A stretch of DNA of 64,000 nt from the NCBI RefSeq assembly GCF_021284745.1, contig NZ_CP089925.1, positions 2,417,001 to 2,481,000 on the forward strand, read 5' to 3'. This document shows, in pieces, positions 1-64,000 of the stretch. A model generated the notes under the pieces. The model was not told the origin of the DNA, ran no database searches, and was given only the letters and a program-made list of their open reading frames with translations. Within the stretch, counting starts at the first letter, position 1, and the number at the start of each line of letters is the position of its first letter. This DNA is from Lysobacter sp. KIS68-7 (GTDB lineage Bacteria; Pseudomonadota; Gammaproteobacteria; Xanthomonadales; Xanthomonadaceae). The position numbers and the translations under genes are program-made.

Positions 1-96
1 CTGCGCGAGATGCGCGAAGCGCCGCTGAACACGGTCATGTCCAACAGCTTCGGCTTCGGCGGGACCAACGCGACGCTGGTGTTCAGCCGCGTCTGA
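1..96 (+). CDS. fabB: 3-oxoacyl-ACP synthase (FabB-like), C-terminal end only
   Basis: The last 31 codons of a gene that enters from the left edge. The peptide contains [15 protein letters not shown], the conserved glycine-rich C-terminal signature of the thiolase-fold condensing enzymes. The VMSNS...ATLV wording resembles FabB (KAS I), whereas FabF usually reads TNGSL. FabB elongates acyl-ACP with malonyl-ACP in the cytoplasm and is needed for unsaturated fatty acids. With only the C-terminus visible, another KAS paralogue cannot be excluded. copL starts 19 bases after its stop, so read-through into the copper genes is possible. Confidence 0.85.
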
Positions 97-103
97 CGTG
101 GGG

Positions 104-109
104 TAGAGT
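104..109 (+). promoter_or_regulatory. -10-like hexamer just before copL
   Basis: TAGAGT lies six bases before the GTG start of copL, in the 19-base gap after the fabB-like stop. If used, transcription would begin at or next to the start codon, giving a leaderless copL mRNA. No clear -35 box is visible because that stretch is coding sequence. Inference only. Confidence 0.3.
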
Positions 110-115
110 GCGGCC

Positions 116-484
116 GTGCGAACCTGCCTGCCGCTCCTGCGATTGCTGTTGTGCGCCAGCCTTGTGTTGAACGGGGTGGCGAGTGCGTTCGCGGGTGCGT
201 CGACGCACGTCGCGACGCAGGCGACGGCCGCAACGCAAGCCGCCGGTTGCCATGAGGACGCGATGGCCGCGCCCACGCATGAACGCGCACCCGCGCCGGC
301 CCACGATGGCGATTCGTGCTGCACCGACGTGACCTGCCTGTCGCACTGCCTGGGCACCGGCTACGTGGCTGCGCCCGCGATGACGCTGTCCGCACAACTC
401 GCGTCCGTTGCGCCCGCACTTCCAGCGCCCGCGCAACACCGCGCACCGGCACCAACCAACCTGCTTCGACCTCCCATCGGCTAA
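116..484 (+). CDS. copL: CopL-family metal-binding regulatory protein
   Basis: A 122-residue protein with a hydrophobic signal peptide (about residues 1-26) and a short His/Cys-rich segment (about 44-84) containing CHED, HE, H, then SCCTDVTCLSHC, suited to binding copper. In Xanthomonas, CopL-type proteins are encoded directly upstream of copA-copB and are needed for their copper-induced expression. The same order is seen here, with copA starting 86 bases downstream. The start is GTG, with no good Shine-Dalgarno site. The tail after residue 90 is Ala/Pro-rich and probably unstructured. The copper role rests on context and the metal-ligand cluster, because the family is poorly conserved in sequence. 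Confidence 0.8.
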   Translation: MRTCLPLLRLLLCASLVLNGVASAFAGASTHVATQATAATQAAGCHEDAMAAPTHERAPAPAHDGDSCCTDVTCLSHCLGTGYVAAPAMTLSAQLASVAPALPAPAQHRAPAPTNLLRPPIG

Positions 485-570
485 GCGATCCCTGGCGCGA
501 TTTGCGCCGCTTGGTCGTGCGCGCCGGCTTTGGCGCGTGCGGTTCCTGATCGCCATTCGATGGAGTTCCG

Positions 571-2334
571 ATGTCGTTCGATTTTCCGCATCGCGGCGCG
601 CTCGCGCAGCCGTCGCGTCGTCGTTTCGTCCAGGGCCTCGCTGCAGGCGGGGCCATCGCGGGCCTCGGTCTGTGGCCGCGTGCTTCCTGGGCGTTGCAGT
701 CCGCAGGCCTGCCCACGGTGCTCGCGGGCACCGAGTTCGATCTGCGCATCGGCGAGACGCCGATGAACTTCACCGGCCGCGCGCGCACGGCCGTCACCGT
801 CAATGGTTCGCTGCCCGCGCCGCTGCTGCGCTGGCGCGAAGGCACCACGGTGAACCTGCGCGTGTCCAACGCATTGCCGCATGGCGCGATGCACGGCGAG
901 CAGACGTCGATCCATTGGCACGGCATCCTGCTGCCCGCGAACATGGACGGCGTGCCGGGCATCAGCTTCGACGGCATTGGCCGGGGCGAGACTTACCAAT
1001 ACCGATTCGACGTCCGGCAGGCGGGCACCTACTGGTACCACAGCCACTCGGCGTACCAGGAACAGGTGGGACTGTACGGGCCGCTGATCATCGATCCGAT
1101 CGCGCCCGAGCCGTTCGCGTTCGATCGCGACTACGTGGTGATGCTCACCGACTGGACGGACCTGGATCCTGCGGCGCTGTTCGCGCGGCTGAAGAAGATG
1201 CCGGGGCACGACAACTACGGGAAGCGCACGATCGGCGACTTCTTCCGCGATGCGAAGCGCGATGGCCTGCGCGCCACCGCCGAAGATCGCGCCGCGTGGG
1301 GACGCATGCGCATGACGCCGACCGACTTGTCGGACGTCAACGCAAACACCTATACCTACCTGCTCAATGGCACCACCAGCCTCGGCAACTGGACGGGTTT
1401 GTTCCGCTCGGGCGAAAAGGTCCGCCTGCGCTTCATCAACGGCGCATCGATGACGCATTTCGACGTCCGCATCCCGGGCCTGAAGATGACGGTCGTCGCG
1501 GCCGACGGACAATACGTGCATCCGGTGACGGTCGATGAGTTCCGCATCGCGACGGCGGAAACTTTCGATGTGATCGTCGAACCGTCGGGGCAGGACGCAT
1601 TCACCATCTTCGCGCAGGACATGGGCCGCACGGGTTACGTGAGCGGCACGCTAGCCGTGCGCGAGGGCCTGCGTGCGCCGGTACCTGACGTGGATGCCCG
1701 CGCGATCCTGATGATGGCGGACATGGGGCACGGCGGCGCGGAGCACGAGATGCCCGCGATGGCCGACATGCCCGACATGCCCGACATGCCGGGCATGGAC
1801 CACGGCAGCGCGCTGTCGCATCCCGCCAGCGAATCGCACAACCCCTTCGTCGACATGCAGGCGACCGCGCTGTCCGCGCGACTCGACGACCCCGGCATCG
1901 GCCTGCGCGACAACGGCCGCACCGTGCTCAGCTACGGCATGTTGCACAGCGCGTTCGACGACCCGGATGGACGCGAACCGGGCCGCGAGATCGAACTGCA
2001 TCTCACCGGGCACATGGAGCGCTTCGCGTGGGGCTTCAACGGCGAGAAGTTCTCGCAGTCCGAACCGTTGCGAATGACCTACGGCGAACGCCTGCGCATC
2101 GTCCTGGTCAACGACACGATGATGACGCACCCCATCCACCTGCATGGGATGTGGAGCGACCTGGAGGACGCGCAAGGCGCGTTCCAGGTGCGCAAGCACA
2201 CCATCGACATCCCGCCGGGCACGCGCCGCACTTATCGGGTGCGCGCCGATGCGCTCGGGCAATGGGCCTACCACTGCCACCTGCTGTTCCACATGGAGTC
2301 CGGGATGATGCGTGAAGTGAGGGTCGAAGAATGA
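571..2334 (+). CDS. copA: CopA copper-resistance multicopper oxidase
   Basis: 587 residues, a normal CopA length. The N-terminus has a twin-arginine signal (SRRRFVQGLAAGG, about residues 15-27), so it is exported folded to the periplasm. Copper ligands of a three-domain multicopper oxidase are present: HWHG at 115-118, YWYHSHS at 154-160, HPIHLHG at 520-526 and YHCHLLFHMESGM at 567-579, including the type 1 Cys569. A Met/His-rich stretch (about 381-415, with repeated MPD units) resembles the copper-binding repeats of plasmid-borne CopA. It oxidises Cu(I) and sequesters copper in the periplasm. It overlaps copB by four bases (ATGA), so the two are translationally coupled. Confidence 0.97.
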   Translation: MSFDFPHRGALAQPSRRRFVQGLAAGGAIAGLGLWPRASWALQSAGLPTVLAGTEFDLRIGETPMNFTGRARTAVTVNGSLPAPLLRWREGTTVNLRVSNALPHGAMHGEQTSIHWHGILLPANMDGVPGISFDGIGRGETYQYRFDVRQAGTYWYHSHSAYQEQVGLYGPLIIDPIAPEPFAFDRDYVVMLTDWTDLDPAALFARLKKMPGHDNYGKRTIGDFFRDAKRDGLRATAEDRAAWGRMRMTPTDLSDVNANTYTYLLNGTTSLGNWTGLFRSGEKVRLRFINGASMTHFDVRIPGLKMTVVAADGQYVHPVTVDEFRIATAETFDVIVEPSGQDAFTIFAQDMGRTGYVSGTLAVREGLRAPVPDVDARAILMMADMGHGGAEHEMPAMADMPDMPDMPGMDHGSALSHPASESHNPFVDMQATALSARLDDPGIGLRDNGRTVLSYGMLHSAFDDPDGREPGREIELHLTGHMERFAWGFNGEKFSQSEPLRMTYGERLRIVLVNDTMMTHPIHLHGMWSDLEDAQGAFQVRKHTIDIPPGTRRTYRVRADALGQWAYHCHLLFHMESGMMREVRVEE

Positions 2335-3146
2335 AGACGTCGATCCTTGCCATCGCAATGTGGGCCACGGCCTTCCATGCCGGCGCGCAGGAGCACATGC
2401 ACCATGGCATGAAGCCGGCAACAAAGCCTGCCAGCGCCGCCACGCCGGTCCCCGAACTCACCGACACCGATCGCGCAGGCGCACGACCGCCGTCGCACGA
2501 TCACCCTGTCCACGACAACAGCGTGCACAGCTTCGTGCTCTTCAATCGTCTCGAAGCCTTCGATGCCGACAACGGTGCGGGCCAGGCATGGCAGGCCCGC
2601 GCGTGGATCGGCACCGACACCGACAAGCTCTGGCTGCGCAGTGAGGGCGAGCGCGTGGATGCCCGCACGCAGTCTTCCGACCTCGAAGTGCTCTACGGTC
2701 GTCCCGTCGCACGCTGGTGGGATGTCGTCGCCGGCGTGCGCCACGACTTCAAGCCCGGGGCGTCGCAGGACTTCGCGGCGCTCGGGATCGTGGGCATGGC
2801 GCCGTACAAGATCGAGATGGAAGCGACGGCCTACCTCGGCGCATCGGGCCGCACGGCCGCGCGCGTGGAAGCCGAATACGACGCACTGTTCACCAATCGC
2901 CTGATCCTGCAGCCCCTGGTCGAACTCAACTTCAACGGCAAGGACGATCCGCAGCGGCATGTCGGCAGCGGCCTGTCGACGTTGGAAGCAGGCCTGCGCC
3001 TGCGTTACGAGATCGATCGGAAGTTCGCGCCGTACATCGGCGTGGTGTACGAGCGGGCCTACGGCGACACGGCGGACTTCCGGCGATCGGCAGGCGAGGG
3101 CGCCGGCGACACGCGCATCGTGGCGGGCGTCCGCATCTGGTTCTGA
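2331..3146 (+). CDS. copB: CopB outer-membrane copper-resistance protein
   Basis: 271 residues. It has a signal peptide (about residues 1-19), then a short His/Met-rich mature N-terminus (EHMHHGMKP), a linker, and a beta-strand-rich domain ending in RIWF, whose terminal aromatic residue is typical of outer-membrane barrels. CopB proteins work with CopA in periplasmic/outer-membrane copper tolerance. It is shorter than CopB proteins with long Met-rich N-terminal repeats, because that repeat region is small here. The ATGA overlap with copA supports one transcript. Confidence 0.93.
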   Translation: MKTSILAIAMWATAFHAGAQEHMHHGMKPATKPASAATPVPELTDTDRAGARPPSHDHPVHDNSVHSFVLFNRLEAFDADNGAGQAWQARAWIGTDTDKLWLRSEGERVDARTQSSDLEVLYGRPVARWWDVVAGVRHDFKPGASQDFAALGIVGMAPYKIEMEATAYLGASGRTAARVEAEYDALFTNRLILQPLVELNFNGKDDPQRHVGSGLSTLEAGLRLRYEIDRKFAPYIGVVYERAYGDTADFRRSAGEGAGDTRIVAGVRIWF

Positions 3147-3181
3147 GACACTGACGAAGGCTCAACGACGGGAGTTCCGCC

Positions 3182-3424
3182 ATGGACCACGCATCATGGG
3201 TTCGCTTCCTGCTGTGGTGCGCCGCCGTGAACTACGGCGTGCTCGTGCTGGTGTTCCTCGCCTGGCTCGCCGCGCGCGGGCCGATGCGGCGGCTGCACCA
3301 GCGTTGGTTCGCACTGGGCGACACGCAGATCGACGGCTACATGTACGCCTTCCTGGGCTTCTACAAGCTGGCGACATGGTTCTTCCTGCTGGTGCCCGCG
3401 CTGGTGTTGCACCTGCTTGGCTGA
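3182..3424 (+). CDS. Small two-helix membrane protein, DUF6868-like
   Basis: 80 residues with two hydrophobic helices (about 10-31 and 57-78) separated by an amphipathic loop (RLHQRWFALGDTQIDGYMYAF). The WC...N start, the LHxxWF loop and the FYK before helix 2 match a widespread family of small bacterial membrane proteins (DUF6868). No catalytic motif is seen. It starts 35 bases after copB with a GGGAG-type ribosome site, so it may be the last gene of the copper operon, though nothing shows a copper role. Confidence 0.7.
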   Translation: MDHASWVRFLLWCAAVNYGVLVLVFLAWLAARGPMRRLHQRWFALGDTQIDGYMYAFLGFYKLATWFFLLVPALVLHLLG

Positions 3425-3439
3425 CGCGATCGCGCGCGC

Positions 3440-4219
3440 TCAGCCGGTTGCGCGAAAACGTCGCAGCCACTGCCGCGTGCGCACGCGCAGGGGCATCAGC
3501 GTGTAGCGATAGAGCTTCGACAAGGCGCGCCGCCTGCGCGGAATGCGCCAATCGAAGCCTTGCTCCATCGCGTACTGGCAAGGGTTGCACAGCCCGCACG
3601 GTTGGCCGCCGCGCGGGCTGTGGCAGAACCAGGTCATCTCGAGCAGGTCCGTCCATCCGTTGCGCGCTGCGGCCTCGGACGTCTCCTGCTTCTTCGTCAT
3701 CAAACCCGGCAGCGCGAAGGGGCCGATCACGGTGCGCAGGTCCGCGTCGGGGCAATCCGGGCGCAGGCGCCAGGTGGTGTAGCCCTGCGGGGTGATGGTC
3801 TCGACCACCTCGTCCTTGAGGAAGGTGTATGCGCCGTGCGCGGTCATTTCGATGAGCAACTCGACGCCGTCCAGCCCCTTCTGCTGGCAGTAGCGCGACA
3901 GGAACCCATACTGGTTGCCGAAGCGATGCGTGCTCGCGATGCGATCGAAGGCGCGCTGGATCTCATCGTCGCGCTTGAGGTTCTCCAGGCGCACCAGGTG
4001 CGAGGGCAGCAAAAGCGTGCGCGTGTGCGGAAACCGTTCGGCAAGCGCAGCGCGGATGCGGTCCATCGCGTCGATCTCGCAGGGTGCCGAAGCGCGGGCC
4101 GAATCCACCAGGTAGGTCGGCTCCACGGGCAACCGCTTGTCGAGCAGCAGCTCGAGCAGGCGGTAGGTCGAATCCCATCCGCCGGTCCACAGCAGTTGCA
4201 CGGGGACTTCATTCGCCAT
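3440..4219 (-). CDS. Orphan QueC-like PP-loop ATPase
   Basis: 259 residues. The N-terminus carries WTGGWDSTYRLL (about 11-22), a variant of the SGGxDS pyrophosphate loop of PP-loop ATPases. Near the C-terminus C-x8-C-x2-C-x2-C (CHSPRGGQPCGLCNPC) reproduces the four zinc ligands of QueC, 7-cyano-7-deazaguanine synthase. The rest is divergent, with a basic tail (RRRRALSKLYRY, RTRQWLRRF) that QueC lacks. No queD, queE or queF lies nearby, so it may act on another carboxylate or on a deazapurine outside the tRNA queuosine route. It is divergent from the BASS transporter gene and shares a 156-base upstream region holding a conserved 16-base element. Family assignment is firm at the fold level and weak for substrate. 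Confidence 0.7.
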   Translation of the reverse strand: MANEVPVQLLWTGGWDSTYRLLELLLDKRLPVEPTYLVDSARASAPCEIDAMDRIRAALAERFPHTRTLLLPSHLVRLENLKRDDEIQRAFDRIASTHRFGNQYGFLSRYCQQKGLDGVELLIEMTAHGAYTFLKDEVVETITPQGYTTWRLRPDCPDADLRTVIGPFALPGLMTKKQETSEAAARNGWTDLLEMTWFCHSPRGGQPCGLCNPCQYAMEQGFDWRIPRRRRALSKLYRYTLMPLRVRTRQWLRRFRATG

Positions 4220-4300
4220 GGCTCACCTCATCTTCACGGGTTCGGCCAGCTTGGCGAGGGCAACTTCACGTCTGCGTGACGGCCCCGGCCAGGGCGGGAA

Positions 4301-4316
4301 CTCAGTAGTTTTACCG
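4301..4316 (+). promoter_or_regulatory. Shared 16-base element, copy 1
   Basis: CTCAGTAGTTTTACCG, with inverted-repeat core GTA-n4-TAC. It lies 59 bases before the BASS transporter start and 81 bases before the divergent QueC-like start. Three near copies are at 8337-8352, 10789-10804 and 11288-11303, all upstream of genes flanking the NarL-type two-component system. Candidate binding site for that response regulator (inference). Confidence 0.6.
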
Positions 4317-4363
4317 GGCCGGCGGCCGCAGGTTTTGCTGACGCCGGGTCTGCGTCGAAGCCG

Positions 4364-4369
4364 CACAAT
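4364..4369 (+). promoter_or_regulatory. -10-like hexamer before the BASS transporter
   Basis: CACAAT ends six bases before the ATG at 4376. A start there would give a leaderless message, the same geometry seen before nfuA, cmk and moeB in this window. It lies 47 bases beyond the 16-base element at 4301-4316. Weak match; inference. Confidence 0.3.
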
Positions 4370-4375
4370 CGCGGC

Positions 4376-5242
4376 ATGGACCCCAAGCAGATCGTCCTCC
4401 TCGCGTTCCAGGTCAGCATCGCGGCGACGGTGTTCGGCTTCGGGCTGGCGGCCACGCGCGACGAGTTGATGTTCCTGTGGCGCCGGCCGCAGTTGTTCAT
4501 CCGTTCGCTGATCGCGGTGCTGATCGTCATGCCGGCGTTCGCGATCCTGCTCGTGCGCGTTTTCCACTTCCGTCCCGTCGTCGAAGTCGCGTTGCTTGCG
4601 CTGGCGATCTCGCCGATGCCGCCGTTGCTGCCGCGTCGCATGCACAAGGGCGGCGGCGAAGACGCCTACGGTATTTCCTTGCTGCTGTGGCTGTCGCTGG
4701 TCGCGCTGGTGGCGGTGCCGCTGGCGCGGCTGATCCTGAGCGCGTGGCTGGGGCCGGAAGTCCTGTCGTCCGGGAAGATCGCCAAGGTCCTGTTGCTGAT
4801 GGTGGTGCTGCCGCTGGTGGCGGGCGCATTCCTGCGATCCCGGTGGCCCGCGATCGCCGATCGCATCGATCGGCCCATCAAGTTGGGCGCGATGGTCCTG
4901 CTGGCGATGGCCGTCGTGGTGTTGCTGGCGGTGGCATGGCGCCCAATGTGGAATGCGGTGGGGGACGGCACGATTTTCGCGGTCGTGTTGTTCGTCGTCG
5001 TCGGGCTCGCGGTCGGGCATTTCCTGGGCGGACCGTCGCGCGACACGTCCGTGGTGCTTGCGCTGGCGACCGCATGCCGGCACCCGGTCGTCGCGCTCAC
5101 GATCGCCTCGAGCAGCGCACCCGGCAGCCAGTTCGGCGGCACGATCCTGCTCTACGTCCTGATCGCTTCGCTGGTCGCCACGCCCTACCTGATGTACCAG
5201 CACCGTTGCGAAACGCCGCCGCCGAAACCGAAGGTCGCCTGA
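4376..5242 (+). CDS. BASS-family (bile acid:sodium symporter-like) transporter
   Basis: 288 residues, almost entirely hydrophobic with eight to ten predicted helices. Internal features typical of the Na+-dependent bile-acid/arsenite/pantoate transporter superfamily include the Pro-rich ISPMPPLLPRR turn (about 82-92) and the late ATACRHPVVALTIA crossover motif. Substrate cannot be read from sequence, and members move organic anions with sodium. It is divergent from the QueC-like gene and convergent with the QEGLA protein gene. Its upstream region holds one copy of the shared 16-base element, suggesting control by the local two-component system. Confidence 0.8.
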   Translation: MDPKQIVLLAFQVSIAATVFGFGLAATRDELMFLWRRPQLFIRSLIAVLIVMPAFAILLVRVFHFRPVVEVALLALAISPMPPLLPRRMHKGGGEDAYGISLLLWLSLVALVAVPLARLILSAWLGPEVLSSGKIAKVLLLMVVLPLVAGAFLRSRWPAIADRIDRPIKLGAMVLLAMAVVVLLAVAWRPMWNAVGDGTIFAVVLFVVVGLAVGHFLGGPSRDTSVVLALATACRHPVVALTIASSSAPGSQFGGTILLYVLIASLVATPYLMYQHRCETPPPKPKVA

Positions 5243-5260
5243 TCGGTCGGCAACCGGTGT

Positions 5261-6574
5261 TCACCCAATCCCGGATGCGGCGATCTGCTCGTCCTCGTAA
5301 TCGACGAAGCGGTCCAGGTCGAAGGTATCCAGGCGATAGCGCTGCACCGCGGCCGAGAAGGCCATGATCGACAGCACGCGATCGGGCGAGCGCGCCCACG
5401 GCGGCACGTAGTGCGCCGGCGCGATCAGTCCGCTGTCGCGATACGGCGCCAGGCTCACCACGTCGGCCGTCGTCACGCGTCCGCAGAACAGCAGGCGCAG
5501 CACCTCGCTGCGTCCTTCCTGCAACGCACGACGGATGAAGCAATACACCATGATGACGCCTTCCAGGTACGCGCCGTCCTTGGTGAAGCAGATGCGCCCG
5601 TTGACGTCGCCCCCGCGGAACACGCGCGCGGCGCTGCGATAGCTCTCCACGTCGTTCTGGCCTGCTTCGAGGAACGCGCGGAACACGTCCATGAAGTCCG
5701 CGCCGTCCAGCGCTTCCTTCACGCGGATCACGCGCAAGGCCACGCGACGCAGGCGATTGATGTCGATCGCACCGGTGATGATCTCGGAGAAGGTCGCCAG
5801 GCCCTCCTGGGTGCGGGTGGTGCGCGGCGTGCCGACGCCGAGCGTCTTCAGGTAGGGCTGGTGCTTGCCGTTGAGCAGGGTTGCGGTGTGGATGAAGGCT
5901 TCGTGCTGCACGAGCTGTTCGATGTCCAGCTCGGAGAACATCGCGGTGGAACGGAGGGTGATCTTCTTGCTGCCGGCGGCGGCCTTCGAGGCCAGCGCGG
6001 GATCGAGCACGAGTTCGACCTTGTCGTCGGTGAAGAACGGCTCGATGCGTTCGCGGATGCGTTCGGCGAACTGCGCAGCGGTGAGGTCGCACGGCACTTC
6101 GGGTAACAAGCGCGTGTCGATGAGTTTGTCCGTCGTGTCCAGCATGTCGGCCGCTGCATCGGCCGCGGTGAGGTCGCCCTGCGACTTGTAGAGCGTGTCG
6201 GGGCGGCCGTAGAGCAGGGTGGAGCACTCGGTGAAGCCCGGTTTGCCGATCTGCGTGAGCATCTGCGCGGCGACGCGATAGCTCCACGCGGATTTCCACA
6301 ACCAATGGCCGATCGGATGGCCGCGATCGATCGTCTTCATCAGCGCTTCGAGTGCGGCGATTTCCTCGTCGAGCTTCTGCGGCTGCGTGGGAGGCTTCGG
6401 CATCGCGGGCTTGCCCGCACGCCAGCCTGCGAGGAACTGCGACTCCATGTCCGCCGGCCAGCCGATCGCATCGAGGACCCGGATCTTGCGGCCGAGTTTG
6501 CAGAGTGCTGCGTCCGCTTCCAGCAGTTTGCCGAGTGCAGGATCGTCCGTGGGGGATTTTGCGACTGCGTTCAT
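5261..6574 (-). CDS. QEGLA-motif protein, DUF1704 family (putative HExxxH metallopeptidase)
   Basis: 437 residues from the ATG at 6572-6574. It belongs to the family annotated as 'flavohemoglobin expression-modulating QEGLA motif protein' (TIGR02421/DUF1704). H224-E225-AFI-H229 forms a HExxxH motif and the QEGLA signature supplies Glu257, together a plausible zinc triad. Eukaryotic DUF1704 members (MATCAP proteins) use HExxxH as a metallopeptidase site. No signal peptide is seen, so it is probably cytoplasmic. It starts two bases after aqpZ, so it is the last gene of the operon sphA-like/aqpZ/QEGLA. The open frame continues upstream to 7066 but that part is antisense to aqpZ and is not coding. 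The bacterial substrate is unknown, and the flavohemoglobin link in the family name is not shown here. Confidence 0.85.
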   Translation of the reverse strand: MNAVAKSPTDDPALGKLLEADAALCKLGRKIRVLDAIGWPADMESQFLAGWRAGKPAMPKPPTQPQKLDEEIAALEALMKTIDRGHPIGHWLWKSAWSYRVAAQMLTQIGKPGFTECSTLLYGRPDTLYKSQGDLTAADAAADMLDTTDKLIDTRLLPEVPCDLTAAQFAERIRERIEPFFTDDKVELVLDPALASKAAAGSKKITLRSTAMFSELDIEQLVQHEAFIHTATLLNGKHQPYLKTLGVGTPRTTRTQEGLATFSEIITGAIDINRLRRVALRVIRVKEALDGADFMDVFRAFLEAGQNDVESYRSAARVFRGGDVNGRICFTKDGAYLEGVIMVYCFIRRALQEGRSEVLRLLFCGRVTTADVVSLAPYRDSGLIAPAHYVPPWARSPDRVLSIMAFSAAVQRYRLDTFDLDRFVDYEDEQIAASGIG

Positions 6575-6576
6575 GG

Positions 6577-7287
6577 CTAATCCTGGTGCATCAACCAGCG
6601 ATACAGCGCGCCGCCGATGATGCCGCCGATGATGGGGAACACCCAGAAGAACCAGAGTTGCGCGAGCGGCAAGCCGCCGGTGAACAGCGCCACGCCGGTG
6701 GAGCGCGCCGGGTTCACGGAAGTGTTCGTGATGGGGATGCTGATTAGGTGGATCAGCGTCAGGGCCAGGCCGATGGCCAGCGGTGCCGCGCTTGCGCTGG
6801 CTTTGGGATGCGTGGCGCCCATGATCACGACCAGGAACATCGCGGTCATCGCCACTTCGCTCAGCAACGCGGCCGTCATCGAATAGCCGCCAGGCGACAT
6901 GGGTCCATAGCCGTTGGTGGCGAAGGCACCGGGCACGGTCGTATCCACCACCGTGCCGTTGCCATGCGCCAGTTGCCAGAGCACGAAGCCTGCGAGCACC
7001 GCGCCAAGCGTCTGCGCGACGATGTAGGGCAACAGCCCCGAGGCCGGGAACCGCCCGCCGGCCCACAAGCCGAAACTCACCGCCGGATTGAAGTGCCCGC
7101 CGGAGATGTGCCCGAGCGCATACGCGCCGGTGAGCACCGTGAGGCCGAAGGCGAGGGCGACACCGAGCAGGCCGATGCCGAGCGGATTGCCGTCGCCGCC
7201 GAAGTTGGCGGAGATCACGGCGCTGCCGCAGCCTCCGAGCACGAGCCAGAACGTGCCGATGGTTTCGGCCAGCAATTTCCTGAGCAT
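6577..7287 (-). CDS. aqpZ: Aquaporin Z (AqpZ)
   Basis: 236 residues with six transmembrane helices and the two pore half-helices HFNPAVS (about 66-72) and NPARS (about 189-193). The asparagines of these NPA boxes line the water pore. Length and the [14 protein letters not shown] start match AqpZ water channels rather than the glycerol facilitator GlpF, which has a larger, D-containing second box. It sits in the inner membrane. It follows the outer-membrane transporter gene by 28 bases and precedes the QEGLA gene by two bases, so it is the middle gene of an operon. Expression is probably set by the element at 8337-8352. Confidence 0.96.
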
Positions 7288-7315
7288 GGGTGGTCCCTCC
7301 GTAGCAATTGCGACG

Positions 7316-8257
7316 TCAGAAGCTGACCGTGCCGGTCACCATGACCGGATTGCCTTCGATGCGATTCTTGACGTCGAACTCGTGCAGCCAGCGCGCGGAA
7401 AACTCGACCTTGCCGGTCTTGTAGGTCGCGATCGGGCCGATCGAGAGCGAGTGTCCCTTGAAGCCATTGAGGCGATCCGCCGTCGGGCCGGTGTCGTCTT
7501 CGAGCTGCTGGATCCAGCCGCCCGCTGCGCCGAAGCCCCAGCCGCTGGCCGTGCGTTTGATCAGCAATGCATCGATGCGGAACACCGCGCCATTCTGATA
7601 GTCGGTGGCGTGGTTCTCCGTGTAGAAGTCCACCGCCGCGAGCGTGCTGAACTCGAGCGTGCCGCCCTGGCCGAGCTGCGTGTAGCCCACGGTCGGTGAA
7701 TACGTCCAGTTGTTGAGGCTCACGTTGGCGAGCTTGTCGGGGTCGTAGCTGCCGCTCGGCGTGTAGATGTAGAGCGCGAGCGACATGTGTTTCGTCTGGC
7801 TGAAGTGCCGGCTGGCGATGATCGGCACCACGGCGATGTCGAACGGGCCGGTGTCGCTGTCGCTGGTGGATGCGCCGAAGCGGCCGAGGCGGATGTCGGC
7901 GTCGACGTCGACCTTCGCGAAGGGCACTGCGATCGCGGACGCGTAGTTCCAACGCCCTTCGCCCGTGGGCCACACATACATGCCGGTGAAGGAGAGCAAC
8001 TGGAACTGCGCATCCAGGCCCACCGCCGTGCTTCCGCCGATGGGCACCTCGCGTTGCGCGCCGATGTGGCCGGAGTAGTAGATGTACTGGGTGAGCAGGT
8101 TGAATCCCGGCGTCGGCGGAACCACGCCCGCGAACGAAGTCCCTTGGAGTCCGGTGATCGGGCGACCGAGCGCGCCTTCCGTGGCGTGCGCGGACAGGCT
8201 TGCCGCGCCGAGCGCGAGTGCGGTGCAGAGAGGGAGGCAACGCGCCAGCAGCGGCAT
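7316..8257 (-). CDS. Outer-membrane transporter, SphA/phenol meta-pathway family
   Basis: 313 residues with a signal peptide (cleavage near residue 25, after SLSAHA) and alternating beta-strand pattern ending in VTGTVSF, a C-terminal Phe typical of outer-membrane barrels. The sequence resembles the 'MetA-pathway of phenol degradation' transporter family (PF13557), including the early [21 protein letters not shown] pattern. Such proteins are thought to pass hydrophobic or aromatic compounds. No aromatic-degradation enzymes are near, so the substrate is open. It is the first gene of an operon with aqpZ and the QEGLA gene. The shared 16-base element lies 79 bases upstream, overlapping the end of the kinase gene. 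Confidence 0.82.
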
Positions 8258-8336
8258 CGGTCGGTTCCGGCGACGACGGGGGTCCTATCCTCCGCATCCC
8301 TGCGCCGCATCCCACCCCGACTTCTACGCAGCGGGC

Positions 8337-8352
8337 CTCAGTACTTCTACCG
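8337..8352 (-). promoter_or_regulatory. Shared 16-base element, copy 2
   Basis: CTCAGTACTTCTACCG on the plus strand, 79 bases upstream of the outer-membrane transporter start at 8257 and overlapping the last codons of the kinase gene (stop at 8347-8349). A second ACTTCTAC half lies 23 bases away (8320-8327), about two helical turns, possibly a tandem half-site. Identical to copy 1 at 14 of 16 positions. Confidence 0.6.
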
Positions 8353-9915
8353 AGGCGAGGGCTGCACCTTCGCCCCGACGGGGAAGCGCACCTCCACCCG
8401 CGTACCGCCCTGTGCCACGCGGGCGAACTCGAGCTGGCCCCGCAGCGTCTTCACGCGTTCGGCCATGCTGATCATGCCCAGGCCGCCATGGCGGGCCGAG
8501 GCGTAGTCCGCCGGCAGGCCGCGGCCATCGTCTTCGATGCGCAGCAATGCGACTTCGCCGTCGCGCCGCAGGGCGATGTTCACGCACGAGGCCTCCGCGT
8601 GTTTCTCCGCGTTGTGCAGCGCCTCCTGCGCGATGCGGAACAGGTCGAGCTTCTGCTGCTCCGACAGCGCGAAAGTCTCCTCGGTCTCGCAGCGCACCTG
8701 CAGTTCCTCGCGCGAATGGCTCGCGCACAAGGCTTCCAGCGAAGCGGCCAGGCTGGTGTAGCGCAGCATGCTCGGGTGCAATTCGTGCGAGAGCCGGCGG
8801 ATGTCGTCGGACACGCCGAGCAGGTGTTCCTGCAAGGCCTCGATGCGCGCGCGGCCGTTGGCATCGACGCTGCGCTTCAGGCCGCTCAGCTCGATCGAGA
8901 GCGAGGCCAGGGATTGGTTCACGTCGTCGTGCAGGTCGCGCGCGATGCGGCTGCGCTCGTTCTCCTGCATGGTCATCACGCGTCGTGCGAGTTGGCCCAG
9001 GCGTTCGTAGGAATCGCGCAGCGCATCGTGTGCGAGGCCGCGCTGTTCGCGCAGCGTGGTGAGCAGGAGCAGCACGACGCTGGTGCCGATGGCCCACCAC
9101 TGCAGGTGCACGATCGTGGCGCGCACGCTGTCGTGCACGAGCGGCCCGGTGCCGAGCGTGCTCAGCCACAGGCAGGCGATGCAGGCGATGGACCAGACCA
9201 CCCAGCTCCATGCGCTGCCCAAGGCATGGTTGGTCCAGATCAGCAACACGATGGGAGCGACCGCCAGCAAAGGCGCAATGTCGGTGCGCCCGAGCGGCGA
9301 CATCCACACGACGACGAGCGCGAAGACTCCGAAGGCCGCCATCGCCGACGGCATGCGGGCGGTCGCATGCGTGCGTCCATGGAGCAGGCGCATCACGCCG
9401 ACGAACGTGGGCACGAGCAGCATGTAGGCGAGGCTGCGCGCGAGTGCCATCTGCACCCAGTCCGAACGTGGCGAGGGAATGCCGAACTGGTTCGACGCCG
9501 CGACACTCCACGCCGCGCCCAGCAAAGGCAACGCCATCCCCGCGACCAGCACGAAGCGCGCGGGATTGCATTCGCGCGATTCGTGGATGGGGATGTTCTG
9601 CTTCGGATGCACGGCAAGCGCTGCGACCGCAACGAGCGCGAACTCGCCGGCGAGCCGGACGCAGTAGGGCAGCAAGTCGCGGCCCATCGACGCGCACACG
9701 AGCGCGCTACCGAGCAACGCACCGGCGCAGCACGCAGCCCAACGCGACCGCGGGCTGGCGAGCAAGCCGCACATCAGGATCGCGCCCGGCCACCACGCGA
9801 TCTGTGCGAAGAACGTGGCCGTCCAGGGATCGACGGTCAGTCCCTGGCCCAACGCCGTCGCGACGAGGAGCGTCGCGGGTACGACCCAGGCGGCCTGCAC
9901 GGGTTCATGGTCCAT
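8347..9915 (-). CDS. Membrane sensor histidine kinase, NarX/UhpB type (HisKA_3)
   Basis: 522 residues. About residues 8-285 hold eight or so hydrophobic helices resembling a MASE1-type integral membrane sensor. A HisKA_3 dimerisation domain follows with ERSRIARDLHDDVNQSL and phosphoacceptor His329, then HATPase_c with N-box Asn435 (EALHNAEKHA), DDGRGLP at 462-468 and GGLGM at 477-481. This kinase class partners with NarL/FixJ response regulators, and one is encoded divergently 186 bases away. AAGGA stands seven bases before the start. The sensed signal is unknown. The stop overlaps the 16-base element that probably controls the next minus-strand operon. Confidence 0.93.
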   Translation of the reverse strand: MDHEPVQAAWVVPATLLVATALGQGLTVDPWTATFFAQIAWWPGAILMCGLLASPRSRWAACCAGALLGSALVCASMGRDLLPYCVRLAGEFALVAVAALAVHPKQNIPIHESRECNPARFVLVAGMALPLLGAAWSVAASNQFGIPSPRSDWVQMALARSLAYMLLVPTFVGVMRLLHGRTHATARMPSAMAAFGVFALVVVWMSPLGRTDIAPLLAVAPIVLLIWTNHALGSAWSWVVWSIACIACLWLSTLGTGPLVHDSVRATIVHLQWWAIGTSVVLLLLTTLREQRGLAHDALRDSYERLGQLARRVMTMQENERSRIARDLHDDVNQSLASLSIELSGLKRSVDANGRARIEALQEHLLGVSDDIRRLSHELHPSMLRYTSLAASLEALCASHSREELQVRCETEETFALSEQQKLDLFRIAQEALHNAEKHAEASCVNIALRRDGEVALLRIEDDGRGLPADYASARHGGLGMISMAERVKTLRGQLEFARVAQGGTRVEVRFPVGAKVQPSPR

Positions 9916-9955
9916 GGCAGAGTCCTTTGCGCGTTGACGTCGGGTTTACAGCGCG

Positions 9956-9970
9956 TGCACAACACGTGCA
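9956..9970. promoter_or_regulatory. Inverted repeat in the kinase/regulator divergent region
   Basis: TGCAC-n5-GTGCA lies between the kinase and the NarL-type regulator. A second small inverted repeat, GCCGA-n3-TCGGC, is at 9988-10000. TTGACG at 9934-9939 could be a -35 box for the regulator. The 186-base region lacks a clear copy of the 16-base element found in front of the other local genes. Low-confidence operator candidate. Confidence 0.3.
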
Positions 9971-10101
9971 AGGGCCGTTGGATGACAGCCGACAATCGGC
10001 GCATTCACCCCGTGACCAGTATTCGCGCTCGTGAAACCTCACTTTTTCGTCACCATGGATGAACACGCTCCACGCCAGCCTCACGTTTCGGAGGGGACTG
10101 C

Positions 10102-10770
10102 ATGGCGATGATCGCAAGCAACAGCGGCACATCACCCGAACGGGCGCGCCTGTTGCTCGCCGACGATCACGTGCTGGTGGCACAGGGCCTGGAGCGCCTG
10201 TTGCTCGAGTGCTTCTGCCGGATCGACACGGTGCGTTCGGGCGAAGCGATCATCGAAGCGGTGGAACGCGATCCGCCGGACATCGTCGTCGCCGACATCA
10301 GCATGGAAGGGATGAGCGGCGTGGACGCCATGCGCGTGCTGCGCGAGCGCGGGATCGACACTCCGTTCCTGTTCCTCACCATGCACGCCGATCCCGAACT
10401 CGCCGCCGAAGCGATCCAGGCCGGGGCGAGCGGTTACGTGATCAAGGCATCGGCGGGCGACGAACTGGTGCGCGCGATCCTGGAAGTGCTGGCGGGCCGC
10501 ACCTACGTGACGCCGACACTGGCCGCACGCACGATCCGTGCCGGTGCCGAGCGCTCTGGCAACGGACTGACGCAGAAGCAGCGCGAGATCCTCGTCCGCG
10601 TGGCGCAGGGGCTGCGCTCGAAGCAGATCGCCTACGAGCTCGGCCTGTCTGTGCGTACCGTCGAGTCGCACAAGTACACGATCATGCAGGAGCTCGGCGT
10701 GCACAGTACGGTGGAGCTCGTGCGCAAGGCCGCGCAGGCGGGCCTGATCGCGATCGACGTCCCCCACTGA
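10102..10770 (+). CDS. NarL/FixJ-type response regulator
   Basis: 222 residues. The receiver domain has acidic pocket residues D21-D22, phosphoacceptor Asp65 (VVADISMEGMSG), the LTMHAD switch strand and Lys of YVIKAS. A LuxR-type helix-turn-helix follows at about 155-215 (LTQKQREILVRVAQGL, then SVRTVESHKYTIMQELGV). It is divergent from the histidine kinase and is its likely partner. GAGGGG stands five bases before the ATG, and a second in-frame ATG two codons on is also well placed. It is the best candidate for binding the GTA-n4-TAC element upstream of four nearby transcription units. Confidence 0.95.
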   Translation: MAMIASNSGTSPERARLLLADDHVLVAQGLERLLLECFCRIDTVRSGEAIIEAVERDPPDIVVADISMEGMSGVDAMRVLRERGIDTPFLFLTMHADPELAAEAIQAGASGYVIKASAGDELVRAILEVLAGRTYVTPTLAARTIRAGAERSGNGLTQKQREILVRVAQGLRSKQIAYELGLSVRTVESHKYTIMQELGVHSTVELVRKAAQAGLIAIDVPH

Positions 10771-10788
10771 GGCGTCTACTGGCATCGG

Positions 10789-10804
10789 CCACGTAGTTTT
10801 ACTT
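10789..10804 (+). promoter_or_regulatory. Shared 16-base element, copy 3 (weaker)
   Basis: CCACGTAGTTTTACTT keeps the core GTAGTTTTAC exactly as in copy 1 but diverges in the flanks. It is 75 bases before the receiver-only regulator gene. A -10-like GCTAGT at 10854-10859 lies 49 bases beyond it, a spacing close to copy 1. Confidence 0.5.
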
Positions 10805-10879
10805 CCCTGCCTCCAGTTGTTTTGCGATAGCAGCGCGGTGAAGGCGCGCTCACGCTAGTGGCGTGAACGAGGTTCCGCC

Positions 10880-11293
10880 ATGAACCGCGCAAGGGTGCTG
10901 CTGGCCGAGGACAGCCCGGTGGTGGCGCGTCAGTTGCGCTCACTGCTGGGCCAGGACTTCGAAGTGCTGGCGATGGTGACCGACGGGGCGTCGATCCCGA
11001 CGGCCGTGGATGCGTTGCAGCCGGACGTGCTGGTCACCGACATCTCGATGCCGGGCATGGATGGGCTGCGCGCGGCTGAGCTCGTCCTGCGCCAATACCC
11101 GGACCTGCGGGTCGTCTTCATCACGGTCCATTCCGACGCCGACCTCGTCGCGCGGGCCCGCGCGCTCACGCGCACGGCTTACGTGCTCAAGTCCGATGCG
11201 GGTGATGACCTGGTAGCGGCGGTGGAGGCGGTGATGGGCGGTCGCTGGTTCGTGTCCGCCTCGCTGGCCAGGGCGACGGTGCGGGGACAGTAG
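10880..11293 (+). CDS. Receiver-only response regulator
   Basis: 137 residues forming one CheY-like receiver: E10-D11 pocket, phosphoacceptor Asp54 (LVTDISMPGMDG), the VFITVHSD switch strand and the Lys of VLKSD. The C-terminal GRWFVSASLARATV matches the linker that precedes the helix-turn-helix in NarL proteins, yet the frame stops there and no DNA-binding domain follows in any frame before the next gene. It may be a truncated NarL protein now acting as a phosphate sink or partner for the neighbouring kinase. It has its own upstream element at 10789-10804 and an AACGAGG ribosome site. Confidence 0.88.
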   Translation: MNRARVLLAEDSPVVARQLRSLLGQDFEVLAMVTDGASIPTAVDALQPDVLVTDISMPGMDGLRAAELVLRQYPDLRVVFITVHSDADLVARARALTRTAYVLKSDAGDDLVAAVEAVMGGRWFVSASLARATVRGQ

Positions 11294-11303
11294 AAATACT
11301 GAG
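11288..11303 (-). promoter_or_regulatory. Shared 16-base element, copy 4
   Basis: Read on the minus strand this is CTCAGTATTTCTACTG. It overlaps the stop codon of the receiver-only gene and is 56 bases before the DUF202 gene that opens the eight-gene operon. Orientation relative to the gene it precedes is the same as for copy 2. Confidence 0.6.
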
Positions 11304-11359
11304 CGGCGGCGCGTGGAATCGCGGATGCGCGGCCGGTGGGGCACGGCGATGCTCGGCGC

Positions 11360-11833
11360 ATGAGCGCGCAACTTCCCCCGAGCGGCCAATTCCCCACCGC
11401 CGACGACAAATCCGTCGAGCTGTCTTCGCGCCGGACCGGCATGAGTTTCCAGCGCACGCGCATGAGCGCCGAGCGCACGCTGATGTCGGTGATCCGCACG
11501 TCGCTGTCGCTGATCAGCTTCGGCTTCACGATCTACCAGGTGTTCAACAACGCGCTGAAGGTCCAGGGCGTCACCTTGTCGGCCCATGCGCCGCGCAACT
11601 TCGGCATGGCGCTGGTCGCGCTCGGCATCCTGATGCTGTTCTTCGGCATGGTCTACCACATGCGCTTCATGATGCAGCTGCGCAGCGAGCGGGCGACGAT
11701 GAAGGGCGAAGGCCTGATCCATGCACAAAGTGCATACCCGCTGTCGCTCACGCTGGTCACCGCCGTGGTCCTGTTCTTCATCGGACTGGCGGCCTTCGCC
11801 AGCATGGTCTTCGACATCACCCCGAAGCTCTGA
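11360..11833 (+). CDS. DUF202 (YidH-like) inner-membrane protein
   Basis: 157 residues from the ATG at 11360; a GTG at 11336 in frame is less likely because it would enter the promoter zone. A polar N-terminus (about 45 residues) with repeated Arg-Thr-x-Met-Ser units is followed by the DUF202 core (ERTLMSVIRTSLSLISFGFTIYQ) and three hydrophobic helices. DUF202/YidH proteins are small inner-membrane proteins of unknown activity. It is the first gene of an operon running to 16408, and a second DUF202 gene lies at 13719. The gap to the next gene is 21 bases. Confidence 0.85.
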   Translation: MSAQLPPSGQFPTADDKSVELSSRRTGMSFQRTRMSAERTLMSVIRTSLSLISFGFTIYQVFNNALKVQGVTLSAHAPRNFGMALVALGILMLFFGMVYHMRFMMQLRSERATMKGEGLIHAQSAYPLSLTLVTAVVLFFIGLAAFASMVFDITPKL

Positions 11834-11854
11834 ACCCACGAGACGAGGCTTTCC

Positions 11855-12406
11855 ATGAAAACGCTCGCATTGCTGCTCGCAACCGGCTTCGTGCTCGCCG
11901 GCTGTGCCTCGACGCCCGATGTCACCGTCGACCACGATCCGTCGGCCAACTTCGCGGTCTTCAAGACGTACTACTGGGCACAGGAACCGCAATCGAAGAA
12001 CCCGCTCGCCAACCAACGCCTCGTCGCCGGCATCGACCAACGGTTGGCCGCGCGCGGCTGGACGCGCAGCACGGAAGGCAACAGCGACGTTGCGATCGTG
12101 GCGAACGTCGCGTCCAGTGAGCGGCAGACGCTGGACACGATGTACACCGGCACCGGCATGGGCGGATGGGGCTGGGGCCCCGGATGGGGCTACGGCGGCA
12201 TGGCCACTTCGACCACGCGCGTGAACACCTACACGGTCGGCACGCTCGTGCTCGACATGTTCGACGCGAAGACGAAGAAGGCCATCTGGCGCGGCACCGC
12301 CAGCGGCACCGTGCCCGATTCGCCTGAAAAGACCGCGACTGCGGTGCAGGCTGCACTCGACAAGATGTTCGCGGACTTCCCGCCCGGATCGGCGCCCGCG
12401 AAATGA
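11855..12406 (+). CDS. DUF4136 lipoprotein
   Basis: 183 residues with a lipobox signal (TGFVLAGC, lipidated Cys19) and a DUF4136 domain: FAVFKTYYW at the start, a central Gly/Trp/Tyr-rich loop (GWGWGPGWGYGG), and VLDMFDAKTKKAIWRGTASG toward the end. Members are envelope lipoproteins of unknown role, often encoded with stress or envelope genes. The residue after Cys is Ala, so outer-membrane sorting is likely if the Lol +2 rule applies. It overlaps the FGE gene by four bases (ATGA). Confidence 0.88.
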   Translation: MKTLALLLATGFVLAGCASTPDVTVDHDPSANFAVFKTYYWAQEPQSKNPLANQRLVAGIDQRLAARGWTRSTEGNSDVAIVANVASSERQTLDTMYTGTGMGGWGWGPGWGYGGMATSTTRVNTYTVGTLVLDMFDAKTKKAIWRGTASGTVPDSPEKTATAVQAALDKMFADFPPGSAPAK

Positions 12407-13362
12407 GTGCGCTGCTGGAAACCACGGATACGCCCGTCGCGCGCGAAGGCATGGTGTGGATCCCCGGCCGCACCTTCCGCATGGGATCGGACGATCACTA
12501 TCCGGAAGAGGCGCCGACGCATCGCGTGGCGGTCGATGGGTTCTTCATGGACACCACGCCGGTGACCAATGCGCAGTTCCGCGCGTTCGTCGAAGCGACC
12601 GGGCACGTGACGATGGCGGAGATCCCGCCGAAGGCCGAGGACTATCCGGGTGCGCTGCCCGGGATGCTCGTCGCCGCGTCCGTCGTGTTCGTGCCGCCGC
12701 CGCATCGCGTGGCCTTGAACGACCACTATCGGTGGTGGCAGTTCCTTGCCGGCGCGGATTGGCGTCATCCGCAAGGGCCTGGCAGTTCGATCGAGGGCAA
12801 GGACGACCATCCCGTCGTGCATGTCGCCGCGCGCGATGTCGAAGCCTATGCCGCATGGGTGGGCAAGGCCTTGCCCACCGAAGCCGAATGGGAACTCGCT
12901 GCGCGCGGCGGACTGGAAGGCACCGAGTTCGCGTGGGGCGAGGAGTTCGCGCCGCAAGGCCTGCATCGCGCGAACACGTGGCAAGGCGAATTCCCCTGGC
13001 AGAACCTCGCCCAGGACGGCTACATCGGCACCTCGCCTGTCGCGACGTATCCGCCGAACGCCTACGGCCTGCTCGACATGATCGGCAACACGTGGGAGTG
13101 GACGGCGGACTGGTATCGCCCGCGCCATCCGGCCGAAGCCGTGAAGGCATGCTGCATTCCAGAAAATCCGCGCGGCGGGCCGGAGAACGAAAGCTTCGAT
13201 CCCGCGCAGCAGCAGATCCGCATTCCGCGACGGGTGATGAAGGGCGGCTCGCATTTGTGCGCACCGAACTATTGCCGACGCTATCGCCCGGCGGCGCGCA
13301 TGGCGCAGCCGATCGATACTTCCACTTCGCACCTCGGATTCCGGTGCGTCGTGCGCACCTGA
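12403..13362 (+). CDS. Formylglycine-generating enzyme (SUMF1/FGE family)
   Basis: 319 residues without a signal peptide. The FGE-sulfatase fold is visible from MVWIPGRTFRMGSDDHYPEEAP (split by conserved Gly) through TEAEWELAARGG and NTWEWTADWY to the C-terminal GGSHLCAPNYCRRYR...HLGFRC. Cys286 and Cys291, spaced C-x4-C, correspond to the two catalytic, copper-binding cysteines of true FGEs, which oxidise the sulfatase CxPxR cysteine to formylglycine using oxygen. That makes it catalytically complete, unlike many FGE-like proteins (EgtB, PvdO). No sulfatase gene is nearby. It overlaps the DUF4136 gene by four bases and precedes DUF1622 by nine. Confidence 0.93.
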   Translation: MSALLETTDTPVAREGMVWIPGRTFRMGSDDHYPEEAPTHRVAVDGFFMDTTPVTNAQFRAFVEATGHVTMAEIPPKAEDYPGALPGMLVAASVVFVPPPHRVALNDHYRWWQFLAGADWRHPQGPGSSIEGKDDHPVVHVAARDVEAYAAWVGKALPTEAEWELAARGGLEGTEFAWGEEFAPQGLHRANTWQGEFPWQNLAQDGYIGTSPVATYPPNAYGLLDMIGNTWEWTADWYRPRHPAEAVKACCIPENPRGGPENESFDPAQQQIRIPRRVMKGGSHLCAPNYCRRYRPAARMAQPIDTSTSHLGFRCVVRT

Positions 13363-13371
13363 CGCACCGCC

Positions 13372-13722
13372 ATGGAAGAACTCTTCCGCACCGTCAGCCA
13401 GGCGATCGCCCTTGGCCTGGAAGCCGTCTCGGTCCTGATGATCGCGATCGGCGCCGTGCTGGCACTCGGCCAGATCGTGATGCCCTTGCTGCGCAACGCC
13501 GCGACGCAGGGCATCCGGCGTGCGGCATGGCTGAGCCTGGCGCGATGGTTGCTGCTCGGCCTCGAGTTCATGCTCGCCGCGGACATCGTGCGCACCGCCA
13601 TCGCGCCCAACTGGGACGACATCGGGATGCTCGCCGCGATCGCGGTGATCCGCACCTTCCTCAACTTCTTCCTCGAACGCGACCTCGACGCGGCCGAGGC
13701 AATGAACGAGCCGGTGAAATGA
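13372..13722 (+). CDS. DUF1622 inner-membrane protein
   Basis: 116 residues with three hydrophobic helices and the DUF1622 pattern: LEAVSVLMIAIGAVLALG, then RWLLLGLEFMLAADIVRTAIAPNW split around the conserved Glu, and AVIRTFLNFFLERDL at the C-terminus. The family has no known function. It lies in the middle of the operon, nine bases after the FGE gene and overlapping the next DUF202 gene by four bases, so translation of the two is coupled. Confidence 0.87.
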   Translation: MEELFRTVSQAIALGLEAVSVLMIAIGAVLALGQIVMPLLRNAATQGIRRAAWLSLARWLLLGLEFMLAADIVRTAIAPNWDDIGMLAAIAVIRTFLNFFLERDLDAAEAMNEPVK

Positions 13723-14129
13723 ACACGACACCGCCGCCGAACTCCACCGACCTGGCCGTCAAGCGCACCGGCCTGGCCGACCTGCGCTCGCACCTGGCGA
13801 ACGAGCGCACCCACCTGGCGTATTTGCGCACCTGCGTGTCGTTGGTAGGTTTCGGCATCACGCTCAATCGCTTCGCGGTTTACTTGCGCGAACACGACCA
13901 ACTGGGCGCCACGACATCGCGGCGCCTGTTGCACAACACGGAAAACGTCGGCGCCGGCATGATCGTGCTCGGCCTGGCCCTCGCGGTGTGGTCGCTGTAC
14001 CGCTACTGGCACGTCAACGCCGACATCAAGAACGCCAGCTTCCGTCCGATGGATCGCGCGGTGGAGGGCATCACGTTGTTGTTCATCCTGATCGGCGGCG
14101 TCACGGCGGCGTGGTTGATCTTCCTCTGA
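13719..14129 (+). CDS. Second DUF202 (YidH-like) inner-membrane protein
   Basis: 136 residues. The soluble N-terminus leads into LANERTHLAYLRTCVSLVGFGIT, a good DUF202 match, followed by three hydrophobic segments (about 36-56, 76-98, 112-134). It is the second DUF202 protein in the operon and is only distantly similar to the one at 11360, so the two may form a heteromer; that is a guess. The start ATG overlaps the DUF1622 stop (ATGA). A 49-base gap with AGGTTC before the next ATG follows. Confidence 0.87.
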   Translation: MNTTPPPNSTDLAVKRTGLADLRSHLANERTHLAYLRTCVSLVGFGITLNRFAVYLREHDQLGATTSRRLLHNTENVGAGMIVLGLALAVWSLYRYWHVNADIKNASFRPMDRAVEGITLLFILIGGVTAAWLIFL

Positions 14130-14178
14130 CTCTCTTGAAACAACGCACGGCAGCAGCAACTGAAAGCACGGAGGTTCT

Positions 14179-14943
14179 ATGCAACGCATCCACGTGGTCA
14201 TCGCGACGGGCCTGTTGTGCCTCGTCGCCCCGGCCTTCGCCCAGGATGCCGGCCCCACACCGCCTGCGGTCGATCCGCAGGCGATGCAGGCGCTGGATCG
14301 GATGGGCAAGGCACTGCGCGGGTTGTCGCAGTTCGAAGTGACGGCCGATTCCACCAGCGAAGTCGTGCTGGAGGATGGCCGCAAGATCGAACTCGGCGGC
14401 ACCGTCGATTACAAGGTGCGGCGCCCGAACGGCTTGTTCGCCAAGCTCAAGAGCGACCGGCGCGATCGCGAGTTCTACTACGACGGCAAGACGCTGACGA
14501 TTTATTCGCCGTCCACGCAGTTCTACGCCACGCTGCCCGCGCCCGACACCATCGGCGGACTGGTGCAGAAAGCGCAGGACGACTACGGGCTGGAGATGCC
14601 GCTCGCCGATCTGTTCTGGTGGGGCACGGAGAAGGCGCCGAAGACGGAGATCAAGAGCGCGACCTATGTCGGGCCTGCGTTCCTGCATGGCGAGCCCGTG
14701 GCGCAATACGTGTTCCGGCAGGGCGACGTCGACTGGCAGGTGTGGCTCGACAAGCAGGACATGCCGCGCAAGCTGGTGATCGTCGACAACACCGCGAGCG
14801 AACGGCCGGAATTCACCGCGACGCTCGATTGGAAGCCGACGGCGACCTTCGCCGACGATACGTTCGCGTTCAAGCCGTCGAACGACGCCTACGAAATCCT
14901 GTTCTTCCCGGGCACGCTGGTCGCGCAGGAGGGCACGAAATGA
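14179..14943 (+). CDS. DUF2092 secreted protein
   Basis: 254 residues with a signal peptide (cleavage near residue 21, after PAFA). The body matches DUF2092: LRGLSQFEVTADST, DGRKIELGGTVDYKVRRPN, FYYDGKTLTIYSP and a run of antiparallel strands ending DTFAFKPSNDAYEILF. The predicted fold resembles the lipoprotein carriers LolA/LolB, so a periplasmic hydrophobic-ligand role is possible but untested. It overlaps the next gene by four bases (ATGA). Confidence 0.87.
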   Translation: MQRIHVVIATGLLCLVAPAFAQDAGPTPPAVDPQAMQALDRMGKALRGLSQFEVTADSTSEVVLEDGRKIELGGTVDYKVRRPNGLFAKLKSDRRDREFYYDGKTLTIYSPSTQFYATLPAPDTIGGLVQKAQDDYGLEMPLADLFWWGTEKAPKTEIKSATYVGPAFLHGEPVAQYVFRQGDVDWQVWLDKQDMPRKLVIVDNTASERPEFTATLDWKPTATFADDTFAFKPSNDAYEILFFPGTLVAQEGTK

Positions 14944-15491
14944 ACACCATCCGACTCATCACGCCATTGGCTTGTGCGGCGCTGGTCGCATGCTTCGGCC
15001 TGGCCTCATCGTTCGACGTCGACGCGCAGCGCGCACGCGGCGGTGGTGGTGCGCGTGCACCTTCCAGCGTGGGACATGGCGGAGGCGGCGCACACGCTGG
15101 CGGCGCACGTGCGGGTGGCGGCCAGGCGGTCAACCATCCGCAGAACCACGGGGGCGGCAACCGCAACACCGCCAACGTCAACCGCAACACGACGAACGTC
15201 CACAACACCAACGTCAACCGGAACACCAACGTCAACGTCAACCGCGACATCAACGTCGACGTCGACAACGGCTGGGACAACCACTTCGACCATCCGGTGG
15301 CGGCCGCGGCCGCGATCGGCACGGCCGCCGCCGTGACCGCGGCGGCGATCGGCTCGATCGTGTATTCGGTGCCACCGAGCTGCGTGACCACGGTGGTCAA
15401 CGGCATCGCGTACCAGCAATGCGGTTCGACGTGGTACCAGCCGCAGTACGCGGGTTCGTCGGTGCAGTACGTGGTCGTTGCGCAACCGTGA
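14940..15491 (+). CDS. Secreted Asn/Val-repeat protein of unknown function
   Basis: 183 residues. A signal or anchor segment occupies about 1-29, then a Gly/His/Ala-rich region (about 30-70), then roughly 40 residues of alternating Asn-rich dipeptide repeats (NVNRNT, NVHNTNVN, NVNVNRD), an acidic DVDVDNGWDNHFDHP patch, a small-residue hydrophobic segment (about 119-140), and a C-terminal CVTTVVNGIAYQQCGSTWYQP with two Cys that could pair. The repeat pattern looks like short beta-solenoid or amyloid-type strands. It overlaps the DUF2092 gene by four bases and ends two bases before the HAD gene. I do not recognise a named family. Confidence 0.7.
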   Translation: MNTIRLITPLACAALVACFGLASSFDVDAQRARGGGGARAPSSVGHGGGGAHAGGARAGGGQAVNHPQNHGGGNRNTANVNRNTTNVHNTNVNRNTNVNVNRDINVDVDNGWDNHFDHPVAAAAAIGTAAAVTAAAIGSIVYSVPPSCVTTVVNGIAYQQCGSTWYQPQYAGSSVQYVVVAQP

Positions 15492-15493
15492 CG

Positions 15494-16408
15494 ATGGCGC
15501 TGGGTGACACCTGGCGCGAGGGCCCGGCGAAACAGGCGATCGTGGCGTTCGTCGAACGCACCACGACGCCGGGTTCGCCGGACTTCATCGCGCCGGCGGA
15601 CCGCATCGCCGTGTTCGACAACGACGGCACGCTTTGGTCCGAGCAGCCGTTGTATTTCCAGTTCCTGTTCGCGCTGGATCGCGTGCGCGCACTTGCGCCG
15701 CAGCATCCGGAGTGGACGCACACCGAGCCCTTCCGCTTCGTGCTCGAAGGACATCCGGAGAAGGCGCTCGCCGGTGGGGCGGATTCGCTGCTGCCGATCG
15801 TGGAGGCGACCCACGCCGGCATGACCACCGAACAGTTCGCGCAGATCGTGCGCGACTGGATGGCCACCGCGCGCCATCCGACCAAGCATCGCCGCTACGA
15901 TTCGATGGTGTTCGCGCCGATGCTGGCGCTGATGCAGTACCTGCGCGCGAACGGTTACGGCACCTGGATCGTGTCGGGCGGCGGCCAGGAGTTCCTGCGT
16001 GCATGGGTGGAAGGCATCTACGGCATTCCGCCGCAGCAGGTGATCGGCAGCTACGCGGGACTCAAGTACGCGCCGGGCGATACGCCGACGATCCTGAAGA
16101 CCTCGCAACCCGAGCTTGTCGACGACCACGCGGGCAAGCCCGTCGGTATCCAGAGGTTCCTCGGGCGGCGGCCGGTGATGGCCTTCGGCAACTCCGACGG
16201 CGATTTCGAGATGCTCGAGTGGACGACGTCGGGGCGGGGGCCGCGCTTCGCGGCCATCCTGCACCACACCGACGCCGAGCGTGAGTTCGCCTACGACAAG
16301 GGGGCGCCAGCGGGTGCACTGGAGCGCGCGCTCGCGGAAGCACCGGCACGCAAGTGGGTGGTGATCGACATGGCGCGCGATTGGGGGACGGTCTACCCGT
16401 CGCACTGA
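15494..16408 (+). CDS. HAD-superfamily hydrolase
   Basis: 304 residues from ATG at 15494; an in-frame GTG at 15488 is an alternative. HAD motif I is DNDGTLW with Asp42 and Asp44, motif II the Ser of WIVSGGGQEF, and the late acidic motif GNSDGDFEM. The helical cap between motifs I and II makes it a class I phosphatase-like HAD. No signal peptide is seen, although it ends an operon rich in exported proteins. The substrate is unknown. It is the last gene of the eight-gene operon, and a 123-base gap follows before the GacA-like regulator. Confidence 0.88.
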   Translation: MALGDTWREGPAKQAIVAFVERTTTPGSPDFIAPADRIAVFDNDGTLWSEQPLYFQFLFALDRVRALAPQHPEWTHTEPFRFVLEGHPEKALAGGADSLLPIVEATHAGMTTEQFAQIVRDWMATARHPTKHRRYDSMVFAPMLALMQYLRANGYGTWIVSGGGQEFLRAWVEGIYGIPPQQVIGSYAGLKYAPGDTPTILKTSQPELVDDHAGKPVGIQRFLGRRPVMAFGNSDGDFEMLEWTTSGRGPRFAAILHHTDAEREFAYDKGAPAGALERALAEAPARKWVVIDMARDWGTVYPSH

Positions 16409-16531
16409 ACGCAGACGTTTCGACCCCGAATCGGCGACGCGCCTTTCCGGCGAATGCTGACGCGGTTCGCAGGCCCGTTTCCGCGCGTGCCCTTAGGCTT
16501 GCGGGACACGCAAGGAAACGGAGGATCAGGG

Positions 16532-17182
16532 ATGACGATCCGCGTGTTCGTTCTCGACGACCACGTGATGGTGCGCACCGGCATCTGCATGTTGCTCGGC
16601 ACGCAACCGGAACTCGATGTCGTGGGGCAGGCCGAGAGCGGCGAGGACGCGTTGCCGATGTTGCGCCGGCTGCGTCCGGACGTGCTGCTGTGCGACGTGC
16701 ACCTGCCGGGCATCAGCGGCCTGGAAGTCACCGAGCGCGTGGTGCGCGGCGGCTACGGCACGCGCGTGATCGTGGTGTCGGCGCAGCAGGAAGGGCCGAT
16801 GCCCCGGCGCGCGATCGAAGCCGGCGCATCGGCCTACGTCGGCAAGGCCCACGATGCGACGGAGTTGCTCCGCGCCGTGCGGGATGCGGCGCGGGGCAAG
16901 CGTTACCTCGCCAGTGGCATCGCGCAGCAGATGGCGCTGGAAGGCATCGCCGGAAACGCGCGCTCGCCGTTCGATGCGCTTTCGCCGCGGGAAATGGAAG
17001 TCGCGTTGCTGCTGATCCAGGGCTTGCGCCAGGAGGACATCGCAAAACGCTTGAGCCTGAGCGCGAAGACGATCAACACGCACAAGGCGCGTTTGTTCGA
17101 GAAGCTCGGGGTACGCGATCCCATCGCGCTCGCGCGGATGGCGAGCCGTTACGGCGTGGAGGATCCGGCCTTCGCGTGGTGA
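16532..17182 (+). CDS. gacA: GacA/UvrY-like response regulator
   Basis: 216 residues from the ATG at 16532, chosen because GGAGGAT precedes it at good spacing; frame upstream to 16454 lacks a site. Receiver with D9-D10 and phosphoacceptor Asp54 (LLCDVHLPG), then a linker RYLASGIAQQMAL...SPFDALSPRE that closely follows GacA/UvrY proteins, and a LuxR-type HTH (DIAKRLSLSAKTINTHKARLFEKLGV). GacA regulators act under GacS/BarA kinases to turn on small RNAs that titrate CsrA/RsmA. No kinase is adjacent. It converges on rne with a strong hairpin between. Orthology to GacA is likely, and the symbol is given on similarity alone. Confidence 0.82.
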   Translation: MTIRVFVLDDHVMVRTGICMLLGTQPELDVVGQAESGEDALPMLRRLRPDVLLCDVHLPGISGLEVTERVVRGGYGTRVIVVSAQQEGPMPRRAIEAGASAYVGKAHDATELLRAVRDAARGKRYLASGIAQQMALEGIAGNARSPFDALSPREMEVALLLIQGLRQEDIAKRLSLSAKTINTHKARLFEKLGVRDPIALARMASRYGVEDPAFAW

Positions 17183-17187
17183 CGCAA

Positions 17188-17213
17188 GGCCCTCCCCGCG
17201 AACGGGGAGGGCC
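17188..17213. terminator. Bidirectional hairpin between gacA-like gene and rne
   Basis: A perfect 10-bp stem, GGCCCTCCCC with loop GCGAAC and GGGGAGGGCC. It sits in the 39-base gap between two convergent genes. There is no long T run on either side, but the stem is strong enough to act as a terminator or 3'-end stabiliser for both. Confidence 0.7.
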
Positions 17214-17221
17214 AGGGTGGC

Positions 17222-20200
17222 TTACGCGTTGTGCGAAGCGTCGTGCTGCGACGCGTCGTGACGTTGCGCGGCGGTGGCGGCTGCGTCTGCTTCTGCCTCG
17301 TCGGCAGCAGCCTCGTTGTCATTCGCATCGGCGACGGCTTCGGCGGCGGCCTGCGCAGGATCGGCAGGCAGCGCATCGAACAGGCCCGGCGACATCGGCG
17401 CTTCGACGTCGGACTCGACGTTGCGCGACATCGCGTCGATCACCGGCGCGGTTTCGGTCTCGCTCGATGCAAACGAGGCGGCGTGCGCGGCCGGCGATTC
17501 GACGACGGGTTCGCTCGTGGCGGCGACGGGCTCGTTCGCGACCGGCGCGGCGTCCCACGTGCCGGGTGCGATCGCGGCGGCTTCGTCTTCGCGCTGCGCG
17601 GCGGATTCGACGTTGCCTTCCATGCCCGACGGCGTGCGTTCGACGTCGTGGTCGCTCGGCACCGGCGCGAAGTCGGCATCGTGCGCGGCGGCCTGGGCGG
17701 GCGCGGCGGCGGCTTCGGCCGGCTGCGTGGGCGAGGGCTCGATGCTGTCGAACGCAGGCATCGCGGCCACCACCGGCGCCACGATCGCGGTCGCGGCGAT
17801 GGCCGGGGCGATGCGCTCTTGCGAGGCACGCTCCTGCTTCACCGGCGGCGCGGGCGGCAGCGTTTCGTCGTCGAAATCGAACTCGGGCTGCGAGCGATGC
17901 TGCGCGGCGACCGTACCGGTTTCGAACTCTTCGGCTTCGGCATCCAGATCGTGCGCGAGCGCGTCGGTGGCGACTTCGCCCTCGGCGCCGCCATGACCGC
18001 GACGACGACGACGACCCCCGCGACGTCCACGGCGGCGACGGCCCGTGCCATCACCCTCGGCGCCTTCGGTCGCGGCGTCGGTGCGCGGCGTTGCGGTGGC
18101 ATCCGCATCGACGGCCTGGGCGGCGTCGATGGCCGGGGTGGCGTCGATGTTCACGGCAGCCTGCGTTGCGGCCGCAGCCACCACCGGCGTGGCAGCGGCC
18201 GGTGCCGCTGCGGCCTTGGCTTCCGCCGCCTGCTTCTCGGCCAGCTTCTCGGCCTGGCGTTGCTGCTCGGCCTGGCGCTGCTGTTCCTTGCGGGCCTGCG
18301 CTTCGGCGCGCTGCTTTTCCGCCCGCTGCTGCTGTTCGAGGCGCTGCTCTTCCGTCAACTGCGGCTTCGGCTGCTTCTGTTGCTGTTGTTGCTGCTGCTT
18401 CTGCTGTTGCTGCGGCTGCTTCTGCTGCTGGCCGTCGTTGCGCGGCTGCTTCTGCTGTTGCGGCTGCTGCTGGCCACGCTCGCGACGTTCATCGCGACGG
18501 CCCTGCTGTTGGCCACGACCGCCACGCTGGTCGCGCTGCTGGTCGCGACGCCCTTCGCGTCCACCGCGGCGCTCGTCCTGCGGACGCGCGGCCGGGGCCG
18601 GCGCTTCCTGCGCGGGCGCGCCGAACAGGCGCTTGAGCCAACCGGTGAAGCCGCCGCTGGCGGCAACCGGCGCCACGACCGGCGTGACGACCGGTGCCGG
18701 CGCGAGCTTGGCTTCCTCGCGCGGTTCCTCGCGCACCGGCGCGGGCTGCGCGGGACGCACGTTGGTGACGGCCGGGAGGTTCGGGATGTTGAGGTGCGCC
18801 TTGGTCAACGCATGCGTGGCGAGCTTGCGCGGCGTGCCGCGCTGGTAGCTCGGCTTGCTGCTTTCTTCGCCGAGTTCGTTCTCGCGGATGCGGGTGACTT
18901 CGTAATGCGGCGTTTCGAGCTGGTCGTCGGCGACGATGACGATCGGCGCGTCATGGCGCTGTTCGATCTCGCCCAGGGCGCGACGCTTCTCGTTGAGCAG
19001 GTAGTTGGCGATCTCGGTCGGCGCCTGCACCAGCACCTGGCCAGTGTTTTCCTTCATCGCGTGCTCTTCGGCCACGCGCAGGATGGACAGCGACAGCGAT
19101 TCGACGCTGCGCATGCGGCCGTGGCCGTCGCAGCGCGGGCACACCAGCTGGCTGGATTCGCCCAGGCTCGGGCGCAGCCGCTGGCGCGACATCTCCAGCA
19201 GGCCGAAGCGCGAGATGCGGCCCAGCTGCACGCGCGCACGGTCGTACTTCAGCGCGTTCTGCAGCTTGTTCTCGACTTCGCGCTGGTGCTTGTTCGACGC
19301 CATGTCGATGAAGTCGATGACCACCAGGCCACCCAGGTCGCGCAGGCGCAGCTGGCGCGCAACTTCCTCGGCGGCTTCCAGGTTCGTCTGGAACGCGGTT
19401 TCTTCGATGTCGCCGCCCTTGGTGGCGCGCGCGGAGTTCACGTCGACCGCGGTCAGCGCTTCGGTCTGGTCGATCACCAGGGCGCCGCCGGAGGGCAGGC
19501 GGACGGTGCGCTCGTACGCGTTCTCGATCTGCGATTCGATCTGGAAGCGGTTGAAGAGCGGGGTGTCGTCCGTGTAGTGCTTGAGCTTGCGCAGGTTGTG
19601 CGGCATCACCTGCTGCACGAACTCGCGGGCTTCGGCGTACATCTCGTCGGTGTCGACGAGGATCTCGCCGATGTCGGCGCGCATGTAGTCGCGCAGGGCG
19701 CGGATGATCAGGCGCGATTCCTGGTAGATCAGGAACGGCGAGGGCTTGGTCAGCGCGGCTTCGGCGATGGCCTTCCACACATGCAGCAGGTAGTCCAGGT
19801 CCCACTGCAGCTCTTCGGCATCGCGGCCCACGCCGGCGGTGCGGATGATGACCCCCATGTCGTCGGGGATCTGCAGCTTGTCCATCGCTTCCTTGAGCGC
19901 GGCGCGGTCGTCGCCTTCGATGCGGCGCGAGACGCCGCCGGCGGTCGGCGAGTTCGGCATCAGGACCATGTAGCGGCCCGCGAGCGAGATGAACGTGGTC
20001 AGGGCCGCGCCCTTGTTGCCGCGTTCTTCCTTGTCGACCTGGACGACGATCTCCTGGCCTTCCTTCAACAGCTCGCGCAGCGACGCCTTGTTCGGGTCGA
20101 CGCCGGACTGGAAGTAGTCGCGGGAGATTTCCTTCAGCGGAAGGAAGCCATGGCGCTCGCCGCCGTATTCGACGAAGGCGGCCTCAAGCGAGGGCTCGAG

Positions 20201-20344
20201 GCGGGTGATGCGGCCCTTGTAGATGTTGGACTTCTTCTGTTCCTTCGACGGTTGTTCGATGTCGATGTCGTATAGGGTCTGGCCGTCGACGGTCGCAACG
20301 CGCAGTTCTTCCGCCTGCGTTGCGTTGATGAGCATTCTCTTCAT
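17222..20344 (-). CDS. rne: Ribonuclease E
   Basis: 1040 residues. The catalytic half is clear: S1 RNA-binding domain (about 37-120), 5'-sensor and DNase-I-like region with catalytic Asp301 and Asp344 (VIDFIDM), and the zinc-link CPRC at 402-405 that joins subunits. Residues beyond about 560 are low complexity: an Arg/Gly/Gln-rich stretch, long Gln runs, KQ/RAEAQ coiled-coil-like repeats, an Arg-rich patch ([21 protein letters not shown]), and an acidic/Ala-rich tail. That half would scaffold a degradosome and bind RNA. It cuts single-stranded AU-rich RNA in rRNA, tRNA and mRNA turnover. A 419-base region separates it from rluC. Confidence 0.98.
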
Positions 20345-20763
20345 TTTGCGTTCCTCGCGCGCTGTCGCACGCGGAACGCCGTGGGCGTTCGCCTCTGGAT
20401 ACCGCTACGCGTCGCGCGTCCGCAAGGCGGCACGCGTCGCGCTTCGATGTATGCCAGCGCTACGACACCACGGCAGGCCGCGGGAGCGCTTGTGTTGCTT
20501 TTCCAAATTTGCGGGCCGGCGGCCGCGGGGCGGGGGTGCCTTTCGCGTCGCACGGGTCGTTGTTCAGCGCCGATGTCTGACGCATCGGGCGATGGAAGGG
20601 CCTGCCGACGTGCCGCTAACATGGCCGCCCCGGGGGCGGTGGTCGCGCACGACGCCGGGAATCGTGGGAGGCGGGCTTTCGGCCCGAAGCGCCTATTGGC
20701 GCAATCTCCCTGCGAAATCAAACCCTTACTTCGCGCGGCGAGTGTAGCAGGTCAAAGGCGACG
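20345..20763. other. Long divergent region between rne and rluC; probable rne 5' UTR
   Basis: A 419-base gene-free stretch. In many proteobacteria rne has a long 5' UTR through which RNase E autoregulates. Here I see a 7-bp hairpin (GAACGCC-n3-GGCGTTC, 20374-20390) close to the rne start and a direct repeat ACGCGTCGCGC at 20407-20417 and 20432-20442. For rluC, TGTAGC at 20742-20747 is a possible -10. I see no convincing small gene in it. Confidence 0.5.
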
Positions 20764-21729
20764 ATGGACCCCACCGATACCCCCCCAGGTCGCCCCGCGG
20801 CGCCCGCGCGCACCGTCCGCGTCTCCGACGACCGCGAGGGCCAACGGCTGGACAACTTCCTGCTTGGCCAGCTCAAGGGCGCGCCGCGGTCGCTGGTCTA
20901 CAAGCTGGTGCGCTCCGGCCAGGTCCGCGTGAACGGCGGCCGGGCCAAGGCCGAGCGCAAGCTCGAGGCCGGCGACGAGGTCCGCATCCCGCCCGTGCGC
21001 TTGGACGCGCCGGCCGACAAGGGCACGCCGGCCAAGGGCCTGCTGGCGGCCATGGAGGCGAGCATCGTCTTCGAGGACGCCCGGCTGCTGGCGATCAACA
21101 AGCCCTCGGGCGTGGCGAGCCACGGCGGCAGCGGCATCGGCTTCGGCGCGATCGAAACCATGCGCGCCCTGCGTCCGAAGGAGACGCTCGAACTGGTGCA
21201 CCGCCTCGACCGCGACACCTCGGGCCTGCTGGTGATGGCAAAGAAGCGCTCGGCCCTCACCGAGTTGCAGGCCCTGATGCGCGAGGAGGGCGGCATCGCC
21301 AAGCGTTACCTCGCGCTGCTGGTCGGCCGCTTGCCCGACGGCACCATGAGCGTGGATGCACCGCTGCACATCGGCCTGCGCCAGGGCGGCGAACGCCATG
21401 TGCAGGTGAACGCAGGGGGCAAGCCCTCGCTGAGCCACTTCAAGGCACTCGAACGGCGCGGCGGCATGTCCTATTGCGAAGTGCGCATCGAGACCGGCCG
21501 CACGCACCAGATCCGCGTGCATGCGCAGCACATCGGCCATCCGATCGCGGGGGACGACAAATACGGCGACGAAGCGGCGAACAAGCGCCTGCGCGACCAG
21601 GTCGGGCTCAAGCGCATGTTCCTGCACGCATCGACGCTGGAATTCGCGCTCGACGGCGGGCGCGCACCGTACCTGCTCAATGCGCCGCTGGCGTCGGAAC
21701 TCGTCGACGTGCTGGATCGCTTGCGCTGA
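20764..21729 (+). CDS. rluC: 23S rRNA pseudouridine synthase RluC
   Basis: 321 residues. An N-terminal S4 RNA-binding domain (about 25-80, RLDNFLLGQLKGAPRSLVYK) precedes the RluA-type catalytic domain with the HRLDRDTSGLL motif, catalytic Asp149. The C-terminal GRTHQIRVHAQHIGHPIAGDDKYG block is typical of the family. RluC isomerises U955, U2504 and U2580 (E. coli numbering) of 23S rRNA. The divergent pairing with rne is the same as in E. coli and supports RluC rather than RluD. The stop is three bases from the end of the convergent pterin dehydratase gene. Confidence 0.96.
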   Translation: MDPTDTPPGRPAAPARTVRVSDDREGQRLDNFLLGQLKGAPRSLVYKLVRSGQVRVNGGRAKAERKLEAGDEVRIPPVRLDAPADKGTPAKGLLAAMEASIVFEDARLLAINKPSGVASHGGSGIGFGAIETMRALRPKETLELVHRLDRDTSGLLVMAKKRSALTELQALMREEGGIAKRYLALLVGRLPDGTMSVDAPLHIGLRQGGERHVQVNAGGKPSLSHFKALERRGGMSYCEVRIETGRTHQIRVHAQHIGHPIAGDDKYGDEAANKRLRDQVGLKRMFLHASTLEFALDGGRAPYLLNAPLASELVDVLDRLR

Positions 21730-21732
21730 GCG

Positions 21733-22074
21733 TCAGCCCGAGAGCGCTTCGGTCTTTGCCGCGAGGATGAAGTCGTTCTCGCTCAGACCGCCGACATCGT
21801 GCGTGGAGAAACGCACGACGCAGCGGTTGTAGTGCACGCCCAGGTCGGGATGGTGGTCTTCGCGGTTGGCGATGAAGGCCAGCGCGTTCACGAAGGCCAT
21901 GGTCCGGTAGTAATCGGGGAACTTGAAGGTCTTCACCAGCGCATGGCCGTCTTCGGCGAGCTCCCAGCCGGGCACCTGCGGCAGGAGTTCGCGCACGCGG
22001 GCTTCGGAGAGCTTGTGCTCGCTGCCCTTGCGGGGGGTGCAGTGGGCGTCGGCGAGTGCGATCAGATCGGACAT
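21733..22074 (-). CDS. phhB: Pterin-4a-carbinolamine dehydratase
   Basis: 113 residues, typical for the PCD/DCoH family. Active-site histidines appear in the [22 protein letters not shown] block (split, about 75-96), and the W of VPGWEL and F of [16 protein letters not shown] fit the fold. It dehydrates 4a-hydroxytetrahydrobiopterin to recycle the cofactor of phenylalanine hydroxylase. No phhA is in the window, so it may also serve as a general pterin enzyme. It is divergent from nfuA. Confidence 0.93.
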
Positions 22075-22173
22075 GGGGTGCTAGCTCCGCAGCGCCATCC
22101 GGCGCGAATGAACGAGAACACATCGGGCGTGGTGGTCGGGTGGACCCGCCTCGGCGGTTTCACCCAAGGCGTC

Positions 22174-22179
22174 TAGAAT
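22174..22179 (+). promoter_or_regulatory. -10 box giving a probable leaderless nfuA message
   Basis: TAGAAT, a near-consensus sigma-70 -10, ends seven bases before the nfuA ATG. No Shine-Dalgarno sequence fits between. Transcription is expected to start at about the A of the ATG. Confidence 0.45.
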
Positions 22180-22186
22180 AGCCCGC

Positions 22187-22780
22187 ATGATCCAGCTCTC
22201 CGAATCCGCCCAGGCGCATTTCCGCCGCCTCATCGAACGCGAAGCCCTGCCGGGGCTCGGCGTTCGCCTCTCTGCCATGCATCCCGGCACGCCGCGCGCC
22301 GACGTGCGCCTGGAGTTCGCCGAGCCGGCCGACCTGACCGGCGACGAATGGGCGATCGACTGCGACGGCTTCACGCTGTGGATCGAAGGGGCGAGCGCGT
22401 CGTACCTGGACGCGGCCGAGATCGACTACGTGCAACAGGCCACCGGTGGCCAGTTGCAGATCCGCGCCCCGAAGATCAAGGGCGAGGCGCCTGCGGAGAC
22501 CGCATCGCTGGTCGAGCGCGTCCGATGGGTCGTCGAACACGAGGTCAATCCGCAACTCGCGCAGCACCGCGGGCACGTGGGCGTGGAAGAGGTGACGGCC
22601 GATGGTGTCGTCTACCTGCGTTTCGGTGGTGGATGCCACGGATGCGGGATGGCGGACGTGACGCTCAAGCAGGGAATCGAGAAAACCTTGCTGACGCGCG
22701 TGCCCGGCGTCACCGCGGTGCGCGACGCGACCGACCATGCGACCGGCGCGGCGCCCTACATTCCCCGCGACGCAGCCTGA
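22187..22780 (+). CDS. nfuA: Fe-S biogenesis protein NfuA
   Basis: 197 residues. The first half (about 1-100) is a degenerate A-type (IscA-like) domain lacking the cluster cysteines, and the second half is an Nfu domain with GGGCHGCGM, Cys150 and Cys153, which bind a 4Fe-4S cluster at a dimer interface. NfuA carries clusters to target proteins and is important under oxidative stress or iron limitation. The start ATG has no Shine-Dalgarno site but follows a good -10 box. The next gene starts 16 bases later. Confidence 0.96.
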
Positions 22781-22795
22781 CGGCCGCCGGCGCGC

Positions 22796-24517
22796 GTGTT
22801 CTCCGCCGCCGACATCATCGAAGCGCTGACGCAACGGCGTCGGCTCAAGTCCATCCGTCCCGAAACGCCTGGGCAACTGCCGCCCGGGTGGAAGTCGTGG
22901 CTGGAGGGCATGTCCACCTCGCACCACGCGGTGCGCGGTGCGCTGCCGCAGGAGGTGATCGCCGAACTCGCGCAACGCGAGCTGGCGCATCCTCCCGCGC
23001 GCAGCGGCAGCCTCAATCGCTGGCAGGCCTTCGCCACCTTGTGGCGCCAGGAATGGCACGGGCCGATCCGCGAAGAACGCGGGATCCGCCTGTTCGCCGC
23101 GGCCTTCAGCGCGGTGTTGCATGTGTTCCTCGGAATCCTGCTGATGTGGCTCGCGTACGTGCACGTGCCGCCGCCGGCGGCGGAGCAGGGCGAGAACGTG
23201 GTGCAGGCGGAATTCATCGGCGTAGGCACGCCGGAAGAAACCGGAGGCGGTGCGCCGCAAGGCCCGAAGCCCGAGCCGCAGGCCGCGCCGGCACCCGCCG
23301 CTGCACCGCAGGCGGCGCAGCAAACGCCGCGCGAAGCACCGGCGCAACCCGCGCCACCGCAACCTGCGCCGCAGGAACCGCAACCGCCGCAACCTCCGGT
23401 CGAACCACCGCCGGTCGCCGCGCAACCCGAGCCTGAGCCCACGCCCCCTGCGGAAGTGCCGCCTGCGCCGCAACCCTTGCAGGTCACGCAGGTGCCGCAA
23501 CCGGATACGACCTTCGTGCTGCCGCCACCGCGTCCGCGCGAAGCGAACGTGCCGGAACGCGAAATCACCGTGCCCGAAGTGCGCGCGCCCACCGAACGCA
23601 TCTCGCGCGTGCAGCGTCCGACGCAGGAGCGCATCGAAGTCGAGCGCATCACCACGCAACCCACGCAAGTGTCGACCTTGCGCGCAGAGGAATCGGCGCG
23701 GCTGTCGCAAGCGCAGGCCGTGCAGGCGGTGCAAACGCCATCGCGCGAAATCAACGTGCCTTCCGTGAACGCGCAATTGCGCGAGATCCCGATGCCATCG
23801 CGCGGCACGACGCCCAACGCGCAACCCGGAACATCGACGGCGCCCGGGCAGGCCACCGCGCCCGGAACGAGCACTGCGCCGCCTTCGGCCGTCGCAGGCG
23901 GTCCGCCGGCAGCGGCACCGGGAACGGGCGTCACACCGGGTGCGCAGCCGGGCGCAGGCACCACGCCCAACGCACCGCCGGGCGCAAACCCGACGCTGCA
24001 ACGCGGCGACGACTGGGGCGTGGGCACGCGCAATCGTCCGGGCGGCCAACCGGGCGCGCCGGGCACCGCGCCGGGCATCTTCAACAACAACGGCACGCCG
24101 AACATCGGCGAGCCGCCGAACCCGGGCCAGAACGCACCGGGCACGGTGGAAGCGCACATCGCCGACCTGGATCGCGCAGGCCAGTGGCTCAAGCGTCCGC
24201 CTTACGAATACGAGCCGACGACGTTCGACAAATATTGGCGTCCGCGCGAAACGCTGCTGCAGGAGTGGGTGCGCAAGGGCATCAAGGCCATCCGCATCCC
24301 GATCCCGGGCACGAGCAAGAGCATCTCCTGCACCATCTCCATCCTGCAGTTCGGCGGTGCGTGCGGTTTGACCGATCCGAACAAGAGCGACCAGCCCGCG
24401 AGTGCACGCCCGCCGCCGGATATTCCGTTCAAGCCCGGGCTGCAGGAAGACAACGGCAGCGTGCGTCCGCCGCCGCCCGCGCCTGCATCGACGAGCGCGC
24501 AACCGCCGGGCGCGTGA
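22796..24517 (+). CDS. Proline-rich transmembrane protein with TonB-like layout
   Basis: 573 residues from a GTG start. A cytoplasmic N-terminal part of about 100 residues (FSAADIIEALTQRRRL, WRQEWHGPIREERG) is followed by one transmembrane helix (about 104-122) and a long periplasmic region rich in Pro, Gln, Glu and Ala (about 150-440), including Gly/Thr/Pro repeats. A conserved-looking C-terminal domain (about 445-560: EAHIADLDRAGQWLKRPP, FDKYWRPRETLLQEWV) follows with two Cys (CTISILQFGGAC). The layout resembles TonB but the C-terminus does not. Xanthomonads carry a 'transmembrane repetitive protein' at this locus. Function unknown. Conserved placement after nfuA suggests co-transcription. 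Confidence 0.75.
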   Translation: MFSAADIIEALTQRRRLKSIRPETPGQLPPGWKSWLEGMSTSHHAVRGALPQEVIAELAQRELAHPPARSGSLNRWQAFATLWRQEWHGPIREERGIRLFAAAFSAVLHVFLGILLMWLAYVHVPPPAAEQGENVVQAEFIGVGTPEETGGGAPQGPKPEPQAAPAPAAAPQAAQQTPREAPAQPAPPQPAPQEPQPPQPPVEPPPVAAQPEPEPTPPAEVPPAPQPLQVTQVPQPDTTFVLPPPRPREANVPEREITVPEVRAPTERISRVQRPTQERIEVERITTQPTQVSTLRAEESARLSQAQAVQAVQTPSREINVPSVNAQLREIPMPSRGTTPNAQPGTSTAPGQATAPGTSTAPPSAVAGGPPAAAPGTGVTPGAQPGAGTTPNAPPGANPTLQRGDDWGVGTRNRPGGQPGAPGTAPGIFNNNGTPNIGEPPNPGQNAPGTVEAHIADLDRAGQWLKRPPYEYEPTTFDKYWRPRETLLQEWVRKGIKAIRIPIPGTSKSISCTISILQFGGACGLTDPNKSDQPASARPPPDIPFKPGLQEDNGSVRPPPPAPASTSAQPPGA

Positions 24518-24534
24518 TGTTCATCCGCGCATGA

Positions 24535-24562
24535 AAAAGGCCCGCATCACTGCGGGCCTTTT
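24535..24562. terminator. Bidirectional intrinsic terminator
   Basis: A perfect 12-bp stem, AAAAGGCCCGCA with loop TCAC and TGCGGGCCTTTT. It lies in the 66-base gap between convergent genes. The A tract on one side and T tract on the other let it terminate transcription in both directions. Confidence 0.9.
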
Positions 24563-24583
24563 CGTTCCAACCGGTGGCGACGA

Positions 24584-25027
24584 TTACTTGGCGTCGTCGA
24601 CGTGCTGCAGGTCGGCGATGTGCGGTTCGATCGTCTGGAAGTACGCGCCGAGGTCGGCGATCTGCTGGTCGGTGAGGCTCTTCGCCTGGGCGCTCATCAG
24701 CGCGTGCTGGCGATCGCCCTTGCGGTAGGCGACCAGCGCATGGCCGATGTAGTCGGCGTACTGGCCGCCGAGCTTCGGATACGTCGGGTCGATCGGCGCA
24801 TTGCCTTCGGCGCCGTGGCAATCCACGCAGGCCTGGCCGGTTTCGGCGTTCTTGGTCGAGGCCAGCAGCTTGCCGGCTTCGGGATGGCCTTCCGGCAGGC
24901 CGGCGGACGAGGAGTGCGCCGCATCGGCGGCTTCGGCACCTTCGTGCGCGGGGGCTTCTTCCTTCGAGCACGCGCCCAGGGCGAGGGCGAGCAGGGCGAT
25001 GGCGAGCGTGGTCTTCTTGTTCGTCAT
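24584..25027 (-). CDS. Monoheme cytochrome c (c4-like), lipid-anchored
   Basis: 147 residues from ATG at 25025-25027. A lipobox (ALALGAC, Cys20) indicates a lipid-anchored periplasmic protein. One heme site CVDCH is at about 67-71, a GGQYADYIGHALVAYRKGDR segment and HALMSAQAKSLTDQQI follow; the Met of HALM is a plausible sixth ligand. This is one half of a cytochrome c4 fold. The gene upstream on the same strand encodes the same kind of half, eight bases away. Together they may act as a split diheme c4, passing electrons to a terminal oxidase. Confidence 0.88.
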   Translation of the reverse strand: MTNKKTTLAIALLALALGACSKEEAPAHEGAEAADAAHSSSAGLPEGHPEAGKLLASTKNAETGQACVDCHGAEGNAPIDPTYPKLGGQYADYIGHALVAYRKGDRQHALMSAQAKSLTDQQIADLGAYFQTIEPHIADLQHVDDAK

Positions 25028-25035
25028 GGCGTGGC

Positions 25036-25530
25036 TCACTTCGCGGTCTTGACGGTGGACAGGTACGCAGCGATGTCGGCGATGTCCTGGGCCGAGAAGC
25101 TCTGCGCCTGGGCCTGCATCGTCGGGTGCTTGCGCTTGCCTTCGCGGTATTCGGTCAGCGCGCTGGCCAGGTACTGCGCGGACTGGCCGCCGATGCGCGG
25201 CACGTGGTAACTCGGGTACGCATTCTTGTAGCCGGTGATGCCGTGGCAGCCCTGGCACGTGTAGGTCATCGTGCGGCCCTTCGCCGGGTCGCCCTTGAGC
25301 GAGACCGGGCTCGGTTCGGCGGGCTTGGCGGGAGCGGCCGTGGCGGCGGGCGCCGGGGCAGCCGTCGATGCAGCGGCCGGCGCAGTCGCCGTCGAAGCAG
25401 CGGCAGGCTTGGCGGCGGTCGACGCAGCGGCAGGCGCAGTGGCAGTGGTCGGCGCGGCAGGTTGCTGCGCGGAAGCGAGGAGCATGGGCGCCAGCCACAG
25501 GCCGGCAGCGATCGTGAGCGGTCGCATCAT
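25036..25530 (-). CDS. Monoheme cytochrome c (c4-like) with Ala/Pro-rich linker
   Basis: 164 residues starting with two adjacent ATGs (25528-25530 chosen). A signal peptide ends near residue 21 (LLASA). A long Ala/Pro/Thr linker (about 22-75) follows, then a single-heme cytochrome domain with CQGCH and RIGGQSAQYLASALTEYREGKRKHPTM; that Met is the likely axial ligand. It resembles a c4 half-domain and is paired with the gene at 24584. Located in the periplasm and probably a soluble or tethered electron carrier. Confidence 0.88.
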   Translation of the reverse strand: MMRPLTIAAGLWLAPMLLASAQQPAAPTTATAPAAASTAAKPAAASTATAPAAASTAAPAPAATAAPAKPAEPSPVSLKGDPAKGRTMTYTCQGCHGITGYKNAYPSYHVPRIGGQSAQYLASALTEYREGKRKHPTMQAQAQSFSAQDIADIAAYLSTVKTAK

Positions 25531-25597
25531 GAAGTCAGTCCGCAATGGAAGGTCGGTTGCGCGACGCATCGTCACATCCGCGTCTTGCAAGCGGCGA

Positions 25598-25603
25598 AGT
25601 ATA
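25598..25603 (-). promoter_or_regulatory. -10 box for the cytochrome pair
   Basis: TATACT on the minus strand, about 67 bases before the first cytochrome ATG. A TTGCCG about 19 bases upstream of it is a possible -35. The 297-base region 25531-25827 also carries the RND operon promoter, for which I see only weak candidates such as TTGACT at 25797-25802. Confidence 0.4.
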
Positions 25604-25827
25604 GCCCGCACGTGAATGGAACCGGCAAACATGTGGCCGCCAGTGCAGGGCACGCGCGTGCAACCGAACGCGCAGACGACGCATCTTCAAGAGACAATGT
25701 CCGGCTGAGTGCGCGAAACGTCGCGCACGGATCAGATTCCCACCGTGAAGTCACCATGACCTATGGCGCATGGCGTCCGGAACCGGCGGTGATTTACTTG
25801 ACTACAACACCCAAGGGGTCCGCCCAC

Positions 25828-26961
25828 ATGCCTGCCACTTCCTCCTCCCACGGCCGCACGTTGCGCGCCGGTGCCCTCCTGATCGCCTGCACGCTCGCCC
25901 TGGCCGCCTGCCACAAGGGAGGGGACGGCGACGCCATGGCCAAGGGCAAGGATGACAAGGGGCCGGAAGCCATCCCGGTCGAAGTGATGGCCGCCGCCAA
26001 GCGCCCGATCGCCGCCAGCTACACCGGCACCGCGCCGCTGGAAGCCAAGGGCGAATCGCAGGTGGTCGCCAAGACCTCCGGCGTCGCGCTGCAGGTGCTG
26101 GCCGAGGAAGGCCAGGTGGTGCACGCAGGCCAGGTGCTGGTGCGCCTGGACGCCGCGCGCGCCGAACTGCAGGCCGCACAGAGCGCCGCGCAGATGCGCA
26201 AGCTCGAAGCGAACTACCAGCGCTCGGTCACGCTCGCCGAGCAGAAGCTGATGAGCGCGAACGACATCGACCAGATCAAGTACGACCTGGAGAACGCGCG
26301 CGCCGTGAATCGCCTGGCGAACCTCGAGGTTTCCTACGCGAACGTCGTCGCGCCGATCTCCGGCGTGATCGCCGAGCGCAAGATCAAGACCGGCAACTTC
26401 GTGCAGATCAACACGCCGATCTTCCGCATCGTCGACAACTCGCGCCTGGAAGCCACGCTCAACGTGCCCGAGCGCGAAGTCGCCACGCTCGCCCCGGGCC
26501 TGAAGGTCGACCTCGCCGTCGACGCGCTGCCGGGCAAGAAGTTCGAAGGCACCATCGATCGCGTCGCGCCCGTCGTGGACGCCGGCAGCGGCACGTTCCG
26601 CGTCGTGTGCACGTTCGCCGGTGGCGGTGCGCTGCAGCCGGGCATGTTCGGCCGCATCCGCATCGACTACGACCAGCGCATGGATGCCCTCGTCGTGCCG
26701 CGCGTGGCGCTGCTGGAAGACGAAGGCGATCCGGCGGTCTACGCCGTGAAGGCCGGCAAGGCGGTGCGCGTGCCGGTGAAGCTGGGTTACCTGGATGGGC
26801 AGTGGGCCGAAGTGCGTTCGGGCCTGAAGGTCGGCGACCAGGTCGTCACCGCGGGCAAGGTCGCGCTGCGCGAAGGCAGCCCGGTGCAGATCGTGGGCGG
26901 CAACGCGCCGAAGTCGCAGGTCGGCGCGGGCGATGCGACGGCTGCGACCGCCGCTCGCTGA
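25828..26961 (+). CDS. RND efflux periplasmic adaptor (membrane fusion protein)
   Basis: 377 residues from ATG at 25828, chosen because it is directly followed by a signal peptide with lipobox (LALAAC). The lipoyl/barrel-sandwich halves (GVALQVLAEEGQVVHAGQVLVRLD and YANVVAPISGVIAERKIKTGNFV, each split by an alpha-hairpin) and beta-barrel domains are typical of HlyD/MdtA adaptors. It links the inner-membrane pump to an outer-membrane channel. The open frame extends upstream to 25126, over the cytochrome genes on the other strand, but that part is not coding. It is followed by two pump genes. No regulator is adjacent. Confidence 0.95.
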   Translation: MPATSSSHGRTLRAGALLIACTLALAACHKGGDGDAMAKGKDDKGPEAIPVEVMAAAKRPIAASYTGTAPLEAKGESQVVAKTSGVALQVLAEEGQVVHAGQVLVRLDAARAELQAAQSAAQMRKLEANYQRSVTLAEQKLMSANDIDQIKYDLENARAVNRLANLEVSYANVVAPISGVIAERKIKTGNFVQINTPIFRIVDNSRLEATLNVPEREVATLAPGLKVDLAVDALPGKKFEGTIDRVAPVVDAGSGTFRVVCTFAGGGALQPGMFGRIRIDYDQRMDALVVPRVALLEDEGDPAVYAVKAGKAVRVPVKLGYLDGQWAEVRSGLKVGDQVVTAGKVALREGSPVQIVGGNAPKSQVGAGDATAATAAR

Positions 26962-27027
26962 CGCAGGCGCGCATCGCGCGCCACCACGCAAGCCCCCCAT
27001 TTGCCGCGTCACCACGGAGCACCGCGC

Positions 27028-30506
<3,479 letters not shown>

Positions 30507-30510
<4 letters not shown>

Positions 30511-33500
30511 GCATCGCCGAGCTCAGCATCAAGCGGCCCGTCACGACCATCATGTTGTTCGTGTCGATGATGGTCGTCGGCCTGATCGCCGCGGTCCGCT
30601 TGCCGCTGGAAGCGATGCCCGACGTGTCGGCGCCGTTCCTGTTCGTGCAGTTGCCCTATGCCGGTTCGACGCCGGAGGAAGTGGAGCGCAACATCCTGCG
30701 CCCCGTCGAGGAAACGCTCTCGACGATGACCGACGTGAAGTCGATGCAGGGCAACGCGACGTCGGAGCAGGGCAGCGTCTTCATCATGTTCTCGGACTGG
30801 GACCGCGACATCGAGATCGCCGCGGCCGAGGCGCGCGAGCGGATCGATGCGATCCGCAGCGACCTGCCCGACGACATGCAGCGCTACTTCGTGTGGAAGT
30901 GGTCGACGAGCGACGAGCCTGCGATCGAGCTGCGCCTGACGAGCAAGTCGCTCGACCTGACGAAGGAATACGACCGCATCGACCGCGTCTACAAGCGCCG
31001 CCTGGAACGCCTCCCGGGCGTGGCGAAGGTGGAAGTGGAGGGCGCGCCGCAGAACGAAGTCGAGATCGCGATCGACCAGGACCGCCTCAACGCGCATGGC
31101 CTGGCCTTGAACGACCTGGACAAGACGCTGCGCGCGGTGAACTTCTCCGTCTCCGCGGGCCAGATCGACGATGGCGTGCAGCGCCTGCGCGTGCAGCCGG
31201 TGGGCGAACTCAACGACCTGCAGCAGTTGCGCGACCTCGTGCTCGCGCGTGGTGTGCGTCTGTCCGACGTCGCCGACGTTCGCCTGAAGCCGGAAAAGAT
31301 GCCCTACGGTCGCCGCCTCGATGGTCGCCCCGCGGTCGGCATCGATGTGTACAAGGAACGCGACGCCAACCTCGTCGATGTCTCGCGCCGCGTGCGCGCC
31401 GAACTGGACGCGATCAACGCCGAAGGCGGCGTGCCCGACGTGGACATGCTCGTGCAGAACGACGCCGGCGAAAGCGTCAAGAGTTCCTTGCTCGGCCTGG
31501 CCGAAGCCGGCGGCATCGGCCTGCTGTTGTCGGTCGCCGTGCTGTACTTCTTCCTGCGCCATTGGCCTTCGACGCTGATGGTGACCACCGCCATTCCGAT
31601 CTGCTTCGTGATGACGCTGGGCTTCATGTACTTCTTCGGCATCACGCTCAACGTGCTGACGATGATGGGCCTGCTGCTGGCGATCGGCATGCTGGTGGAC
31701 AACGCCGTCGTGGTGGTGGAGAGCATCTACCAGGAGCGCGAGCGCATCGGCGATCCCGTGCTGTCCTCGATCATCGGCACGCGCCACGTGGCCATCGCCC
31801 TGTCGGCCGGCACGCTGTGCCACTGCATCGTGTTCGTGCCGAACCTGTTCGGCGAAAAGAACATGATCAGCATCTACATGGGCCAGATCGCCATCACGAT
31901 CTGCGTCTCGCTGCTGGCCTCCTGGCTGGTGGCGGTGAGCCTGATCCCGATGCTGTCGGCCCGCATGAAGACGCCGCCTGCGGTGACGAACGAGCGTGGC
32001 CTCATCCCGCGCCTGCAGCGCCGCTACGCGAGCGTGCTGCGCTGGACGCTCGACCACCGCGGCTGGAGCGTGCTCGGCATCCTGCTGATCGTCGCCATCA
32101 GCGTCGTTCCGCTGAAGATGACCAAGGTCAACATGTTCGGCGGCGACGACGTGGGCGAGATCGACATCTTCTACCAGTGGAAGGGCGCGTACACGAAAGA
32201 GCAGATGTCCGACGAGATCCTCAAGGTCGAACACTATCTCGACGCCAACCGCAAGAAGTTCCACATCGACCAGGTCTTCTCGCGCTACCGCGAGCAGGGT
32301 TGGGCGGGGACCAACGTCAAGCTCGACACCAAGGACGGCGAACAGGTCCGCAAGATCACCGAAGAGATGCGCGAGGGTCTGCCGAAGTCGGCGCGCGCGA
32401 CCATCGGCATCGGCGACCAGGGCGGTCCGGGCGGCGACCAGAAGGGCAAGGAAATCCAGGTGATGCTGGTGGGCGACTCCACGCAGACGCTCAACGACCT
32501 GGCCTCCGACATCGTGCCCGTGCTGGCGCAGCGCAAGGAACTGCGCGACGTGCGCGTGGACAGTGGCGACCAGAACAGCGAGCTCTCGGTGCACGTGGAT
32601 CGCGAACGCGCTGCCTCGTTCGGCTTCAGCGCGAACGACGTGGCCACCTTCGTCGGCCTGGCGCTGCGTGGTGCGCCGCTGCGCGAGTTCCGTCGCGGCG
32701 ACACCGAAGTGCCAGTGTGGGTGCGCTTCGCGGGCGCCGATAACTACAGCACCGAGGACCTGGCCAGCTTCACCGTGCGTGCGCCCGATGGCCGCAGCGT
32801 CCCGCTGCTGGCGATGGTCGACGTGCAGGTGCATCCGGCCGCGTCGGAGATCGAGCGCACGAACCGCCAGACCACGCTGACCATCACCGCCAACATCGCC
32901 GACAAGGTCGTGCAGCCCGATGCGCGCAAGGCGATCGAGGACACGCTCAAGGGCATTCCGTTCCCCGCCGGTTATTCCTTCTCGTTCGACCGTCCGCAGT
33001 TCATGAGCGACGACGACGCGATGAAGCAGATGATGTTCAACCTCGGCATCGCGCTGCTGATGATCTACGTGGTGATGGCCGCGGTGTTCGAATCGCTGCT
33101 GTTCCCGTCGGCCATCATGAGCGGCGTGCTGTTCTCCATCTTCGGCGTGTTCTGGCTGTTCTGGATCACCGGCACCGAGTTCAACATCATGGCCTTCATC
33201 GGCATCCTGGTGCTGATGGGCGTGGTGGTGAACAACGGCATCGTGATGGTCGAGCACATCAACAACCTGCGTCGACGCGGACTGTCGCGCACGGAGGCGT
33301 TGGTGGAAGGCAGCAAGGAACGCCTGCGCCCGATCATGATGACGATGGGCACGGCGATCCTGGCGATGGTGCCGATCGCGGTGGGCAACACGCAGATGGC
33401 GGGCGATGGCCCGGCCTACTTCCCGATGGCGCGTGCCATCGCCGGTGGCCTGGCGTTCTCGACGGTGGTGAGCCTGCTGTTCCTGCCGACCATCTACGCG

Positions 33501-33599
33501 ATGCTCGACGACCTGCGCCACGGCACGGTGCGAATGATCCAGCGGGCGCGCGGCAGCCGCGTGCCGGCTGCGACGGTCACGGCCATCTCGGCGGAGTAA
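30507..33599 (+). CDS. RND efflux pump permease (second of two)
   Basis: 1030 residues, standard RND length. TM4 carries LTMMGLLLAIGMLVDNAVVVVE, in which the second proton-relay Asp is replaced by Asn (VDN instead of VDD). Tandem pore domains and twelve helices are otherwise intact. Together with the permease upstream it makes a two-permease pump of the MdtBC kind, where one subunit mainly transports and the other relays protons. The start GTG overlaps the upstream stop. No outer-membrane channel follows, so it presumably uses a TolC-type protein encoded elsewhere. Confidence 0.95.
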
Positions 33600-33609
33600 C
33601 CCTCCGCCG
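33589..33609. terminator. Hairpin at the end of the RND operon
   Basis: An 8-bp perfect stem (CGGCGGAG-n5-CTCCGCCG) that includes the stop codon of the second permease. It sits between convergent genes. There is no T run, so it may be a Rho-aided or stabilising 3' end. Confidence 0.45.
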
Positions 33610-33617
33610 GGACGGCA

Positions 33618-34841
33618 TCAGCCGAGCAAGCGTCCCAGCATCTTCGCTCCGCCGACCCACACGCCGATCGCGGTGCCCAGGCTGGTGAGGAAGAAGTTGA
33701 GCAACACGCGGGCGACGCGGTTGCGGTACCAACCGCGGATTGTTTGCACGTCGTCGCGCAGCGCCATGAAGTCCGCATAGGTCGGCTTGCGCACCCAAGC
33801 CTCGACCACGGCACTGACGGTGCCCGAGGCCAGCGCGGGATGCAGCGGTGTGACGGGCGAGGCGATGAAGGCCGCGAGGATGCTCAGCGGATGTCCGCCT
33901 GCGAGCAGACAACCGATCGCACCAAGCGTGCCGGTGATCAGCACCCAATACAGCATCAGGTCCGCGCCGACGTCCACGCCGCCGCGCCAGAAGCCCCATG
34001 CGAACCCGCCGATGACGAAGAAGGCGAGGATCAGCGTGAACCACGGGAAGGACGACTTCTCCTTCACCGATTCGAGTTCGGCGCGCACGGCGGCGGGCGA
34101 GTCGGTGTCTTCGCGCAGATGCTTCGCCATGCCTTGCAGGTGGCCGGCGCCGACGACGGCGAGCACTTCGCATGCACCTTCGGCAGCGGTCGCGCTTTGG
34201 CGCAGGCGCGCGGCCATGTAGCGGTCGCGTTCGCCGATCACCGTTTCGTACAGCACCGGGCTGTCTTCGGCGAACTCGCTGAAACTGGATTCGAGCAGGT
34301 CACCTTGCTTGAGCCTTTCGATTTCGTCATGGCCGACTTCTTCGTCGGCGAACAGCGACGCGACGAGCCCGCCGCCGAGTTTCGCGCGACCCCACCAGCC
34401 CAGGCGCTGCGATGCACGCTTGAAGGTCAGGCCGACGTCGCGATCGATGAGATGCACCGGCAAGCCACGTTCCTTGCCGTCGGCCACCGCGGCCTTCAGT
34501 TCCGCGCCGGGCTCGATGCCGAGTTGTTCGGCGAGGCGACGCTGGTAGGCCGCGAGGCCGAGGTTGGCGGCGAACAGGGCCGTCTTGCCTTCGCGCAGCA
34601 CCTTGACCAGGTCCAGGCGCGCGAGCGCTTCGGGATCTGTCAGCGCCGCGAGGCGTTGTGGATCGAGCTCCACCGCGATGGTGTCGTAAGCGCCGCTGGC
34701 GATTTCGCTGCGCACGGCGTCGACGCTGGCGCGCGAGACGTGTGCGGTGCCGAGCAGGGTGTAACGGACGCCGTCGCGTTCGACGATGGCGTGCGGTTGG
34801 TCGGCGAGGGTGGGGGCGGGAACGGCGAGGGAGTCGGTCAT
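33618..34841 (-). CDS. TraB/GumN-type membrane protein (TraB/PrgY family)
   Basis: 407 residues from ATG at 34839-34841; an in-frame ATG nine codons upstream is less likely. The N-terminal TraB domain starts with YTLLGTAHVSRASVD, with conserved GTAH, and continues to VAVVGAGHLQGM; here it reads EVLAVVGAGHLQGM near residue 225. The C-terminal 150 residues have three or four hydrophobic helices with a Gly/Pro-rich loop (HPLSILAAFIASPVTPLHP). TraB-like proteins have a Tiki-type protease fold, and PrgY inhibits peptide pheromone activity in enterococci. The role in Gram-negatives is unknown. The gene stands alone, 81 bases from the next upstream gene. Confidence 0.85.
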   Translation of the reverse strand: MTDSLAVPAPTLADQPHAIVERDGVRYTLLGTAHVSRASVDAVRSEIASGAYDTIAVELDPQRLAALTDPEALARLDLVKVLREGKTALFAANLGLAAYQRRLAEQLGIEPGAELKAAVADGKERGLPVHLIDRDVGLTFKRASQRLGWWGRAKLGGGLVASLFADEEVGHDEIERLKQGDLLESSFSEFAEDSPVLYETVIGERDRYMAARLRQSATAAEGACEVLAVVGAGHLQGMAKHLREDTDSPAAVRAELESVKEKSSFPWFTLILAFFVIGGFAWGFWRGGVDVGADLMLYWVLITGTLGAIGCLLAGGHPLSILAAFIASPVTPLHPALASGTVSAVVEAWVRKPTYADFMALRDDVQTIRGWYRNRVARVLLNFFLTSLGTAIGVWVGGAKMLGRLLG

Positions 34842-34922
34842 CGGAAAAGCGTCAAGGAAGGCGGCCATCGAAATGCATTCGACGGCCGCGCAGCATAGAC
34901 GTTCGCCCGTCCCCGGCCTACC

Positions 34923-35849
34923 TCACGCAAATCCGTAAGGCAGGTTCGGCGAGGACACCACGCGTTCACCCACGGTTTCGCCGTGCAGGAAGCGCAGCGC
35001 CGCGGCGATGACGGTGTCGTCGCCGGCGATTCGGTTGTGGCCCAGGCCCTGCGTGCTCAGCAGATGCGAGTCGGGCCAGTAGCGGGCGTAGCGCTCGCCT
35101 TCGGACCACGGGACCTCGCGGTCTTCGACGTCGTGGACTATCAGGGCGGGACGTGCGATCACGGGGGCCGTGTGGTGCGCCTGCAGATCGTCGAAGGCGA
35201 CGCCGACCTGGCGTTCGAAGGACCGCACCAGCGCACGCAGCAGCCGTTGCGGCAGCCGGATCAGTTGGGCGAAGCGTTCGGTGGCGGCGAGCGGATCGGC
35301 CGCCGGCGCGATCAGGACGACGCGCTCGGCTTGCAGTCCCTGCGCGAGCGCGACGCTGGCGGCCGCGCCACCGAGCGAATGCGCGACCAACGCAGCGGCC
35401 GGACCGAAGCGCTTGCCGACTTCCAGCAGCGTCGCCGCGAAGTCCGGCAGGTTGGTGGTGTCGCCGCTGCTGCGGCCATGCGCCGGCTGGTCGAAGGCGA
35501 CCACGGCATAGCCCTGTTCGCGCAGGCGCGGCACCCACGGCAGGAAGCGCGTGCCGTGGCTCGACCACCCATGCGCGAACAACACGTAGGGCTGGCGCGA
35601 CAGATCACCCCAGACGTAGGTCGCGATCGTGTGGCCATCGAGTTCGAATCGGCCGACCACGGCATCGCCGACGGGGGCGGCCTGCGCGCGGGCGCGGCTG
35701 CTCGGGAAGGGCGTGGAGAACAACTTGGCCGCAGCGCGCAGCGTCTTGCGCGGATTGAGCACGCCCAGGACCTGGAACGCAGTGCGCGTCGACAGGAGCT
35801 TCAATGAGGTGCGAACGGTCGTGCTAATTGTGGAGACGTGCTTGGCCAT
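34923..35849 (-). CDS. Alpha/beta hydrolase
   Basis: 308 residues. A canonical alpha/beta-hydrolase core: YVLFAHGWSSHGTRF (oxyanion HG), VVAFDQPAHGRSSGD, the nucleophile elbow AHSLGGAA (catalytic Ser), Asp in VHDVEDREVPWSEG and His in TQGLGHNRI. The first 60 residues are basic and hydrophobic without a clear signal peptide. GGAGG precedes the ATG at good spacing. It lies 18 bases downstream of a TetR regulator on the same strand, so the two probably form an operon under that regulator. The substrate (ester, lipid or other) is not readable. Confidence 0.88.
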   Translation of the reverse strand: MAKHVSTISTTVRTSLKLLSTRTAFQVLGVLNPRKTLRAAAKLFSTPFPSSRARAQAAPVGDAVVGRFELDGHTIATYVWGDLSRQPYVLFAHGWSSHGTRFLPWVPRLREQGYAVVAFDQPAHGRSSGDTTNLPDFAATLLEVGKRFGPAAALVAHSLGGAAASVALAQGLQAERVVLIAPAADPLAATERFAQLIRLPQRLLRALVRSFERQVGVAFDDLQAHHTAPVIARPALIVHDVEDREVPWSEGERYARYWPDSHLLSTQGLGHNRIAGDDTVIAAALRFLHGETVGERVVSSPNLPYGFA

Positions 35850-35867
35850 GGGGTGCCTCCGGAGCGA

Positions 35868-36476
35868 TCAGCGTTGGGGGGAGTAAGCGGCGATCCAGCG
35901 TTCGACGGCGGCGTCGCCGTGGCGACGTGCCTTGTCGTAGCCGAACAGGCCTGCTTCGTGGTGGACGGCGAGGGCGATGGCGTAGAGCTCGAACACATAT
36001 TGTTCGGCGTCGCCGACAACGAGATGACCGCAGTCGATCGCAAGCTGCACGGCGCGTTGCATCTCGTTGCGCCAGCGCTGTTCGTTGTGCATGACCTGGT
36101 CGTGCAACGCGCCAGGGCGATCGTCGTACTCGGCGACCGAAGCGAGCAGCACGCAGCCGCCGCCGGTGGTGCCGCGGATCCATTCGAACCAGTGCCGCAT
36201 GATCGCGCGCAGGCGCGGCAATCCGCGCGCTTGCGAGAGGGCAGGCATCAGCACCGTGTTGCCGAAACGCAACGCCGCTTCCTCGAGCACCGCGAGTTGC
36301 AGGTCTTCGCGCGAACCGAAATGCGCGAACACACCACTCTTCGACATGCCCACGGCCGCTGCGAGCGGACCGATCGACAAGCCTTCGACGCCGGAAGCGC
36401 GCGCAATCTCGTAGGCGCGATCCACGATCGACTCGCGGGTGGCGGCGCCCTTGGAGGTGGCGGTCTGGGTGGTCAT
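35868..36476 (-). CDS. TetR/AcrR-family regulator
   Basis: 202 residues from ATG at 36474-36476. The N-terminal helix-turn-helix is clear: ESIVDRAYEIARASGVEGLSIGPLAAAVGMSKSGVFAHFGSRE (split), a standard TetR pattern. The C-terminal ligand domain has WIRGTTGGGCVLLASVAEYDDRPGALHD and no diagnostic ligand residues. A 24-base imperfect palindrome overlaps the predicted -10 box just upstream, suggesting autorepression together with the hydrolase gene behind it. Effector unknown. Confidence 0.9.
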   Translation of the reverse strand: MTTQTATSKGAATRESIVDRAYEIARASGVEGLSIGPLAAAVGMSKSGVFAHFGSREDLQLAVLEEAALRFGNTVLMPALSQARGLPRLRAIMRHWFEWIRGTTGGGCVLLASVAEYDDRPGALHDQVMHNEQRWRNEMQRAVQLAIDCGHLVVGDAEQYVFELYAIALAVHHEAGLFGYDKARRHGDAAVERWIAAYSPQR

Positions 36477-36484
36477 GGCGGCGG

Positions 36485-36508
36485 ACAATAGCACGATCGT
36501 TCGTTTGT
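36485..36508. promoter_or_regulatory. Palindrome upstream of the TetR gene, probable operator
   Basis: A 24-base imperfect inverted repeat with outer arms ACAA/TTGT and a perfect inner ACGATCGT (36493-36500). Its edge contains TATTGT on the minus strand, a likely -10 eight bases before the ATG. A TetR dimer bound here would block transcription. Confidence 0.5.
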
Positions 36509-36530
36509 GAGCGACCGCCTGTCGGACCGC

Positions 36531-37421
36531 CTAATCGCGGTAGCGCTTCAGCAAATCCGCGTAAGCGTCGATCCGGCGGTCGCGAAGGAAGGGCCAGATC
36601 CGCCGCACATGCTCGCTGCGGGCCATGTCGACCTCGGCCATCAGGATCTCCGGCTCATCTTGGTTCGCCTCGGCGAGGAATTCGCCTTGCGGGCCAAGCA
36701 CATGGCTCGAACCCCAGAACCGAATGCCCGAGGTCCCGAGCGGCGAAGGCTCATGCCCGACGCGATTGCAGCTCAGCACCGGCAGTCCGTTGGCGACGGC
36801 GTGGCCGCGATGGCTGAGGATCCACGCATTGCGCTGGCGATCCTTTTCCGGCTGCGCGTCGTCGGGATCCCAGCCGATGGCGGTCGGATACAGCAGCAGT
36901 TCCGCACCGGCGAGGGCCATCAGCCGCGCACCTTCCGGATACCACTGGTCCCAGCACACCATCAGGCCGAGGCGGCCGACGGAAGTGTCGATGGGTTCGA
37001 AGCCCAGGTCGCCCGGCGTGAAGTAGAACTTCTCGTAGAAGCCCGGATCGTCGGGAATGTGCATCTTGCGGTACTTGCCCGCCACGCGACCGTCGGTTTC
37101 GAACACCACCGCGGTGTTGTGGTACAGGCCCGTCGCGCGCTTTTCGAAAAGCGAGCTGACGAGCACCACGCCATGTTGCTTCGCCAGGCGCGAGAGCCGT
37201 TCCGTGCTCGGCCCGGGGATGGTTTCCGCGCGATCGAATTCGTCGACCGCTTCGTGCTGGCAGAAGTACGGGCCGTTGTGCAGTTCCTGCAGCAGCACGA
37301 GCTTCGCGCCGCGCTTCGCGGCTTCGGCCACGCGCGTTTCGATGGTCGCCAGGTTGGCGTCGGCATCGCCCTGGTTGCGTTCCTGGATGAGCGCGACGGG
37401 GAGCGTCGTCTTGCGGGTCAT
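36531..37421 (-). CDS. aguB: N-carbamoylputrescine amidase
   Basis: 296 residues of the carbon-nitrogen hydrolase (nitrilase) family. The Glu-Lys-Cys triad is visible: Glu in LLQELHN, Lys in YRKMHIPDDPGF and Cys in LMVCWDQWYPEGAR. The wording of these motifs matches AguB. It hydrolyses N-carbamoylputrescine to putrescine, carbon dioxide and ammonia. It overlaps aguA by four bases (ATGA), and both act in sequence on agmatine, the arginine decarboxylation product. No speA is in the window. Confidence 0.96.
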   Translation of the reverse strand: MTRKTTLPVALIQERNQGDADANLATIETRVAEAAKRGAKLVLLQELHNGPYFCQHEAVDEFDRAETIPGPSTERLSRLAKQHGVVLVSSLFEKRATGLYHNTAVVFETDGRVAGKYRKMHIPDDPGFYEKFYFTPGDLGFEPIDTSVGRLGLMVCWDQWYPEGARLMALAGAELLLYPTAIGWDPDDAQPEKDRQRNAWILSHRGHAVANGLPVLSCNRVGHEPSPLGTSGIRFWGSSHVLGPQGEFLAEANQDEPEILMAEVDMARSEHVRRIWPFLRDRRIDAYADLLKRYRD

Positions 37422-38452
37422 CGGACGAGTCCTTGCGGCAGTTGCATCGTGATGCAGTGGAGGCTGCCGTTCTGCCAGATCAGCGGGCGGCACGGCACCT
37501 GCACCACGTCGCGGCCGGGGAAGGCTTTTTCAAGCACGTTCGCAGCGGCGCCGTCGGCGGCGTCGCCGTAGGCGGGCATGAGCACCGCGCCATCGACGAT
37601 CAGGAAGTTGGCGTAGGACGCTGCGAGCCGGCGGCCGTCGTCGACGATGGGCTCGGCCCACGGCAACGGATGCAAGGTGTAGGGCTTGCCGTCTTTCGTG
37701 CGCAACGCGGCGATCTCGTCGCCCATCGCGCGCAGTTCTGCGTAATGCGTATCCGACGGATCGTCGCAGGCCTGGAAGACGATGGCGTCGTTCGGCGCAA
37801 AGCGGGCGAGGGTGTCGACGTGCGCGTCGGTGTCGTCGCCTTCGAGATACCCGTGGTCGAGCCACAACACGCGATCCTGCACGAGCCAGTCGGCCAGGCG
37901 CGAAGAGAGCGTGTCGCGATCGAGCGCGGGATGGCGTTCGCTCAGGCACTGCCACGTGGTGAGCAGGGTGCCCGCGCCGTCGGTGTCGATCGCGCCGCCC
38001 TCGAGGGCGAAGTTCATCGGCGCGCGTTCGGCGCGTTCGAACAGGCCATGTTCGAACAGGCGCGAAATCAGTTCGTCGTCGCGGCTGGCTTCGAACTTGC
38101 CGCCCCAGCCGGTGAAGCGGAAATCCATCAGGCGGAAACCATCGCCGTCGCGCAGCGTGATCGGACCGGAATCGCGCAGCCAGGTGTCGTCGTATTCGAC
38201 TTCGATGAAGCGAACGCGCGACAGGTCCACGCGCGCCGAGCGCAAGCGCGCTTCGGCATACGTCTGCAGGTCTTCGTCGGCCACGCACACCACCACGCGC
38301 GTGTAGCGCACGAGCGCGGCGATCAGCGCGATGTAGGTTTCCTCGACCTCACCCAGGCGCTCGGCCCAGTCGGTGTGCTCGTGCGGCCAAGCGATCAGGA
38401 CCGCGGACTGGGGTTCCCATTCCGCGGGAAAGCGAATTGCATTTTCGGGCAT
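37418..38452 (-). CDS. aguA: Agmatine deiminase
   Basis: 344 residues from ATG at 38450-38452. Guanidino-group-modifying enzyme family (PF04371): PAEWEPQSAVLIAWPHEHTDW at the N-terminus is split by the substrate Trp/Asp region, DDTWLRDSGP holds active-site Asp, EGGAIDTDGAGTLL follows, HGYLEGDDTDAHVD has the catalytic His, and the catalytic Cys lies in GSLHCITMQ near the C-terminus. It converts agmatine to N-carbamoylputrescine, the substrate of AguB. Its ATG overlaps the stop of the upstream 124-residue protein by one base. Confidence 0.96.
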   Translation of the reverse strand: MPENAIRFPAEWEPQSAVLIAWPHEHTDWAERLGEVEETYIALIAALVRYTRVVVCVADEDLQTYAEARLRSARVDLSRVRFIEVEYDDTWLRDSGPITLRDGDGFRLMDFRFTGWGGKFEASRDDELISRLFEHGLFERAERAPMNFALEGGAIDTDGAGTLLTTWQCLSERHPALDRDTLSSRLADWLVQDRVLWLDHGYLEGDDTDAHVDTLARFAPNDAIVFQACDDPSDTHYAELRAMGDEIAALRTKDGKPYTLHPLPWAEPIVDDGRRLAASYANFLIVDGAVLMPAYGDAADGAAANVLEKAFPGRDVVQVPCRPLIWQNGSLHCITMQLPQGLVR

Positions 38453-38826
38453 CAGCGGATGGCGGGCTTGGGCCCGACTTCGTTGGCGTCGGCCTTGTTG
38501 GCGACGGCGTCGATGACGCGGCTCTTCTCGAAGTAGACGGTGAAGGCCGGGTAGGTCCAGCGGTTGATCGTCGGCCACGCGCGCTTCTGGCCGCCGCGCG
38601 GGTCCTGCTTGGCGGCCGGAGCGCCGAACTTGGCTTCGACTTCCTGCATCGACATCCCGCGGGCCGGCATGGCGGCCGTGTTTTCCTGCTGCACGCGCTG
38701 GATCAGGAGGGTGTCACCCTCGGTGACGCGCTGGCTCTGGTCGGCGGCAGGCGCGGCGTCCTGCGCGAAGGCCGCGCCGGAAGCCAGGAGGACGAACGTA
38801 GCGACCGCGGCAATGCGAAGGTTCAT
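38452..38826 (-). CDS. Exported protein of unknown function upstream of aguA
   Basis: 124 residues from ATG at 38824-38826, with signal peptide ending in GAAFA (about residue 20). The mature part carries ARGMSMQEVEAKFGAP, a short pattern like that in SmpA/OmlA (BamE) type proteins, then PTINRWTYPAFTVYFEKSRVIDAV. That pattern, in which a Gly-x-Pro follows a helix and a W-Y-x-F-x-V-x-F strand comes next, suggests a BamE-like small fold. It is translationally coupled to aguA by a one-base overlap, although a link to polyamines is not evident. Confidence 0.75.
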   Translation of the reverse strand: MNLRIAAVATFVLLASGAAFAQDAAPAADQSQRVTEGDTLLIQRVQQENTAAMPARGMSMQEVEAKFGAPAAKQDPRGGQKRAWPTINRWTYPAFTVYFEKSRVIDAVANKADANEVGPKPAIR

Positions 38827-38923
38827 GACCATGCTCCCCGTGAAAGTCGGCGGGATTGTAAGCACAAGCACGTAGGGGCGGGGATGACGCGTGCGTCACT
38901 GTTCCGCAACCCCGGAAACGCGA

Positions 38924-38943
38924 AAGCCGCCTTTCGGCGGCTT
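38924..38943. terminator. Hairpin terminator of rpmJ
   Basis: AAGCCGCC-TTTC-GGCGGCTT, an 8-bp perfect stem 38 bases past the rpmJ stop on the minus strand, followed there by TTTCGCG. The A/T ends let it form on either strand, so it also separates rpmJ from the next minus-strand gene. Confidence 0.65.
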
Positions 38944-38981
38944 CCGTGGCAACAAGTCGCCGCGCTGGCGCGGCACCCGGC

Positions 38982-39107
38982 TTAGCGCTGGCGCGCCTTG
39001 AAACGCGGGTTGGACTTGCAGATCACGAAGACCTTGCCACGACGGCGGACCACCTTGCAGTCGCGGTGACGGGCCTTCGCCGACTTCAGGGAGGACAGGA
39101 CCTTCAT
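38982..39107 (-). CDS. rpmJ: Ribosomal protein L36, zinc-free type
   Basis: 41 residues, too short for most gene finders to score well but unmistakable: [20 protein letters not shown] begins it and [14 protein letters not shown] ends it. The four zinc ligands of the C+ form (C-x2-C...C-x4-H) are not all present, since only two Cys remain, so this is the C-minus form. It belongs to the large ribosomal subunit. It has its own terminator and is divergent from cmk, 123 bases away. A TACGAT -10-like box (minus strand, 39127-39132) precedes it. Confidence 0.96.
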
Positions 39108-39216
39108 GACAGAACCTCGGCAACGAATCGTATGGACGGGATGCGGAATCGACATGGACCCCGCGCGAAGCCCGACATTCTGCCGCCTTTCCCTCGGCGG
39201 CTCAAGTGCTTGCACG

Positions 39217-39222
39217 TACAAT
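39217..39222 (+). promoter_or_regulatory. -10 box giving a probable leaderless cmk message
   Basis: TACAAT ends eight bases before the cmk ATG, with no Shine-Dalgarno sequence between. The upstream half of the 123-base region serves rpmJ on the other strand. Confidence 0.4.
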
Positions 39223-39230
39223 CGACCGCC

Positions 39231-39908
39231 ATGACCCAAGACAACGTTCCCGTCCTCACCATCGATGGCCCCTCGGGCTCCGGCAAGGGGACCATCACCC
39301 GCCTGGTCGCCCAGCGACTGGGCTGGCATTACCTCGATTCCGGCGCACTGTACCGGGCCGTCGGCATCGCCGCCGGCTGGGCCGACCTCGACCTGTCCGA
39401 CGCCTCGGCGTTGGTGCGCTGCACCTTCGATACCGACATCGACTTCCAGGAAGACCACGGCGGCGAGCCCCGCATCATCGTGAACGGGCTCGATGCCACC
39501 GACGAGCTGCGGACCGAAACGGCCGGTGCGGCCGCCTCGGCCATCGCCGCGATCCCCGAAGTTCGCGCCGCCCTGCGGGACCGCCAGCGCGCCTACCGTC
39601 GTCCGCCGGGCCTGGTGGCCGACGGCCGGGACATGGGGACCGTCATTTTCCCCGACGCCGCTTACAAGGTCTTCCTGACCGCCAGTGCCGAAGAAAGGGC
39701 CGAAAGGCGCTATAAGCAGTTGAGCGAAAAAGGAGTTTCCGTTACATTGCCCGGTCTGTTGCGCGAGATCCTCGCCCGCGACGCCCGCGATGCGAACCGG
39801 GCGGTGGCGCCTTTGCGGCCGGCCGATGACGCCGTCCGCATCGATACCACCGGTCTTCCGATCGATGCGGTCGTGGCTCGGGTGCTGGCGTTGATGCCGG
39901 CCCGCTGA
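39231..39908 (+). CDS. cmk: Cytidylate kinase
   Basis: 225 residues. The P-loop GPSGSGKGT (about 13-21), the [11 protein letters not shown] nucleotide-binding segment, [15 protein letters not shown] with the CMP-binding Arg-Asp, and [12 protein letters not shown] lid are all characteristic. It phosphorylates CMP and dCMP. It is first in the classic cmk-rpsA-ihfB order. A strong promoter for rpsA lies inside its 3' part. Its message may be leaderless. Confidence 0.97.
39720..39748 (+). promoter_or_regulatory. Sigma-70-type promoter inside cmk, probably for rpsA
   Basis: TTGAGC, exactly 17 bases, then TACATT. The stretch is AT-rich compared with the surrounding coding sequence. Transcription would start near 39755, about 265 bases before rpsA. 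In E. coli, rpsA also has a promoter inside cmk, so the layout is conserved. Confidence 0.6.
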
Positions 39909-40019
39909 GCGCGGAACGCGCGCACCAGGACAACTGCCTGACCGTCAATCGACGGGAAAGGTTCCATCCCTCCAACCCCCTGGCGCTTCATCCCGGAGCA
40001 GCCACCTGAGAATCTCCCA

Positions 40020-41717
40020 ATGTCCGCTGCAATGACCGAATCTTTTGCCGAACTGTTTGAACAGAGCCAGGCGAACCTCGCCAAGCTCAAGCCCGGCGCC
40101 ATCGTCACGGGCGTCGTCGTCGAGGTCCGCTCCGACGTCGTCGTGATCAACGCTGGCCTCAAGTCCGAAGGCATCGTGCCGATCGAACAGTTCCGCAACG
40201 ACGCCGGCGAGATCGACGTGGGCGTGGGCGACGAAGTGAAGGTCGCCCTCGACTCGCTCGAGAACGGCTTCGGCGAAACCGTGCTGTCCCGCGAAAAGGC
40301 CAAGCGCGCGATGGTGTGGGACGAACTCGAGCAGGCGCTCGAGAAGAACGAAACGATCACCGGCCGCATCAGCGGCAAGGTCAAGGGCGGTTTCACCGTC
40401 GACATCAAGGACGTCCGCGCGTTCCTGCCGGGTTCCCTGGTCGACGTGCGCCCGGTCCGCGACCCGGTGTACCTCGAGGGCAAGGAGCTCGAGTTCAAGC
40501 TCATCAAGCTCGATCGCAAGCGCAACAATGTCGTCGTCTCCCGCCGTGCGGTGGTCGAGAGCGAGCATTCGGAAGAGCGCGAGCAGCTGCTCGAGAAGCT
40601 GGTCGAGGGCGCGGTGCTCAAGGGCGTCGTCAAGAACCTCACCGACTACGGCGCGTTCGTGGACCTCGGCGGCATCGACGGCCTGCTGCACATCACCGAC
40701 ATGGCGTGGAAGCGCGTGCGTCATCCGAGCGAAGTGGTCGAAGTCGGCCAGGAGCTCGACGTCCGCGTGCTCAAGTACGACCGCGAGCGCAACCGCGTCA
40801 GCCTCGGCCTGAAGCAGCTGGGCGAGGATCCGTGGGACAACATCGCCCGCCGTTACCCGGCCAACACCCGCGTGTTCGGCAAGGTCTCCAACGTCACCGA
40901 TTACGGCGCGTTCGTCGAAATCGAGCCGGGCGTCGAAGGCCTGGTCCACGTGTCCGAAATGGACTGGACCAACAAGAACGTCAACCCGTCGAAGGTGGTG
41001 CAGGTCGGCGACGAAGTGCAGGTCATGGTGCTCGATGTTGATGAAGAGCGCCGCCGCATCTCGCTCGGCATGAAGCAGGTCACCAGCAATCCGTGGGAGA
41101 CCTTCGCCGCGATCCACAAGAAGGGCGACAAGGTGTCGGGCCAGATCAAGTCGATCACCGACTTCGGCATCTTCATCGGCCTGGACGGCGGCATCGATGG
41201 CCTGATCCACCTGTCGGACATCAGCTGGAACTCCACCGGCGAAGACGTGGCGCGCAACTACAAGAAGGGCGACACGCTGGAAGCCGTGGTCCTGGCCGTC
41301 GATCCGGAGCGCGAGCGCATCTCGCTCGGCGTCAAGCAGCTCGAGCAGGATCCCTTCGGCCAGTACATGGCCTCGAACCCGAAGGGCTCGAAGGTCAAGG
41401 GCACCGTCAAGGAAGTCGACGCCAAGGGTGCGACGATCGACCTCGGCGACGGCGTCGAAGGCTACGTCTCCGCGCGCGACATCTCGCATGACCGCATCGA
41501 CGACGCGTCGCAGCACCTCAAGGTGGGCGACCAGGTCGAAGCCAAGTTCATCGGCATGGACCGCAAGGGCCGCACGCTGCAGCTGTCGATCAAGGCGAAG
41601 GACGAGGCGGACACCGCCGAAGCCCTGGCCGAGTACAACAAGTCGTCGGATGCCGCCAGCGGCACGACGAAGCTTGGTGCGCTGCTGCGCGAGCAGCTGA
41701 ACAACAAGTCCGAGTAA
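40020..41717 (+). CDS. rpsA: Ribosomal protein S1
   Basis: 565 residues with six S1 (OB-fold) repeats, each with GxVxxxxxxGxxVxxxxxxGxxxxx patterns such as [20 protein letters not shown], and the linker VSRRAVVE. S1 brings mRNA to the 30S subunit. The start is either ATG 40020 or ATG 40032; the latter gives [12 protein letters not shown], which matches other S1 proteins and may be the true start. As in other S1 genes no strong Shine-Dalgarno site is visible. A 111-base leader separates it from cmk and may support autoregulation. Confidence 0.98.
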
Positions 41718-41730
41718 GCAACACCCGCGT

Positions 41731-41757
41731 CGGCGGCCCGGCAACCCCGGGCCGCCG
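41731..41757 (+). terminator. Strong hairpin between rpsA and ihfB
   Basis: A perfect 11-bp stem, CGGCGGCCCGG with loop CAACC and CCGGGCCGCCG, 14 bases after the rpsA stop. It has no T run, so partial termination or mRNA 3'-end protection is more likely than full termination, which would allow a lower level of ihfB than rpsA. Confidence 0.5.
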
Positions 41758-41813
41758 AACGCAAGCCACGAATACCTGTGCACGTCCCGCAAGCGACCGA
41801 CGAGCCGCCCCGC

Positions 41814-42116
41814 ATGACCAAGTCCGAACTGATCGAGATCCTTTCCGCGCGCCAGGGCCACCTGAAGGCGGACGACGTCGATCTCGCAGTGAAGTCCTTG
41901 CTCGAGATGATGGGCGCTTCCCTGTCGGGGGGCGAACGCATCGAAATCCGCGGCTTCGGCAGCTTCTCGCTGCACTACCGGCCGCCGCGCCTGGGCCGCA
42001 ATCCCAAGACGGGCGATTCCGTCGCGCTGCCCGGCAAGCACGTTCCGCACTTCAAGCCAGGCAAGGAACTCCGCGAACGCGTGAGCAGCGTCGTTCCGGT
42101 CGAACCGGATGCCTGA
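41814..42116 (+). CDS. ihfB: Integration host factor subunit beta
   Basis: 100 residues from ATG at 41814 ([17 protein letters not shown]). The DNABII signature [23 protein letters not shown] is present (the arm with Pro that intercalates into DNA), with [16 protein letters not shown]. It forms a heterodimer with IhfA, bends DNA and supports recombination and transcription. The position after rpsA confirms the beta rather than the HU or alpha subunit. An in-frame ATG would add 12 residues upstream but does not match the family. Confidence 0.97.
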
Positions 42117-42201
42117 CCCTCGGCTAAGCTGACGGCTCTCGTCCCGGACGCCTCGTCCCCGGACGACGATCCCTCCACCCGCGAAGGAGCCGCAGCGCCG
42201 A

Positions 42202-42471
42202 ATGATCCGCCCCCTTCGACTCCTCGTCGCCTTCGCTTGCCTTGCGGCCGGCATCGTCGTCGGTGCGCTCAATCCGCAGCGCGCGGTCCTCGACCTCGGG
42301 TTCACGCAGGTCCCGGTGGCGCTCGGCGTCCTCGTGCTCGTCGCGTTGTTGCTTGGCGTGCTGCTGGGCGGTCTCGCGCTTTCCGCGAGCGTCGTGCTGC
42401 CGTTGCGGCAGCGGCTGCGCCGCGCGGAACTCGACGTGCGCAATGCACGCCAACCCAAGGAAGGGCCCTGA
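42202..42471 (+). CDS. lapA: Lipopolysaccharide assembly protein A domain protein
   Basis: 89 residues with two transmembrane helices (about 4-21 and 37-63), and conserved LNPQRAVLDLGFTQVPVALGVLVLVALLLGVLLGG (split). It is the LapA/YciS family. In E. coli LapA and LapB are made from one operon, and LapB controls LpxC turnover and lipopolysaccharide synthesis. lapB begins three bases after the stop. A GCTAAGCT box at 42123-42130 is a possible -10. Confidence 0.92.
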   Translation: MIRPLRLLVAFACLAAGIVVGALNPQRAVLDLGFTQVPVALGVLVLVALLLGVLLGGLALSASVVLPLRQRLRRAELDVRNARQPKEGP

Positions 42472-42474
42472 CGC

Positions 42475-43656
42475 ATGCTGGCTGTCGTCGACCAATGGTT
42501 CTGGTTTTTCCTCCTGCTGCCGCTCGCCGCGGCCAGCGGTTGGCTCATCGGCCGCCGCGGTGGCGAACGCCATAGCGACACGCAGGTCAGCCGCCTGTCC
42601 ACCACCTACTTCCGCGGCCTGAACTACCTGCTCAACGAGCAGCCCGACAAGGCGATCGAAGTCTTCCTGCGCATCGCCGAGCTCGACAAGGACACTTTCG
42701 AAACGCAGGTCGCGCTGGGCCATCTGTTCCGTCGGCGCGGCGAAGTGGACCGCGCCATCCGCCTGCACCAGGCGCTGGTGCAGCGCGCCGACCTCAGCGA
42801 CCAGCAGAAGGTGCAGGCGTTGCTCGCGCTCGGCGAGGACTACATGCGCTCGGGCCTGCTCGATCGCGCCGAAACGGTCTTCAGCGACCTCGTGCGCCTG
42901 GACATGCGCGCGCCGCAGGCGCTCAAGCATCTCATCGGCATCTACCAGGCCGAACGCGACTGGGCGAAGGCGATCGAGAACGCCACGCGTTACGAAGAGA
43001 TCACTTCCGAACCGATGGGCAAGCTGGTGGCGCAGTTCGAGTGCGAACTGGCCGACCGGCATCGCGCCGCGAACGAAACGGAAGCGGCCCGCGCCTGCGT
43101 CGCGCGCGCCTACGAGGCCGATGCGAACTCCGTGCGTGCCGGCATCCTGGAAGGGCGCATCGAACTCGACGCAGGCAACGACGCCGCCGCGATCCGCGCT
43201 TTCGAACGCGTCGCGCGCATCGACCCCGATTACCTCCCCGAAATCCTGCCGCAGTTGCTGCCGTGCTACGACCGCGTCGGCGACAGCCCGGGCGCGCGCA
43301 GCTTCCTGGCCGAGATGATCGAGCACTACCGCGGCGTCGCACCGGTGCTCGCGCTGACGCAGATGGTCGAGTCGGATGAAGGCGTTCCCGCCGCGCGCAT
43401 GTACCTGGCGCAGCAACTGAAGGATCGTCCGTCGGTGCGCGGCGAGGCGGCGCTCATCGACCTCACGCTGGCCGAAGGCGGCGATCCGCTCGCGACCCTG
43501 CAGGACCTCAAGCACATCACCGACCAGTTGCTCGTGCGCAACCCGAGCTACCGCTGCAACCGCTGCGGGTTCGGCGCACGTGCGCACCACTGGCAATGCC
43601 CCAGCTGCAAGGAGTGGGGGTCGATCAAGCCGTTGCTCAACTACGCGGTGGTCTGA
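42475..43656 (+). CDS. lapB: Lipopolysaccharide assembly protein B
   Basis: 393 residues. An N-terminal membrane helix (about 8-25) anchors a cytoplasmic domain of TPR repeats (about 40-340), and the C-terminus has a rubredoxin-like metal knuckle: Cys361, Cys364, Cys375 and Cys378 (CNRCGF...CPSC). These three parts define LapB/YciM. It acts with FtsH to adjust LpxC and thereby lipopolysaccharide amount. It overlaps the glycosyltransferase gene downstream by one base (TGATG), placing LPS control next to lipid-linked sugar synthesis. Confidence 0.97.
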   Translation: MLAVVDQWFWFFLLLPLAAASGWLIGRRGGERHSDTQVSRLSTTYFRGLNYLLNEQPDKAIEVFLRIAELDKDTFETQVALGHLFRRRGEVDRAIRLHQALVQRADLSDQQKVQALLALGEDYMRSGLLDRAETVFSDLVRLDMRAPQALKHLIGIYQAERDWAKAIENATRYEEITSEPMGKLVAQFECELADRHRAANETEAARACVARAYEADANSVRAGILEGRIELDAGNDAAAIRAFERVARIDPDYLPEILPQLLPCYDRVGDSPGARSFLAEMIEHYRGVAPVLALTQMVESDEGVPAARMYLAQQLKDRPSVRGEAALIDLTLAEGGDPLATLQDLKHITDQLLVRNPSYRCNRCGFGARAHHWQCPSCKEWGSIKPLLNYAVV

Positions 43657-44639
43657 TGTTCGCCGCCTGGCTGGGCGTTTCGCTGGCGATCGGCGCGGGC
43701 GGAACCTGGCTCGCGCGTCGCTATGCGTTGCGGCATCAATTGCTGGACGCGCCGGGCGAACGTCGCGCGCACACGCAGCCCACGCCGCGGGGCGGGGGCG
43801 TGGGCATCGTCGTTGCGCTCCTGCTTGCAGGACTCTGGTTGTTGCGCGTCGTGCCCGATCCCGTCGCGATGGGCGCGATGCTTGCCGGTTTTGCGTTGGT
43901 CGCCCTCGTGGGCCTGGTCGACGACCATCGCCCCTTGTCGCCCTGGCTCCGGCTGGGGGTGCAGGCCATCGCGGCCGCGTTGCTCGCCTGTGCGATGTTC
44001 CGGCAGAGCCATGAACCTGGCCTCGCCCTTGCGGCATTCCTTCTGGCGATGACCCTGGCGAATGTCTGGAATTTCATGGACGGCATCAACGGCATCGCCG
44101 CGACGCAGGCGATCCTGGTCGCGTTGGCGATCGCAGTGCTGCAGGCCGGCGCCTGGTCGTGGTGGGCCTGGGCGCTGGTCGCCGCGACGCTCGGGTTCCT
44201 GCCCTTCAATTTCCCGAAGGCCCGCGTCTTCCTCGGCGACGTGGGGAGCGGGGCGCTGGGCTTCGCGCTGGCCGCGCTGCTGATGCAGGGGCTCATCGGC
44301 GCGCAGCCCATCCATTGGGTGCTGTGGGCCTTGCCGCCCTCGGCCTTCCTGATCGATGCGGCGCTGACACTGCTGGGTCGCATGCGCCGGGGCGAGCGAT
44401 GGTGGGAACCCCATGCGCTGCACGCGTACCAGAAGTGGGCGCAGCGCTGCGGGTCGCATGTGAAAGTCACCTGTACGTACGCTGCATGGACCCTGGTCGC
44501 GATCATCTTGATGAACGTGCTTGCGGCCGTGCCTATGAGAATATTTGCGGTGTTGGGTGTCGTCGCCTCGTGGTATATGACGGGGACAGGGATCTGGTTT
44601 CTGCTGCAGAAGCCTTCGGATAAAGGAGTACCGCGGTGA
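43656..44639 (+). CDS. Undecaprenyl-phosphate sugar-1-phosphate transferase (WecA/MraY superfamily)
   Basis: 327 residues and about ten transmembrane helices. Superfamily motifs are visible: PTPRGGGVGI (about 42-51), VDDHRPLSP (conserved Asp-Asp that binds Mg), NFMDGINGIA and FLGDVGSGALGF. This resembles WbpL/WecA, which start lipid-linked O-antigen or enterobacterial-type glycan synthesis by moving a HexNAc-1-phosphate onto undecaprenyl phosphate. Its exact sugar is unknown. The next gene, a dehydratase, starts 13 bases after the stop and could make the sugar nucleotide. Confidence 0.93.
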   Translation: MFAAWLGVSLAIGAGGTWLARRYALRHQLLDAPGERRAHTQPTPRGGGVGIVVALLLAGLWLLRVVPDPVAMGAMLAGFALVALVGLVDDHRPLSPWLRLGVQAIAAALLACAMFRQSHEPGLALAAFLLAMTLANVWNFMDGINGIAATQAILVALAIAVLQAGAWSWWAWALVAATLGFLPFNFPKARVFLGDVGSGALGFALAALLMQGLIGAQPIHWVLWALPPSAFLIDAALTLLGRMRRGERWWEPHALHAYQKWAQRCGSHVKVTCTYAAWTLVAIILMNVLAAVPMRIFAVLGVVASWYMTGTGIWFLLQKPSDKGVPR

Positions 44640-44652
44640 AGGAATGCACCGT

Positions 44653-46560
44653 ATGACGGCTTGGCGCCAGCGATGGGCGTCCGCGCTTCCGCGCACCGCT
44701 GTCATCCTCCATGACCTCGCCATGGTCTGGCTGGCATGGAATGGCCTGCGCCTGATGCGCTATGGCCTGGCCGGCACGCCTGCCAACCTTCCGCCGTTGT
44801 GGTCCACGGAAACCTTCGTCGTGCTCGCCGCGCAAGCGCTCGTGTTGTGGCGCGTGGGCCTGTATCGCGGCTTGTGGCGCTTCGCGAGCGTGCCGGACCT
44901 GGTGAACCTGGCGAAGGCCGGGTTGTTCGGCGTCATCGCGATCGGACTCGGGCTGTTCGTCTACAACCGCCTCGACGAAGTCCCGCGCACTGTCCTGTTG
45001 CTCTATCCCTTCGCGCTGGTCGGCCTGCTCGGTGCGCCGCGCTTGCTGTATCGCGCCTGGAAGGAACACACGCTCGCGCGCAGCCACAGCGCCGCCGTGC
45101 GCGTGCTGATCCTCGGCGCCGGTCGCGCCGGCGAAGCGCTGGTGCGCGACCTGCGTCGCACCGGTGCCTACGAACCCGTGGGCTTTCTCGACGACGCAGC
45201 GCAGCTGCGCGGCAGCAAGGTGCAGGGCGTGCCCGTGATCGGCCAGATCGCGGAAGTCGAAACCATCGCGCGCGAAACCGCAGCGCGGTTGCTCGTCATC
45301 GCGATGCCGTCGGTGCATGCGTCCTTGTTGCAGGCGGTGGTGGTCGCGTGCGAACGCACGGGCCTGCCGTTCCGGATGGTGCCGCGCCTGGACGACATGC
45401 TCGAAGGGCGCTCGCTGCCCGGCGAACTGAAGGAAGTCGCGATCGAAGACCTGCTGGGCCGCAGCCCGGTGATGCCCGACTGGAAGGCCATCCGCGGTTG
45501 GCTCGGCGGTCGTTCGGTGCTCGTCACCGGCGGCGGCGGTTCCATCGGTGCGGAGTTGTGCCGGCAGTGCGCGAAGCATGGCGCGCGCCGCGTGGCCGTG
45601 CTGGAGATCGACGAACTCGCGCTCACCACCACGATCGCGGAAATGCAGCGCGATTTCCCGGACCTGGAGATGGTCCCGGTGCTGGGCGATTGCGGAGATC
45701 CCGCGGTGATCGATTACGCGCTGCGCAAGGCCGAACCCGACGCGGTGTTCCATGCCGCGGCCTACAAGCAGGTGCCGCTGCTCGAAGACCAATTGCGCGA
45801 AGCCGTGCGCAACAATGTGCTCGCCACCGCGACCGTCGCGCATGCGTGCCGCGATCGCGGCGTGGGCACCTTCGTGCTCATCTCCACGGACAAGGCGGTG
45901 GATCCGGTCAACGTGCTCGGCGCCACCAAGCGCCTGGCCGAAATGGCGTGCCAGGCGCTGGCCGATCGTCGTTCGACGCGCTTCGTCACCGTGCGCTTCG
46001 GCAACGTGCTCGATTCGGCCGGCAGCGTCGTGCCGCTGTTCCGCGAACAGATCCGCAAGGGCGGCCCGGTCACGGTCACCGACCCGGAAGTCACGCGCTT
46101 CTTCATGACCATCCCCGAAGCCTGCCAGCTGATCCTGCAGGCCTCCGCGATCGGTTCGCACGAAGCGGTGTACACGCTCGACATGGGCGAGCCCGTCGCC
46201 ATCCGCCTGCTGGCCGAACAGATGATCCGCCTGGCCGGCAAGCAGCCGGGGCGCGACATCGCCATCGTCTACTCCGGCCTGCGCCCCGGCGAAAAACTGC
46301 ACGAGACACTCTTCCACGCCGACGAGCGCTACCGCCCGACGGTGCACCCGAAGATCCTGCAGGCCGAAGCCCGCGCCGTCTCGGCCGAAACCACGCATTC
46401 GGCCGTGGACAGCCTGCGGGAAGCGACCGCACGCTACGACCTGGTCGCCCTGGGCGAACTGCTGCGCGAAGCAGTGCCGGAATTCGCGCCTGCACCCTAC
46501 GTGCACGCCTCGCACGCCACCGTGGTCGCTTTCCCCGCCCGCAACGCGCGCAAGACCTGA
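44653..46560 (+). CDS. Nucleoside-diphosphate sugar epimerase/dehydratase, membrane-anchored (PglF/WbpM family)
   Basis: 635 residues from ATG at 44653, with GAAGGA nine bases upstream; ATG 44644 is an alternative with poorer spacing. Four N-terminal helices (about 10-125) are followed by a degenerate first Rossmann domain (LILGAGRAGEALVR) and a second complete one (SVLVTGGGGSIGAELCRQ). The catalytic segment is LISTDKAVDPVNVLGATKR, where TDK-x-A replaces the classic YxxxK; that is normal for this UDP-GlcNAc 4,6-dehydratase class. Product would be a 4-keto-6-deoxy HexNAc for surface glycan. galU starts one base before the stop. Confidence 0.94.
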   Translation: MTAWRQRWASALPRTAVILHDLAMVWLAWNGLRLMRYGLAGTPANLPPLWSTETFVVLAAQALVLWRVGLYRGLWRFASVPDLVNLAKAGLFGVIAIGLGLFVYNRLDEVPRTVLLLYPFALVGLLGAPRLLYRAWKEHTLARSHSAAVRVLILGAGRAGEALVRDLRRTGAYEPVGFLDDAAQLRGSKVQGVPVIGQIAEVETIARETAARLLVIAMPSVHASLLQAVVVACERTGLPFRMVPRLDDMLEGRSLPGELKEVAIEDLLGRSPVMPDWKAIRGWLGGRSVLVTGGGGSIGAELCRQCAKHGARRVAVLEIDELALTTTIAEMQRDFPDLEMVPVLGDCGDPAVIDYALRKAEPDAVFHAAAYKQVPLLEDQLREAVRNNVLATATVAHACRDRGVGTFVLISTDKAVDPVNVLGATKRLAEMACQALADRRSTRFVTVRFGNVLDSAGSVVPLFREQIRKGGPVTVTDPEVTRFFMTIPEACQLILQASAIGSHEAVYTLDMGEPVAIRLLAEQMIRLAGKQPGRDIAIVYSGLRPGEKLHETLFHADERYRPTVHPKILQAEARAVSAETTHSAVDSLREATARYDLVALGELLREAVPEFAPAPYVHASHATVVAFPARNARKT

Positions 46561-47465
46561 TGACCGCCAAGACCCGCATCCGCAAGGCCGTATTCCCGGT
46601 CGCCGGACTCGGCACGCGCTTCCTTCCCGCCACCAAGACGGTGCCGAAGGAAATGCTGCCGATCATCGACAAGCCGCTGATCCAGTACGCCGTCGACGAA
46701 GCGATCGAAGCCGGCTGCGACACGCTGGTGTTCGTCACCAACCGCTACAAGCATGCGGTGGCCGACTACTTCGACAAGGCCTACGAGCTCGAACAGAAGC
46801 TCGAACGCGCCGGCAAGCACGAGCAGCTCGAACTGGTGCGCAACGTGCTCCCCGAGCATGTGCGCGCGGTGTTCGTCACCCAGGCCGAAGCCCTCGGCCT
46901 CGGCCATGCGGTGCTGTGCGCGAAGTCGGTGATCGGCGACGAGCCCTTCGCCGTGCTGCTTCCCGATGATTTGATCTGGAACCGCGGTCCCGGCGCGTTG
47001 AAGCAGATGGCCGACCACGCCGAAGCGACAGGCGCGAGCGTGCTGGCCGTGCAGGACGTGCCCGCCGAGAAGACCGCGAGCTACGGCATCGTGGCCACCG
47101 AGGATTTCGCCGGTCGCAAGGGGCGCATCAGCGCGATCGTCGAGAAGCCGAAGCCCGCGGACGCACCGAGCACGCTCGCCGTCGTCGGACGCTACGTGCT
47201 CGATGGCCGGATCTTCGACTTGCTCGAGCAGGTCCAGCCCGGCGCCGGCGGCGAGATCCAGCTCACCGACGCGATCGCCGCGCTGCTGAAGGAGCAGACG
47301 GTCGATGCCTACCGCTTCCAGGGCACGCGCTTCGACTGCGGCACGCACATCGGTCTCATCGAAGCCACGATCCGCTACGCACTCGACCACGAGAAGCTGA
47401 GCGAAGCCGCGGCACGCACGATGCAGACCGCGTTGGACGAACTCGGCGTCGTCGAACTGAAATAG
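46560..47465 (+). CDS. galU: UTP-glucose-1-phosphate uridylyltransferase
   Basis: 301 residues. The N-terminal nucleotidyltransferase signature AVFPVAGLGTRFLPATKTVPKEML is split across the standard G-x-G-T-R loop with Lys; EALGLGHAVLCA, LLPDDLI and GRYVL follow. It makes UDP-glucose, precursor for glycans and LPS core. Overlap of one base with the dehydratase gene (TGATG) makes co-expression likely. In xanthomonads galU is needed for surface polysaccharide and virulence. Confidence 0.97.
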   Translation: MTAKTRIRKAVFPVAGLGTRFLPATKTVPKEMLPIIDKPLIQYAVDEAIEAGCDTLVFVTNRYKHAVADYFDKAYELEQKLERAGKHEQLELVRNVLPEHVRAVFVTQAEALGLGHAVLCAKSVIGDEPFAVLLPDDLIWNRGPGALKQMADHAEATGASVLAVQDVPAEKTASYGIVATEDFAGRKGRISAIVEKPKPADAPSTLAVVGRYVLDGRIFDLLEQVQPGAGGEIQLTDAIAALLKEQTVDAYRFQGTRFDCGTHIGLIEATIRYALDHEKLSEAAARTMQTALDELGVVELK

Positions 47466-47473
47466 GGGACACC

Positions 47474-47737
47474 ATGGACGACGCCCATCGGGATCCGCTC
47501 GATCGCCGTCAAATTGCGGTGGGCGACCGGTTCGCGGCGGCCCTGGCCTCGCTCTTCGTGTCGATCCCGCTCGTTTGTGTTTACTGGCTCGTCGTGGGAA
47601 GCAGGCTCAATGTCGTCGCGACCACCTGGGTCGTAGGCGCGGTCGTGCTGGCCGTCGGCGTTGTCGCCTTCCTGCGGCCGGGATTCGCCGCCGACGCCCT
47701 CGCGGCGTGCGTGCGCGCGCTCAGATGGTTCTACTGA
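47474..47737 (+). CDS. Small membrane protein of unknown function after galU
   Basis: 87 residues, starting eight bases after galU. A polar N-terminus (HRDPLDRRQIAVGDRFAA) is followed by two hydrophobic helices (about 20-41 and 47-68) and a final amphipathic stretch ending RALRWFY. No conserved catalytic residues. AGGGGAC precedes the ATG. Not assigned to any family by me; position suggests envelope biology. Confidence 0.6.
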   Translation: MDDAHRDPLDRRQIAVGDRFAAALASLFVSIPLVCVYWLVVGSRLNVVATTWVVGAVVLAVGVVAFLRPGFAADALAACVRALRWFY

Positions 47738-47758
47738 GCGCGGCACGCAAAGCGCGAA

Positions 47759-48961
47759 TCACACCGCTTCGAACACACCCGCCGCGCCCATGCCGGTGCC
47801 GATGCACATCGTCACCAGCCCGTACTTCTGCTGGCGACGACGCAGGCCGTGCACGATGGTGGCCGTGCGCACCGCGCCGGTTGCACCAAGCGGATGGCCC
47901 AACGCGATCGCACCGCCGAGCGGATTGACCTTCGACGGATCGAGCTTGCTGTCGCGGATGACGGCGAGCGCCTGCGCGGCGAAGGCTTCGTTGAGTTCGA
48001 TCCAGTCGATCGCATCGAGCGTGAGGCCCGCGCGCTGCAGCGCCTTCGGGATCGCGGCGATGGGGCCGATGCCCATCACTTCGGGTTCGACGCCGGCGAC
48101 GGCGAAGCTCGTGAACTTCGCCAGCGGCACCAGCCCGTAATCCTTGATCGCCTGTTCGGACGCCAGCAGCACCGCGGCCGCGCCATCGCTCATCTGCGAG
48201 CTGTTGCCCGCGGTGACCGTGCCGCCGAACTGTGCGTTGCGGAACACGGGCCTGAGCCTGGCGAGGCCTTCGGCCGTGGTATCCAGGCGCGGGCCTTCGT
48301 CGACGGACACGATGCGCCGCGTTTCCTTGATCACGTTCCCATCGGGCAGATGCGAGATCACGTCATACGGCGAGATCTCCGACTGGAACTCGCCGGCCTG
48401 GATCGCGGCCAGCGCCTTCTGGTGCGAGGCGAGGGCGAACGCATCCTGGTCCTCGCGCGAGACCTTCCAGCGCTCGGCCACCTTCTCGGCCGTGATGCCC
48501 ATGCCGTAGGCGATCGCGACGTTCTCGTCCTTCGCGAACACCTGCGGGCTCAGCGCCACCTTGTTGCCCATCATCGGCACCATCGACATCGATTCGGTGC
48601 CGCCGGCGAGCATCAGGTCGGCGTGGCCCATGCGGATCTGGTCGGCAGCGAGCGCAACCGCCTGCAGGCCCGACGAACAGAAACGATTGATGGTCTGCGC
48701 CGCCAGCGTATGCGGCAGGCCGGCGAGCAGCACGCCGATGCGCGCCACGTTCATGCCTTGCTCGCCCTCGGGCATCGCGCAGCCGATGATCGCATCGTCG
48801 ATGCGGTTCACGTCGATGCCCGGGGCTTGCGCCACGACGCTGCGCAACACGTGCGCGAGCATGTCGTCGGGGCGGGTGTTGCGGAACACGCCGCGCGGGG
48901 CCTTGCCGACCGGCGTGCGGGTGGCGGCGACGATGTAGGCGTCTTGCAGTTGCTTGGTCAT
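47759..48961 (-). CDS. fadA: Acetyl-CoA C-acyltransferase (3-ketoacyl-CoA thiolase)
   Basis: 400 residues. Thiolase active site residues are in NRFCSSGLQA (acyl-accepting Cys about 92), GHPLGATGAV (His) and CIGTGMGAAG (second Cys near the C-terminus). It cleaves 3-ketoacyl-CoA in beta-oxidation. The stop of the FadB-like gene lies four bases upstream, so they form one operon, with the PsrA-like regulator first. FadI-type thiolases are also possible, but the association with an FadN-type partner is clear. Confidence 0.93.
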   Translation of the reverse strand: MTKQLQDAYIVAATRTPVGKAPRGVFRNTRPDDMLAHVLRSVVAQAPGIDVNRIDDAIIGCAMPEGEQGMNVARIGVLLAGLPHTLAAQTINRFCSSGLQAVALAADQIRMGHADLMLAGGTESMSMVPMMGNKVALSPQVFAKDENVAIAYGMGITAEKVAERWKVSREDQDAFALASHQKALAAIQAGEFQSEISPYDVISHLPDGNVIKETRRIVSVDEGPRLDTTAEGLARLRPVFRNAQFGGTVTAGNSSQMSDGAAAVLLASEQAIKDYGLVPLAKFTSFAVAGVEPEVMGIGPIAAIPKALQRAGLTLDAIDWIELNEAFAAQALAVIRDSKLDPSKVNPLGGAIALGHPLGATGAVRTATIVHGLRRRQQKYGLVTMCIGTGMGAAGVFEAV

Positions 48962-48965
48962 GGGG

Positions 48966-51341
48966 TCAGTTCCTGAGCGGCTTGCCGGTCTTCAGCATGT
49001 GCGCGATGCGTTCCTGGGTCTTCGGCATCTGTGCGAGCGCGACGAAGTGTTCGCGTTCCAAACGCAGCAGCCAGTCCTCGTCGACGAGCGCACCGCGGTC
49101 GACTTCCCCACCGCACAACACGGTGGCGATACGCGAGGCGATCTCGTAGTCGTAGGGCGAGATGAAACGGCCCTCGAGCATGTTGACGAGCAGCATCTTG
49201 AAGGTCGCGATGCCGACATCGCCCGCGACCTGGATGCGGCGCGCGGGCAGGGGCGGGCGGTAGCCGGATTCGGCCAGCGCACGCGCCTGGGCACGCGCGA
49301 CGTGCAGCAGCTCGAACGAATTGAACACGACGAGGTCGTCCTCGCGTGCGAGTTTGAGCTGCTTGCCTTCCATCGCGGACGTGGACACCTTGCCCATCGC
49401 CACGCTTTCGAAGGCGGTCTTGAGCTGCGCGAACACATCGCCGCCCGGGCCCGCGGCCTCGGACGCACGCACCGCGAGTTCCTTCAGGCCACCGCCCGCG
49501 GGCAGCAGGCCGACGCCGGCTTCGACCAGGCCGATGTAGCTTTCGAGCGAAAACACGCTGCGCGCCGAATGCATCTGGAATTCGCAGCCGCCACCAAGCG
49601 CGAGGCCCCGCACGGCGGCGACCACCGGCACGAGCGAATACTTGATGCGTTGGCTGGTGGCCTGGAAGTTCGCGACCATCGCTTCGAAGCCCGCGACGTC
49701 GCCCGCCTGCAGCAGGCCGAGCGCACCGGCGAGGTCCGCGCCGGCGGAGAAGGGCTCCTTCGGTTGCCAGATCACCAGGCCGCGGAAATCCCGTTCGGCG
49801 ATCGCCACCGCTTCCTGCAAGCCCGCCAGCACCTGGTCGTTGACCGTCTGCATCTTGGTCTTGAAGCCGACCACCGCGATGTCGTCGCCTTCGTCCACCC
49901 ACATGCGCACGCCATCGTTCTCGAACACGGTGCGGCCCTGCGAGAACTTCTCGCCGAGCAGCGCATCGGGGAAGCGCTGGCGCGCGTACACCGGATTGTC
50001 GGAGCGCGGCACGATCGCGTTGCGCGCGGGGCTGTAGCTGCCGTTCGGCGCATGCACGCCGTCGCGACCGTCGAACACCCAATCGGGCAGGGGTGCATTG
50101 CTCATCGCCTTGCCGGCGACGATGTCCTCGGCGATCCAATCGGCCACCTGCTTCCAGCCTGCGGCCTGCCAGCTTTCGAACGGACCCATCGACCAGCCGT
50201 AGCCCCAGCGGATCGCGAAGTCGACGTCGCGCGCGGTGTCGGCGATGTCGGCCAGGTGGAAGGCGCTGTAGTGGAAGGTGTCGCGGAAGCAGGCCCACAG
50301 GAACTTCGCCTGCGGGTGTTCGCTGGCGCGCAGGGCTGCGAACTTCTTCGCGGGGTCGCGTTCCTTCAGCAGCGCGGCGACTTCGGCATCGAGTTCACCG
50401 GCGCTCGGCCGGTAATCCTGTGCCGCGAGATCCAGCACGAGGATGTCCTTGCCGCGCTTGGTGTAGAAACCCGCGCCGGTCTTCTGCCCGAGCGCGCCCT
50501 TGGCCACCAGCGCCTCCAACCACGCGGGCGCGGCGAAGTACTGGTGCCACGGATCGTTCGGCAGCGTATCGGCCATCGTCTTGATGACGTGCGCCATGGT
50601 GTCCAGGCCGACGACGTCGGCCGTGCGATACGTGGCCGACTTCGGACGCCCGATCGCCGGGCCCGTCAGCGCATCGACCGTATCGAAGCCCAGGCCGCAT
50701 TCGACCGTGTGGTGCATCGCCGCCAGCATCGAGAACACGCCGATGCGATTGCCGATGAAGTTCGGCGTGTCCTTCGCATAGACCACGCCCTTGCCGAGCG
50801 TGGTAACGAGGAAGGTTTCCAGGCCCGCGAGGATGGCGGGCTCCGTCGTGGTCGCGGGGATCAACTCCGCCAGGTGCATGTAGCGCGGCGGGTTGAAGAA
50901 ATGCACGCCGCAGAAGCGATGGCGCAGGGCTTCGGGCAACACACCGGCGAGGGCATTGATGCCCAGGCCCGAGGTGTTGCTCGCGAGCACGGCGTGCTCC
51001 GGCACGAAGGGCGCGATCTTCTTGTACAGGTCCTGCTTCCAGTCCATGCGTTCGGCGATCGCTTCGATCACCAGGTCGCAGCCGCGCAGCAGTTCCAAGC
51101 CGGTGTCGTAGTTCGCCGGGACGATGCGATCGGCCAAGGCCTTGTCGGCGAGCGGGGCGGGGCTGAGTTTCGCGAGGTTGGCGATGGCCTTGGCGGCGAT
51201 GCCGTTGGGATCGCCTTCCTTCGCGGCCAGGTCGAACAGCACCGTATCCACGCCTGCATTGGTCAGTTGGGCCGCGATCTGGGCCCCCATGACACCGGCG
51301 CCGAGCACCGCAGCGCGGCGCACAAGCAAGTTCTTAGACAT
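48966..51341 (-). CDS. 3-hydroxyacyl-CoA dehydrogenase/enoyl-CoA hydratase, FadN-type layout
   Basis: 791 residues from ATG at 51339-51341, preceded by AAGGA at ten bases. The NAD-binding dehydrogenase domain is first (VLGAGVMGAQIAAQL, about 12-26), with the HADH C-terminal domain in the middle (GVHFFNPPRYMHL, then PNFIGNRIGVF), and the enoyl-CoA hydratase (crotonase) domain last (RGLVIWQ, FSAGADLA, GLALGGGCEFQMHS). That order is reversed from E. coli FadB and matches Bacillus FadN. Both reactions lie on the fatty-acid beta-oxidation path. It is flanked by the thiolase and a PsrA-like regulator. Confidence 0.93.
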   Translation of the reverse strand: MSKNLLVRRAAVLGAGVMGAQIAAQLTNAGVDTVLFDLAAKEGDPNGIAAKAIANLAKLSPAPLADKALADRIVPANYDTGLELLRGCDLVIEAIAERMDWKQDLYKKIAPFVPEHAVLASNTSGLGINALAGVLPEALRHRFCGVHFFNPPRYMHLAELIPATTTEPAILAGLETFLVTTLGKGVVYAKDTPNFIGNRIGVFSMLAAMHHTVECGLGFDTVDALTGPAIGRPKSATYRTADVVGLDTMAHVIKTMADTLPNDPWHQYFAAPAWLEALVAKGALGQKTGAGFYTKRGKDILVLDLAAQDYRPSAGELDAEVAALLKERDPAKKFAALRASEHPQAKFLWACFRDTFHYSAFHLADIADTARDVDFAIRWGYGWSMGPFESWQAAGWKQVADWIAEDIVAGKAMSNAPLPDWVFDGRDGVHAPNGSYSPARNAIVPRSDNPVYARQRFPDALLGEKFSQGRTVFENDGVRMWVDEGDDIAVVGFKTKMQTVNDQVLAGLQEAVAIAERDFRGLVIWQPKEPFSAGADLAGALGLLQAGDVAGFEAMVANFQATSQRIKYSLVPVVAAVRGLALGGGCEFQMHSARSVFSLESYIGLVEAGVGLLPAGGGLKELAVRASEAAGPGGDVFAQLKTAFESVAMGKVSTSAMEGKQLKLAREDDLVVFNSFELLHVARAQARALAESGYRPPLPARRIQVAGDVGIATFKMLLVNMLEGRFISPYDYEIASRIATVLCGGEVDRGALVDEDWLLRLEREHFVALAQMPKTQERIAHMLKTGKPLRN

Positions 51342-51401
51342 GTGTTCCAAATCCTTGAAAGGTAAGCGTATTCCAGCGTGACTTGATAAACCGCTTGAAC
51401 T

Positions 51402-52022
51402 TCAGCGGCGGAAGCCGGCGGCAGCGAATCGAATGAGCTCGTGCGCGGCGTGTTCGCGGTGCGCGGCCTCGGACACGCCGGCCGGCCGCTTGATCAGGCC
51501 GAAGTCGGCCATCGCATAGGTGAGTGCGCCGGAGAGGAAGTCCAGGCGCCAGTACAACGCTTCCTTCGTCAGGCCCGGGATGGCGGCCGCGATCGCCTTG
51601 CCGAATTCGCGCAGCACGTGGCCGTACTGGTCGGACAGGAATTTGCGCAGACTGTCGTTCTTCTCGGCGTAAGCGCGTGCGACGACGCGGATGAACGCAC
51701 CCCCGCCATGGCGGTCCTGCGCCATCGCCAGCGCCGGTTCGACGAAGGCGGCGAGGATCGGTTCGAGTTCGCCGGGATGTTCCTTGACGGCCGCTTTCAA
51801 CGCGGTCAGCCGCCGCTCGCTCATTTCGTCCATGCGCCGGCGGAAGACCTCGTTCACGAGGTTTTCCTTGCTGCCGAAGTGGTAGTTGACCGCGGCGATG
51901 TTGACGTCCGCGCGGCTGGTGACCTGACGCAGCGACGTGCCGGCGAAGCCGTGCTGCGCGAACAATTCCTCGGCGGCGCCGAGGATGCGGTCCTTGGTGG
52001 AGAAGTGGACGGTCGTAGGCAT
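51402..52022 (-). CDS. PsrA-like TetR regulator of fatty-acid degradation
   Basis: 206 residues from ATG at 52020-52022. The helix-turn-helix is typical ([44 protein letters not shown], split), followed by [17 protein letters not shown], a PsrA-type C-domain start. Pseudomonas PsrA is a repressor released by long-chain acyl-CoA or fatty acid. Here it precedes fadB/fadA-type genes by 60 bases on the same strand, and palindromes of the CAAAC-n4-GTTTG type stand upstream of it, which fits autoregulation. The symbol is not assigned, since orthology to psrA is inferred. Confidence 0.85.
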
Positions 52023-52023
52023 T

Positions 52024-52053
52024 TCAAACACCCGGTTCAAACGGCCGTTCGAT
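52024..52053. promoter_or_regulatory. PsrA-type operator and direct repeats upstream of the regulator
   Basis: TCAAACGGCCGTTCGA at 52037-52052 is a 16-base palindrome with a single mismatched pair; CAAAC-n4-GTTCG in it is one base off the published PsrA consensus (G/C)AAAC-n2-4-GTTT(G/C). TTCAAAC also occurs at 52023-52029 and 52036-52042 as a direct repeat 13 bases apart. Placed right before the regulator gene. Confidence 0.55.
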
Positions 52054-52150
52054 CCTAGTCCGTACGCTTGAGTATCGTCAAATGCGGAATGCGTTCCACG
52101 CGTGCATCGTGGGCGTGCGCACGTTAGAATCGCCGCCAGCCATATCGGCT

Positions 52151-52174
52151 AAACCCGCGTTCCAACGCGGGTTT
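52151..52174 (+). terminator. Terminator-like hairpin in the ndk upstream region
   Basis: AAACCCGCG with loop TTCCAA and CGCGGGTTT, 9-bp perfect stem followed by TCTGTT. No gene on the plus strand ends before it. A TAGAAT -10-like box at 52125-52130 is about 20 bases upstream. A small attenuated transcript, or a leader hairpin of ndk, is possible. A second -10-like TTATCC lies right after it at 52179-52184 and would start ndk at about 52191. Confidence 0.55.
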
Positions 52175-52234
52175 TCTGTTATCCTCGGGCCCGCGCGCAC
52201 GTCGCGCTGCCCGCCTTGCCCGGAGAATTTCCCC

Positions 52235-52660
52235 ATGGCGCTGGAGCGCACCCTGTCCATCATCAAGCCCGATGCCGTTGCCAAGAACGTCGTCGGCGAA
52301 ATCTATTCCCGCTTCGAGAAGAACGGCCTGAAGGTCGTCGCCGCGAAGATGAAGCAGTTGTCGAAGCAGGAAGCCGAAGGTTTCTACGCCGTGCACCGCG
52401 AGCGTCCGTTCTTCGGCGCGCTGGTGAACTTCATGATCTCCGGCCCGGTGATGATCCAGGTGCTGGAAGGCGACAGCGCCGTCCTGAAGAACCGCGACCT
52501 GATGGGCGCCACCAATCCGAAGGACGCCGCGCCGGGCACCATCCGCGCCGACTTCGCCGACTCCATCGACGCCAACGCCGTGCACGGTTCGGACTCGATC
52601 GAGAACGCCGCGATCGAAGTCGCGTACTTCTTCCCGGCCACGGACGTCTACGCCCGTTGA
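52235..52660 (+). CDS. ndk: Nucleoside diphosphate kinase
   Basis: 141 residues, typical for bacterial Ndk. The start [18 protein letters not shown] and the active-site His in [12 protein letters not shown] (about 118) are diagnostic. It moves the gamma-phosphate between nucleotides by a phospho-His. CGGAGAA precedes the ATG by eight bases. It starts the ndk-rlmN-pilW-rodZ-yfgM-bamB-der cluster. The rlmN start lies five bases after the stop. Confidence 0.98.
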
Positions 52661-52665
52661 GCGCC

Positions 52666-53817
52666 GTGAACGCGATCGCCGCCAAGCAGAACCTGCTCGA
52701 CCTCGATCGCGAGGGACTGGAGCGCTTCTTCGCCGACACGCTCGGCGAGAAGCGCTTCCGCGCCCACCAGGTGATGAAGTGGATCCACCACCGCTACGTC
52801 ACCGACTTCAACGACATGACCGACCTCGGCAAGGCGCTGCGCGCCAAGCTCGAGGAACACGCTGAAATCCTCGTGCCGAAGGTGCAGTTCGAAAAGCCTT
52901 CGGCCGACGGCACGCACAAGTGGCTGCTCGGCATGGATGGCGGCAACGCCATCGAAACGGTGTTCATCCCCGACAAGGGCCGCGGCACGCTGTGCGTCTC
53001 CTCGCAGGTGGGCTGCGCGCTCAACTGCCAGTTCTGTTCCACCGCCACGCAAGGCTTCAACCGCAACCTGTCCACCGCCGAGATCGTCGGCCAGGTGTGG
53101 GTGGCCGCGAAGCACCTGGGCAACGTGCCGCACCACCAGCGCAAGCTCACCAACGTCGTGATGATGGGCATGGGCGAGCCGCTGGCGAACTTCGACAACG
53201 TCGTGCGCGCGATGAGCGTGATGCGCGACGACCTCGGCTTCGGCCTGGCCAACAAGCGCGTCACGCTGTCCACCGCGGGGATGGTGCCGATGATCGACAA
53301 GCTGGGCGAGGTGAGCGACGTCTCGCTCGCCGTCTCGCTGCATGCGCCGAACGACGAGCTGCGCAGCGAGCTGGTGCCGCTCAACAAGAAGTACCCGATC
53401 GAAGAGCTGATGGCCTCGTGCGTGCGTTACGCCACGCGCAAGAAGGGCATCTCGATCACCTTCGAATACACGCTGATGAAGGGTGTCAACGACCAGCTGC
53501 AGCATGCCAAGCAGCTGGCGCGCCTGATGCACAAGTTCGACAATGCCGTGCAGATGAAGGACGCGGCCAAGGTCAACCTGATTCCGTTCAATCCCTTCCC
53601 GGGCACGAAGTTCGAGCGCTCGCCGGAAGAAGACATCCGCGCCTTCCAGAAAACCTTGCAGGAGGCGCGCGTGCTCGCGACCGTGCGTCGCACCCGGGGC
53701 GACGACATCGACGCCGCCTGCGGACAATTGAAGGGGCAGGTGCTCGACCGCACCCGCAGGCAGGCGGCCTTCCGCCGCCACCTGGCCGAACAGGGGATCG
53801 GCGATGCGGCGGCTTGA
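52666..53817 (+). CDS. rlmN: Dual-specificity 23S rRNA/tRNA adenine-C2 methyltransferase RlmN
   Basis: 383 residues from GTG at 52666; a TTG at 52657 is a possible alternative. Radical-SAM cluster C-x3-C-x2-C: Cys117, Cys121, Cys124 (GCALNCQFC). The C-terminal DAACGQL supplies the second conserved cysteine that forms a methyl-bound intermediate. It methylates C2 of A2503 in 23S rRNA and A37 in some tRNAs. It overlaps pilW by 14 bases. Confidence 0.96.
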
Positions 53818-54619
53818 CGTCGTCGCACTCGCTCTGCTCGTGGCCCTGGGCGGGGCCGGTTGTTCGCGCGTTGCTTTCATCAAGACCGACCCATCGCGCG
53901 GGGACTTCGAGCGCACCACCGATCCGGTCGTCGTGCACGACACGGACAAGACCCGCAATGCCGATATCGCGCGCACCTCGCTCGACCTCTCGCAGCAGCG
54001 CCTGTCCGAAGGCAACCTGGCCGCCGCCGAGGACTACGCAAACAAGGCGCTGAAAGCCGATCCGAATTCCGGCGACGCTTACACCATGCTCGCCGTCATC
54101 GCGGACGAGCAGGGCAAGGACGACGCCGCGGGTGCTTATTACAAGCGCGCGACCGAACTCGAACCCAGCGGCAACACCTACAACAATTACGGCACCTGGC
54201 TGTGCGCGAAGAACCGCTCGGCCGAGTCGCTGGGCTGGTTCGACCAGGCGCTCACCGACCCGTCCTACACCACGCCGGCCGCCGCGCTCGCCAATGCGGG
54301 CCGCTGCGCGCTCGACGCGGGCCAGGCCGACCGGGCGCAGCGCGACCTGCACAAGGCGATTGCGCTGGAGCCCGCCAATCCGGTGGCGCTCGATGCACTT
54401 GCGCGCACTGCGTACAGCGCCGGCCAGTACATGGATGCCCGCGCGTTCTCCGAGCGCCGGCTCGCCGCGGCCCCGGCCACGGCCGAAGCGCTACAACTTG
54501 CGTCACAGATCGAAGACAAACTCGGCGACAGTGCCGCGGCGGCACGCTACGTTCGCCGCCTGAGGGAGGAGTTCCCCGGCGCTTCGCAGGGGAATGCACG
54601 GGGATCGAAGTCGCCATGA
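53804..54619 (+). CDS. pilW: Type IV pilus biogenesis/stability lipoprotein PilW (PilF)
   Basis: 271 residues. A lipobox (GGAGC, Cys20) is followed by TPR repeats ([23 protein letters not shown]..., [31 protein letters not shown]). PilF/PilW is the outer-membrane pilotin that helps PilQ secretin multimerise. The rlmN-pilW-rodZ order is conserved in pseudomonads and xanthomonads. It overlaps rlmN by 14 bases and the rodZ-like gene by four, so expression is tightly coupled. Confidence 0.94.
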
Positions 54620-55440
54620 CCGGTTCGAACGAGTTCGTGTCCGAGAGCGGGGTCGGCCAGCGCTTGCGCACTGCGCGCGAGAAGCAGGGGCTTTCGCTCG
54701 AGGAAGTCGCATCGCGCCTGAAGATGCCCAGGAGCGTGGTGCAGTCGTTGGAAGACGAAGACTGGAGTCGCCTCGGCGCGCCGGTGTTCGTGCGCGGCCA
54801 GTTGCGCAGTTACTCGCGCCTGCTCGGCCTGGTGACCTCCACCACGATCGCCGCCTCGGGCCTGGCGCCCGTCGAACCCACCAAGCTCGAACCGCGCAGC
54901 TATACGCCGCGCATGACGCGCCTGTTCGAACAGGGCACGCGCCGCCTCGTCTATATCGTGCTCACCGCCGCGATCGTCGTGCCGGTGTGGCTGGCGACCA
55001 AACCGCACCTGACCGGGCACAACGAGCCGGCCACCGTGCAGTCGCTCGACGCCCCCGCCGATGCCGTGCGCAAGCTCGGCGATGCGCAGCCGGCCACGCC
55101 GGTGCGCCCGGCCTCCGAGCAGGCCCCCGTGGTCGCCTCGATGACACCCAACCTCGCACCGCGCCCCTCCGCGAGCGCCGCGCTGGTGCTGCGTTTTTCG
55201 GGCGACAGCTGGGTGCAGGTGCAGGCGCCCGACGGGCGCACGCTCGAGAAGGGCCTGCTTCCGGCGGGCACCTCGCGCAGCTATGCCGCGGGCGAAGTCG
55301 GCCGCGTCACGCTGGGCAATGCATCGGCCGTTGTGGTGCAGCAGGGCGATCGCCCGCAGGACCTGACGCCCTTCCGCCGCGCGAACGTCGCGCGCTTTAC
55401 GGTATCCTCTGACGGCTCCCTGGCGCCGGTTCGCGACTGA
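54616..55440 (+). CDS. RodZ-like helix-turn-helix membrane protein
   Basis: 274 residues. The N-terminal HTH_25 domain (GQRLRTAREKQGLSLEEVASRLKMPRSVVQSLE, split, about 12-45) is followed by one transmembrane helix (about 111-130), a linker rich in Pro/Ala, and a DUF4115-type beta domain (about 180-255: ALVLRFSGDSWVQVQAPDGRTL). This is the RodZ architecture, which ties MreB filaments to the membrane for rod shape. It starts within pilW's stop (ATGA). In E. coli ispG and hisS come next, but here yfgM follows after 90 bases. Confidence 0.88.
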   Translation: MTGSNEFVSESGVGQRLRTAREKQGLSLEEVASRLKMPRSVVQSLEDEDWSRLGAPVFVRGQLRSYSRLLGLVTSTTIAASGLAPVEPTKLEPRSYTPRMTRLFEQGTRRLVYIVLTAAIVVPVWLATKPHLTGHNEPATVQSLDAPADAVRKLGDAQPATPVRPASEQAPVVASMTPNLAPRPSASAALVLRFSGDSWVQVQAPDGRTLEKGLLPAGTSRSYAAGEVGRVTLGNASAVVVQQGDRPQDLTPFRRANVARFTVSSDGSLAPVRD

Positions 55441-55530
55441 CGAACGGAACCTGGGCCGCGCAAGCCGGTCTGCACGGTGGTGCGACACGCGGCTGCGTGC
55501 GCAATCCGCATTCCCCCACTTTGAGGCAGC

Positions 55531-56172
55531 ATGGCGATCGACGACCTGCTCGATGAGCACGAACAAAGCGAACGCGTCCGCGGTTGGTTGCGACAGAACG
55601 GAGCCGGGCTGTTCGCCGGCGTGGTGCTCGGCCTGGGCGTCATCGCCGGCTGGCAGTGGTGGCAGGCGCGCCAGCTGGGCCAGCAGGCCCAAGCCGGGCT
55701 CCAGTACGCCGCCGTCGTTTCCAGCCTGAAGGCGAACAACCTCGGCCAGGCGAAGGCGGTGTCTTCCGCGCTCGCCTCCACCGGCACCGATTACGCCGCG
55801 CTCGCGGCCATGCAGGTCGCCCGCGCGCAGATCGACGGTGAAGACCGCGACGGCGCCATCGCCACGCTGCGTGGCGTGCAGACGAAGAATCCCGCCATCA
55901 CCGCCGTCGTCAACGCGCGCCTGGCGCGCCTGCTGCTCGACGCGGGCAAGCCGAAGGACGCGCTCGCGCTGCTCGGCGACAAGCCCGACGGTGCCGCCGC
56001 CATCGAAGCCCGCGGCGATGCGCTGTTCGCGCTCGGCCGCACCGATGAAGCGCGCACTGCGTACACGCAGGCGATGTCCAAGCTGGATGTCGCGACGCCG
56101 CAGCGTCGCCTCGTCGAACTCAAGCTCATCCAGGTCGGCGGAAGCCCGGCCCGTCCGGAGACCCGCGGCTGA
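55531..56172 (+). CDS. yfgM: YfgM-type TPR ancillary protein of the Sec translocon
   Basis: 213 residues. A short cytoplasmic N-terminus (AIDDLLDEHEQSERVRGWLRQNG) leads into one helix (about 24-43), and a periplasmic TPR-like domain (about 55-200). YfgM associates with PpiD and SecYEG and helps newly exported proteins. The WLRQNG motif before the helix is typical. It overlaps bamB by one base (TGATG). Confidence 0.92.
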   Translation: MAIDDLLDEHEQSERVRGWLRQNGAGLFAGVVLGLGVIAGWQWWQARQLGQQAQAGLQYAAVVSSLKANNLGQAKAVSSALASTGTDYAALAAMQVARAQIDGEDRDGAIATLRGVQTKNPAITAVVNARLARLLLDAGKPKDALALLGDKPDGAAAIEARGDALFALGRTDEARTAYTQAMSKLDVATPQRRLVELKLIQVGGSPARPETRG

Positions 56173-57371
56173 TGAAGTTCCAGACCACTTTGAAGCGCAC
56201 CGCCATCGTGTTTGCGTGCGTCGTCGCGCTCGCCGGCTGCAAGACCGTCGGCGGCTGGTTCGGCGCCGATCCCGCGAAGCATGCGCAAGACCCCGCCGAA
56301 CTCACCGACATCACGCCCACCGTCAAGGTGCAGAAGATGTGGTCGGTCGGCGTGGGCAAGGGCGAAGACAAGATCGGCGTGCGCCAGGGCCCGGTGGTGG
56401 CCGACGGCCATGTCTACGCAGCGGCGATCCGCGGCGGCGTGCACGCCTTCGACCTGCAGACCGGTGCGAAGGTGTGGACGTGGGAACCGGAGAAGGTCAA
56501 GCACAAGGATCCGATCCGCCTGTCCGGCGGTCCGGGTGCCGGCGGCGGCCTGGTCGTCATCGGCGGCCTCGACGGTGAGGTCATCGCGCTGGATGCCGCC
56601 AACGGCACGCTGAAGTGGCAGGCGAAGGTCGGCTCCGAAGTGATCGCCGCGCCGGTCGTCGGCGATGGCCTGGTCCTCGTGCACAGCATCGACGGCCGCA
56701 TCACCGCGTTCGGCGTGGAAGACGGCAAGCGTCGCTGGTTCTACCAGCGCGATTTGCCGCCGCTCACCGTGCGCGGCAACGACAGCGTGCTGCTCGGCCC
56801 GGGCTTCGTGTTCGTCGGCAACGACGACGGCAGCGTGGTCGCGCTCGCCGAACAGGACGGCCGCCTGCTGTGGGAACAGGCCGTCGCGCAGCCGGAAGGC
56901 CGCAGCGAACTCGATCGCATGGCCGACGTCGACGGCACGCCCGTGCTCGACGGCACTACGGTTTACGCCACCAGCTTCAAGCGCCAGACCATGGCCATCG
57001 ACGGCCCGACCGGCCGCCCGCTGTGGCAGAAGGACAACGGCGGCGCCGGCCGCGTCGGCAATGCGAGCGATCGCATCGTCGTGTCCGATCCGGCGGGCAC
57101 CGTGTGGGCGATCGACAAGTCCAGCGGCGGCGCCTTGTGGTCGCAGCCCGCGCTCGCGCGCCGCAGCCTGACGGGCGTGGCGGTGCAGGGCGACTACGCG
57201 GTCGTCGGTGACTACGACGGCTACGTGCACTGGCTGCGCCTGGACACCGGTGCGATCGCCGCGCGTGCGCGCGTCGGCGGCGATGCAGTGAAGGCGGCTC
57301 CCGTCGTCGCGGACGGCGTGCTGCTCGTGCAGAACATCGACGGCAAAGTCACCGCGTTCCGGCTGCAGTAA
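56172..57371 (+). CDS. bamB: Outer-membrane assembly lipoprotein BamB
   Basis: 399 residues. A lipobox (ALAGC, Cys18) anchors it to the outer membrane. The body is an eight-bladed beta propeller of PQQ-like repeats, such as [20 protein letters not shown] and [20 protein letters not shown]. BamB works with BamA in inserting barrel proteins. The yfgM-bamB-der order is as in E. coli. The der start is seven bases after the stop. Confidence 0.97.
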
Positions 57372-57378
57372 CGCAGTC

Positions 57379-58782
57379 GTGCTTCCTCTCGTCGCACTCG
57401 TCGGTCGCCCCAATGTCGGCAAGTCGACGCTGTTCAATGCACTGACGCGCTCGCGCGACGCCCTGGTCCATGACGAACCGGGCGTCACGCGCGATCGCAA
57501 TTACGGCGTGTGCCGCCTGGAACCCGAACGCCCGTTCGTGCTCGTCGATACCGGCGGCATCGCGGGCGTCGACGAAGGCCTCGCCGGCGCCACCGCGCGC
57601 CAGTCGCGCGCCGCGGCCGAAGAAGCCGACCTGATCCTGTTCATCGTCGACGGCCGCGAAGGCCCGTCGGCGTTGGACGACGACATCCTCGCGTGGCTGC
57701 GCAAGGTCGACACGCCGACCTTCCTGGTCGTCAACAAGACCGACGGCCTCGACACGCAGACCGCGCTCGCCGAATTCGCGCGCTACGGCATCAAGCACGT
57801 GTTGGGCGTGTCGTCCGCGCACAGGACCGGCCTGGACACGCTGCTGGCGAACACGCTCGCGGCGCTGCCGAAGGACGGCGACACGCAGATCCTCGACGAC
57901 GATCCGGAGCGCATGCGCATCGCCTTCGTCGGTCGCCCGAACGTGGGCAAGTCGACGCTGGTCAACCGCATCCTCGGCGAGGAACGCATGATCGCCTCCG
58001 ACGTGCCGGGCACCACGCGCGATTCCATCGCCGTGGACCTGGAACGCGACGGGAAGAAGTACCGCCTGATCGACACCGCCGGCCTGCGTCGTCGCGGCCG
58101 CGTGGAGGAAGCGGTGGAGAAGTTCTCCATCGTCAAGACGCTGCAGGCGATCGAGCAGTGCCAGGTCGCCGTGATCATGCTCGACGCCTCCGAAGGCGTG
58201 ACCGAGCAGGACGCGTCCGTGCTGGGCGCCGTGCTCGACGCCGGCCGGGCGCTCGTCGTCGCGGTGAACAAGTGGGACCACCAGACCGACTACCAGCGCC
58301 AGCAGACCGAGACGCTGCTCGCGCGCAAGCTGTCCTTCGTCGAGTGGGCCGAAGCGGTGCGCATCTCCGCGCTGCATGGCTCGGGCCTGCGCGAACTGTT
58401 CAAGGCGATCCACCGCGCGCATGCGTCGGCGACGCACAAGTTCGCGACCGCCGAGATCACGAAAGCGCTCGAGATCGCCTACGAAACCAATCCACCGCCG
58501 GTCGTGCGCGGGCATGTGGCCAAGCTCCGCTTCGCGCATCCGGGCGGCGAGAACCCGCCGACCTTCATCGTCCACGGCACGCGCCTGCGCACGCTGTCGG
58601 ACAGCTACCGCCGTTATCTCGAAAACTTCTTCCGCAAGCGCTTCAAGCTCGTCGGCACGCCGGTGCGTTTCGTCTTCAAGGAAGGCGACAACCCGTACAA
58701 GGACAAGCCGAAGAACGCGCTGACCGAGCGCCAGGTCGCCAAGAAGCGCCGCCTGATGCGGCACGTCAAACGCGGCAAGTGA
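57379..58782 (+). CDS. der: Ribosome-assembly GTPase Der (EngA)
   Basis: 467 residues with two tandem GTPase domains: P-loops [14 protein letters not shown] (about 7-20) and [14 protein letters not shown] (about 185-198), matching DTGG/DTAG switch motifs, NKTD and NKWD, and a KH-like C-terminal domain that binds RNA. The start is GTG. It acts in 50S subunit assembly. The stop overlaps the mobA GTG by four bases (GTGA). Confidence 0.98.
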
Positions 58783-59354
58783 ACACCGCCATCGCGCGCG
58801 AGGCCCTGACGCTCGGCGTGCTCGCGGGCGGGCAGGGAACGCGCCTGGGCGGCTGCGACAAGGCCTGGATCGTGCGCGATGGCATTCCGCAGGTGCAGCG
58901 GCTCGCGCAACGCTTCGAACCTGATGTCGCCTGCGTGCTGGTGAGTGCGAACCGTGATCCCGCACGCCATGCGGCGCTCGGCCTGCAAGCCGTCGCCGAC
59001 CGCCTGCCGGGCCACGGGCCACTCGGCGGCCTCGACGCACTGGCCGCCGCATGCACCACGCCGTGGCTGCTCACCGTTCCCGTCGACCTCGTGTTCGTCA
59101 ACGACTGCCTCGTGCCGACGCTCGTCGCCGCAGGCGGGCAGGGCGCGAGCGTGGAAGACGAAGACGGGCCGCAACCGCTCGTCGCGCTCTGGAACGTTGC
59201 GGCGCTGCGCGATGCGTTGCGCTTCGACGACGACCTCTCGGTGCAAGGCCTGCAAGCGCGCCTGCACATGCCGCGCATCAAGCTGGCCGGCGTGCGGTTC
59301 GGCAACCTCAACACCTTCGACGACCTCACCCACGCCGGCGCGAACCTGCCCTGA
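58779..59354 (+). CDS. mobA: Molybdenum cofactor guanylyltransferase
   Basis: 191 residues from GTG at 58779. The nucleotidyltransferase loop [17 protein letters not shown] keeps the GG-x-DK signature, and [16 protein letters not shown] and VPVDLVFV follow. It transfers GMP to molybdopterin to make the bis-MGD cofactor used by molybdoenzymes. It overlaps der by four bases and moeA by one base. Together with moeA and moeB it forms a molybdenum-cofactor operon. Confidence 0.94.
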
Positions 59355-60574
59355 TGCGCGACGACATTCCCACGCAACTCCTGTTCGACGACGCAGCCGC
59401 GATCATCGACCGCGTCGCGCACGCGCGCCGCCTGCCGGCCGAGCGCCTGGCGCTCGCGCGCATCCACGGACGCATCGCCGCGCAGGACGCGCATGCGCCG
59501 ATCGCTTTGCCATCGTTCGACAACAGCGCGATGGATGGCTACGCGGTGCGCCACGCCGACCTCGCGCGGGAAGGCGACACGTCCCTGCAACTGGTGGGCG
59601 AACAGTTCGCCGGCCGCGCGCTCGGGTTGCGCGCTGCGCAGGGGCAATGCATCCGCATCACCACCGGCGCACCGATGCCCGAAGGCGCGGACACCGTCGT
59701 CGTCCGCGAAGTCGTGCGCGTGGAAGGCGATCGCGTCGTCGTGCCCGCCGGCATCGCCTCTGGCGCCAACGTGCGCCTGGCGGGCGAAGACGTGCGCGTG
59801 GGCGACGGCGTTCTCCAGGCAGGACACGTGCTCACGCCCGCGCGCGTGGCCACGCTCGCTTCGCTCGGCATCGACGCCTTGTCGGTCGCCTCGCGTCCCA
59901 CCGTTGCGGTCTTCACCACGGGCGACGAGTTGGTCCCGCCCGGAATGCCGCTCGCGCCCGGACAGATCCACGACAGCAACCGTGAGTTGCTGATGGGCCT
60001 GTTGCGCGCCGATGGCCTGGAGCCCACCGCCTGGCCCGTGTTGCCGGATGATCCCGCGCGCCTGCAATCCATGTTGCTGGATGCGGCATCGAGCTTCGAT
60101 GTCGTGATCACCTGCGGCGCGGTCTCGGCGGGCGAAAAGGACCACATCCCCGCGCTGCTCGATGCGCACGGCCAGGTGCATTTCTGGAAGGTGCGCATGA
60201 AGCCCGGCATGCCGCTGCTGTTCGGTGCGCTGGATCGCGCGTTGTTCCTGGGGTTGCCCGGCAATCCGGTGTCCGTGTTCGCCACGTACGCGACGTTGGG
60301 CCGCCGCCTGCTCGACGGTTTGCAGGGGCGCGGTGAGCCGCGGCGTCGCTGGCGCGCGCGACTGTCGACGCCGATCGCGAAGCCGCATGCACGCCGCGAA
60401 TTCATGCGCGGCAGGCTCGAAGCGGGCGAGGACGGCGTGCTGCATGTCGCACCCGACGCCGCCACCGGCTCGCACCGCCTCCATGCCGCCGCGCAGGCGG
60501 ATGCCCTGATCGTCGTGCCGGAGGGGCCGCAATCGCTGCCCGTCGGCGCCGTCGTCGACGTCCTGCCTTACTGA
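59354..60574 (+). CDS. moeA: Molybdopterin molybdenumtransferase MoeA
   Basis: 406 residues. Conserved pieces are SFDNSAMDGYAVR (about 56-68), TGAPMPEGADTVV, TGDELVPPG, HDSNR, and GLPGNPVSVFATY. MoeA inserts molybdate into adenylated molybdopterin made by MogA/MoeB steps. The domain II-IV pattern is complete. It overlaps mobA by one base. Confidence 0.96.
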   Translation: MRDDIPTQLLFDDAAAIIDRVAHARRLPAERLALARIHGRIAAQDAHAPIALPSFDNSAMDGYAVRHADLAREGDTSLQLVGEQFAGRALGLRAAQGQCIRITTGAPMPEGADTVVVREVVRVEGDRVVVPAGIASGANVRLAGEDVRVGDGVLQAGHVLTPARVATLASLGIDALSVASRPTVAVFTTGDELVPPGMPLAPGQIHDSNRELLMGLLRADGLEPTAWPVLPDDPARLQSMLLDAASSFDVVITCGAVSAGEKDHIPALLDAHGQVHFWKVRMKPGMPLLFGALDRALFLGLPGNPVSVFATYATLGRRLLDGLQGRGEPRRRWRARLSTPIAKPHARREFMRGRLEAGEDGVLHVAPDAATGSHRLHAAAQADALIVVPEGPQSLPVGAVVDVLPY

Positions 60575-60595
60575 ATCGCTTCACGCGGCCCAAGC

Positions 60596-60601
60596 GATAA
60601 T
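60596..60601 (+). promoter_or_regulatory. -10 box before moeB
   Basis: GATAAT ends six bases before the moeB ATG at 60608, too close for a leader with a Shine-Dalgarno site. Suggests a separate, leaderless moeB message despite the 33-base gap to moeA. Confidence 0.4.
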
Positions 60602-60607
60602 CCCCGC

Positions 60608-61735
60608 ATGTCCACGCACGAACGCACCCCCACCGAAGCGCTCGCACGGCAACGCGCCGGCGCGCAGTTGATCGACGTCCGCGACGCGCACGAACGCGCA
60701 CTCGGCATGGCGCAGGGCGCACGCGGCATCGCGCGCGCGGACCTGGAAGCCGATGCGGACACGCACATCCCCGATCGCGAAGCCGAAGTCCTGCTGATCT
60801 GCCAGAGCGGGCGCCGCTCGCAGTTCGCGGCCGAAGCGCTGCGCGCGCGCGGCTATCGCAACGTCGCATCCGTGGTCGGCGGCACGATGGCCTGGTCGGA
60901 CGCGGGCCTGCCGATGGATGCGCCGCAGCTCGACGAAGATTTCAGCGAACGCTATTCGCGCCACCTGCGCCTCCCCGAAGTCGGACTGGCCGGGCAGAAG
61001 CAACTCGAAGCGGCAACGGTGCTGGTGATCGGCGCCGGTGGGCTCGGTTCGCCGGTGGCGTATTACCTCGCGGCGGCGGGCATCGGCACGCTGCGCATCG
61101 CCGACGACGATGTCGTGGAGCGCAGCAACCTGCAACGCCAGATCCTGCACACCGATGCGCGCATCGGCATGCCGAAGGTCGCCTCCGCGCACGCCGCGCT
61201 GTCCGCGCTCAATCCGCGCACGCGCATCGAGACCGTCGAAGAACGCGTGACCTCGGAGAACGTCGAGCGCCTGCTCGAAGGCGTCGATGTGGTCGTCGAC
61301 GGCGCCGACAACTTCCCCGTGCGCTACCTGCTCAACGATGCCTGCGTGAAGCTCGGCAAGCCGCTGGTCTATGGCGCGGTGCATCGGTTCGAAGGACAGG
61401 CGAGCGTGTTCGATGCGGGCCGCCACCGCGGCTCGGCGCCTTGCTATCGCTGCCTGTTCCCGGAACCGCCGCCGCCGGAAGCCGCCCCTAATTGTGCGGA
61501 AGCCGGCGTGCTCGGCGTGGTGCCCGGCATCGTGGGGCTGCTGCAGGCCACCGAGGTCCTCAAGCTCGTGCTCGGCGTCGGAGAAAGCCTGCGCGGCCGC
61601 TTGCTGCACATCGACGCGATGGGCCTGCGTTTCCGCGAAACGCGGCTGTCGCCCGATCCCGAATGCCCGGTGTGTCCGCCCGGGCGTGATTTTCCCGGTT
61701 ACATCGATTATGCGAGGTTCTGCGCCGGGGGCTGA
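60608..61735 (+). CDS. moeB: MoeB/ThiF-family adenylyltransferase with N-terminal rhodanese domain
   Basis: 375 residues. A rhodanese domain occupies about 1-105, with active-site loop ICQSGRRS (Cys65). The E1-like domain follows from about 115 with GAGGLGSPVAYYLAAAG, DDDVVERSNLQRQ, KVASA and GADNFPVRYLLND, the catalytic Cys in NCAEAGVLG and zinc-binding CYRC and CPVC pairs. MoeB adenylates the C-terminus of MoaD, and a rhodanese partner can supply sulfur. Usual MoeZ/Uba4 proteins put rhodanese last, so the order here is reversed. It could also serve ThiS or another sulfur carrier. Confidence 0.92.
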   Translation: MSTHERTPTEALARQRAGAQLIDVRDAHERALGMAQGARGIARADLEADADTHIPDREAEVLLICQSGRRSQFAAEALRARGYRNVASVVGGTMAWSDAGLPMDAPQLDEDFSERYSRHLRLPEVGLAGQKQLEAATVLVIGAGGLGSPVAYYLAAAGIGTLRIADDDVVERSNLQRQILHTDARIGMPKVASAHAALSALNPRTRIETVEERVTSENVERLLEGVDVVVDGADNFPVRYLLNDACVKLGKPLVYGAVHRFEGQASVFDAGRHRGSAPCYRCLFPEPPPPEAAPNCAEAGVLGVVPGIVGLLQATEVLKLVLGVGESLRGRLLHIDAMGLRFRETRLSPDPECPVCPPGRDFPGYIDYARFCAGG

Positions 61736-61762
61736 TCGGCCCCGAGAGGGAAGGGGGTCGAC

Positions 61763-62773
61763 ATGGATCGTGTCGTTGTAACGCATTGGCAAGCAGTACT
61801 GTTGTTGCTCGCATTCGCCGGATGGGGCACGGCGCATGCGGCCGGACCCTGCGATGCAGCCGCGCCACCCGCCACCACCTGGGGCCAACGCGTCGCCGCT
61901 GCGGCCTGCGCCGAATCGCGGCTGTGGTTCTCGCCCTTCCTCGACGACAAGGGTCGCCTGGCCAGCATCTCCATCGGCGAGGCGGAGAGCGCGCGCCTGG
62001 CCGACCAGCAGACGCCTGCGTGGCGGCGCGTCGTCCAGTACTGGCAGGGGAGCGGCCTGTTGCCCTCGATGTCCGCGCGGCCGGGCGCGACCGATTGCAA
62101 CGCACCGGATGCATGGCCCACGTCGGCCGAATGTCGCGCGTTCGTCGTGGATACGCCCTGGTCGGCGGTGTTCGTGTCGTATGCCTACCTGCGCGCCGGC
62201 ATCCCGGGGTTTGCTCCGGCGGCGAGCCACATCGATTTCGTTCGGCAGGCGCTTCGCAATGACGGCTTTTCGCCGCTGCGCTTCGCCGATCCCGACACCG
62301 AAGCACCGGCCGTGGGCGACCTGCTGTGCTTCACGCGCGGCTTGTCGGCGCCGATGGGCGCGTCGGGTATCCGCAATTACATCGCGAAGGGCGGTGGTGG
62401 CCTGGCGATGCATTGCGACATCGTCGTCGACGTGAACGCCGCGGGCGATGGCCGCATGTACACCATCGGCGGCAACGTGCTGCAGGGCGTCACGCTGCGC
62501 ACGCTGCACGTCAACAAGAGCGGCACGATCTGGCAGCTTCCCCGCAAGGGCGAATCCTTCCTGTGCCAACCCGGCGACGACGCTGGGTGCACGTTCAATC
62601 GCCAGGATTGGGTGGCGCTGCTCAAGCTCGAGCCGAAGGCCGCGGCGCCCGCGCCGCAGGGCGTGCCGTGCTGCACGGCCTGCTCGCTGCCGATGCCGCC
62701 CGGCATGAAGCGTTGCCCGGTCACGCCGTCGGCCGAACCGCTCGTGCAGCCCGCCGTGCCGACGACGCCCTGA
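61763..62773 (+). CDS. DUF2272 exported protein
   Basis: 336 residues with a signal peptide (cleavage near residue 26, after TAHA). The DUF2272 core has DTPWSAVFVSYAYLRAGI, a His in ASHIDFVR, then LLCFTR and GLAMHCDIVVDV; such proteins resemble the CHAP/NlpC peptidase fold but the usual catalytic Cys is replaced by Ser in PWSAVF, so activity is uncertain. The C-terminus adds a Cys-rich knot, VPCCTACSLPMPPGMKRCP. It stands alone, convergent with the next operon by one base. Confidence 0.78.
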   Translation: MDRVVVTHWQAVLLLLAFAGWGTAHAAGPCDAAAPPATTWGQRVAAAACAESRLWFSPFLDDKGRLASISIGEAESARLADQQTPAWRRVVQYWQGSGLLPSMSARPGATDCNAPDAWPTSAECRAFVVDTPWSAVFVSYAYLRAGIPGFAPAASHIDFVRQALRNDGFSPLRFADPDTEAPAVGDLLCFTRGLSAPMGASGIRNYIAKGGGGLAMHCDIVVDVNAAGDGRMYTIGGNVLQGVTLRTLHVNKSGTIWQLPRKGESFLCQPGDDAGCTFNRQDWVALLKLEPKAAAPAPQGVPCCTACSLPMPPGMKRCPVTPSAEPLVQPAVPTTP

Positions 62774-62774
62774 C

Positions 62775-62972
62775 TCAGGCGTCCGGCGCGCGGTGCTTCG
62801 GCCGGGGCTTCTGGCGCGGATCCACCTGCACGCCGAGCACGACGTTGCAGTGGATGCACGAGAAGGTCAGGCAACGCCCCTTGGTCTGATCGTCGACCGT
62901 GGCCACGGCGCTTTCGATGCGCACGTGCAACACGCGCTTGCCGCACTTCGGGCATTCGCCGTGGTTGATCAC
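62775..62972 (-). CDS. Small zinc-ribbon protein of unknown function
   Basis: 65 residues from GTG at 62970-62972, which overlaps the hydrolase stop (GTGA). Two C-x2-C pairs, ECPKCGKRV (about 7-15) and SCIHCNVV (about 38-45), form a treble-clef-like zinc site. The C-terminus is basic (RQKPRPKHRAPDA). No assigned family. Its coupling to the alpha/beta hydrolase and the DUF1244 gene suggests a shared operon. The frame continues upstream as an antisense shadow of the hydrolase gene. Confidence 0.68.
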   Translation of the reverse strand: MINHGECPKCGKRVLHVRIESAVATVDDQTKGRCLTFSCIHCNVVLGVQVDPRQKPRPKHRAPDA

Positions 62973-63763
62973 GGCAGCGCGACCGCCGAACCGACGAACG
63001 TCGACAACGTCTTCGCATAGGTGCGATCGGTGGCCACCGTCGAATGGTCCGCGCGCGGCAGGTTCAACACCTGCGGCGCGTGCGGGAGCGATGCGATGAG
63101 CTGGTCGGTGCTCGATGCGGGCACGACATCGTCGCGACCGGCGCGCACGATCAGCAGCGGGCCCTGGTACTTCGCGAGATAGTCGGCCTGGTCGTAGCGA
63201 TCCTGCAGGATCCACTTCACGGGCAGCCACGGGTAATGCGCCTGCGCGACATTGGCCATGCTGTCGAACGGCGTGACCAGCACGAGCTTGGCGACGGGCC
63301 GCTTCGATGCGACATAGCTCGCCACCGCGCTGCCCAGGCTGCGTCCGATCACCACGATGCGCGCGTGCGGTTGCCGCGCCTGCACCTGGTCGAACACGGC
63401 GAGCGCGTCTTCGAGGATGTCCGCCTGCGTCGGCGTACCTTCGCTTGCGCCGTAGCCACGGTAGGGAACGAGGTAGGTGCTGCTGTTCGGGAACCACTTC
63501 GCGAAGTCTTCGCGACGATCCTCGATGCGCTCGGAATTGCCGCCGAAATACAGCACGGCGCCCGGCTGTCCGATGTTCACCAGCCAGCCGTTGAGCATCA
63601 CGCCGTTGCGCGCGATGCCGAAGTCCGTCTGCTTCGCGTCGGCCTTGGTTTCCTGCGGCAGGTAGAGCATGTCGCGCTGCTTGGCGTACATCCAGCCGCA
63701 CACGCCGGCGTAGGTGAGCACGGGCGTGGCCACGAGCGCGGCGACGAGCAACTTCTTCTTCAT
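62969..63763 (-). CDS. Membrane-anchored alpha/beta hydrolase
   Basis: 264 residues. An N-terminal helix (about 5-25) anchors it. The core carries YFGGNSERI (oxyanion hole), VPYRGYGASEG, the nucleophile elbow IGRSLGSAVAS (catalytic Ser), RAGRDDVVPASST (Asp) and ADHSTV (His). This matches the BEM46/YfhR-like serine peptidase/esterase class. It overlaps the DUF1244 gene by four bases upstream and the zinc-ribbon gene by four downstream. Confidence 0.88.
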   Translation of the reverse strand: MKKKLLVAALVATPVLTYAGVCGWMYAKQRDMLYLPQETKADAKQTDFGIARNGVMLNGWLVNIGQPGAVLYFGGNSERIEDRREDFAKWFPNSSTYLVPYRGYGASEGTPTQADILEDALAVFDQVQARQPHARIVVIGRSLGSAVASYVASKRPVAKLVLVTPFDSMANVAQAHYPWLPVKWILQDRYDQADYLAKYQGPLLIVRAGRDDVVPASSTDQLIASLPHAPQVLNLPRADHSTVATDRTYAKTLSTFVGSAVALP

Positions 63764-64000
63764 GGCTGCACTCCCTTGCGTTGCGCGGCTTCGAAGGCCG
63801 CGAGTTGTTCGGCGGTCGCGTCGCGTTGGTGTTTTTCCTTCCAGCGGGCGAAGGGCTCGCCGTAGATGGCTTCGCGCGCTTCGTCCTTCGTCATGCCGAT
63901 GCCGCGCTGTTCGGCGGCTTCACGGTACCAGTCGGCCAGGCAGTTGCGGCAGAAACCGGCCGTGATCATCAGGTCGATGTTCTGCACCTCGGGCCGCTCG
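63760..64000 (-). CDS. DUF1244 protein, N-terminus cut off by window edge
   Basis: The coding frame runs on past the right edge: the codons beyond the GTG at 63985-63987 read ERPE, continuous with VQNIDLM, which matches the middle of DUF1244 proteins. The visible 80 residues contain AGFCRNCLADWYREAAEQRGIG, with C-x2-C as in the family, and EPFARWKEKHQR. DUF1244 proteins are small (about 100 residues) and of unknown role, although the structure of one member is an all-helical fold. Stop overlaps the hydrolase ATG by four bases. Confidence 0.87.
   Translation of the reverse strand, partial: ERPEVQNIDLMITAGFCRNCLADWYREAAEQRGIGMTKDEAREAIYGEPFARWKEKHQRDATAEQLAAFEAAQRKGVQP

Follow-up and report, generated by a model that had tools for sequence, protein, structure and literature searches.

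Four copies of a palindromic element, CTCRGTA-N4-TACYGAG, surround a NarL-type two-component system in the analyzed 64-kb stretch of DNA (hereafter the window) and form part of a genome-wide control system common to Lysobacter-like soil bacteria, which very probably activates sulfatases, the formylglycine-generating enzyme (FGE) and several uncharacterized protein families. Based on sequence comparisons, it is highly likely that the kinase and response regulator encoded at this locus activate a sulfatase/FGE/DUF1254 regulon through the palindrome.

The palindromic element and its copies in the window

All four elements originally reported were recovered, with the core GTANTTYTAC matching at positions 4305–4314 (+), 8341–8350 (+), 10793–10802 (+) and 11290–11299 (−), and these are the only matches on both strands of the window. 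The reported spacing of 56–79 bp between element and first gene was likewise found to be right. Every copy precedes a gene, and five of the 59 window genes possess an element, all of them at these four sites (Table 1). The 16-mer CTCAGTANTTYTACYG fits three of the sites with 0 mismatches, and the fourth element (10789, CCACGTAGTTTTACTT) fits the core alone. The earlier description as an inverted repeat of GTA and TAC holds in that the element is palindromic, but the conserved unit is longer than the core and reads CTCRGTA-N4-TACYGAG. Since the full element is palindromic, the strand assigned to a copy carries little information.

The earlier argument against coincidence stands for the cluster, as 100 shuffles yielded a mean of 0.01 core matches per window (maximum 1), but not for the whole genome, in which the short core is not enriched (26 matches vs. 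33 for the backwards-read pattern). This control ruled out the short core as a genome-wide marker, and an extended pattern lacking the A/T centre, with 3 mismatches allowed, represented noise (96 vs. 140 control matches). The extended palindrome, in contrast, is enriched: CTCRGTANWWNTACYGAG with at most 2 mismatches detected 8, 9, 7, 4 and 3 sites in five congeneric genomes, and its reversed control 1, 2, 1, 0 and 0. One match per genome (5 of 31 sites) is located inside secY and, being coding, has to be subtracted, leaving 7, 8, 6, 3 and 2 sites. Further matches inside called genes (site G001 277048 at locus L120, and sites L245 and L246) were also discarded. In a pattern-free dyad search of intergenic DNA, CAGTA-N4-TACTG was the top dyad, occurring in 18 of 42 related loci, vs. 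12–16 loci for the best dyad in each of 20 shuffles. Moreover, GTA-Nk-TAC was counted 149 times in these 42 loci at k = 4 vs. 1–19 times at 16 other spacings.

Table 1. Elements, predicted promoter features and genes at the locus (window coordinates; mismatches refer to CTCRGTA-N4-TACYGAG).
Feature	Position	Strand	Sequence or assignment	Second element	−10-like box	Composite promoter score (p)
Site 1, upstream of BASS gene	4301–4318	+	CTCAGTAGTTTTACCGGG, 1 mismatch		CACAAT, ~4364–4369	0.014 in gene direction; 0.73 in opposite direction
BASS/SBF-type transporter (target 1)	4376–5242	+	PF01758, E = 1.3e-13
Target operon 2	5261–8257	−	three genes (Pfam, NCBIfam, gene calling)
DUF1704/QEGLA peptidase-like protein, operon 2	5261–6574	−	Pfam MATCAP
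Aquaporin, operon 2	6577–7287	−	Pfam
Outer-membrane protein, operon 2	7316–8257	−	Phenol_MetA_deg (Pfam)
Site 2	8337–8354	−	CTCGGTAGAAGTACTGAG towards gene, 0 mismatches	~8328–8312	none clear	0.005
Sensor histidine kinase	8347–9915	−	multi-helix membrane part (MASE1-like), HisKA_3, HATPase_c
NarL/FixJ-type response regulator	10102–10770	+	PF00072 receiver, PF00196 GerE HTH
Site 4	10789–10806	+	CCACGTAGTTTTACTTCC, core intact, flanks weak	~10815–10831	CACGCT, ~10851–10856	0.00005 (−10 part alone 0.20)
Receiver-only protein (target 3)	10880–11293	+	PF00072 only
Site 3	11286–11303	+	GACAGTAGAAATACTGAG, 2 mismatches	~11312–11328	GATGCT, ~11348–11353	0.0002
Target operon 4	11360–16408	+	eight genes
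FGE, operon 4	12403–13362	+	formylglycine-generating enzyme
Protein without Pfam match, operon 4	about 15069–15491	+
GacA/UvrY-like regulator	16454–17182		GerE HTH

Target genes and promoter layout

Among the four window sites, that of the BASS gene is the weakest case, as it is not common to the nearest relatives; the neighbouring site stands before a different gene in the three closest named relatives. Sites 2 and 3 are kept at loci L124–L126, the former before the same gene. Of 43 sources, 28 have a site before the receiver-only gene, indicating that the position of site 4 is widely conserved, and the receiver-only protein shows 70% identity in two congeners. Within operon 2, the DUF1704/QEGLA protein reached 262 bits with the NCBIfam QEGLA model, below its cut-off of 339. 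Operon 4 encodes DUF202, DUF4136, FGE, DUF1622, DUF202 and DUF2092 proteins, the protein without Pfam match and a HAD phosphatase, and its first gene most likely starts at ATG 11360 and not at GTG 11336. As judged from sequence, the encoded FGE is a genuine aerobic formylglycine-generating enzyme: it matches solved FGEs at E values of about 1e-71 (1.2e-71 to 5ssx) with homology over the whole fold, and both active-site cysteines are aligned ('gshlcapnycrryr' in the query vs. 'gsymchrsycyryr' in 5ssx).

The five congeneric genomes contain 28 genes of the sulfatase fold (PF00884), 23 of which were judged by inspection to possess the C-x-[PA]-x-R formylglycine signature. Within 400 bp, the element precedes 18 of these 23 formylglycine-type sulfatase genes and none of the five PF00884 genes lacking the signature. 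It also precedes 17 of 23 DUF1254 genes and heads the FGE operon in the window, and the same target-gene test at 12 other spacings returned 0 or 1 genes. No site was present within 400 bp of the remaining five formylglycine sulfatase and six DUF1254 genes, and when no more than 4 flank mismatches were allowed, the numbers fell to 14 of 28 PF00884 and 13 of 23 DUF1254 genes. The regulon is thus far larger than the original prediction had seen and is centred on formylglycine sulfatases, FGE and DUF1254 proteins.

Among carriers of the kinase/regulator pair in Stenotrophomonas and Dyella, a sulfatase or DUF1254 gene is nearest downstream (within 350 bp) at 7 of 22 non-local sites; the other 15 sites are located before other genes or none, two of them inside genes. 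In these carriers outside the five congeners, only 6 of 30 PF00884 genes feature the element, corresponding to 6 of 14 under the strict signature, two of which share one divergent site.

Downstream of the element, a fixed layout was observed: a second, degenerate copy lies near +23, followed near +54 by a weak −10-like box. Conservation of this layout amounted to 10.4 bits over +12 to +66 in 114 non-redundant sites (of 132); the orientation procedure applied could overfit, and the same positions in six random sets gave about five times lower values (2.0–2.3 bits). At 60 of the 71 sites that could be tested, the layout points in the direction of the gene. The −10-like box is weak in general and absent at window site 2 (p = 0.40), and the second element is absent at some sites (G000 303336, L115, L118) as well as at five DUF1254 sites located 63–67 bp from the start codon, including L111 and L112. 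Start codons cluster 65–69 bp or 85–95 bp from the element, and those at about 66 bp apparently belong to leaderless mRNAs. The position of the −10-like box at site 1 implies that the BASS mRNA may be leaderless, and ATG 11360 is compatible with a leaderless start from the site 3 promoter.

Association with the kinase and the NarL-type regulator

The regulator shows the features of the NarL/FixJ type: its receiver domain contains the acidic pair, the phospho-acceptor Asp and the Thr/Ser and Lys residues, and is followed by a GerE HTH. Residues D21, D22, D65, T93 and K115 are invariant in 12 aligned sequences. In the kinase, H329 is invariant in eight of eight orthologues, all of which contain HisKA_3. 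MASE1 was detected at E ≤ 1 in five of the eight (best E = 5.8e-12) and matched the window kinase weakly (E = 0.51; 9.8 bits vs. 29.8 needed). The predicted kinase structure was too uncertain for a fold search because of its mean pLDDT of 73.9 and pTM of 0.55. Querying the genome contigs with the kinase retrieved no relative, and a regulator alignment was used instead.

The enrichment upstream of orthologues proposed as support for the original prediction was found in this genome and its relatives, where sites recur at the same promoters. Within family f1, which comprises 89 of the 149 genomes of the order, 12 kinase carriers contain 55 sites vs. 11 control matches, and 77 non-carriers 34 vs. 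70 (p = 1.8e-6); this family alone was used because the pattern count is uninformative in families with high controls (up to 48). Furthermore, among the genomes searched for exact CAGTANWWNTACTG, it was present in nine of nine with a best regulator match of at least 60% identity (1–6 sites, control 0–1) and absent in the six others. Carriers G025 and G014 showed no genome-wide motif excess, the G025 locus (L149) having two local sites, both weak, and lacking a spacing-4 peak, and carriers G033 and G004 showed a small excess in one test only (5 vs. 4 and 2 vs. 1). The element goes with the HTH subtype of the regulator: no excess at spacing 4 (5 matches vs. 2–6 at other spacings) was seen in ten loci from distant phyla that lack the GLRSKQ...H(S/G)T HTH. 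Vibrio/Thalassotalea loci showed a weak excess (45 vs. 14–31). The earlier proposal that the local NarL-type regulator governs a regulon is thereby supported, as sites recur in relatives and their excess tracks the kinase/regulator pair; for binding itself, co-occurrence and HTH subtype suggest that this regulator recognizes the element.

It is unlikely that a different regulator, either the GacA/UvrY-like protein or one encoded elsewhere, binds the element and that the local system is a mere target. The GacA/UvrY-like protein, a second LuxR-type regulator, also possesses a GerE HTH and is encoded 5 kb away, and sites at the receiver-only gene and in the kinase/regulator region of Dyella loci mark these as targets at least. 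However, the motif excess follows the kinase/regulator orthologues and is missing in the kinase-less family members, the motif follows the HTH subtype of the local regulator, and it persists beyond the nearest relatives, where a GacA-like query near the clusters only gave tblastn matches of 26–39% identity on other regulators. Somewhat less probable still is repression, in which the regulator would occupy the palindrome and be released by phosphorylation. Orientation-free palindromes can serve either role, but repressor sites usually overlap with the core promoter, whereas the element is located at a fixed distance far upstream of a poor −35 and a −10-like box, an arrangement typical of activated promoters. 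Chance, or common ancestry of non-functional DNA, as the origin of four look-alikes in one region is compatible with the lack of short-core enrichment but can practically be dismissed in view of the recurrence of sites at unrelated promoters in several genera and, decisively, the spacing and target-gene tests.

Proposed mechanism and relation to known systems

For activation by the local system, the preferred reading, the four elements would belong to one two-component regulon and serve as upstream activator sites. The NarL-type regulator would be phosphorylated by the MASE1-like histidine kinase, and its dimer would bind CTCRGTA-N4-TACYGAG, with the palindrome centre lying some 66 bp upstream of the putative transcription start. 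The degenerate second copy about 23 bp downstream, adjoining the poor −35, may then assist in recruiting RNA polymerase to the promoter, which is weak and sigma70-like. The regulon is predicted to include outer-membrane proteins, formylglycine (type I) sulfatases, FGE, DUF1254/DUF1214 proteins, small membrane proteins and the receiver-only protein. FGE is the activating enzyme of these sulfatases, and the receiver-only protein perhaps tunes the system as a phosphate sink or by feedback on phosphoryl flow. Sulfated or membrane-active organic compounds are candidate signals compatible with this model. More tentatively, the system may constitute dedicated sulfatase-maturation signalling, in which one pathway makes FGE and most of its sulfatase substrates together with outer-membrane ports and DUF1254/DUF1214, DUF202, DUF1622 and DUF4136 proteins. 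These uncharacterized families would then work in one process, the uptake and desulfation of sulfated organics at the envelope, the transporter-like BASS protein possibly acting as co-sensor for the MASE1-like kinase.

Among known systems, UhpB-UhpA, which controls a sugar-phosphate transporter, is similar in its NarL/FixJ-type regulator and in a HisKA_3/HATPase_c kinase joined to a membrane sensor, which in the window protein is putatively MASE1-like. The UhpB and UhpA models match the window pair at 125.7 and 101.2 bits, far below their cut-offs of 408 and 258. In contrast to UhpB-UhpA, no UhpC/UhpT-like gene occurs among the window neighbours scanned, and the window system adds a receiver-only partner and targets sulfatases, FGE and DUF1254. 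The best NCBIfam matches of kinase and regulator are MctS and MctR (146.8 and 147 bits), far below the cut-offs of 700 and 300; MctSR serves a monocarboxylate transporter, a function that does not fit the window targets. The element resembles LuxR/NarL-type operators in its two inverted half-sites ending in ...GTA and TAC..., known from LuxR boxes and other GerE-domain regulators. It differs in its 7-4-7 spacing and A/T centre, the LuxR box being 7-6-7 and NarL heptamers facing the opposite way with a 2-bp gap. Sulfatase genes are under dedicated control elsewhere as well, described cases involving LysR-type sulfur-status regulators, or else ECF sigma factors and hybrid kinases that sense glycans; to our knowledge, no described system has a single NarL-type regulator controlling FGE together with its substrates and DUF1254. 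A literature search covering both the motif and the gene set retrieved no earlier description of the element or the regulon for this bacterial order.

The defined cis-element, candidate regulator and regulon represent a directly testable set, and leaderless transcripts are predicted at some of these promoters. Common control ties FGE to its substrates. Moreover, the uncharacterized DUF1254/DUF1214, DUF202, DUF1622, DUF2092 and DUF3300 families would be placed in one process with sulfatases, which provides a concrete starting point for determining their function.

The element in the window and its conservation

Scanning both strands of the window for the core GTAnTTyTAC gave exactly four matches (0.01 expected), at the positions named in the original prediction and, as it had claimed, nowhere else. 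Three of the four copies match CTCAGTAnTTyTACyG exactly. Their flanks form a palindrome with 7-base arms and a 4-base centre, CTCRGTA-N4-TACYGAG, fully matched at site 2 and carrying one mismatch at site 1 and two at site 3; site 4 keeps the core alone, without the rest of the palindrome. Genome-wide (3.25 Mb), the short core was not enriched (26 matches vs. 33 for the reversed pattern used as control), whereas the palindrome was: with an A/T centre and at most two mismatches it gave, for the five genus members, 8, 9, 7, 4 and 3 sites vs. 1, 2, 1, 0 and 0 for the control. One match per genome, the near-perfect palindrome CTCGGTAARTTCACCGAG or a close form kept in 5/5 genomes, lies inside secY and was rejected as a site; by promoter score it is a coding coincidence. 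Its removal leaves 7, 8, 6, 3 and 2 sites.

In a pattern-free search for any 5+5 inverted repeat (spacer 0–16) in intergenic DNA of 42 loci of named Lysobacterales, CAGTA-N4-TACTG was the top repeat, present in 18 loci. GTA-Nk-TAC occurred 149 times there at k=4 and 1–19 times at every other spacing. The peak was observed in the genus (12; other spacings 0–2), Stenotrophomonas and allies (41; 0–8), the Lysobacter soli group (15; 0–3) and Dyella/Luteibacter/Rhodanobacter (79; 0–12), and was missing from the single L. selenitireducens locus (2; 0–3) and from ten distant-phylum loci with regulators lacking the same HTH (5; 2–6). The enrichment proposed as a check was found, since most of the relatives' kinase/regulator loci carry the element at the equivalent promoters; by the same locus scan it is absent near the kinase in genomes G025 and G014. 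The receiver-only gene, originally the weakest case, is preceded by a site in 28 of 43 sources. Among named records, Lysobacter lactosilyticus, L. dokdonensis and L. gilvus stand closest to the window's genome; together with G000 and G004 they make up the genus referred to here. These three nearest relatives have no counterpart of the BASS site at the same gene.

Sites also occur in pairs: in Luteibacter, 28 bp separate two sites that lie between divergent genes, and in eight Dyella loci the distance is 49–50 bp. Such pairs suggest double-headed regulatory regions. Furthermore, in Vibrio and Thalassotalea (loci L182–L188), spacing 4 is the commonest for GTA-Nk-TAC (45 vs. 14–31; e.g., ATCAGTAAAATTACTGAT) near regulators sharing mainly the HTH, possibly a remotely related system.

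Promoter layout

Orienting 114 non-redundant sites (of 132) alike, from downstream sequence only, revealed three downstream features, numbered from the site centre: at +17 to +27 a degenerate second element, GT..WW.TTC; at +30 to +32 a -35 resembling TTG; and around +54 to +59 a weak -10-like box (nAnnnT). Between +12 and +66 the information adds up to 10.4 bits, vs. 2.0–2.3 for six sets drawn at random from this DNA, and the orientation deduced from the layout equals the direction of the sole neighbouring gene start, by our own gene calls, in 60 of 71 testable sites. Several sites are without the second element. Start codons lie mainly 85–94 bp (30 sites) or 65–69 bp (8 sites) from the site centre. 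The short-distance class comprises the window's BASS and DUF202 genes and the three named relatives' receiver-only and DUF202 genes; as it leaves no room for a leader, the BASS, DUF202 and relatives' receiver-only mRNAs may be leaderless. Window sites were scored with a model trained without the window and these relatives (Table); the -10-like component scores weakly at sites 2 (p=0.40) and 4 (p=0.20).

Table. Features and promoter scores (G, genome; L, fetched locus).
Feature	Record	Position	p, gene direction	p, other direction
Site 1 (BASS)	window		0.014	0.73
Site 2 (outer-membrane protein)	window		0.005	0.40
Site 3 (DUF202 operon)	window		0.0002	0.39
Site 4 (receiver-only)	window		0.00005	0.027
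Multicopper oxidase + CopB	window	571-3146		
259-aa protein	window	3440-4219		
FGE	window	12403-13362		
GacA/UvrY-like regulator	window	16454-17182		
Sites before DUF1254/DUF1214 genes, outside window	G000	2346028, 668373, 2097204		
Site before glycine-zipper protein	G000	314545		
Site before outer-membrane protein, then sulfatase	G000	2981923		
Site before 796-aa sulfatase	G000	3167039		
Site without promoter-score support	G000	303336		
secY palindrome (rejected)	G000	1617627		
Second Dyella regulator	L094	7776-8396		
Second Dyella regulator	L095	10962-11609		
Luteibacter site pair	L142	1798 + 1826		
Luteibacter site pair	L175	1704 + 1732		
Dyella site pair (example)	L145	3130 + 3180		

The associated kinase and regulator

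Nearly full-length kinase orthologues (E≤1e-34, 29–62% identity) were found in 13 of 148 other genomes searched, 12 of which, all except G014, encode a regulator orthologue of at least 47% identity. Within the family, 12 kinase carriers hold 55 sites vs. 11 for the control, and 77 other genomes 34 vs. 70 (carrier vs. non-carrier excess, Mann-Whitney p=1.8e-6; 0.001 without the genus). Among the kinase-bearing genomes, G025 and G014 have no genome-wide excess, and in one test that of G033 and G004 is slight. Exact CAGTANWWNTACTG occurs at 3, 4, 5, 5, 2, 6, 2, 4 and 1 sites (control 0 or 1) in the nine searched genomes with a best regulator match of at least 60% identity, and at none in six others: G025 (58%), G075 (47%), G014 (37%), G074, G048 and G080. 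A Dyella variant has 9 sites in each of two Dyella carriers vs. 2 for the control, one of each nine lying inside a gene, and 0, 1, 1, 0, 1 and 0 in six relatives without the kinase/regulator pair. Moreover, the HTH 'GLRSKQ...SVRTVE[SA]HKY..MQ...VH(S/G)T' co-occurs with the motif. The predicted regulon is supported by sites recurring in relatives and by co-occurrence with the pair, and the sequence data point to the 10102 NarL/FixJ-type regulator as the predicted rather than proven binder.

The 10102 regulator and the receiver-only protein (3 sequences) keep the residues of phosphorylatable receivers, and the kinase H-box histidine is kept in 8/8; the MASE1 match is strong in only some kinase orthologues. 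The kinase and the regulator show similarity to UhpB/UhpA and MctS/MctR, with scores far under the curated cut-offs.

Two further regulators were noted. A GacA/UvrY-like one (195.6 bits, cut-off 280) directly follows the eight-gene operon and is possibly co-transcribed with it. In Dyella, a second regulator, 42–43% identical to the first, adjoins it, and its promoter region carries motif sites; it may be a paralogous branch.

Proposed regulon members and mechanism

Besides the G000 targets (Table), relatives' sites precede further sulfatase and DUF1254 genes as well as DUF3300, DUF3604 and PAP2 proteins; the second element is missing at the DUF3604 site. Against selection bias, a gene-first test took all matches to PF00884 (sulfatase fold; 28, E≤1e-10) and PF06863 (23, E≤1e-5) in the five genus genomes. 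The 400 bp upstream contain GTA-NWWN-TAC in 18/28 and 17/23 cases, respectively (14/28 and 13/23 with at most four flank mismatches), and the 12 other spacings gave 0 or 1. The formylglycine signature C-x-[PA]-x-R was seen by inspection in 23/28 PF00884 genes, 18 of which have a site vs. 0/5 without the signature (p=0.0026); 5/23 formylglycine sulfatases and 6/23 DUF1254 genes of the genus have none. Among 59 window genes, five have the element, all at the four reported sites.

In seven carriers outside the genus (loci for 30/46 PF00884 matches), the element precedes 6/14 PF00884 genes with the strict signature, which misses some variants, two of them sharing one divergent site, and 0/16 others. 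In 18 genomes not belonging to the kinase carriers (loci for 30/41 matches; strict signature in only 7), it precedes 0/30. Of all 22 listed non-local sites from the Stenotrophomonas and Dyella carriers, seven have a sulfatase or DUF1254 gene as their closest neighbour up to 350 bp downstream, two fall within genes, and the others stand before different genes or no called gene. The window FGE (formylglycine-generating enzyme) is a true FGE, judged from its resemblance to solved FGEs and the presence of both cysteines; since its operon is headed by the element, enzyme and substrates share it.

Adjoining the window cluster is a copper-resistance pair, which two congeners (L085, L087) likewise have next to the cluster and L091 at a greater distance; the 570 window bases before the pair hold no core match. 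Divergent from BASS is a 259-aa protein without Pfam match, whose paralogues (44–46% identity) adjoin the regulon's alcohol dehydrogenase and sulfatase genes in loci L225 and L227.

The sequence results show the element, its promoter layout, its target list and its co-occurrence with the kinase and regulator. In the proposed mechanism, the MASE1-like kinase would phosphorylate the regulator, which would bind both the palindrome, lying distally, and its degenerate copy nearer the gene, and activate a weak promoter; the receiver-only product may act as sink or feedback. A literature search, with most subscription journals outside its reach, found no description of the motif or gene set. The regulon is unusually clear and testable.
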